Below are positions 1 through 30,234 of a DNA stretch of 30,234 bases, one piece after another. The notes beneath the pieces are model-generated. The model was given only the letters and a program-made list of their open reading frames with translations, was not told the DNA's origin and made no database searches. How positions within the stretch are numbered: position 1 is the first letter of the stretch; the number at the start of each line of letters is the position of its first letter. The position numbers and the translations under genes are program-made. Source of the stretch: a virus; IMG/VR virus record IMGVR_UViG_3300030098_004816, positions 1 through 30,234 of that record; one strand, given 5' to 3'.

Positions 1-162
1 TCACTTATGCTAGAGGCAATGGTGAGGAAGTGGATCGAGCTGACCTGTGACAGGGGTTACCTTGAAGAGGACGCTGGGGATATCATGGAAAACATCTTCG
101 GGGCATCGTGGTTACGATGCTCTGAGAAGGTGACGGCAATGGCCCAGGGAGGCAAAGAGTAA
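1..162 (+). CDS. Partial unknown phage protein (C-terminal 53 residues)
   Basis: An open frame runs from the first base of the window to a TAA stop; its start lies outside. The visible part has no motif I recognise and contains Cys17 and Cys43 (visible numbering) and several acidic residues. The stop overlaps the next ATG as TAATG, so the two genes are probably translationally coupled. Together with the following four short genes it forms the tail of a plus-strand operon. That it is coding is inferred from the open frame to the edge and the coupled junction; function unknown. Confidence 0.6.
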   Translation, partial: SLMLEAMVRKWIELTCDRGYLEEDAGDIMENIFGASWLRCSEKVTAMAQGGKE

Positions 163-338
163 TGGACGAGAGCAGAAAAGAAATGGTGTTGGGTAGAATC
201 AATAAGAGGATCTCTGATTTACAGGATCAGATTGAAGAGGACGAGCCTATCTATGGGTATAGCCAGCACATTGGCGAATTGTGGGGTGAGGTTAAGGGTC
301 TCAAGAAAGCTGAGCGTTTGATCAGGGGGTATGAATAG
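162..338 (+). CDS. Small charged unknown protein (58 aa)
   Basis: The ATG lies in a TAATG overlap with the upstream stop, and the TAG stop is itself overlapped by the next GTG start (TAGTG). The protein begins MDESRKEMVLGRINKRISDL and is rich in Lys, Arg, Glu and Asp, probably forming a helix or short coiled coil. No family is recognised. The two overlapping junctions, typical of the rest of this genome, are the main reason to call it real despite its length. Confidence 0.6.
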   Translation: MDESRKEMVLGRINKRISDLQDQIEEDEPIYGYSQHIGELWGEVKGLKKAERLIRGYE

Positions 339-535
339 TGAAGTTTAGATTAACGACAACCGTCGAGTACAAGGATGATAATCTCAAGGCTTTGAGGGAT
401 CTCGCTAAGGAATGGGGAATAACTCCGAAAAAATGGCTGGAGATACAGGTTCTCAGGGAAGGCGAGGAGAACGCTCGCCTACAAATAGGGGAAGCTGTTG
501 AATACCTGTTTGAGCAGGATGAATATGATGAGTGA
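338..535 (+). CDS. Small unknown protein (65 aa), GTG start
   Basis: This begins at a GTG that overlaps the preceding TAG stop. The sequence is charged, with a basic middle (residues 23-35) and an acidic end (EQDEYDE). A segment around residues 15-50 (LKALRDLAKEWGITPKKWLE) looks helical and could be a helix-turn-helix-like or ribbon-helix-helix-like fold, but I cannot assign it. A small DNA-binding or regulatory protein would fit the operon; this is only a guess. Confidence 0.6.
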   Translation: MKFRLTTTVEYKDDNLKALRDLAKEWGITPKKWLEIQVLREGEENARLQIGEAVEYLFEQDEYDE

Positions 536-728
536 AGAGGAGCCAGAGTATGTTGTCTGGTGTACGCATTCCAATGATGGTTCGCGTACCACATTCGGGC
601 CGTTCCCTACCAAATACTGTGCGGAACATTTCATCTTGAACTACGGCTTCACAGAGGGGGTATACAACCTCAAGGCCGTACCACTAAACCGAATAGAGAT
701 AAGGATTGATGAGCATGACGTTCACTAA
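528..728 (+). CDS. Small unknown protein (66 aa)
   Basis: The frame is open from 498, but a start at the ATG at 528 (or 525) fits best. AGGA at 516-519 lies 5-8 nt upstream, and the start overlaps the previous gene's stop at 533-535. The product begins MSEEEPEYVVWCTHSNDG and is a compact, mixed-charge, probably beta-rich protein. No motif is recognised and the function is unknown. The reading frame is packed between overlapping neighbours on both sides. Confidence 0.6.
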   Translation: MSEEEPEYVVWCTHSNDGSRTTFGPFPTKYCAEHFILNYGFTEGVYNLKAVPLNRIEIRIDEHDVH

Positions 729-909
729 AGAATTGTTTTTCGTTTCCCTGATCATGGCCTTGATGGCAGTTGTTGGTACAATGGACTATCGGGATGCCGT
801 CGAGGAGCGCAAGCTGTATGATCGTATGGTTTGTGGTCACCACTGGCCCGACTACAAGAGATTGAATCCTGTTTGTGAGGTTGCCGTTGTCACTCCAAGT
901 GACGGCTGA
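715..909 (+). CDS. Small single-pass membrane or exported protein (64 aa)
   Basis: The chosen ATG at 715 is 9 nt downstream of AAGGA (701-705); an in-frame ATG at 709 would be only 3 nt away. Residues 7-22 are hydrophobic (LFFVSLIMALMAVVGT), a probable membrane anchor or signal sequence. A charged helical segment follows, then a short tail with two cysteines (CGHHW and PVCEV). It is the last gene before the terminator at 1014-1049. Small membrane proteins in this position can act in host takeover or exclusion, but nothing here identifies its role. Confidence 0.6.
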   Translation: MTFTKELFFVSLIMALMAVVGTMDYRDAVEERKLYDRMVCGHHWPDYKRLNPVCEVAVVTPSDG

Positions 910-969
910 GCGGAGCCGAAGGCCTATCAAGTTGGCAACGGCTAGTCATAAAGCTTGATAGGCTCCGCT
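886..969 (+). repeat. Cluster of inverted repeats at the end of the left operon
   Basis: GTCACT-CCA-AGTGAC (889-903) is a perfect 6-bp hairpin that extends outward by G-U pairs. A larger imperfect inverted repeat follows: AGCGGAGCC...TATCAAG (909-931) pairs with CTTGATAGGCTCCGCT (954-969), with seven unpaired bases bulged on the left arm. These sit between the last codons of the small membrane protein and the terminator, so the 3' end of the transcript should be strongly folded. A transcript-stabilising structure or a small RNA is possible. Confidence 0.5.
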
Positions 970-975
970 AACTGA

Positions 976-1010
976 GTCACAATCTTAACGTCTAGAGTTA
1001 AAGTCGTGAC
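976..1010. repeat. Imperfect palindrome upstream of the terminator
   Basis: GTCAC at 976 pairs with GTGAC ending at 1010, and CTTAAC pairs with GTTAA around a central GTCTAGA, with a few unpaired bases between the arms. This could be a protein-binding operator or part of a longer folded RNA with the neighbouring inverted repeats. No function can be assigned from sequence alone. Confidence 0.4.
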
Positions 1011-1013
1011 ACT

Positions 1014-1049
1014 AAGCCCCAGAACTCGAAAGGGAACTGGGGCTTTTTT
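1014..1049 (+). terminator. Rho-independent terminator of the left plus-strand operon
   Basis: The perfect 9-bp stem AAGCCCCAG (1014-1022) / CTGGGGCTT (1037-1045) is followed by six Ts (1044-1049). This is a textbook intrinsic terminator. It lies about 100 bp after the last plus-strand gene and ends that operon before the convergent minus-strand module. Confidence 0.88.
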
Positions 1050-1110
1050 ATTGGGGCTCCAATATATAAGACTCTCGCCCTGTTTCTATGGGTGTTTTTT
1101 CAGCCCGCAA

Positions 1111-1132
1111 AATTACACGTTTTCGTGTAATT
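1111..1132. repeat. Perfect AT-rich hairpin
   Basis: AATTACACG (1111-1119) and CGTGTAATT (1124-1132) form a perfect 9-bp stem with a TTTT loop. A run of Ts starts 8 bp further on (from about 1141). It may be an operator, a weak second terminator for read-through from the left operon, or part of an origin; I cannot tell these apart. Confidence 0.5.
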
Positions 1133-1468
1133 ACTACTCGTTTTTTTGTAGCCCATTGGTGGCCTACTATTGGAAAGAAAATAACTAAGGGTATGGCCTT
1201 TGTTTTCTTTCACCTCAGAGATTTTCTAGGGGTCTTCCTACTGCGGTGTTTTTATCACCACTGAAACTCAAAACACTGCTGTTGGGTAGAAAGCTGGTAA
1301 CTGCGTTACGACAGGCGCAAATAACATGGCTATTGGAAATCGTACAAGTTGTCCTCAATTGCTTCTCAAAACCCTCAAAAGTATTCGTTTATTTATTGAA
1401 GCTGCAATAGGCATTGCAGAGGATTCCTATGGGTATACATCACCGGGTAATCCAGGAACCCGGAATCA

Positions 1469-1524
1469 GCGTTGCAAGCGTTGCAAAACTGAAAAACTAA
1501 GAAAACTAAATAACTGGAAAAACT
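1469..1524. repeat. Tandem 9-mers and phased AAAACT array (iteron-like)
   Basis: GCGTTGCAA occurs twice in tandem (1469-1477, 1478-1486). It is followed by four AAAACT hexamers beginning at 1485, 1493, 1502 and 1519, spaced roughly 8-9 bp or twice that. The A-rich strand asymmetry and phasing resemble initiator-binding iterons next to an unwinding element, but no initiator gene is recognised in the window. Confidence 0.4.
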
Positions 1525-1572
1525 GTAGAACTATGCTCAGTGAATGATGCGTTCGGTGGGATTGGTCAACGC

Positions 1573-1599
1573 AAAAAAAAGCGGCCCACGAGGGGCCGC
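1573..1599 (-). terminator. Rho-independent terminator of the primase operon
   Basis: On the minus strand, GCGGCCC pairs perfectly with GGGCCGC (1581-1587 / 1593-1599, 5-nt loop), followed by eight Ts (As at 1573-1580 on the plus strand). It lies about 140 bp downstream of the 162-residue gene and closes the minus-strand module, facing the plus-strand terminator at 1014-1049. Confidence 0.9.
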
Positions 1600-1664
1600 C
1601 AAAATGCCACAAAGGACTTACTTTTACTTCTAGCGTAACAATTGTAGTTCAAAGAGTGGGGGTG

Positions 1665-1728
1665 GGCAAGGGCGGCTGGATGTGTCGATGACGTAAGGGT
1701 TGTCATAGATAAGATGACCGCCCCTGCC
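1665..1728 (-). repeat. Nested inverted repeat in the 3' untranslated region of the primase operon
   Basis: An 11-bp stem with one mismatch is formed by GGCAAGGGCGG (1665-1675) and CCGCCCCTGCC (1718-1728). Inside its loop, ATGAC (1688-1692) pairs with GTCAT (1702-1706). The element starts 9 bp after the stop of the 162-residue gene and precedes the terminator, so it would be transcribed as a two-level hairpin. It may be a stabilising 3' structure or a small RNA. Confidence 0.5.
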
Positions 1729-1737
1729 AAATACAGT

Positions 1738-2226
1738 TTAATCTCTAGTAAGCACTGCTGACAAGATATTTATTCTGTCTTGGTTATCTGTCCACTCGTC
1801 TTCGATCACATGGCGATATAAGACTTCGACTCCTATGTCACCGTGTTTCTTTTGTATGGCTTTGAGAATACCTCGCAACCTCATAAGGCCGCTGGTCATC
1901 ATCTCAGGCTTGCCCCCCTCACTTACAACCGCCTCCATGTTGGGAGACTTGATGTACACGTTGGCAGACTGAGCGATGCCAAGGATGCGCTCTGCCTCTT
2001 TGTGCTGGTCGGTATCTATATGATCATCTAATAATAGTTTATCAACGAATAGTTGGTCTTTGATTCTTAGTCTTAGGAAGCCGTTGTCTGCATCCTCGAA
2101 CCCAACGGAATGCTTTTTGTGCAGCTCCCGACTTCCTATCTCGTTTACTAGAGGCTCAGAGCCAGTCATCTTCTGTCTCTTGGTAGCTTCTGCTGGAGAG
2201 GCTTGACGGGATTTGGATGTTGCCAT
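1738..2226 (-). CDS. Unknown protein downstream of the primase-helicase (162 aa)
   Basis: This open frame starts inside the 3' end of the primase-helicase gene. The ATG at 2226 has GGAG about 8 nt upstream and gives a 71-bp overlap. The alternative ATG at 2169 (MTGSEPLV) would reduce the overlap to 14 bp. The first 19 residues are basic and low in complexity. The rest is mixed helix and strand, with no motif I recognise. Position as the last gene of the primase operon, before a strong terminator, suggests an early or replication role; this is inference. The start is uncertain, the coding call is firm. Confidence 0.75.
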   Translation of the reverse strand: MATSKSRQASPAEATKRQKMTGSEPLVNEIGSRELHKKHSVGFEDADNGFLRLRIKDQLFVDKLLLDDHIDTDQHKEAERILGIAQSANVYIKSPNMEAVVSEGGKPEMMTSGLMRLRGILKAIQKKHGDIGVEVLYRHVIEDEWTDNQDRINILSAVLTRD

Positions 2227-3946
2227 AGGTAGGCTCCGAATATCGGCCGCTGTTTACATCATAATCCAAGGTGGTCTTACCTGTCGATCCGATCCATTTG
2301 AAGCGAACCTTCCAGCAATGTATCTCTACTTCTTTATTTTTATTCTGATGTACAGTGACACCCAAGTCTGCCTTGGCAAAGAAGCTTGCGCTGCCTGAGA
2401 TGTTCATGCCCTTCGGAACTGCTGTAGTGCCTGACTGATCTGTCGGCATCTTGCTGGGGTGGGCTATGAACCATATGTGAATGTCGTTGGCTCTGGCGAA
2501 GCTCACCAGCCGTGTGAGCATATCGTTAATCGAGTGATGTTCGTTCTCAGTTTGTGTGGTATTCGCAATGTAGTTGTAGGGATCTATCACCAACCCCCTG
2601 ACACCCATACGCATCACCGCCTGCTGCGCTCTATCGAGTATCGAATCTATCGTAGCAATCTCACCTGATCTCTGCTCTAAAAACATCCAGTGTTCTTGTA
2701 TGTAATCGAGTGCGTCTTTGTATTCCTGCTTGGTCATGCGATCAGGCTTGCCGTCAAAGAAAGATTTGCCTTGTATCTTCTCCGCCAACTTGGCAACGTG
2801 CAGCGGTGGCGGATTCTCGAAGCTGGCAACCGCGAACTTCCAGTCATACTTTTCCGCTAGGTTAACCATTATCTGGTCAATAAACTCCGACTTGCCTGAT
2901 CCTGGGACTCCAGTAACCACACTGAGTTGACCTTGTACAATAGTGAAGAGATCGTCTACCGCCTTGATCCCTGTGCTCAAACCCCCGACAACTCCGTTGT
3001 CATACAGGTGGTTCACTTCACTTCGATAGTCAGCCACAGTGTATACACCTTCCAGCGGCATTGGCTCTGCGGATTCAATCAACTGACGCACACCGCCCTC
3101 GCCATGCTTTAGCAATACATCGTTGGGATCTTTACATCCCTCTGGGTATACAACTTCGTGACACTTAGCTCGCCCAATCCTGCGAGCAAGCTCCTCACGC
3201 AGAGCCTCGCCAGCTTCATCGTGGTCAACGGCGATCACTATTTGCTCGGCATCTTTCAATACATCCTTCGCTTCCCAAACGTAATTAAACTTGTTGTCCT
3301 CACGAGGATCGATTCTCTTATTACTTACACGCTGCGGTGCGCCGTTAGGAACAGATAAGATAAATATTTCATCGTCAATAATAGAAGTAGCGATGCTCAG
3401 ACAATCTATTTCACCCTCAGTAATCACAATTTTTTTCGTAGCGTGGGAGGCCCGCGCAAGATCTACCCCCCAAAATATCCTAGCGGCCCCATCCTGTGTG
3501 AATCTCTTATCTCCAAGCGGCCTCCACTTCACAGCCTCTTTGTTACCGTAAACAAAACCTATCGCTGGAACTTCCCCAGCTTCGAGATCACCATGCGCTC
3601 TGAAGTATTTATTACCCACAACAATGTCATAGCGATCCCTTACTTTGTGATAAGTAATACCCCGACTCTTCAGATACAAAGCAAGTCTAGCGTTCTCATC
3701 CTGATCATCAGACTTTTTAGGCATGGATATCGCCGTTACCTTGGGGCGATACTTATTTGCATCTCTATCTCTGTGAAGCCCACTGATCTCACAGTGGTGG
3801 CACTTGTACAATAGGCCGTCAGTTTCTACGGTAACCGCCAGTGTGCGGTCTGTTTTTTTCTTCCTCTCTGGGGTGCAAACTGGACAGATATATCTGCCCG
3901 TTTGATCTACCGTAGATAAAAAAGTTTCTAGAATGTCTTGCGCCAT
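2156..3946 (-). CDS. Bifunctional DNA primase-helicase (T7 gp4 / Twinkle type)
   Basis: Unwinds the replication fork and synthesises RNA primers. The N-terminal zinc-binding module has Cys21, Cys24, Cys49 and Cys52. The TOPRIM primase core shows Glu177 in TEGE and Asp241/Asp243 in VDHDEAG. The C-terminal RecA/DnaB-like helicase has Walker A GVPGSGKS (346-353), Walker B LVIDP (452-456) and the motif WFIAHPSK (492-499). Length (596 aa) is close to T7 gp4 (566 aa). The C-terminus ends EDDWL, an acidic tail with an aromatic residue. In T7 gp4 a comparable tail contacts the DNA polymerase; the same four residues end the SSB-like protein at 7231-7566. AGGGG lies about 8 nt upstream of the ATG. An operator-like repeat cluster precedes the gene. 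Confidence 0.95.
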   Translation of the reverse strand: MAQDILETFLSTVDQTGRYICPVCTPERKKKTDRTLAVTVETDGLLYKCHHCEISGLHRDRDANKYRPKVTAISMPKKSDDQDENARLALYLKSRGITYHKVRDRYDIVVGNKYFRAHGDLEAGEVPAIGFVYGNKEAVKWRPLGDKRFTQDGAARIFWGVDLARASHATKKIVITEGEIDCLSIATSIIDDEIFILSVPNGAPQRVSNKRIDPREDNKFNYVWEAKDVLKDAEQIVIAVDHDEAGEALREELARRIGRAKCHEVVYPEGCKDPNDVLLKHGEGGVRQLIESAEPMPLEGVYTVADYRSEVNHLYDNGVVGGLSTGIKAVDDLFTIVQGQLSVVTGVPGSGKSEFIDQIMVNLAEKYDWKFAVASFENPPPLHVAKLAEKIQGKSFFDGKPDRMTKQEYKDALDYIQEHWMFLEQRSGEIATIDSILDRAQQAVMRMGVRGLVIDPYNYIANTTQTENEHHSINDMLTRLVSFARANDIHIWFIAHPSKMPTDQSGTTAVPKGMNISGSASFFAKADLGVTVHQNKNKEVEIHCWKVRFKWIGSTGKTTLDYDVNSGRYSEPTYGNIQIPSSLSSRSYQETEDDWL

Positions 3947-3976
3947 CGATGATCCCCTGATAGTTTTCTGTTTATC

Positions 3977-4041
3977 CTAAGTAGTCTACTTAGACTAAGT
4001 AGTCTTCTTTCCTAATAAATAAGAGATCACTTAGATAAGTG
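3977..4041. promoter_or_regulatory. Operator-like repeat cluster upstream of the primase gene
   Basis: CTAAGTAGTCT is repeated at 3977-3987 and 3995-4005, an 18-bp period. CTAAGTAG-T-CTACTTAG (3977-3993) is a perfect 8-bp inverted repeat. A further palindrome, CACTTA-GA-TAAGTG, lies at 4028-4041 over the stop codon of the upstream gene. All share the core ACTTAG/CTAAGT. The position, in an 84-bp gap before the primase-helicase, suits a transcription-factor operator or an RNA hairpin that tunes primase translation. I cannot identify the binding protein. Confidence 0.55.
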
Positions 4042-4276
4042 TCCTCTTAGTCTTTTCGATGATCTCTTTGATCATCTTCTCCCGACGAACTCCTTTCTCC
4101 CTCAAAGCTTCAAACACACTCTCCCTGAGCTTCTCTGGGTTGATCTGAGCGCCCTCGCAAAAACCCCTATGTTCACCCCTCTGGAAGTAGAAAATCGCGT
4201 TGACACGATTGTCCTGCGACTCCCCATACAAATCCTTGAGCATTCTGACGAACTCTGACTTAGCGAGGTCTGTCAT
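4031..4276 (-). CDS. Small charged unknown protein (81 aa)
   Basis: This gene lies between the resolvase and the primase and overlaps the resolvase 3' end by 17 bp. CGGGA lies about 6 nt upstream of its ATG. It has a basic C-terminal helix (residues 58-79, rich in Lys, Arg and Glu) and a middle segment NAIFYFQRGEHRGFCEG. No family is recognised. Location implies a role in DNA metabolism, but that is inference only. Confidence 0.65.
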   Translation of the reverse strand: MTDLAKSEFVRMLKDLYGESQDNRVNAIFYFQRGEHRGFCEGAQINPEKLRESVFEALREKGVRREKMIKEIIEKTKRTLI

Positions 4277-4628
4277 CTGCTGTCCCGATATAGATCTCTG
4301 ACCTGGGATTCTCTTTATCGAGACCCCAGCGAATCCATTTCTCTTTCACCTGTCGATCATTCTTGTAGATATAACCCTGCATACAATCGAGTATCACCGA
4401 CTCGTCCAAGTCAGGTCTGCGACTCGCGTAGAAGATAGTCATGTCTACCCACAGATCCCCCTCAAGCATATCGTCTTCTAGGTTTGGGCATTGCTGAGCA
4501 AAGGTCTTCACATACTCTCTAGCCTTTTTCGATTTGATGAATGCAGGACGGCCTTTGATTGTGACAAGCTGGCGGCTGTTCGCTTTACTTGCAGGCTCCC
4601 CTTTTATTTCAAATCTAAGACTTGTCAT
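4260..4628 (-). CDS. rusA-like: RusA-like Holliday junction resolvase
   Basis: Members of this family are dimeric nucleases that cut four-way DNA junctions in phage recombination and in clearing branched DNA before packaging. The N-terminus has the typical GEPASKANSRQ stretch. The catalytic region is RRPDLDESVILDCMQGYIY followed by KNDRQV. Asp73, Asp75 and Asp91 line up with Asp70, Asp72 and Asp91 of E. coli RusA. Length (122 aa) is normal for the family. The lysine that usually follows the Asp pair appears as Glu76 or is shifted. AAGGA sits 6 nt before the ATG. It is the first gene of the minus-strand early operon, divergent from the exonuclease operon. Confidence 0.85.
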   Translation of the reverse strand: MTSLRFEIKGEPASKANSRQLVTIKGRPAFIKSKKAREYVKTFAQQCPNLEDDMLEGDLWVDMTIFYASRRPDLDESVILDCMQGYIYKNDRQVKEKWIRWGLDKENPRSEIYIGTADDRPR

Positions 4629-4735
4629 GTTTATCCTTTGGATGTATCTTGCATGGTAAACGACAAACGTGCAACACTAAATGAGTAAGATGGGACGGTA
4701 CATTATAAACGCTGAAGAGAAAGGAGATCTCGAAT
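4629..4735. promoter_or_regulatory. Divergent promoter region between the two early operons
   Basis: This 107-bp gap separates the RusA-like gene (minus) from the plus-strand early operon, so it should hold promoters for both. A TATAAA at 4704-4709 (or CATTAT at 4701-4706) could be a -10 for the plus operon, but I see no good -35, so a phage-modified or phage-specific promoter is possible. A strong Shine-Dalgarno, AAGGAG (4721-4726), lies 9 nt before the ATG at 4736. Confidence 0.5.
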
Positions 4736-5023
4736 ATGACGAGCGAAGAAGACGGTATATTGATCGAAGATGTCGGTCTGCCGCCAAAAATAAAACCAGA
4801 AAAACTACCAGAGGGATTGAACGAAACGCTCCTGACAATGGACGTTGGCAATAGTTTTTTCCTGCAGACAGACAATGATCAGCATTCTGCCCGAAAAATC
4901 GGTGCTCTGCGAGAACGCATCAAGCGATTTGGAATCAAACACCCAGAAAGAAAATACTCCATCTGGAAGGAAGAAGATGGTGTCAGGGTCTACAGGGTAG
5001 AGGACGATGCCGATTACCAATAA
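4736..5023 (+). CDS. Small unknown protein (95 aa), paralog of the 8257-8535 product
   Basis: First gene of the plus-strand early operon, with AAGGAG 9 nt upstream. It shares a clear pattern with the 92-residue protein at 8257-8535: a proline-rich start, then LxxMDVGxS followed by hydrophobic residues, then a charged helix with Ala and Arg, Gly-x-Lys, and finally EDGxRVxxxE. This suggests one small fold used twice. MDVGDS-type proteins are, as I recall, common in marine phages, without known function. The order suggests a small regulatory or nucleic-acid-binding protein; that is speculative. Confidence 0.75.
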   Translation: MTSEEDGILIEDVGLPPKIKPEKLPEGLNETLLTMDVGNSFFLQTDNDQHSARKIGALRERIKRFGIKHPERKYSIWKEEDGVRVYRVEDDADYQ

Positions 5024-5876
5024 CCACAGACTGCCTGACTTCGTTGTCGATGCATTGACGTATGACACTTACAGTCGGGGTGAATCTGATATCTCAGTTA
5101 CCCAACTAATAGATAGCCCAAGGGTATCTCTCCTGCAGGCAGAACACGCAGATAAAATAGACAGGGACGCTGTTGATTTTCTCTGGTCTCGCTTTGGCAC
5201 GAGTGTCCACGAGATGTTTGAGAAGAGTGTCAGTGATGACGAGTATGTGACGGAAGAGAGGTTGTTTCACAAGATAGATGATTGGACTATCAGTGGAGCT
5301 ATCGATCTACAGCACATACACAAAGACGGTATCGCAGTTGCAGACTACAAGGTAACGAGTGTCTGGTCTGTCATATTCGACAAACAGGAGTGGCACAAAC
5401 AACTGAACTGCTATGCCTGGTTAGTTCGTAAAGCCAAGCAAGTATCGGTAAAGTCGTTAAGTATTGTGGCGATTCTGAGAGATTGGAACCGCCGTAAGTC
5501 TGAAGAGTCTGCAGATTATCCTGAGTCACCAATAACTATAGTCAACATACCCATGTGGTCTGAGTCTGATCAGGATCAGTATGTATTCGACAGGCTGAAC
5601 GAGCATCAGTTGGCATACTTTCAATCTGTGTCTGGTGGCGATTTGCCAGAGTGCAGCGACGAGGAGCGTTGGAAAAAAAGCGACAAGTACGCAGTGATGG
5701 GTACTGGCAAGAGGGCCATCAGAGTGCTCAACAGTCTGGAAGAAGCAGAGGAGTATTCATCTGCGCTCGATCAGAAGACAAGAGTCGAGCACAGGGTTGG
5801 AGAATCTACACGCTGTATCCAGAACTGGTGCAACGTCAATGAATGGTGTGATCAATACCAAGGGGGAAACGTATGA
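5007..5876 (+). CDS. PD-(D/E)XK nuclease, RecB/Cas4-like exonuclease
   Basis: Likely a 5'-3' exonuclease that produces single strands for annealing. Core motifs are visible: His68 in TSVHEMFE, Asp100 in GAID, the active-site pair Asp113-x-Lys115 in VADYKV, and the Gln132/Tyr136 helix KQLNCYAWL. The C-terminus carries Cys270, Cys275 and Cys281, spaced as in the iron-sulfur cluster of Cas4/AddB-type nucleases. I do not see the usual N-terminal fourth cysteine, so a cluster is uncertain. The start overlaps the previous gene by 17 bp. With the annealing-type protein at 6426-7238 it resembles a phage exonuclease/annealase pair. Cas4 is used only as a structural comparison; no CRISPR genes are present. 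Confidence 0.85.
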   Translation: MPITNNHRLPDFVVDALTYDTYSRGESDISVTQLIDSPRVSLLQAEHADKIDRDAVDFLWSRFGTSVHEMFEKSVSDDEYVTEERLFHKIDDWTISGAIDLQHIHKDGIAVADYKVTSVWSVIFDKQEWHKQLNCYAWLVRKAKQVSVKSLSIVAILRDWNRRKSEESADYPESPITIVNIPMWSESDQDQYVFDRLNEHQLAYFQSVSGGDLPECSDEERWKKSDKYAVMGTGKRAIRVLNSLEEAEEYSSALDQKTRVEHRVGESTRCIQNWCNVNEWCDQYQGGNV

Positions 5877-6130
5877 GAACAATGGAAGTAGTTGTTACTT
5901 ACAGTGACGAGAACGGCAAGCACAACTCCAAAGTCTTTCAAGGCATCACGCTGGAGAAGGTCTTCGAGTTAAATATTCTGCAGCAAATAATTGCAGATCA
6001 GAATGCTGATAACCGCATGAGGTTGTACGGCATATCGATAACCAGCGAACCGATTCTTGTGGATAAACTGGAAGAGCACGTTGAGTATCTTGGTGGCGGT
6101 CAATATGAAAAGAAGGGGAAGATTCTATGA
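5873..6130 (+). CDS. Unknown small protein (85 aa)
   Basis: The ATG overlaps the exonuclease stop as ATGA, so translation is probably coupled. The product looks like a small alpha/beta protein: a beta-rich start (MEVVVTYSDENGKHNSKVF), a helix near residues 35-48, then another strand region. No motif is recognised. Position between exonuclease and annealing protein suggests a recombination accessory, without direct evidence. Confidence 0.7.
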   Translation: MRTMEVVVTYSDENGKHNSKVFQGITLEKVFELNILQQIIADQNADNRMRLYGISITSEPILVDKLEEHVEYLGGGQYEKKGKIL

Positions 6131-6414
6131 TGGATAGTCAGGTGGATCTGAAGCTGATCGGTCTATGGCAGATCACTAAGATACCTAACCTTAAAGCTGA
6201 GATGGTCGGAGACACGATGAATTTCAGTTGGTCTCACATGAGAAAGCAGTTTGAGATTATGAAGTTGCCTAACGCAATATTTCTTAGTCTTGAGCCTTTA
6301 GAGCTTAGGGACGTTTTAGAAAAAGCGATCCAAGAGAAACAGGGGATTGATGCGAAGATATGGAGATCTGATCTCAGTCATTTCCGCAAAGATCCTTTTT
6401 CTTCACAAAACTAG
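6127..6414 (+). CDS. Unknown small protein (95 aa)
   Basis: Starts in an ATGATG overlap with the upstream stop, with AAGGGGA about 6 nt before. The sequence is mainly helical, with Trp residues near positions 14, 35 and 78. I recognise no family. It sits in an unbroken run of DNA-metabolism genes. Confidence 0.65.
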   Translation: MMDSQVDLKLIGLWQITKIPNLKAEMVGDTMNFSWSHMRKQFEIMKLPNAIFLSLEPLELRDVLEKAIQEKQGIDAKIWRSDLSHFRKDPFSSQN

Positions 6415-6425
6415 TAAGGGTAAGT

Positions 6426-7238
6426 ATGAAAAGAAAACACGACATACCTGACGGCGTGATAGATGTATTGCGAGAGATAGGGATGACACCAAGGGAAGCT
6501 GGGTGGGATTGTCATGGCACATACGTCCTGCTGCACAAAGCATTAGAGAAAGTTGCAGCTAAGCGGAACGTAGTTTTTGACGAGCCAAAAATACTTAGCG
6601 CAGACGTTACATCAAAAGAAGCGGTGGTTCTCTGTGTTGGCAGGATAGGGGAGAAGACGGAGTGGAGTATCGGTGAGGCTGCACCGTACAACAACAAGAA
6701 CTCTTATCCATTTGCTATGGCAGAGAAAAGAGCGAAAGACAGGGTGATTTTAAAACTCGTTGGGTTGCATGGTGATGTCTATGCAGAGGACGAGGCAGAC
6801 GCTTTCAAGGAAAGTGCTCCTCAGAATATGCCTGGAACTACCAGCCAAGGCCAAGGCGATCCTATAGAAGAAGAGGAATCTATAGAGGAAATGGCAGAGC
6901 AAGCTCACGAGTCAATGAAGAAGGTAGAGGCTGCAGCTAAAGAGAATTCAGCACCCACAGAGGAGATAGAAATACCAGATACTATCGAGGGCAAGCGAGA
7001 ATTTATAAAGAAGCAGAAGCCCAATGACGTTGTTAACTGGACTGAAGATTACTGCAAGACAGTCGTTGGGCTTATATGCGAACTTGCAGATCTGGAAGAT
7101 ACATTTGATGGTCTCAAATCTTACGCTTTGGCAAACAAAGCACTGATCGGAAAAATCAAAGAGCATTTTCCAAGCCAATATGACGTTTACAAAGAAGTGA
7201 TGAACAACAAAAAAATGGGGATACAAAACGATGGATAG
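6426..7238 (+). CDS. Putative single-strand annealing protein (Rad52/ERF-like)
   Basis: Probably anneals complementary single strands during phage recombination. The N-terminal 120 residues look like the conserved core. The helix YPFAMAEKRAKDRVILKLVG (about residues 94-113) resembles the Ala/Lys/Arg helix followed by hydrophobic residues and Gly in Rad52/ERF/Sak-type proteins. It is followed by an acidic Glu/Ala-rich linker (residues 122-190) and a helical C-terminal domain. AAGG lies before the ATG. Location after the RecB/Cas4-like exonuclease and before an SSB-like gene supports the role. The family call rests on a short motif plus context, so it is moderate. Phages of this type often carry a relative annotated only as hypothetical. 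Confidence 0.55.
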   Translation: MKRKHDIPDGVIDVLREIGMTPREAGWDCHGTYVLLHKALEKVAAKRNVVFDEPKILSADVTSKEAVVLCVGRIGEKTEWSIGEAAPYNNKNSYPFAMAEKRAKDRVILKLVGLHGDVYAEDEADAFKESAPQNMPGTTSQGQGDPIEEEESIEEMAEQAHESMKKVEAAAKENSAPTEEIEIPDTIEGKREFIKKQKPNDVVNWTEDYCKTVVGLICELADLEDTFDGLKSYALANKALIGKIKEHFPSQYDVYKEVMNNKKMGIQNDG

Positions 7239-7566
7239 ACAAGTAGCACTAGGCGATGACTTTTACTTTAACAATAACGACGATAAGACGCATGATCGGC
7301 AACCCGACATGAAGGGCAGACTTATCCTCAACGGAGAACAGCTAAGAGCTTTGATCCAGATTCACGAGGAAGCAGTCCAAGATGGAGAAGCGCCCTTGCT
7401 GCAAATTGATCTGGCTGGGTGGAAAGGTAAGAGCAAGAAAGATGGTAAGCCGTACTTGTATGTTAAGAACGAGGTTTACTTTGGGCCTCGCAAGTCTAAG
7501 AGACCAGTACAGAAACCTAACAAGCCAACAACAGTTGAGCCTCGCAGCGACGATGACTGGTTATGA
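7231..7566 (+). CDS. SSB-like protein with acidic C-terminal tail (111 aa)
   Basis: Residues 28-86 form a compact beta-rich core (KGRLILNGEQLRALIQ, then LLQIDLAGWKGKS and YLYVKNEVYFG) compatible with an OB-like fold. A basic, proline-rich linker follows, then an acidic tip ending SDDDWL. SSB proteins and T7 gp2.5 have this design, with a terminal acidic/aromatic peptide that recruits replication proteins. The primase-helicase ends in DDWL too. The start overlaps the upstream gene by 8 bp. I cannot prove DNA binding from sequence; the assignment is from layout, tail and context. Confidence 0.6.
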   Translation: MDRQVALGDDFYFNNNDDKTHDRQPDMKGRLILNGEQLRALIQIHEEAVQDGEAPLLQIDLAGWKGKSKKDGKPYLYVKNEVYFGPRKSKRPVQKPNKPTTVEPRSDDDWL

Positions 7567-7985
7567 TCTCATTTAACATACTCCCTGGGGATGTAGAACA
7601 GATCAATGATCTCTCTAGATTTCTGGGGGGTTTGAGCGATCCTCGCAAGGGCGAGATCGTGGCACTCCTCACTGACATTCCGTTAGGTATTACGGTGACA
7701 ATATCTAAGACTAAGCAGGAGAGATCTCGCCAACAAGAGCGGTACTACCGCAAATGGTCACGCGAGTTTGCTAAGTTTTGCGGGATGACTCCAGACGAAC
7801 TGCATGAAGAGCTGTTGTGCAGGGCGTTTGGCAGTGAGGAAATATCAACTAAGTTTGGGATTAAGCGCAGGCCACTGAAGCGCAGTGGTGATACCAACCG
7901 CAGCAAGTATTCAGAACTAATAGACATTCTGATTATGACTGCAGCGGAGATGGGGTTTGCTGTGCCAGCACCAAAGGAAGAGTAA
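7563..7985 (+). CDS. ninB-like: NinB-like recombination protein (140 aa)
   Basis: Resembles the lambda NinB (Orf) family, which binds single-stranded DNA and helps load recombinases. The signature is a basic Arg/Gln stretch, ERSRQQERYYRKWSREFAKF (about residues 53-72), then GMTPDELHEELLCRAFG and a C-terminal helix with ILIMTAAEMGFAVPAP. Length matches the family (about 140 aa). The start overlaps the stop of the SSB-like gene by 4 bp. Neighbouring SSB-like, annealing and RusA-like genes make a recombination role likely. This is motif recognition by eye only. Confidence 0.68.
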   Translation: MISFNILPGDVEQINDLSRFLGGLSDPRKGEIVALLTDIPLGITVTISKTKQERSRQQERYYRKWSREFAKFCGMTPDELHEELLCRAFGSEEISTKFGIKRRPLKRSGDTNRSKYSELIDILIMTAAEMGFAVPAPKEE

Positions 7986-8260
7986 TGAACAGGAAGAAAC
8001 TAGTGGAAGTTGCAGATCAAGTAATGGTGGACATTGACATAGAGATGGACGGTGAGCTTCGTAAAGAGTTAGAACTGAAATTATGTAGCCGCTTATCAGT
8101 AGTATTTCTCAATGCAAGCGATCATCTTCGTTACAGAGGCGATTTGTTCTTCAATGACGCATCCAGAAAAGAAAAAACTAAAGCGGACAAAATAGCCTAC
8201 GACTCTGTCAAGCCAGTGTTGGATGACTGCTTGGACAAGTTATTGGGGGAAAAGAAATGA
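7985..8260 (+). CDS. Small unknown protein (91 aa)
   Basis: TAATG overlap with the NinB-like gene. The protein is mostly charged helix, with a short hydrophobic centre (RLSVVFLNASDHLRY) and Lys-rich ends. No motif is recognised. Function unknown; membership in the operon is clear. Confidence 0.65.
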   Translation: MNRKKLVEVADQVMVDIDIEMDGELRKELELKLCSRLSVVFLNASDHLRYRGDLFFNDASRKEKTKADKIAYDSVKPVLDDCLDKLLGEKK

Positions 8261-8535
8261 CTTACACAATCGATAAAGATATACCGATACCACAAATACG
8301 CAGATCAAAAGCTGCAAAATACGCGAACACATTATCAGAGATGGACGTAGGTGATAGTGTGTTATTTCCTTGGAACAAAGATAAAGAAGGTGATTTGATT
8401 ACAGGCGCAAATAATCAAAGAGCAAGCAGTGATGGCAATGCTTTTATTGGTTACCTGAGAACAAAGGGATGCAAATTCACATCGAGAAGCATGGAAGATG
8501 GTAGGCGTGTCTGGCTGCTTGAGAAAAATATTTGA
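8257..8535 (+). CDS. MDVGDS-family small protein (92 aa), second copy
   Basis: Starts in an ATGA overlap with the previous gene. It contains LSEMDVGDSVLFPW (about residues 26-39), a polar loop, then AFIGYLRTKGCKF and MEDGRRVWLLE. The same ordered pattern is present in the 95-residue product at 4736-5023, so the two are probably distant paralogs. This copy is nearer to the version I recall as frequent in marine phages. No biochemical function is known to me. Confidence 0.7.
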   Translation: MTYTIDKDIPIPQIRRSKAAKYANTLSEMDVGDSVLFPWNKDKEGDLITGANNQRASSDGNAFIGYLRTKGCKFTSRSMEDGRRVWLLEKNI

Positions 8536-8879
8536 TGCAAAGTCGCAAAGATGAAATGCGTGAGCAAGTAATCGCCTTTCACAAAAGTCATCCCGATGTA
8601 TGGGATCTGTTTGTCAGGTTTACATTTGATAGAATCGAGAAGGGGTACGAGAACTATTCGGTCAACGCAATCTTCGAGCGCATACGCTGGGAGAAGGACT
8701 CTGGTGGTGATGGCGTTAACAATTTCAAGCTCAATAATAATTACAGGGCATTCTACTCTCGTAGATTTATGCGTATGTATCCCCGATATGATGGCTTCTT
8801 CCGAACAAGAGAACAGATATCTGAACAAAGGGATGCCACACATATGCCAGAGCTAACTCCGAGTCACTTCGGTGAGTAA
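8535..8879 (+). CDS. Conserved-looking phage protein of unknown function (114 aa)
   Basis: A TTG at 8532 is possible, but the ATG at 8535 fits the TGATG overlap. The sequence contains HPDVWDLFVRFTFDRIEKG, then YSVNAIFERIRWE and FKLNNNYRAFYSRRFMRMYP, giving a compact, helical, Arg/Tyr-rich protein. I recall similar proteins (FHKxHPxVW...NxNYxAxYAR) near recombination genes in other phages, unnamed. A nucleic-acid-binding role would fit the many Arg and aromatic residues; that is inference. Confidence 0.72.
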   Translation: MQSRKDEMREQVIAFHKSHPDVWDLFVRFTFDRIEKGYENYSVNAIFERIRWEKDSGGDGVNNFKLNNNYRAFYSRRFMRMYPRYDGFFRTREQISEQRDATHMPELTPSHFGE

Positions 8880-9027
8880 ACTAGTCGTGCTAGAGATAGA
8901 TGAGGTCGATGCAGAGCAGATCATAGAGTATGTTAAGACTGCTAACAGGAATCTAGAGGTGATAGCGGAAGCGTTAACATCGATAGCTGATCGCATAAAA
9001 GAATTAGAGGACGCATCGGATGATTAA
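8872..9027 (+). CDS. Small helical protein (51 aa), GTG start
   Basis: Begins at GTG inside the end of the previous gene (overlap 8 bp) and ends at TAA 9025-9027. The following gene's ATG at 9020 overlaps it. The product, beginning VSKLVVLEIDEVDAEQIIEY (first residue read as Met), continues as an acidic amphipathic helix to ADRIKELEDASDD. It probably forms a coiled coil. It fills what would otherwise be a gap of about 140 bp in a fully packed operon, which supports it. Confidence 0.6.
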   Translation: MSKLVVLEIDEVDAEQIIEYVKTANRNLEVIAEALTSIADRIKELEDASDD

Positions 9028-9214
9028 GTGTGAGCTTTGCGGGGTACGAGAGGACGAGAGAAGTATGCAGGATCAGTGTGGTGTTTTCCTGTGTAGGCGC
9101 TGCGTAAACTATTACAGTGATGAAGAGCTTGAGGAGCTGCTTGAAACAGAGAAAAAGCTTGAAGAGTTCAACGACATCGATAAAAGATTGCGGAAGATGT
9201 GGGGTGAAGATTGA
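9020..9214 (+). CDS. Small zinc-ribbon protein (64 aa)
   Basis: Cys4, Cys7, Cys20, Cys25 and Cys28 (CxxC ... C ... CxxC) suggest a zinc-binding ribbon at the N-terminus, followed by an acidic coiled-coil-like tail (residues 33-60). It overlaps the previous gene by 8 bp and the methyltransferase start by 4 bp. It may be a small regulator or nucleic-acid-binding protein; the family is not recognised. Confidence 0.65.
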   Translation: MIKCELCGVREDERSMQDQCGVFLCRRCVNYYSDEELEELLETEKKLEEFNDIDKRLRKMWGED

Positions 9215-9999
9215 AGTGCTTGGATCTTTTCTCTGGGATCGGTGGATTCAGTGTCGGGCTCGAAGGTGCTGGCATGGAAACGATTGCATTCTGTGAGAAA
9301 GATCCGTTCTGCAGACAGGTTCTAAAAAAACATTGGCCCCATGTGCCGATACACCATGACATAGGAGAGTTAGATGGGAGACAGTACAGAGGAACAGCCA
9401 GACTTGTTTGCGGAGGATTTCCTTGTCAGCCCTACAGCTTGGCGTCCAGGGACAGACTCGGCTCGGAAGATGACCGTGCGCTCTGGCCGGAAATGTTTCG
9501 CGTCATCAAAGAAGTCAGGCCAGATTGGGTTGCTCTCGAAAATGTTGTTGGAATCATCGATATGGAACTCGACACGGTGCTATCTCAACTGGGAGTTGAG
9601 GGCTACACCACAGAAACATTTGTACTGCCAGCTTGCGCCCAAGATGCACCGTCCATCAGATCAAGAGTCTTTGTTCTGGCCCACACCTACGACGAGAGAA
9701 TACAAAGGGGCGAGAAGCCAAGAATCGATGGACAAAACTGGCAGGAACCCGATGACAAATACATTGAGCGATGCGGTGGAAGCGGCCTCGGGGTACAGCA
9801 CGGAGAGTGGGAAGCTGCGTGGATCGCTGAACCCAGAATTTTGCGAATGGATCATGGGATTCCAGATCGGGTACACAGAATTAAAGCGTTAGGCAACGCC
9901 GTAGTGCCGCCACTGATAAGAGTTTTAGGTGAAGTAATTATGGAAGCAGACTGTTACTTTCGAGATGATTATATGATACTAGATTCTGCTGAAGACTAA
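9211..9999 (+). CDS. dcm-like: DNA (cytosine-5) methyltransferase, orphan
   Basis: Transfers a methyl group from S-adenosylmethionine to cytosine C5, probably to protect phage DNA from restriction. Motif I is LDLFSGIGGFSVGLEGAG (4-21), motif IV GGFPCQPYS carries the catalytic Cys72, motif VI is ENV (110-112), motif VIII is SIRSRVFVLA (Arg150, Arg152) and motif X is ALGNAVVPP near residue 230. At 262 aa it is small, with a short recognition domain (about 160-215). The TTG start at 9211 is needed to keep motif I. No restriction enzyme is adjacent, so it looks like a stand-alone protective enzyme. A second open frame is nested inside it. Confidence 0.93.
   Translation: MKCLDLFSGIGGFSVGLEGAGMETIAFCEKDPFCRQVLKKHWPHVPIHHDIGELDGRQYRGTARLVCGGFPCQPYSLASRDRLGSEDDRALWPEMFRVIKEVRPDWVALENVVGIIDMELDTVLSQLGVEGYTTETFVLPACAQDAPSIRSRVFVLAHTYDERIQRGEKPRIDGQNWQEPDDKYIERCGGSGLGVQHGEWEAAWIAEPRILRMDHGIPDRVHRIKALGNAVVPPLIRVLGEVIMEADCYFRDDYMILDSAED
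9374..9892 (+). CDS. Nested overlapping ORF in the methyltransferase gene (172 aa), possible second protein
   Basis: This frame is +1 to the methyltransferase and lies entirely within it. The ATG at 9374 follows AGGAG (9363-9367) with 6-nt spacing, better than the start of the host gene. The product has segments resembling a family I have seen in many phages: DSARKMTVRSGRKC, then LESSIWNSTRCYLNWELRAT, QLAPKMHR, WPTPTTREYKGAR and finally LNPEFCEWIMGFQIGYTELK. The final motif overlaps the bases that encode the methyltransferase motif X region (RVHRIKALGNAV). It may be a real dual-coded protein or an alternate-frame echo of conserved motifs. Function unknown. Confidence 0.5.
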   Translation: MGDSTEEQPDLFAEDFLVSPTAWRPGTDSARKMTVRSGRKCFASSKKSGQIGLLSKMLLESSIWNSTRCYLNWELRATPQKHLYCQLAPKMHRPSDQESLFWPTPTTREYKGARSQESMDKTGRNPMTNTLSDAVEAASGYSTESGKLRGSLNPEFCEWIMGFQIGYTELKR

Positions 10000-10046
10000 A
10001 CAGGATTGGCCAGGGAGGTTCCATTACTCTCCTCCTAAGAACCACT

Positions 10047-10080
10047 CCCCGCCGGTGGGGCCGTAGGCGGGACACCCCCC
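10047..10080. repeat. GC-rich inverted repeat between the methyltransferase and YbcO-like genes
   Basis: CCCGCC (10048-10053) pairs with GGCGGG (10066-10071), and CCCC (10047-10050) can alternatively pair with GGGG (10057-10060). Nine Cs are followed by CAACAAAGG and then the start of the next gene. No T run follows, so this is not a typical terminator. It may control read-through or translation of the YbcO-like gene. Its base composition is clearly richer in GC than the surroundings. Confidence 0.45.
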
Positions 10081-10097
10081 CAACAAAGGTAATCCCC

Positions 10098-10388
10098 ATG
10101 TCAAGATTAAGAACCTCTGCGAAGGGCAAGATGTGTACGCTGCAGATATATCCATACTGCAATAACAATCCAGAGACTACTGTGCTTTGTCATTTACCAA
10201 GCAATAGTGGGATAGCAGCTAAGTCGCCTGATTACTGGGCGGTCTATGGGTGCTCTTCATGTCACGATGTTATCGACGGGAGAGCCAAGACGGATCTATC
10301 GAAAGAAGAGATCCTAAAATGTCAGATGCGCGGGCTTAAAAGAACGTGGGAACACATGATGGAAAATGGATTGATAACCATCAATTAG
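10098..10388 (+). CDS. ybcO-like: YbcO-like (DUF1364) putative HNH-type nuclease (96 aa)
   Basis: Small phage protein of the YbcO/DUF1364 type, thought to be a metal-dependent endonuclease in recombination or DNA processing. Visible features are an N-terminal basic start (MSRLRTSAKGKMC), Cys13, Cys21, His32 in VLCHLPS, and CSSCHDVIDGR with Cys52, Cys55 and His56, which could bind a zinc or catalytic metal, then a helical C-terminus ending KRTWEHMMENGLI. AAAGG lies 7-8 nt before the ATG. Last gene of the plus-strand operon; its 3' end overlaps the convergent giant gene by 8 bp, and I see no terminator at the junction. Confidence 0.75.
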   Translation: MSRLRTSAKGKMCTLQIYPYCNNNPETTVLCHLPSNSGIAAKSPDYWAVYGCSSCHDVIDGRAKTDLSKEEILKCQMRGLKRTWEHMMENGLITIN

Positions 10389-13300
10389 TTCTACCTATCT
10401 TCTTGTCATACCTCTTGTTGAACTTGGCATACTCTTCATTGATCTTGTCGTAGGCAGCTTCCTCTTTAAGAGCAAACTCTCTGGCATTTAATGGAGAGTC
10501 AGATGCTTCTTCTCTTAGGCTTCTTATTTCAGCTCTAATTCTTTTTATCTCCCGCTCTGTGTCATCAAGAATGTACTTAAAGTCTAGGTAGTTTTTGTTT
10601 TGCTTGTTGTAATCAATCCTCTCTTTGCCTCTAAGAGAATTGTACTGCCTGTTCTTTTGAGTGATCTTGGTTCTTCTTTCATAGAAGTCCTCCATAGCAG
10701 CCATTTGGCTAGGCTCACCCATAATTCTTCTAACAAAAGGTATTTCTCTAAGCTCCAGATCTTCTGAGTTGGCCCACTTTTCTAGGGCGTTAAAGTTTCT
10801 TAGGCCGAATGTTCCTGCCCCACCAACTATGAACTGAGTCAAATGCTGTAAGGTCTCTGGGGATACATCAATAAAACCAGACTCATTAGAGTTGCCTCGT
10901 GTCAGCTCGTTTAGAAATGATGCAGTCTGCTTAAAGATCGCGCCAGTTGACGCTCTGGCTAAAGCAGAATCGGGATACTCAGGCTCTCCTGGAAAACTCT
11001 CTCTGTATATCGGGCCGCCCCAGAAGTTTCTGTTGAGACCTAACTCTATGAATGGCTGAGCAACTGTTGGAGCCACTGATACCGCAGAAGCCCCTACTGG
11101 TGAGAAAGAGCTGGTAAATGCAGCCAAGAAATTACTAGTTGCTTTCTCTGCAGAAATTAATCCTTGAGACATTTCATACAGGTTTTGTCCCAAAACATGG
11201 AAAACATTGTACCCATATGGCAGAGGTATTGAGTAATACTCTCTACCGTTGTCTTTCATAATGATAATATTTCTTTCTTTTACAAAATCCTCTATGTCTG
11301 AGTAGTAAGATCTGCCGCTTATTGGATCTTCTTCACTCTCCTCCTCTGCCCTCATCGCGTTGATTGCACCTAGAGCAATGAGTCCTGTGACAGCGCCCTG
11401 CTTGACTCTGCTTGCTTCTTTGCTGAACGGGTTGCCTTTCGGCCCAAATAATCCTCTGGCAAAGTTAGCTGTACCTTGAACGCTGGCATTGAAGAAAAGA
11501 TACAAAGAGTTTATCAGGTCTCCACTCATACCTTTTCGATTAAAGTTGATCGTCAAATTCTTAGCTAGACTAGCTGCTCTAGCAACCGCAACATCTCTAG
11601 GTATGCCTGCCTCTAGAAGCTGATCTCTCGACGCTTTGAAGGTCGCAAACCTGACAGCGTTCTCTACAGCAGAGTTACTGTCCTCTACGAAATTAAATAT
11701 TGCGTCTCTTCGTTTTTTGAAGTTGCCTGTGAATGTTCCATTAGCCATATCCACCATTGACTGTATGGTTTTGAATTGATCCTCTGGAGGTCTAGTGTGG
11801 AACCAGTCTGCCTTTGCTCCTGATCCGATGAACTCCTTGAAGTCCTCCATGTCTTTGGGGGATATTCTCGTAAAGAACTCTCCTGCAGCTTTCATGGCAT
11901 CTGTTTCTACTAAGTCTCTAAAGGTTCCAGTCTTAATGTCGTACCGTCTCAGACCTTTGTAGAACGCACCCATAGAAGGGATTACGTCTTTAAGAACTGT
12001 GGATATAAGCTTCTGATCTTTTGCTTTGCCTTTGGACATATTCTGCTCGCCAAGCAGATTGTTGATTGCTGTCTGCACATCACGAGAGAAGTTTCCAATA
12101 ACGAACTCTGGGTTTAGAGATGTGTTAACCATAGAAAGCCATCTGTTAACCACACCAAACTTCTGTATTAATTGCTGTGCATCACTGGCATTCATGCTTA
12201 GCAACGCTTTCTCTAACCGCTTATCAGATAGCTTCACATAATATTGCTCGCCATCTATTTTTGCTCCAACTGTATTTGGATCTAATGCACCAGCTAGATT
12301 ATTAACTCTGTCTACAACTTGTTTTATATAGTCTTTTCTATTTGCGCCAGCAGGAATCTTTGTGACCTGTGTGCCTTGTAAGTCTGGATCTTTACCAACA
12401 TAGGTATACTTTCTTTCTAGTTGCGATGTTACCTCTGAATCACCTGGGGCTATGACGCTCCAGAAGTCTGGGTTTGGATTGTCTTTTATTAGCTTGATTA
12501 AACGCTGGCCTACGTTTTGATTCTTTATGCCCCTAGATATTGATCGCTCAGCATTTAATAATGTGTGTCCAAGGCTGGATTCTGCTGCGCTTTCACGACC
12601 CATGGCAGCCATAGTCTCTGGCCCCTTAGTGCTGTAGCTGCTGCCGATTACTATATCCTGAGCTACATCATCCTCCATGTCTTTGCCGCGCAGAGGGGTG
12701 TAGTATTTGAACATATCCATGATTGAGTCTGCCGATTCTCGGTCAATTAAACCGTACTCAACATTCCTATCCATAGTTTCTTTATTGATCTGATCCAAGT
12801 CTTTAGCAATAGAAAGCAACTTCTCTGCCCTTGCGTTGCCTCCAGTCCATGTCTCGCTTGCATCATTCCAAAGTAACCCATACTTGTCTGCCATGCGCCC
12901 TTTGACAAAGCTATTAGAAAGTCGCTCACCTGTCTTCAAAGATCCCGCTCCTGGAGATTCTTCCACATCGAGCCTGCGGTCTCTAAGCTTGAGCATGTTG
13001 TTTCTTTCTATCGCATGACGCAAAACTAGAAACTCGTCCACCTCTTCCAAGGGGATCTCTGATTCAGCTATCTTCTGAGCTAAAGGGCGTTTTTTATTGA
13101 GATCGAAATCTTTAGCGAGAGCGCCTATCTTACCGGCAACAGTTTCCTCGCCAACATATGGATTGTCCTGATCCCTAACCTCTGGCAAACCCTTCTCAAC
13201 TCTGGCTCTGTTAAGGCCATCTATAAGATTTTTAAGACCTATAAACTTATCTTGCACTTGATAGATAAACTTATCGCCCTTGGTGTAGTCGGCCCCTCTA

Positions 13301-16300
13301 AGAAAATATGATCCGCTTTGCCAAGGGAATGGACCCTGACCAACCATATCCTGATTTACTATAGAATTTAATGTTTCTGGATTTCTGTTTGCTGCTCGCA
13401 TAATAGGATCGCTTTCACGATCCTTGAAGTCTTCTGCAATTTGATCGGCTTCTTTTCTTCTAGCAGATATTATTTCTTGATCTGCCCTTGAGAGCCTCGA
13501 CTCCCTTGTATCTTCCTGTACTTCTCTATCAATTGCTTCATCGCTGCGTCCCCTGCTTGCATCGCGGCCAACTCCATCCCTTGAGATGTACCTGTCAGTG
13601 ATTTCAGAGATTGTTTCATTGGTTGATGCCCCTTTATAACCAGATTTCTTGGCAGCGTTTATCATATAGAACCAACGCATTGCCTGCAAAGCTGCAGGGT
13701 CTGCATCCATTTCATATTTTTTATCGAATTCTTTTTTGAATCGTCTGGAAAAATCTTGGAATAAAGCATCCTCATCTACCGTAACAGGCAGCCCAGTGTT
13801 CTTTTTGAATTGATCCTCGAAGTAACTCCTGATGAATCTAGACTCCCAGACATCTATTGTTGTGAATCTTGTATCGCCAGTGAGGTTTAGCGTGTAAGCG
13901 CCCACCTTTTTACCAAAGATAAACATCCTTGGGATAAGTTTGTCTTGGCCTGTAGCTTGGTTTACCAGTGATCTGATTGCGCCAATATCTGATACATTGC
14001 TTTTGTATCCCATCTTTCTATTGAACGCCTGCAGCTCCTTGACAGTCACCCCCTCAGAAAGAAAATCTACTGCTGACTTGACAGGCTCTGGCTCGTTACT
14101 GTTTAAATTTATAAGACGCTCAAATACTTTTAGTGCTCTGGCTTTGTTTGGACTGGATGCCCCAGATATTTTAAATGGCGATGACTTGATAACGACATTG
14201 CCGTTTTCGTTAACGCCCATCTTTATGTCATCTAAGTTGCCTTTGTCTTTGTACAACTCAAAAACATTTAGGGCATCTCCAACATTTGCTGGCAGAGATG
14301 TCTGGGCAGAGTTCAAGCCATTGAATACCTGATACAAACGTAACTCGTCATCTGTTATCTCTCCATACTTGGAGTCCAGCGCCTGACGAACACCCTGCAT
14401 GTCTGCTTCGTAATAGTCTTTATACTTGGGATTGTCTGCTATGAAATCAGAAACATCGTTCAAAGCTCTCTTTGCGGCAGTGCCTATCTTATCTGTGGAC
14501 ACGGTTCCTTTGATTTCAGCAAGCATGGAGGGCCAAAACTTGCCAAAGAACTCTTCTTCTACTGCAGTGTTGTAGTCATTGTATTTGGTAGTGGCAAGCT
14601 TGATTGTGCTTTCTATTGGTGTTGTAGACTTTCTTCTTGCTTGAGCTGGCTGTTGGCCTGGGATAGTTTCCTCTAAAGATCTCTCGTCGCTTGGCATGCC
14701 GATACCCCTTTCTGGCACAGCGCCAACTAATCTTTCTGTCTGCTGGAGAGTTCTAATCTTTCCTCTCTCTCGCTTACCTATCTCACCAGACTCAAGTCTT
14801 TGTACAATGTCCTCGAAACTCTGGAACCCAGTGCCTCTGATCGCGCTAGATGCTCTGTCTATGAAATTATAGAATCTGTTTATAAGAGACTTTGGCTTTC
14901 CTGATATAAACTTGTTATCTTTTCTTGCGTCCTTGATTAGCTCTGCGACAGCCTCTTCCATTTGAGATACGGGACTCATCGGCCTCCCTCTCCCATCTGT
15001 CTTATATCGCTCCTTAGCTTCTATAAAATAACTTTTGTTAGGATCATCTTTACGCATTTTTTTCTTTGCTGCGTTCTCCAGCAAAGACCACTCGCTTTCC
15101 TCCCACAAATCAAGATCTCTTACAGCATGGACTGTCTCGTGATTTAAGATCTGATCAAGAGCCGCCTTCTTAGACTCTGGGCTGGCATCTCTGGAAAGCT
15201 CGTTAGCAACATCCATTGCCAAGAATATTCTTCTGACTGAGGGCAAGTAGTAACCCAGAGGCACATCAGTTGTCTCTCTTGGATCTCCAGTAAGTATTAT
15301 CTCTCCCTCTCTGGTAACTGGGCCTAACCTCAAGGCATCCATAACCCTTACGCCGACATCGCCCAACCCGATAGCGTTCATCTCATCCTGTAGATTTTGC
15401 TCAAAGAGTTTTGCCTCTTGGGCAATTGGCATCTTTGTTACTGGATCAAATAAAAGCTCAGGCTCCTTGTAAGGTATGTCTGGTATGTCATCGAACTGAT
15501 CTTCTATTCTGGTCTGCCTTTCCCCTGACTCTATGGCTGGAAGATCAGGCTTAACATTGACCGTAAAATCTTTATTTACTAAACCGCTTGATATTAGATC
15601 TTTTGAAATCTCTTCTGATATTTCATATGTCGGAAAGGGTTCGTCTCTTATTTCATCTAATCTTCTTTTTATAAGAGGAAACAATCGATCACTATCTATT
15701 TCAGAAATAATGCTTTCAATGTTTGCTGGAGAGCCATCCTCCATCGCTATTACATGCTCTGTAACTATATCGTACAGGCGTTTCGTGTATCTCTTAGGGG
15801 TGAAGTTTGGTATCCGGGTTTTTTGCGGTAATCGCGGAAACTTTTTGATCTCTTCAACAAGATACATACGTTGAGAGGGAGACATATTATCCATGCCTTG
15901 CTCGCCAACGATACGCTGAGAGATGTATTTTACCTCTGGTGAATCAATGCCAGACACTATGTTTTTATCAACGAGGGCTTTTTCTAGCTCAGCTCTGCTG
16001 GATCTTTCGTCCTGATACTCTTGCCTGCTTTGAGCAACCTTCTTGCCCACCGTGCCAAAATCAGAGAGCACCTCTGCATCGTCTGGTTGCTTTATACCCA
16101 ACAGAACATCAAAGACGTTAGAGTATTTGTCACCCAGTATTTGTTTTGCTTCATCTAGAGTGAACTCATCTATCTCTGATAAACCTTTTTTCTTTCTCTC
16201 TAGGTTTACTTCTTGAGATGCAGTTAGATTAGAAAGAGGCTTGTATAGTTTTTCGCCTCGATCTGTAAAGGGAGGAACACCGTATTGCTCAACGTGCAAC

Positions 16301-17982
16301 TGGTCTATTGTTTTATCTTCTTGGAAGGGAGATGTGGCAGACGATACCGTGCCTGCAGCTTGGTTTAATACAGCACTGTTTATCTTGTATATGTTAGGTC
16401 TGTTAAGCTTTTGACCTATGATGTATATGTTTTCCGCTTGCTCTGGAGTGTAAAGCTCTGGGGACAAATCCATTGAGTCTAGAATGGCTCTGTTTATATT
16501 ACGATTTACAAGCTCCTTGTTTAGGCTAGACGTTAGATGAGCAGCAAACTCATAATCTCTGGATGGCTCTCCATAAACCTTTCCATCTTGGGTGCTATAT
16601 ACCTCAAACCTAGAACCCTCTGGGCCAAGCTTAATCTCTCTAAACGTGAATGCGCCACCATCTGGGAATACGTTATCTCTTCTCAGCGCATCCCTAGATA
16701 TCTGATTAGCATATTCAGCGGCCTGTTCTGCTAATGTAAGATTTTGCCTTGTCTTGGGCCTATAAGGTTGTTCTGGATTAAACGGCTCCTGCTCTACCTT
16801 TTGCGCTTCTTCTTGGAGTCTTGTTGCCTCATCAATAGCTGCAAGGCGATCTCTTTGCTCGAACTGAAGTTTGTATATCTCTGCGTCTTCTAGATATTCT
16901 GCCCTTCTCTTATCAAGCTCATTTCTAATTAATTGCTCTTTCTGCTCTTCAACATTTCTTATGGCCCTTCTTTTCTTATTGGTAAGACCAGTTGCAAATG
17001 CGTCCAATATTGCCCCTGCTGGAGCGCCAATAGTAAAGTCATCCCACATTGAGTCGCCAACCGCGACAGTCTCATCGTATAAGCCATACTGAATGCCGTC
17101 CTGTAACAGACCAGAAACAGCTTCTTGAATACCCTCCACCGAACCCTGCTGACCGGCACTCTTTAGCCGATCATATCTGCTCATAATCTGATTTAGTTTT
17201 CTCGCCTCTGTGAATAACTCGTTTCTTGCCCTAGCTATTGCTACTTCATCTCCTGCTTGAACTGCGTCATCCAGTTTTTTCTGCAAACCCTCTACGATCT
17301 TTTCGGGCTCTTTAATGCCTCTTATTTTTTTTAAGGCGCTAAGAGGTGTTATTGATTCGAGAGTTCCTACCGCGCCACCAAGGAATATGGATAGATCTTC
17401 CTTCCTGTCCGATATCTCTATGCCTCTCTCTCTGGCAGCTCTAATCCTTTCTGCCTGCTCGTCTGCTCCAGCGCCAACACCAGCGGAAACAGTGGCAGCC
17501 TTGCCTATCTTTGATGCAGTAGCGGCAGTTGCGCCAAGTCTTCCAGCGGCCCCTGCAGCACCCAACCCTGGAATAAAGAATGATCCAATAGACCCTAAGC
17601 CTTCACTCAATCCGACTAGGTAGCTGTCTTTGTAAGCGTCACCAACGCCCATGTACTCATCTAGCGCATCTTTGCCCTGATTAGCTGCGTTGATAAGCAT
17701 ATTCTCATCGCCGCTATCTATGAGACCCTCAAGACCAACAGCATCAGTGGCAACATCCGCAAGCTCTGCGAGTCCAGCGCCAGCCGATAAGAGACCTTTT
17801 CCAAAGCCGCGACCAAAACCCTTAATTATTTCACCGCCAGTGCCTATTACTGTTTGCTCTGGTTTGTTCATCTCCTCATATTGGAGTTCCGCAAACCTAA
17901 GAATATCTAGCTCTGAAGCGTCCTCTGGATGCTCAACATTTAAAGTTGATCCGTCAGGCGTATTAACAGCGGTGATAGGCAC
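10381..17982 (-). CDS. Giant virion protein with putative metallopeptidase motif (2533 aa)
   Basis: Probably an internal or DNA-ejection protein packed in the virion and released into the cell. The N-terminus has a short acidic alpha/beta segment (HPEDASELDILRFAELQYEE) seen in other phage ejection proteins. Gly/Ala-rich hydrophobic stretches follow (about residues 45-180), possibly membrane-inserting. At 948-952 lies HETVH, an HExxH zinc-peptidase motif, with candidate third ligand Glu1009/Glu1010 in MEEAVAELI. The C-terminal half (about 1560-2300) resembles large polyvalent-protein-associated regions of phages (PEFVIGNFSRDVQTAINN; LPYGYNVFHVLGQ). It is the last gene of the late operon. Whether the peptidase is active is unknown. 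Confidence 0.85.
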   Translation of the reverse strand: MPITAVNTPDGSTLNVEHPEDASELDILRFAELQYEEMNKPEQTVIGTGGEIIKGFGRGFGKGLLSAGAGLAELADVATDAVGLEGLIDSGDENMLINAANQGKDALDEYMGVGDAYKDSYLVGLSEGLGSIGSFFIPGLGAAGAAGRLGATAATASKIGKAATVSAGVGAGADEQAERIRAARERGIEISDRKEDLSIFLGGAVGTLESITPLSALKKIRGIKEPEKIVEGLQKKLDDAVQAGDEVAIARARNELFTEARKLNQIMSRYDRLKSAGQQGSVEGIQEAVSGLLQDGIQYGLYDETVAVGDSMWDDFTIGAPAGAILDAFATGLTNKKRRAIRNVEEQKEQLIRNELDKRRAEYLEDAEIYKLQFEQRDRLAAIDEATRLQEEAQKVEQEPFNPEQPYRPKTRQNLTLAEQAAEYANQISRDALRRDNVFPDGGAFTFREIKLGPEGSRFEVYSTQDGKVYGEPSRDYEFAAHLTSSLNKELVNRNINRAILDSMDLSPELYTPEQAENIYIIGQKLNRPNIYKINSAVLNQAAGTVSSATSPFQEDKTIDQLHVEQYGVPPFTDRGEKLYKPLSNLTASQEVNLERKKKGLSEIDEFTLDEAKQILGDKYSNVFDVLLGIKQPDDAEVLSDFGTVGKKVAQSRQEYQDERSSRAELEKALVDKNIVSGIDSPEVKYISQRIVGEQGMDNMSPSQRMYLVEEIKKFPRLPQKTRIPNFTPKRYTKRLYDIVTEHVIAMEDGSPANIESIISEIDSDRLFPLIKRRLDEIRDEPFPTYEISEEISKDLISSGLVNKDFTVNVKPDLPAIESGERQTRIEDQFDDIPDIPYKEPELLFDPVTKMPIAQEAKLFEQNLQDEMNAIGLGDVGVRVMDALRLGPVTREGEIILTGDPRETTDVPLGYYLPSVRRIFLAMDVANELSRDASPESKKAALDQILNHETVHAVRDLDLWEESEWSLLENAAKKKMRKDDPNKSYFIEAKERYKTDGRGRPMSPVSQMEEAVAELIKDARKDNKFISGKPKSLINRFYNFIDRASSAIRGTGFQSFEDIVQRLESGEIGKRERGKIRTLQQTERLVGAVPERGIGMPSDERSLEETIPGQQPAQARRKSTTPIESTIKLATTKYNDYNTAVEEEFFGKFWPSMLAEIKGTVSTDKIGTAAKRALNDVSDFIADNPKYKDYYEADMQGVRQALDSKYGEITDDELRLYQVFNGLNSAQTSLPANVGDALNVFELYKDKGNLDDIKMGVNENGNVVIKSSPFKISGASSPNKARALKVFERLINLNSNEPEPVKSAVDFLSEGVTVKELQAFNRKMGYKSNVSDIGAIRSLVNQATGQDKLIPRMFIFGKKVGAYTLNLTGDTRFTTIDVWESRFIRSYFEDQFKKNTGLPVTVDEDALFQDFSRRFKKEFDKKYEMDADPAALQAMRWFYMINAAKKSGYKGASTNETISEITDRYISRDGVGRDASRGRSDEAIDREVQEDTRESRLSRADQEIISARRKEADQIAEDFKDRESDPIMRAANRNPETLNSIVNQDMVGQGPFPWQSGSYFLRGADYTKGDKFIYQVQDKFIGLKNLIDGLNRARVEKGLPEVRDQDNPYVGEETVAGKIGALAKDFDLNKKRPLAQKIAESEIPLEEVDEFLVLRHAIERNNMLKLRDRRLDVEESPGAGSLKTGERLSNSFVKGRMADKYGLLWNDASETWTGGNARAEKLLSIAKDLDQINKETMDRNVEYGLIDRESADSIMDMFKYYTPLRGKDMEDDVAQDIVIGSSYSTKGPETMAAMGRESAAESSLGHTLLNAERSISRGIKNQNVGQRLIKLIKDNPNPDFWSVIAPGDSEVTSQLERKYTYVGKDPDLQGTQVTKIPAGANRKDYIKQVVDRVNNLAGALDPNTVGAKIDGEQYYVKLSDKRLEKALLSMNASDAQQLIQKFGVVNRWLSMVNTSLNPEFVIGNFSRDVQTAINNLLGEQNMSKGKAKDQKLISTVLKDVIPSMGAFYKGLRRYDIKTGTFRDLVETDAMKAAGEFFTRISPKDMEDFKEFIGSGAKADWFHTRPPEDQFKTIQSMVDMANGTFTGNFKKRRDAIFNFVEDSNSAVENAVRFATFKASRDQLLEAGIPRDVAVARAASLAKNLTINFNRKGMSGDLINSLYLFFNASVQGTANFARGLFGPKGNPFSKEASRVKQGAVTGLIALGAINAMRAEEESEEDPISGRSYYSDIEDFVKERNIIIMKDNGREYYSIPLPYGYNVFHVLGQNLYEMSQGLISAEKATSNFLAAFTSSFSPVGASAVSVAPTVAQPFIELGLNRNFWGGPIYRESFPGEPEYPDSALARASTGAIFKQTASFLNELTRGNSNESGFIDVSPETLQHLTQFIVGGAGTFGLRNFNALEKWANSEDLELREIPFVRRIMGEPSQMAAMEDFYERRTKITQKNRQYNSLRGKERIDYNKQNKNYLDFKYILDDTEREIKRIRAEIRSLREEASDSPLNAREFALKEEAAYDKINEEYAKFNKRYDKKIGRTN

Positions 17983-17987
17983 AATAT

Positions 17988-19850
17988 CTAAGTTCCTAAA
18001 CTGTCTTTATTAGTAATCGAAAAGCCTCGTTTTCTAAGCTCCTCTGCTTCTGATCTGATTTCATCGGTTACCTCTAGGTTAGGATCTCCTCCTGTGCCAG
18101 CCTCAAAGTTAAAATCAGATAAATCAGATGGCCTTATGTCGACGGGCAAAATCGTCATTAGATTATTTAGAGTATCTTGAGCGTGTTTCGCCCACTCTGC
18201 TGCGCCAGCTTCTCTGTTCTTCTCTCTCCAGTCTTTCATTTCATTGGCAAATGGAGTGCGGATAATATCCAAAGCCTTTCTTAATTCCTCCGATCCTCTA
18301 TCATCTTGCAGATCACGATATCTAAGTAAGGTTCCCTGCTTAACAAAAGAGTCTATTGCGTTCTCGTAGTTTTGAACATCTGCTGCATTTATAGCTTGTG
18401 CCGCTGCAATCTCTAATGTGAGTTGATCTTTTAGTTGTTGCCCTTCTATCTGAGCAGCTTGCAACTCTCTTGCTCTATCGTCAGCATATTGCTTAACTTT
18501 TAGATCTGCAGTTCTTTGAAGCTTATCTATTGTTGCTTTCTCGCCTAAAATTCCCAACTCAGTTGCTGCGCTTTCAGCGGCTATCTTCATGTCCATTCTT
18601 AGTTTATCGGACGCTGAGATGTCTTTCCTAGCCTGACGCATAATATCGGCAGCGGTTGACCCTGCAGCCCTAAGACCGGCTGCTGTTTCGCCTTCCATAA
18701 TTCCAGCGCCTAGCTGTATTAGCGCCTGAGCGCCCGATTCCTTCTTGGCATCATCTCTTATTTTTTGAGCGACACGCTCTTGCTCTAATATTAAGTCCTC
18801 ATAGTCTGGCTTAAACTTACTAAAATCAGGAGTGTAGTTTACGTCGAACTGAGAGTAATCAGATGGCTTGTCTTTCAACCTGTCAGTTAGTGCTTGGTAG
18901 TCTGTTTTTGATTGTGTTAATAATTCATTTAACGATGTTTCCAAAGCTGAAGAATCGACCGGCTTTACTGCAGCCAAATCTCTTGCCAAAGATTCCATAG
19001 TTATTTCTTCCGTAGAGGCAGGCTGTTTCTTAGCGATAGCCAAATATTCTTCTGCTAAATTTCTATCAGCTGCTTCGTCAGTGCTGATTTCTGGGCCTCC
19101 TCGACCTTCTCTATTTTTTGCGTTTTCCGAGTCTCTGTATTTCATGGCAGGATCTTCACCCGCTCGCTCAAGCACCTCGAAAGCCTCTACGTTTTGGTCT
19201 GACGCTGGTAAATAAGACTGCAACGCTTCCGCGCCACGCCCAGTCGCAAAATTCATAAATCTTTCTCTTCTGGTTTCTTCTGTTGCAGGCAGTCTTAACA
19301 ATGTACCGGCATACTCATCGCCAAGTAATCTTGCCGCTAGTTCATCCCTAGACTCTCCATACTCAACAAGCCTTCCTGGAGACCCTTCTAGCTTGTCTAG
19401 TGCGCTCGGCATATTCCTTGTTGGTCTTTGATAGTCATAAATACTCCTAGCCAGCTCTTCTATGGTAGATCCAACTGGAGTGAAAGGAACCTGTCTACCT
19501 TGCTCCATACGAACAGGAGTAGGTGTCGGCATACGCATAGGCGCGGCGGGTTGCGGCATAGCCTGTTGCGGAGCCATAGGCTGCATTGGGGAAGGAGGAG
19601 AAGAAGTCATCCCCCCAATAGATGGCTGTCGCGGGGCCATAGCCGCAATCCCACCGCTAACTATTTGATCTTTAACTGTTGTACTTGGCGTTGTTTGTTG
19701 AGCAGCAAAACGCTTTCTCATGTCTGCTCTTCTTTGTATTTCTGATACAACCAAGTACTGCGGCACACTACCAGATGGGCGCTGCACCTCTTGCATTAGC
19801 CTTTGATCAGGCATTCCTTTTACGACATCTTCTTGCTCAAATATATTCAT
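17988..19850 (-). CDS. Large virion-associated protein, internal or tail (620 aa)
   Basis: It lies between the giant protein and a Gln-rich protein in the late operon, so a structural or ejection role is likely. Residues 5-45 contain QEDVVKGMPDQRLMQEVQRP and a helical stretch with QYLVVSEIQRR. Residues 70-130 are rich in Pro, Met and Gln. The rest is largely charged helix, probably coiled coil (residues 340-520). The ATG is separated from the neighbouring stop by a single base or less (stop at 19850). No enzymatic motif is seen; annotation is by context and style. Confidence 0.78.
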   Translation of the reverse strand: MNIFEQEDVVKGMPDQRLMQEVQRPSGSVPQYLVVSEIQRRADMRKRFAAQQTTPSTTVKDQIVSGGIAAMAPRQPSIGGMTSSPPSPMQPMAPQQAMPQPAAPMRMPTPTPVRMEQGRQVPFTPVGSTIEELARSIYDYQRPTRNMPSALDKLEGSPGRLVEYGESRDELAARLLGDEYAGTLLRLPATEETRRERFMNFATGRGAEALQSYLPASDQNVEAFEVLERAGEDPAMKYRDSENAKNREGRGGPEISTDEAADRNLAEEYLAIAKKQPASTEEITMESLARDLAAVKPVDSSALETSLNELLTQSKTDYQALTDRLKDKPSDYSQFDVNYTPDFSKFKPDYEDLILEQERVAQKIRDDAKKESGAQALIQLGAGIMEGETAAGLRAAGSTAADIMRQARKDISASDKLRMDMKIAAESAATELGILGEKATIDKLQRTADLKVKQYADDRARELQAAQIEGQQLKDQLTLEIAAAQAINAADVQNYENAIDSFVKQGTLLRYRDLQDDRGSEELRKALDIIRTPFANEMKDWREKNREAGAAEWAKHAQDTLNNLMTILPVDIRPSDLSDFNFEAGTGGDPNLEVTDEIRSEAEELRKRGFSITNKDSLGT

Positions 19851-21406
19851 TAAATACCACCAGCTAAGGCTTTATAGAGACCAACACCGCCGATACCAGC
19901 TCCAAGCGCCTGCTGATAAGCACTAGGCTCAGCTCCATACACCGCTTGTGTTTGCCCAGGAGCTATGGGCAGTCCTCTTAATAGATTACTAAAAAATGAT
20001 AACTGTTCTCTTGGGAAAGCCTGCTGCCTCAAGAAGTCTCCGTACCCAATGTCCAAACCTCTTTGCGTAAGCTCTCGCTGTATTTGTCCTGCGGCCTGTA
20101 GATTCTGTAAACGCTCCAACGCCAGTGCTTGCTCTTGACCACCCAGAGTACCCAATACTCTTGCCGCCTCAAGCTGTTGACTTCTCGTTGCCTGATCTGC
20201 ACCTAATCCAGCCAAACCTAATCGAGCTGCAGTCTCCTGTGCTTGTATATTAAACTTCTGAGTATCCAGCCTAGCTTGATTTTCTGCTTGTAGAGCCCGA
20301 TCTTCTATCTCCTGCGCTGACAGACCCAGTCTTGCAGCCTCTTGTCTTGCTGCCTCTCCAGCTTGGAATGCAGCTCTATCCTCCTGCTGCTGCGCTAACC
20401 TAAGCTGCTCGTTTTGCTGGAACTGCTGCTGTGCAAAGTCTTCTTGCGCTCGTTGCGCTGCATCTTCTTGCTGTTGTGCAGTAAGGCCCAGTTGAGCTGC
20501 TTGTTGTTTTGCGCTTTCTCCAACTTGGAAAGCTGATTGTCTGAACTGCTCTGCTTGCTGCAATGCTTTTTGTTGCTCAGTGCCGACTTGTAATCCAAGC
20601 TGAGCCTCTTGCAACCTAGCGGCTCTATCTGCTTCAAACGCCTTTTGTGCCTGATCAAATGCAGCTTGTCCGCCTCTAGCTTGTATATCTCCTAGCTGTT
20701 GAGCCAGATTCCTTTCTCTTTCTGATTGCAGTATAGCCTCTCGATAACCGCCCAGACCTCCAGCTAATGCGGCCTGCTGGCCTATCTCTGCTTCTTGTAT
20801 GTCAGATGCTCTTTGCGCCTCTCTTTTTTCTATATCCGTTACTAGCTGTTGGTACGGATTCATATAAGATTCTAGTGTAGCTGGATCTGCAATTGTTCCA
20901 GCTTGAAAACCCGGCCCCGCATCCAGTTGACCAGTGTATTGGGTCTGAATATCTCCTGCCGTATAACCAGGATCAAACTGACCAGCTTGATAGCCTACCC
21001 CTCTGCGACCAGCTTGGAAACCTTGACCTAAGTCACCGGCAGCATAATTAGGATCTATGGCTCCCGCTTGATATTGGGACTGCAATTGTTGAGGTTGAAA
21101 CTGTCCTGCTATATCTAATCCCGTGCCAACTGGTTGAAATCCTACCTGACTGGCAATCTCTGATGCCGCCATGTTTTGCAATGGTGTACCGGCAGCCGCA
21201 AGATCCAACATGCCCTGCTGACCCAACTGTTCAAACTCTGTGAAGTCGGCAAGCCTTTGACCTGGAAATAGCTCGTATGGTCTAGTTGTCTCTGCAACTG
21301 TACGGCCAAGCATCTCCTCAAAATATGGTCTCGCATACTCTGGTAGGTTGCTGGTTGTTTGTACAACCTCTTGAGGCCCACTAGGCGCTTTGCTTCCCTT
21401 GCCCAT
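19850..21406 (-). CDS. Gln/Ala-rich repeat protein of the virion (518 aa)
   Basis: Residues 98-172 hold a degenerate short repeat (YQAGxxDPxYxAGD) about five times. Residues 200-400 form a long Gln/Ala/Glu coiled coil with a 54-residue repeat: FQVGESAKQQAAQLGLTAQQ (293-312) returns as FQAGEAARQEAARLGLSAQE (347-366). The C-terminus (470-518) is hydrophobic and Gly-rich. The composition suggests a rod-like structural protein, perhaps an ejection or tail component. Stop and start codons overlap with both neighbours. No enzyme motif is seen. Confidence 0.78.
   Translation of the reverse strand: MGKGSKAPSGPQEVVQTTSNLPEYARPYFEEMLGRTVAETTRPYELFPGQRLADFTEFEQLGQQGMLDLAAAGTPLQNMAASEIASQVGFQPVGTGLDIAGQFQPQQLQSQYQAGAIDPNYAAGDLGQGFQAGRRGVGYQAGQFDPGYTAGDIQTQYTGQLDAGPGFQAGTIADPATLESYMNPYQQLVTDIEKREAQRASDIQEAEIGQQAALAGGLGGYREAILQSERERNLAQQLGDIQARGGQAAFDQAQKAFEADRAARLQEAQLGLQVGTEQQKALQQAEQFRQSAFQVGESAKQQAAQLGLTAQQQEDAAQRAQEDFAQQQFQQNEQLRLAQQQEDRAAFQAGEAARQEAARLGLSAQEIEDRALQAENQARLDTQKFNIQAQETAARLGLAGLGADQATRSQQLEAARVLGTLGGQEQALALERLQNLQAAGQIQRELTQRGLDIGYGDFLRQQAFPREQLSFFSNLLRGLPIAPGQTQAVYGAEPSAYQQALGAGIGGVGLYKALAGGI
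20267..20530 (-). repeat. Coding 162-bp repeat in the Gln-rich virion protein
   Basis: Two units of roughly 32-34 residues begin 54 residues (162 bp) apart and share FQxGExAxQxAAxLGLxAQ. At DNA level they are diverged, so this is an old internal duplication rather than a recent one. Confidence 0.55.
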
Positions 21407-21918
21407 TAGTCAATCCTCTTTTCGTAAACTACATATGATTTCTCGTAACCATCTTGCTTCAACCACTTCCAGAACCCTTCCCTAGCAGTGGCCTCTATGC
21501 CGGAACACTGATTGTCTATAGCCCAGTCGTTATACTTATCGACCATATCCCAGACCCAGTCATTAAAATTTTTGCCGCCAAGAAACTGTATGCACAGCAT
21601 TCTTTTGTGTGGGTAATTGACCAGCTCGGTTGTGCCAACCCCATCTATTTCTTTGTCAGTATTAAAGGCAACCCATAAATGCTGATGCCCTGTCACTATA
21701 GACTGATATAAAGTCTCCATGCTCCAGCGACCTTTGGATCTTGCAACAGCTTTACGAAGTTGGAACTCTACGTCCTTCCAAAGGATTGGAACATAATCTG
21801 CTGGAACCAAAGCTATCGTATGCGTCTTCTCTCCCCGATCAGATCGCTTTCTAACTTTAGGCTCTCTAGAAATATCTCTAAGGGGTTTAACCTCTAAAAG
21901 TTTTGCAGATTGTTTCAT
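21406..21918 (-). CDS. GNAT-like internal virion protein (T7 gp13-like, 170 aa)
   Basis: In T7-like phages, gp13 is a small protein with a GNAT-like fold needed for virion assembly or ejection. This protein has the same design: ALVPADYVPILWKDVEFQLR (residues 36-55), then GRWSMETLYQSIV (63-75), LWVAFNTDKEIDGVGTTEL (strands), MLCIQFLGGKN, and a C-terminal WAIDNQCSGIEATAREGFWK resembling the conserved Cys/Glu/Arg/Gly stretch before the last GNAT strand. The acetyl-CoA P-loop (Q/RxxGxG/A) is not obvious, so enzyme activity is doubtful. Overlaps both neighbours; role inferred from family and from the adjacent ejection proteins. Confidence 0.62.
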   Translation of the reverse strand: MKQSAKLLEVKPLRDISREPKVRKRSDRGEKTHTIALVPADYVPILWKDVEFQLRKAVARSKGRWSMETLYQSIVTGHQHLWVAFNTDKEIDGVGTTELVNYPHKRMLCIQFLGGKNFNDWVWDMVDKYNDWAIDNQCSGIEATAREGFWKWLKQDGYEKSYVVYEKRID

Positions 21919-24900
21919 GCTGGTAATGCACCCCCAGTGTTCATAGGTCTAGGTTGATTCGTCATACCTGTTCGCTCCATACGGACACGATCAAGCATCT
22001 GATCAAGCTCTTTAACCCCAGCATCTGTACTGCCATCCCCAAGGCCAGACACTACGTCTGCTGGCACGATATACTCACCTGGGCTTACAGCCACTGGCTG
22101 TTGATCACCGATCATGCCTGGAATCATGTCATCCATGCCCCCGCCTCGACCAACAATCTCACCTTCTGTCTGTGCATCAGGAACTATATCTTTAAGAACT
22201 CTGTCTCTCAAAACCTCAAAAGCTTCTACCCCGAACTCTTCAATAAATCTATTGATAGCCATCTCTGCCTGTTCTTCTGGCAACCTTCCGGCGATAGCCA
22301 TTGCAGCATCTTGGATGACGCTCTGACCATTTGCTTCCATTGTGTCTGCCATAGCATTTGTTTCACCACCTTCTTGGAATCCAGGAGGGCCAGCAAATCT
22401 AGGTATTCTTAATCTTTCTCTATCTTTTGGTGGCAACAGAGGCGGAACCTCCACTGTTTGCGTTGGAATAAAAGGAACCTCGTCAGTCTTAGGTACGCCT
22501 GCGGATCTAATCAAATCAGCCAAGCCCCCTGGAAGTTGCTTGCCTTCTGGAATTGCAGGCAAAGCAATCTCTTCTCTTGGCATTTGTATTGGGGACATTA
22601 CCGGCGGTGTAGCTATCGGTGGAAGTTGACTCATGCCAGATTCTATTTGACCAAAAAATCCACCAATATCTGAAACATTCGCTGCGCCTGCAGTGTTTAC
22701 GTTAGTTAAATCAATCGGCCCATCTGTTCTAGGTCTAGCAGCTTCAGCTAACGTCATGGTCGGTCTAGGCGGTCTGACCACTGGAGCAGGCGGAGGCGGA
22801 ATATTTGGAGACTCTTCTCTATCAAGAGTTTTCACACCTATTGGAATCATAGGCTCTTGTAACGCAGGAATATCTGGAATCCTGATAGAGCTTGGCCTAA
22901 TAGGAGCCATAGGAATACCTACCATTTCCTCTGTGTTTCTTTTTGTTTGCATAGGGGGAGGCGGTGGTAAATCCATTACATCAGGTCTACCTACTGAAAC
23001 TGCAGGCGGCATTGATACTGGAGCAATAGCTGCAGGGACAACAGGTGGAGCAACTGCAGCAGCAGGAACTGATGGAATATCTATTGTCTGTGGAATGTTT
23101 ATTTCTGGTATGGCTATTTCTCCTTCCATACCTCTAAATGAAAATGGTTTTGTATCAACTGCAGGCGTTACTTTAGGCTGCGCTGCGGCACCTATTGATG
23201 GTATGCCAGCTCCCTCCATCCCTCCTATCATCATGGACGGCTCAAACTCAATCCCCTCCATAATCGCTTCCTGCGGCATCTTGCCGCTGAACGGATCTAT
23301 TACTGGGGCAGCTCCACCAGCAGCAGTTCCAGAGCCAAATATTGACTGATAAAGATCAGCTCCTAACTGACCAGCGTCTGGCTTAGAAGAGGTAGTACTA
23401 GATGATGCAGTATCAGTTTGAGTAACCGGCTTTGGATCTCTGAAATATGCTATTTCTGGATCTATACCTGGTCTATATCCCTGAAGCTCAGCGGGGCTAA
23501 TAACTTGAGTTCCTCTAAGACCTAGCTGCCTTGCCGCAGCACCTGGTCTTCCGGCTGGCCCACCAACGCCTCCAATGTTTCCGTATGCGCCTGTCGCCAA
23601 CCCAACCTGACGGTTAATATCTCTTTCTAACTCTCCCAATATGCCGCCTTGCGAATAAGTTTGAACCTCTCCTCCAGATGACATTCCTCCATCTGGCGGA
23701 AGATAAGACATTGCAGACCTATTGGCTTCCATATCTTTTCTGCGCTCTAGATCATCTAAATATGCTCTAAAATCTTCTAGTCTTTGGGCCTCCTCCATCA
23801 TGGCTCGACCTTCGCCCATAAAGCTGTCGAAGTTCCTATCTTCTGGATTGGTTGAAGGTCTTTTGGGGGGTTTGCTAATCAACAAACCTCTTGCTGACAA
23901 TTCTGGATTTTTATCAAATTCACGCAACATCTCTATTGATGTCATTGTGTCTTGTAAAGATTCCCCTTCCTTACTTTGTGCATCCAAGAATCGCTTGCCT
24001 TCTAGCGTAAGCTTACTTCTAGCTTTCAAAAGCTCTCTTAGTTCTTCCGGCATTCGCCCACGATAAATTCCTCTATTAATATTTGGGCTGCGCTCAAACC
24101 CTTCAATAATGTAATACGGAGCATCAGGGTTATCATCAATCTTTACTCTTTCTGCGTAACTACTTCTTTGCCTACCCCTCATAAGGTTTTCAGAAGGAGA
24201 GGGAACCATCTGCATCTGCTGGGTTTGCTCTGACAAAGGAACACCACCTCCGGCAGCCAGAGAATAAACCCCATCAACTGTTCTTTGCGCTTGACTAGGA
24301 TCTAAAGAAACAATGCCTCCTGCAGAAATACCCCTTGGTATCTGATATCCAGGATATGATGACTCTAATGTAGAATAGGCATCCTCGATCATGGCCTCTG
24401 CCCTTCTGCCTTCCTCTTCTCTTTCTCTCTCAAACTGCCTATTACGCTCCATAGCATCTGCAAGAGCATCCATTTCAGCTTTCTTTCCTTCTCCGACACC
24501 GATTGCTGCTAAATTTGCAGGCTGTATCAGCTCTTTTCCAAACTGCTTAGTAAACTCAAGCGGAGACTCTCTGAACAAAGATCCAGTGCTTTGTCTTGCT
24601 AAGGTTTGAGCGTCCGTCAAAGATTGTTGGGCTGTTTCTAATGGGGTTATTAATCCTGATCCAGTGTCCATTGCACCAGTTAGAGTTGATTGAGCGGCTT
24701 GCAAGTTGGCAAGCTTATCAGCTTGCGCTAAATATTCTGGGGTTCCTTTTGTAAGACCGCCCAACGTTGTAGTAGCTTCTCTTATTGCATTTGCGCCACC
24801 CGCAATTTGAGATTCCAAGGCAGATACGTTTTCGGCGGCTGTAGCGACTTCTGGAGACAACGCCTCTGAAGCAGAACCAAGCGCCTTGCCCAAACCAAAA

Positions 24901-25247
24901 CCTGTTATGCCCGATAGCAAACCTTTCTTTATATCCCCAGTTACTGCAGTAGTTGCAAGGCCAGATCCTATTGCGCCAGCTAGTGCGGTTTTACCAGCAA
25001 GCAAACCGCCAGCTTTTGCCAAAGCAGCCTTACCTATCATGCTGCCGAGCAGTGGAGCTAGGAATGGTAGAAATGCCTCTGGTTGACCAGTGACTGGATT
25101 CGTTGTTAGTTTTCCTGTAGGAGATAAAGATGCTATTCCTTGAACCTCATAAGGGTTCATATGCACTAGCATGGTGTCACCGTAACGCCCATACTTTGCC
25201 ATCTCATCAGCTTGATTCTGCAAAGGAGCCTGTTGATTATAATTCAT
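21915..25247 (-). CDS. Large glycine/proline-rich virion protein (1110 aa)
   Basis: Residues 58-125 are Gly/Ala/Leu-rich and hydrophobic, so probably membrane-active. A long disordered Pro/Ala/Ile/Met-rich zone runs from about 590 to 950, with many poly-Pro runs (PPPPP). The C-terminus (about 1040-1110) has a recognisable segment: GDQQPVAVSPGEYIVPADVV, then GLGDGS and DRVRMERTG, found in other marine phage virion proteins as I recall. Short double-glycine motifs recur (AGGIVSL, SSGGEV, QEGGET, NTGGAL). No enzyme motif is seen. Likely a tail or ejection component; low-complexity segments make homology hard to judge. Confidence 0.75.
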   Translation of the reverse strand: MNYNQQAPLQNQADEMAKYGRYGDTMLVHMNPYEVQGIASLSPTGKLTTNPVTGQPEAFLPFLAPLLGSMIGKAALAKAGGLLAGKTALAGAIGSGLATTAVTGDIKKGLLSGITGFGLGKALGSASEALSPEVATAAENVSALESQIAGGANAIREATTTLGGLTKGTPEYLAQADKLANLQAAQSTLTGAMDTGSGLITPLETAQQSLTDAQTLARQSTGSLFRESPLEFTKQFGKELIQPANLAAIGVGEGKKAEMDALADAMERNRQFEREREEEGRRAEAMIEDAYSTLESSYPGYQIPRGISAGGIVSLDPSQAQRTVDGVYSLAAGGGVPLSEQTQQMQMVPSPSENLMRGRQRSSYAERVKIDDNPDAPYYIIEGFERSPNINRGIYRGRMPEELRELLKARSKLTLEGKRFLDAQSKEGESLQDTMTSIEMLREFDKNPELSARGLLISKPPKRPSTNPEDRNFDSFMGEGRAMMEEAQRLEDFRAYLDDLERRKDMEANRSAMSYLPPDGGMSSGGEVQTYSQGGILGELERDINRQVGLATGAYGNIGGVGGPAGRPGAAARQLGLRGTQVISPAELQGYRPGIDPEIAYFRDPKPVTQTDTASSSTTSSKPDAGQLGADLYQSIFGSGTAAGGAAPVIDPFSGKMPQEAIMEGIEFEPSMMIGGMEGAGIPSIGAAAQPKVTPAVDTKPFSFRGMEGEIAIPEINIPQTIDIPSVPAAAVAPPVVPAAIAPVSMPPAVSVGRPDVMDLPPPPPMQTKRNTEEMVGIPMAPIRPSSIRIPDIPALQEPMIPIGVKTLDREESPNIPPPPAPVVRPPRPTMTLAEAARPRTDGPIDLTNVNTAGAANVSDIGGFFGQIESGMSQLPPIATPPVMSPIQMPREEIALPAIPEGKQLPGGLADLIRSAGVPKTDEVPFIPTQTVEVPPLLPPKDRERLRIPRFAGPPGFQEGGETNAMADTMEANGQSVIQDAAMAIAGRLPEEQAEMAINRFIEEFGVEAFEVLRDRVLKDIVPDAQTEGEIVGRGGGMDDMIPGMIGDQQPVAVSPGEYIVPADVVSGLGDGSTDAGVKELDQMLDRVRMERTGMTNQPRPMNTGGALPA

Positions 25248-25576
25248 TAACTTGTCTCCACCCCGAATAGGTTAAAACTAACATTTGCCGCGCTGGCGTA
25301 AACTTTCAAAACATCTGTTTGTGATAAACAAATACCAATAACTATTGTGCGACTAGTAGTTGCCGCCAAATCTTCGTCGAAAAAAATAAACTGCTTGTCA
25401 TCCGCCGAAGCGCCCGCAACGTGTATGCTGACGCGAAACGTAATCCCTGATCCACCTCTGTTGCAAACAACCAAAGAACTTACGGTTGTCTGAGTTAAAT
25501 CAGGAACCGTATAAAGAGTTGTTGTCGTTGTAGCAGAAACATCCGCTTGACCTAAAACTTTTATTACATCTGTCAC
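25247..25576 (-). CDS. Small beta-rich virion protein (109 aa)
   Basis: The sequence is mostly short beta strands with Thr/Ser/Val repeats (VSATTTTTLYTVPDLTQTTV, SSLVVCNRGG, FRVSIHVAGA) and ends with VSFNLFGVETS. I recall similar proteins in many marine phages close to tail genes, perhaps decorating head or tail. Its stop overlaps the next start by one base (TAATG). A jelly-roll-like fold is plausible; function not proven. Confidence 0.75.
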   Translation of the reverse strand: MTDVIKVLGQADVSATTTTTLYTVPDLTQTTVSSLVVCNRGGSGITFRVSIHVAGASADDKQFIFFDEDLAATTSRTIVIGICLSQTDVLKVYASAANVSFNLFGVETS

Positions 25577-25773
25577 GATGCGCCCATCAGGAGAAACTGA
25601 AATCTTCTCATAGCAAGAGAGCCCTCTTTATCGCCTTGCGTTTTAGCCAAGACAACATCGTTTTCTATTTGATCCAGGGTTAATTCTATTGTTCTCCTAT
25701 TTATAGCTTCTGCTCTAGCGTCATACTCAGGGGTTGGGACAGGTAATGGCGTGGATCTAGTTTGTGTACTCAT
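25573..25773 (-). CDS. Small unknown virion-module protein (66 aa)
   Basis: A Pro-rich N-terminus (STPLPVPTPEYDARAEA) is followed by one helix. It overlaps both neighbours by 4 bp (ATGA). Such short genes between tail proteins are usual in phages, but I recognise no motif. It may be a minor structural or assembly factor. Confidence 0.65.
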   Translation of the reverse strand: MSTQTRSTPLPVPTPEYDARAEAINRRTIELTLDQIENDVVLAKTQGDKEGSLAMRRFQFLLMGAS

Positions 25774-27620
25774 CTTCTTCCATCAGACCTTATGTCAAAC
25801 CTCAAATCCCCCAGTCTCCAGCCATAACCCAACCCGTTGCTCTCCACTCTAACTATCTGATGTCTAGCTCTCGCTCTAACAAAAGACTGCTTCGTGCTCT
25901 TGTCTATGGTCGAAGTGGATAAAGTGCTTGGCGTTTCTAAAGGAAAATCACTACCTTTAAGAGTCATGCTTATAGAGGCATCATCTTCATTGCCTATAAA
26001 TGAAAAGTCAGGGATTATTTTGCTAACTAACATGTATCTTTCGCCCTCACCAATCTCTAAATCCCCACTCTCTACAAAGGCATTCATGGCAGAACCATCA
26101 TCATCAAACCCGTTTTCATGGAAATACAAGAAATTATCGTTCGTTGTTGTTATAACTGAGGTCGCTAATGGGAAGTTTTGCGTTCCAGTTCCTCTCCAAG
26201 CAGCTCTTTCCAAGGTTCCCACAGACCACAAGTCTTCTGCGTAGTTGTAACTAACGTAATTGGTTATTTCTGTATTGCCCTCTCCGACAGGATAAAACCA
26301 CATAACTTCTGAAAACGCATTGTTCTCTGCTGCAAACACCTTAAATGCTTGGCTTAGATTTATATTTGAGAAAACAAACTGTTTTACAGAGCATGGCAAA
26401 GGTTGAACAGATCCGTTATAAACATAGAATCCACCCTTATCCATAAAGTAAACAGATCCTCTAGCATTGACCGCCGCATTCGGACTAATCATTGATATGT
26501 CAGTGCTGACTGTTTGCAACTGGAAAGTAAATGGTGCTCCGACAAATCTCATTGAGTGCAAGCTTACATCTGTAAAAACAAGTATCTCTTGTCTTCCTTG
26601 AACTGCACCAATTATCTGTGATCCAGAGTTTATTCTTATTCCACCAGCAGTATTAGTTGCTGTTGGAGTCCAATCAGTTGCGTTCTCTTGATCAGAGAAT
26701 CTAATAAACAAAGGATCTATTTGACTAGATCCAATAGGATTAACGCCGAAAGCAATAACGTGCTGATCTATGTCGCTTGTCATAATCTGTAAGGCTATTG
26801 TAGGCTGATTAGATCCACTCAGACTTGTAATATTTACAGCCCTGGCTCCTGTACCACCAGACTCATCCCAGAAAAATATGCCCCCGCCCCTAGCATTAAA
26901 AAGCAGATCCTCTCCGAAGTTGTCTTGACTAAACAAACGAAGCTGTCCAGCGGCAGATATACTACTCGCACTGCCCCAAGAAGACATGCCCCAAGCCCCA
27001 GCACCCCAACCAGTGCCTTCCAGAAAGTCATTCAATCCTGTGTTAATCTGATACGCACCAACAGTAGAGCTGCCGCCATTACCAGTATCACTGCTATTTG
27101 CTGTGACTGTGGTGCCGCTCGTATCTTTAGCAGTAAACTCGTAAGTGTTTACCGTAGGTACGGCAGTAATCTGATATTCTTGATTCAAAACAGCAGCCGT
27201 AATGTTGCCACCCAAAGACGCAGCACTGGAGAATGTTACAAAATCATTAACCACGGCCCCGTGAGAAGTGTCTGTGGCTGTTATAGTGCTAGATCCATTG
27301 GTAGCTGCAAAAGTAACATCGCCCGCTGATGTGGTAGATCTAATAGGTGTTATGTCGTTAAAGCTGTTGCCCTCAACTACATAAAACTTTAGGTTTGTTC
27401 CTAGCCCAATATATCTTATTGACTCCAAAGATGCCCAGTCATGTATTGAGCGACAAACTCCTAAGAAAGATGTTTCTGAATATTTTACCCAGCCACCAAT
27501 CTTTTCTGGCCTGCCCTGTCTAAATCTTATTTTGTCTGAGTTAAACCATCCGGCATCAGCAGAATACTCTGTTCCTTCTTTGTTAACACCCGGAGCAAAT
27601 TTTATTTTATTTAATGGCAT
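25770..27620 (-). CDS. Tail or hub structural protein with inserted beta domain (616 aa)
   Basis: The start MPLNKIKFAPGVNKEGTEYS and the WFNSDKIRFRQGRPEKIGGW stretch resemble a common marine-podovirus virion protein, possibly analogous to the P22 gp10 tail hub. Many Trp/Gly strand repeats (GTGWGAGAWGMSSWGS; YPVGEGNTEITNYVSY) suggest a beta-propeller. Residues 97-192 look like an inserted Ser/Thr-rich beta-sandwich (ATDTSHGAVVNDFVTF ... VLNQEYQITAV). I see no clear Shine-Dalgarno before the ATG; it follows the lysozyme stop by 24 bp. The hub assignment is an inference from style and position. Confidence 0.72.
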   Translation of the reverse strand: MPLNKIKFAPGVNKEGTEYSADAGWFNSDKIRFRQGRPEKIGGWVKYSETSFLGVCRSIHDWASLESIRYIGLGTNLKFYVVEGNSFNDITPIRSTTSAGDVTFAATNGSSTITATDTSHGAVVNDFVTFSSAASLGGNITAAVLNQEYQITAVPTVNTYEFTAKDTSGTTVTANSSDTGNGGSSTVGAYQINTGLNDFLEGTGWGAGAWGMSSWGSASSISAAGQLRLFSQDNFGEDLLFNARGGGIFFWDESGGTGARAVNITSLSGSNQPTIALQIMTSDIDQHVIAFGVNPIGSSQIDPLFIRFSDQENATDWTPTATNTAGGIRINSGSQIIGAVQGRQEILVFTDVSLHSMRFVGAPFTFQLQTVSTDISMISPNAAVNARGSVYFMDKGGFYVYNGSVQPLPCSVKQFVFSNINLSQAFKVFAAENNAFSEVMWFYPVGEGNTEITNYVSYNYAEDLWSVGTLERAAWRGTGTQNFPLATSVITTTNDNFLYFHENGFDDDGSAMNAFVESGDLEIGEGERYMLVSKIIPDFSFIGNEDDASISMTLKGSDFPLETPSTLSTSTIDKSTKQSFVRARARHQIVRVESNGLGYGWRLGDLRFDIRSDGRR

Positions 27621-27644
27621 GCTAATGTTTATCGAAGATTACGG

Positions 27645-28088
27645 CTAAACATCTTCCCAAGCCTTACCTTCAAACAATAAAGCTTCTGCCTCTCTTCTCC
27701 TAACCAATCCATCTAACACTTTACCTCCAGCACGATTCCAACGCTTTATCTGCTCTGGTACACCGGCAAAGTTATCTTCGTTTAACACCTTTAGAAGTGT
27801 GCTTGATGACAATGCGCCCCAACCCAAGTTGAAAGTCCAAGAAACTAATGCATCAAACTGGCTTTGATTAAGATCCACCTCAACCAGTCTACCAACTGCC
27901 GCCTCAAAAGACTCCAAATCTTCTTTTAAGTACTCCTCAGCCTGCTCTGATGTACAAGTATCTCCGTCTTTTACATCCTTGGTATGACCATAACCTATCG
28001 TTGGAACACCACCAGCACAGATATAAGAGGACAACTCGCAACCCTCAAACTTTTTAATTAGAGCTATACCTTCTTCGCTAGTCTTCAT
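27645..28088 (-). CDS. Endolysin, GH24 T4-type lysozyme (147 aa)
   Basis: Cleaves the glycan chain of host peptidoglycan at lysis. The conserved start is LIKKFEGCELSSYICAGGVP followed by TIGYGHT. Glu15 matches catalytic Glu11 of T4 lysozyme and Thr30 matches Thr26. The Asp20 position is Cys24, as in many phage GH24 enzymes with a Cys there. Further motifs are NQSQFDALVSWTFNLG and, near the C-terminus, GLVRRREAEALLF. No signal peptide is present, so it needs the holin. Neighbours are a putative metallopeptidase and the holin; the start overlaps the upstream stop by 4 bp. Confidence 0.92.
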   Translation of the reverse strand: MKTSEEGIALIKKFEGCELSSYICAGGVPTIGYGHTKDVKDGDTCTSEQAEEYLKEDLESFEAAVGRLVEVDLNQSQFDALVSWTFNLGWGALSSSTLLKVLNEDNFAGVPEQIKRWNRAGGKVLDGLVRRREAEALLFEGKAWEDV

Positions 28089-28891
28089 ATTATCTTTGTC
28101 CTTCCACCATCTCGATAAGCATCTGGTAAATAATTTAATTTGCCGCCTTCCTTAAATCGTTGCGTTGCCTCCTCTGGGCCTTTCTCCATAAGATCTCTGT
28201 AAAACGGAGAAACCCTAGCATTTTTTATTTCATCTCTAAAAACATACATCATGCTTTTCAAGCTATTTTCTTTTAGGAGGTTCTCTATTGCATCAACCAC
28301 ATATTTCTCTTCTTGATCGAAGCTGGCATTGTAATAATTATCCATCCTATCTTTTGCCGCTTGTGTTCCATCAATCCTTCTATCTTCAAAAGAATAAGCA
28401 AAATCTGAAAGAGATCTTAAATTATCTCTAAGCTCTTTATAGTTTTGCGATGCCATTAAATCTTGAACCCTATTAATCATCTCTGGGCCATCAAGATCCA
28501 TTAAATGACGATACTCATGAGCAAAAAGAGGAGCTGTCGCATTTACTGCTTCCACAGCAGACACTGTGTTTGGCTCAAACTCGTACTGAAAATCTTTGAA
28601 CGTTGTATAAGCGGGCTCAGGGCCTGGATTAGAGATCCCCTTGAGCGTCAAACCAAGAGGGCCAACCCCTGCTTCTGGAGGAAGTGACTTCAACCTAGCT
28701 CTAGTAGGATCAATTTGAACACCCTCCGGCATATATCTTTGAACCTCTGCAGCAAACTCCTGATCACCAAGTTGCATTCCCGCCAAAAACTGTCCTTGCT
28801 GCTCTTCAGTCATATCAGACGTAATACGAGTAAATAGCTTTTTTGCCTCTGGAGAAATTTTTTCCATGTATTCTTCTAAAGCCGGATTCAT
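28085..28891 (-). CDS. Putative zinc metallopeptidase-like protein (268 aa)
   Basis: Contains His125-Glu126-Tyr-Arg-His129 in APLFAHEYRHLMDLDG, an HExxH motif typical of zincins. An N-terminal helical part precedes it; a long helical segment with Asp and Glu candidates for the third zinc ligand follows (SFEDRRIDGTQ). The C-terminus ends with two double-glycine motifs (FKEGGKL; RDGGRTK) like those in the 1110-residue virion protein. It sits between holin and lysozyme, so a lysis or virion role is possible. Activity and substrate are unknown. The motif is clear; the enzymatic call is an inference. Confidence 0.6.
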   Translation of the reverse strand: MNPALEEYMEKISPEAKKLFTRITSDMTEEQQGQFLAGMQLGDQEFAAEVQRYMPEGVQIDPTRARLKSLPPEAGVGPLGLTLKGISNPGPEPAYTTFKDFQYEFEPNTVSAVEAVNATAPLFAHEYRHLMDLDGPEMINRVQDLMASQNYKELRDNLRSLSDFAYSFEDRRIDGTQAAKDRMDNYYNASFDQEEKYVVDAIENLLKENSLKSMMYVFRDEIKNARVSPFYRDLMEKGPEEATQRFKEGGKLNYLPDAYRDGGRTKII

Positions 28892-28892
28892 G

Positions 28893-29270
28893 CTACTTAC
28901 TCACTCCTTTAATTCTTTCTACAGAACGAGCCCCGCCTAAACCAAGCATGCCCAGCAAAAGAGGCATCATTACTCCTGCATCTGCTTGAGGAATATCAAA
29001 ACCAAATCCAGCCGCAATGGGAGATATAAGAAAGTTAACGATTAGCCCAAAAACACAAGCATACCCCGCTAAAGGTCTCCAGCTAGACTGAAACCAATTA
29101 CCTTTTGCATCCAACTTATTAATTTCAATTTGACCCTTAGCAAGTTCTTGAGCATGGCGTTCTGCCATAGTTGCAATTTCATGCGCCAAAGCATTTTTCT
29201 GATCTTTATCCTCTATGACCTTGTCTAATATCTTAGTGGCAGGCTCAACTAAAGAACTCAATATGCTCAT
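28893..29270 (-). CDS. Holin (3TM type, 125 aa)
   Basis: Forms the inner-membrane hole that lets the lysozyme reach the peptidoglycan. An amphipathic N-terminal helix (SILSSLVEPATKILDKVIED) is followed by a charged helix with GQIEINKLDAKGNWFQSSW, then RPLAGYACVFGLIVNFLIS (TM), a short loop, and AGVMMPLLLGMLGLGGA (TM). This layout matches the Holin_3TMs family. I start at the ATG at 29270, with AAGGA 5 nt upstream; an in-frame ATG at 29288 exists. The start overlaps the upstream stop as TAATG. Two of three expected membrane segments are clear. Confidence 0.8.
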   Translation of the reverse strand: MSILSSLVEPATKILDKVIEDKDQKNALAHEIATMAERHAQELAKGQIEINKLDAKGNWFQSSWRPLAGYACVFGLIVNFLISPIAAGFGFDIPQADAGVMMPLLLGMLGLGGARSVERIKGVSK

Positions 29271-29581
29271 TACGATCCTTTCTTCCATTTCTTAGATGGA
29301 GACTTGGTTTTACTAGGACTCCATTTAACACGATTCGCCCAGTAGGCAGCCGACATTTTTCCCTTTTTAATATTTTTGGCATGGCGAGATTTAAATGCCT
29401 TTCTCTGCCCAGCAGTTTGATTAGTCTTTACACCTTGCTGACCAAACCTAATTGTCTTTACTTTATCTCCTTCTTTGGCAACAACAATGTGAGACTTTTT
29501 GGGATGATTAGGGGTTCTCTTTGGTTTATTAAAACCAGATACACCAGCTCTTTCTAATCTTGGGTCTTTCTTTTTCGCCAT
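29270..29581 (-). CDS. Very basic small protein (103 aa)
   Basis: Rich in Lys, Arg and Ser, with MAKKKDPRLERAGVSGFNKP, then KRTPNHPKKSHIVVAKEGDK, IRFGQQGVK and a C-terminal KSRHAKNIKKGKMSAAYWAN. I recall near-identical segments in many phages and some bacteria, labelled only as a domain of unknown function. A DNA- or RNA-binding role, for instance a DNA-packing aid in the virion, would suit the charge. It sits upstream of the holin in the lysis cluster. The family looks real; function is unknown. Confidence 0.8.
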   Translation of the reverse strand: MAKKKDPRLERAGVSGFNKPKRTPNHPKKSHIVVAKEGDKVKTIRFGQQGVKTNQTAGQRKAFKSRHAKNIKKGKMSAAYWANRVKWSPSKTKSPSKKWKKGS

Positions 29582-29589
29582 AAAATACC

Positions 29590-29691
29590 CTAACTAATTG
29601 GAGATGCTGTTAACTGTGAGAGCATCAATAGTAAAACAAATAATGAAATAGCACATACAACAAACAACATTCCTGGCCATTTAGGATTCAT
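29590..29691 (-). CDS. Tiny membrane protein (33 aa)
   Basis: ATG at 29691 begins 2 bp after the stop of the 74-residue gene. The peptide is MNPKWPGMLFVVCAISLFVL and continues LLMLSQLTASPIS. Residues 9-24 are a single membrane helix. It fills a gap between two lysis-region genes, so a holin-like or spanin-like accessory is possible. The Shine-Dalgarno is weak; translation probably relies on coupling. Confidence 0.5.
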   Translation of the reverse strand: MNPKWPGMLFVVCAISLFVLLLMLSQLTASPIS

Positions 29692-29693
29692 GT

Positions 29694-29918
29694 TTACACC
29701 GTAACCAGTATGTTTTGCCCAGTTGCTTTTTGTGTCGTATAACTAAATGAACCATTTTTGAATGTATATACCTTGGAGTCGTAATGCGTTGTTATCACTT
29801 CGCTCTTTCTGTTGATCTCCCTAACTTGCAATCTTTCATTTTCAATCTTCTGAATCTGATGTTTTGCATTAGGCGGCTGGGCTTGAACGCTATTTGGGAA
29901 AGGCGGTATTTCACTCAT
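29694..29918 (-). CDS. Unknown small protein in the lysis region (74 aa)
   Basis: Has a Pro-rich start (MSEIPPFPNSVQAQPPNAKH), a charged helix and a beta-like C-terminus ending YTTQKATGQNILVTV. It has no cysteine and no obvious membrane segment. It overlaps the next upstream gene by 8 bp. Not recognised; a virion or lysis accessory is a guess. Confidence 0.6.
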   Translation of the reverse strand: MSEIPPFPNSVQAQPPNAKHQIQKIENERLQVREINRKSEVITTHYDSKVYTFKNGSFSYTTQKATGQNILVTV

Positions 29919-30171
29919 CTTCTTTCTTCCTAACAGGATCTCTAAAAATATATTTACCTTTGCCAGCTTCAGCTTGAGGTATAAGTCTTACCTCACAAAA
30001 ACCATCAAACCTATTTGTTTTCGATCTCGCCCAATTATGTTGATGAACACTCTGATGCACCAAAGCATCGCGGTATTCAAGGCAAGAAGTGAGTTCTTGA
30101 AAATAAAGCTCTGTACCAGTTGGAGCACCACCGGGAGTTAGAAGCACTAGGACAAAGATCATTAACGTCAT
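29911..30171 (-). CDS. Small exported or membrane-anchored protein (86 aa)
   Basis: The first 12 residues are strongly hydrophobic (MTLMIFVLVLLTP) and suggest a signal or anchor; the rest is polar with two cysteines (Cys30, Cys59) that could form a disulfide in the periplasm. The start overlaps the previous stop as ATGA. Placement with holin and lysozyme is consistent with a spanin-like or superinfection function, but no lipobox or spanin motif is visible. Confidence 0.6.
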   Translation of the reverse strand: MTLMIFVLVLLTPGGAPTGTELYFQELTSCLEYRDALVHQSVHQHNWARSKTNRFDGFCEVRLIPQAEAGKGKYIFRDPVRKKEDE

Positions 30172-30234
30172 AACCTACGCTTCTTTGTAATAGCTTGTGT
30201 TCTTTCTGCTTTCGGCTGTACTAAATCCCACGTA
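30168..30234 (-). CDS. Partial late gene at the window edge
   Basis: An open frame on the minus strand enters from the window end and stops at TGA (30168-30170), overlapping the next ATG as ATGA, the same junction type as its neighbours. The visible 21 residues read TWDLVQPKAERTQAITKKRR then L, a basic end. Product unknown. Confidence 0.45.
   Translation of the reverse strand, partial: TWDLVQPKAERTQAITKKRRL

Follow-up and report, generated by a model that had tools for sequence, protein, structure and literature searches.

Analysis of the window, a virus contig of 30,234 bases taken in full, revealed that its bifunctional primase-helicase and a 111-aa protein encoded in the opposite operon (hereafter the partner) end in the same DDWL tail, and that this match between two unrelated proteins is not due to chance. 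To judge from the alignments, the match is real and meaningful: it is best described as a convergence of two SSB-Ct-type tips that arose without lock-step covariation, and it provides no evidence for a dock on a polymerase. The reading that we favour, with modest confidence, is that both tips are SSB-Ct-type motifs, that their docking sites lie on proteins able to bind SSB tips (SSB partners of the host and/or the phage NinB), and that they help to recruit host machinery.

Both open reading frames and both C-termini, SDDDWL in the 111-aa protein and TEDDWL in the primase-helicase, were exactly as described in the first-pass annotation, as was the placement of the genes in opposite operons about 5 kb apart: the operons are divergent, with 5.4 kb from stop to stop and 3.3 kb between the gene bodies (Table 1). 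The phrog_239 profile covers residues 16–582 of the primase-helicase, near its full length, and both Toprim and DnaB_C domains were found. The recombination operon runs in the order PD-(D/E)XK exonuclease, putative annealase, 111-aa gene and NinB. This layout was kept in the IMG/VR relatives of the helicase, in which orf162, the helicase and RusA share a strand and the exonuclease, annealase, 111-aa homologue and NinB lie on the opposite one. The likely true start of orf162 is the ATG at 2167–2169, within the GAT GAC codons of the helicase tip; this gene, which has no functional assignment, is conserved in most near relatives, directly downstream of the primase-helicase and overlapping it, and may encode a helicase accessory protein.

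Table 1 Features of the window that bear on the two C-terminal tips.
Feature	Position	Strand	Basis
Primase-helicase, bifunctional, 596 aa	2156..3946	-	phrog_239 DNA primase/helicase, E 2.1e-81; Pfam DnaB_C and Toprim_2
Putative C-terminal docking motif of the helicase, RSYQETEDDWL	2159..2191	-	Anchored conservation and codon-position variability
orf162, next gene downstream, overlaps the 3' end of the helicase gene	1738..2226	-	Conserved downstream gene in relatives
RusA-like Holliday junction resolvase, same strand as helicase	4260..4628	-	phrog_140; PF05866
PD-(D/E)XK exonuclease	5007..5876	+	phrog_2139 exonuclease, E 1.6e-48; PF12705
Putative single-strand annealing protein, Rad52/Sak-like	6426..7238	+	Position; weak BLAST similarity to L007 protein
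111-aa protein with SSB-type tip	7231..7566	+	Tip, operon, predicted structure
Tip SDDDWL of the 111-aa protein, apparently replacing DD[ILV]PF in the window's clade only	7546..7563	+	
ATGA stop/start overlap of the 111-aa gene with ninB	7563..7566	+	
NinB/Orf-like recombination mediator	7563..7985	+	phrog_72, E 5e-5

Pfam and PHROG profile searches gave no assignment for the putative annealase, and the L007 protein that it weakly matches is a Sak by phrog_8492/659. The same slot is occupied by a recognisable Sak in the close relatives G013 (PF06378) and L007, and the annealase seems to be swapped or to evolve very fast next to the conserved exonuclease, 111-aa gene and NinB. Elsewhere in the window, positions 9211–9999 encode a probable DNA cytosine methyltransferase with 89% identity to the copy in L003, whereas none of the other near relatives that were scanned gave a match. 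Positions 10381–17982 encode a giant protein of 2,533 aa, probably an internal virion protein, in which an LPD38 domain lies close to the C-terminus. A three-gene module of relatives, seen in L061 at 1340–4670 (G013 21340–24670) and not visible in the window, consists of a MoxR-like AAA ATPase, a gene without assignment and a DUF2201 metallopeptidase/VWA protein; Synechococcus phage MinM2 carries a similar set (MoxR, DUF3150 and VWA).

Within related loci, ends of the DDWL type were found only on orthologues of the helicase and of the SSB-like protein. After exclusion of these two families, the C-termini of 2,295 distinct other predicted genes in these loci contained no case of [DE][DE]W[LIVMF] at the end, and it is on this count that chance is dismissed; [DE][DE]W occurred among the last five residues in 1 of the 2,295.

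Alignment of the near relatives, anchored on the Trp, showed that the helicase tip has long been conserved in the window's branch of phage primase-helicases, in the form E-[TKN]-acidic-W-x. The Trp was kept in 21/21 near relatives, the preceding residue was acidic in 21/21 and E stood at position -5 in 20/21; in the same 21 sequences the linker 10–24 residues upstream was variable, with a per-column entropy of about 3 bits. Codon positions 1 and 2 of the tip were nearly fixed and position 3 was variable, despite the overlap with orf162, which indicates that selection acts in the helicase frame. These data bear on the idea that the tips arise chiefly from gene overlap, with GATGAC serving as the orf162 start, TTATGA as the ninB start and acidic codons being common in disordered tails anyway. 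Such an origin is improbable. Although GATGAC does contain an ATG, the ATGA overlap is likewise real, and partners with a terminal Leu were seen only in cases of ATGA overlap, third codon positions vary freely while the first and second do not, the overlap does not require a Trp, and the acidic-W stays where the putative orf162 start shifts to H-E codons (L032, L038 and L085). In addition, several helicases with a DxPF tip have no overlapping downstream gene. A pure overlap artefact was rejected on the codon-position data; for the Leu of the partner, an effect of overlap is still plausible.

A single-sequence search with the 111-aa protein retrieved no relatives among viral contigs, and members of its family were recovered via an alignment seeded from syntenic loci. 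The end ..[ILVW]PF was present in 57 of 74 distinct members; the window protein ends in DDDWL instead. The family alignment thus shows the canonical bacterial SSB tip, DD[ILV]PF, as the usual end of the partner, and the Trp tip as a switch in the window's clade. One member (L075 1933–2490; E 4e-14) is a protein of phage MinM2 that ends in DDDIPF and has a long linker of RDD repeats; its annotation as 'transcription termination factor Rho' looks wrong.

Comparison of the tips between clades revealed Trp in both proteins in the window's clade (helicase DDWL, DDWD and DDWI; partner DDWL, DEDWL and EDEW), and in sister clades helicase ends of DEDWF, KEWY, DDWDIET and DDWDF with partner ends of DEEIPF, NFDF or DEDIPF. 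In a tree of 34 helicases, the window's Trp-tip partners fell into a single clade, which was monophyletic (100/99) and nested among PF/DF-tipped relatives; the partner therefore switched to Trp there, and the helicase tip is older. Covariation of the two C-termini, to which the first-pass annotation had looked for support, is not borne out by the sister clades, where the helicase keeps its acidic-W with any of these partner ends. They largely present the very pattern that it had named as counting against its proposal, one tail conserved and the other absent or unrelated. Strict covariation of helicase and partner is also ruled out by the mixing of tip classes among clusters.

The terminal Leu of the window's partner tip seems to be at least partly imposed by the overlap with ninB, since an ATGA overlap forces the last codon to be NNA and makes a terminal Phe, Tyr or Trp impossible. 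All five partners with an ATGA overlap with the next start ended in a residue other than Phe (Leu in four, Glu in one), as against 64 of 69 partners without the overlap that ended in Phe. In each of these five the penultimate residue was Trp, in the form DWL within the window's clade and EEWE in L153, which is distant. The overlap may have arisen before Trp, which then compensated for it, or the order may have been the opposite.

To cover the wider family, two further scans yielded a set of 47 helicase clusters at 70% identity. An acidic-aromatic end was found in 23/47 clusters versus 85/2343 other genes (p 7e-20, which is conservative because this pool still held partner proteins), and a PF end in 14/47 clusters versus 5/882 other genes when only those with products of 150 aa or more were counted. 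SSB-like ends on helicases included DEDIPF (L148 and L149), EEDDLPF (L135), DDDYPF (L151) and DDDDWPL (L125), and in named phages YDDFPF (phage PJN03), DNSDVPF (Flavobacterium phage sniff9-2) and KEDEVPF (Cellulophaga phage phi19:1); DDLPF and DDDCPF were further examples in wider relatives. Among bacterial genome contigs, mostly in records titled Bacteroidota, 30/75 helicases ended in P[FWYL], and these often adjoined a small protein ending in DDLPF, as in the case of DDDCPF beside DDDLPF. A clear tip was missing in about half of the 47 clusters, so that the tip is common and not universally required; it was also missing in several proteobacterial prophage-like helicases. In the open-access literature searched, phage primase-helicases were not described as carrying SSB-type tips.

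The canonical tip of its family and its position in the operon suggest an SSB role for the 111-aa protein. Pfam and PHROG searches with the window protein matched no family, two relatives weakly matched phrog_18154 'single strand DNA binding protein' (E about 1e-4), and the Pfam SSB family had no match in 57 members of the partner family. A first structural model, built from 13 sequences, was too weak to judge, and its viral fold matches were uncharacterised or unnamed proteins; it was replaced by a model from 57 sequences, which predicted a beta-alpha-beta-beta core with a mean pLDDT of 88.6 (94–97 in the core blocks). Foldseek comparison of the latter with the PDB found no relative (best E 0.25), and PDB sequence searches with both alignments gave chance-like matches only. 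The PDB contains many OB-fold SSBs, and since the model nevertheless found no match there, an OB fold in the 111-aa protein seems unlikely. The family would then consist of widespread small proteins with a canonical SSB tip and apparently no OB fold.

The C-terminal tail of the 111-aa model was of low confidence and is probably disordered. This and its acidic character are consistent with a role of the tips within their own proteins, in which the acidic tail would cover the DNA-binding surface until DNA displaces it; in T7 gp2.5 the tail and ssDNA compete for one surface (Marintcheva 2008, cited in PMC5686142). However, autoinhibition of this kind leaves the precise DD[ILV]PF ends and the conserved helicase Trp unexplained, and we regard it as very improbable.

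The first-pass annotation had proposed that both tails may compete for one site on a polymerase or exonuclease, with T7, where the tails of gp4 and gp2.5 both contact the gp5 polymerase, as the model. There, the helicase and the ssDNA-binding protein both end in acidic ...DF tails of like architecture (TDWSNDTDF in gp4), and on gp5 it is basic patches with which the gp4 tails make contact (PMC12593628). A DNA polymerase was, however, not detectable in the phages studied here. Pol A (family A) was found in 0/60 records, most of those searched being linear contigs that are possibly incomplete, and among the 60 are the genomes of four phages (MinM2, PJN03, sniff9-2 and phi19:1) that were deposited as complete; the identical search found Pol A in 12/12 T7-like phages. 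Pol B and Pol III alpha (C-alpha) were absent in the 29 records searched for them, including the window. The relatives of 48–60 kb break at different places, and in G012 both contig ends lie within one fibre-like gene and the map looks nearly closed. With no polymerase gene found in the records searched, T7-type docking was rejected, and, the tips not covarying either, competition on a phage polymerase is close to refuted. What survives of the proposal is that both tails behave like conserved docking tips, the helicase tip being under selection and the partner family usually bearing a bacterial SSB tip; the polymerase as their common target does not.

The window shares with T7 a primase-helicase and a presumed ssDNA-binding protein of one phage with alike acidic-aromatic tails. 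The two systems differ in that no polymerase was found here, the protein on the SSB side is a different one, and the tips are DWL or DxPF here and DF in T7; nearly all T7-like helicases and gp2.5 proteins have ..DF, ..DY or ..EF as their last residues, and none has PF. The resemblance to the bacterial SSB-Ct (DDDIPF) lies in the flexible acidic tail with an aromatic or hydrophobic end, and most partners and many wider-family helicases carry DD[ILV]PF or a near form. The window's tips depart from it in that both end in DWL, one of them on a primase-helicase and the other on a small protein without a detectable OB fold.

In the docking reading that we favour, each tip would be a short linear motif like the tip of bacterial SSB, with a flexible stretch of acidic residues closing on an aromatic or hydrophobic one, and would plug into basic, hydrophobic pockets. 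As no polymerase was found in these phages, the target is probably a host protein, most likely PriA, RecO, RecQ, Pol III chi or the like, and/or the phage NinB. A phage with a helicase of its own and no polymerase must recruit host synthesis, and the helicase and partner would bring the host's factors for synthesis and recombination to the fork of the phage, as a functional counterpart of the tail contacts of gp4 and gp2.5 with gp5 pointed at host machinery. Competition of the two tips for one site is possible. Many near helicases run on beyond the Trp (DDWDIET, DDEWDVEI), and known SSB-tip pockets read the C-terminal carboxylate; these helicases would therefore misfit such a pocket unless it were changed, which is the main weakness of the docking reading. 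The pockets described, a hydrophobic hole framed by basic residues, occur in ExoI, RecO, RecQ, Pol III chi, PriA, PriC, RNase HI and RadD (PMC10238739).

Inside the window, NinB is the best candidate for a tip partner, and the tips might dock solely on a protein that the phage itself encodes (NinB/Orf, the annealase or orf162), which would link phage replication with recombination without any host protein. In the window's clade ninB comes immediately after the partner gene. Within the Orf family, YbcN requires the SSB C-terminal tail for binding (PMC4118853). Likewise, HK620 Sak4 requires the tail of its cognate phage SSB (PMC5928155), and exonuclease, RusA, orf162 and NinB recur near the helicase and partner in relatives. 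However, most partner proteins carry the canonical host tip DD[ILV]PF, which points to a pocket compatible with the host, and the tip is unchanged where the annealase is swapped among close relatives (Sak in G013, unassigned in the window). We therefore consider an exclusively phage-encoded target unlikely, if still worth serious consideration. In the HK620 system the tip of the phage SSB (NDYPPF) is needed to stimulate the phage recombinase, which resembles the situation proposed here; the SSB is a different one, and no helicase tip is described (PMC5928155).

For docking that includes host proteins, SPP1 gp40 offers a parallel: this DnaB-type helicase binds DnaX and DnaG and so recruits the host replisome through the phage helicase, and an SSB-type tip is not described for it in the cited passages (PMC6316719). 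We tentatively extend the docking reading to a large class of polymerase-less phages with their own primase-helicase, in which the SSB-type tip of the helicase could act as the SSB hub peptide and draw replication proteins of the host to the phage fork. The protein in the SSB position, whose fold was not seen in the PDB, would have converged on the helicase form in the window's clade. Coupling of a phage helicase to the host polymerase in polymerase-less phages is known for a few models only, such as SPP1. If the proposal is true, a helicase tip mimicking the hub peptide of SSB would offer a simple and general solution to this coupling, and would explain the shared tails.
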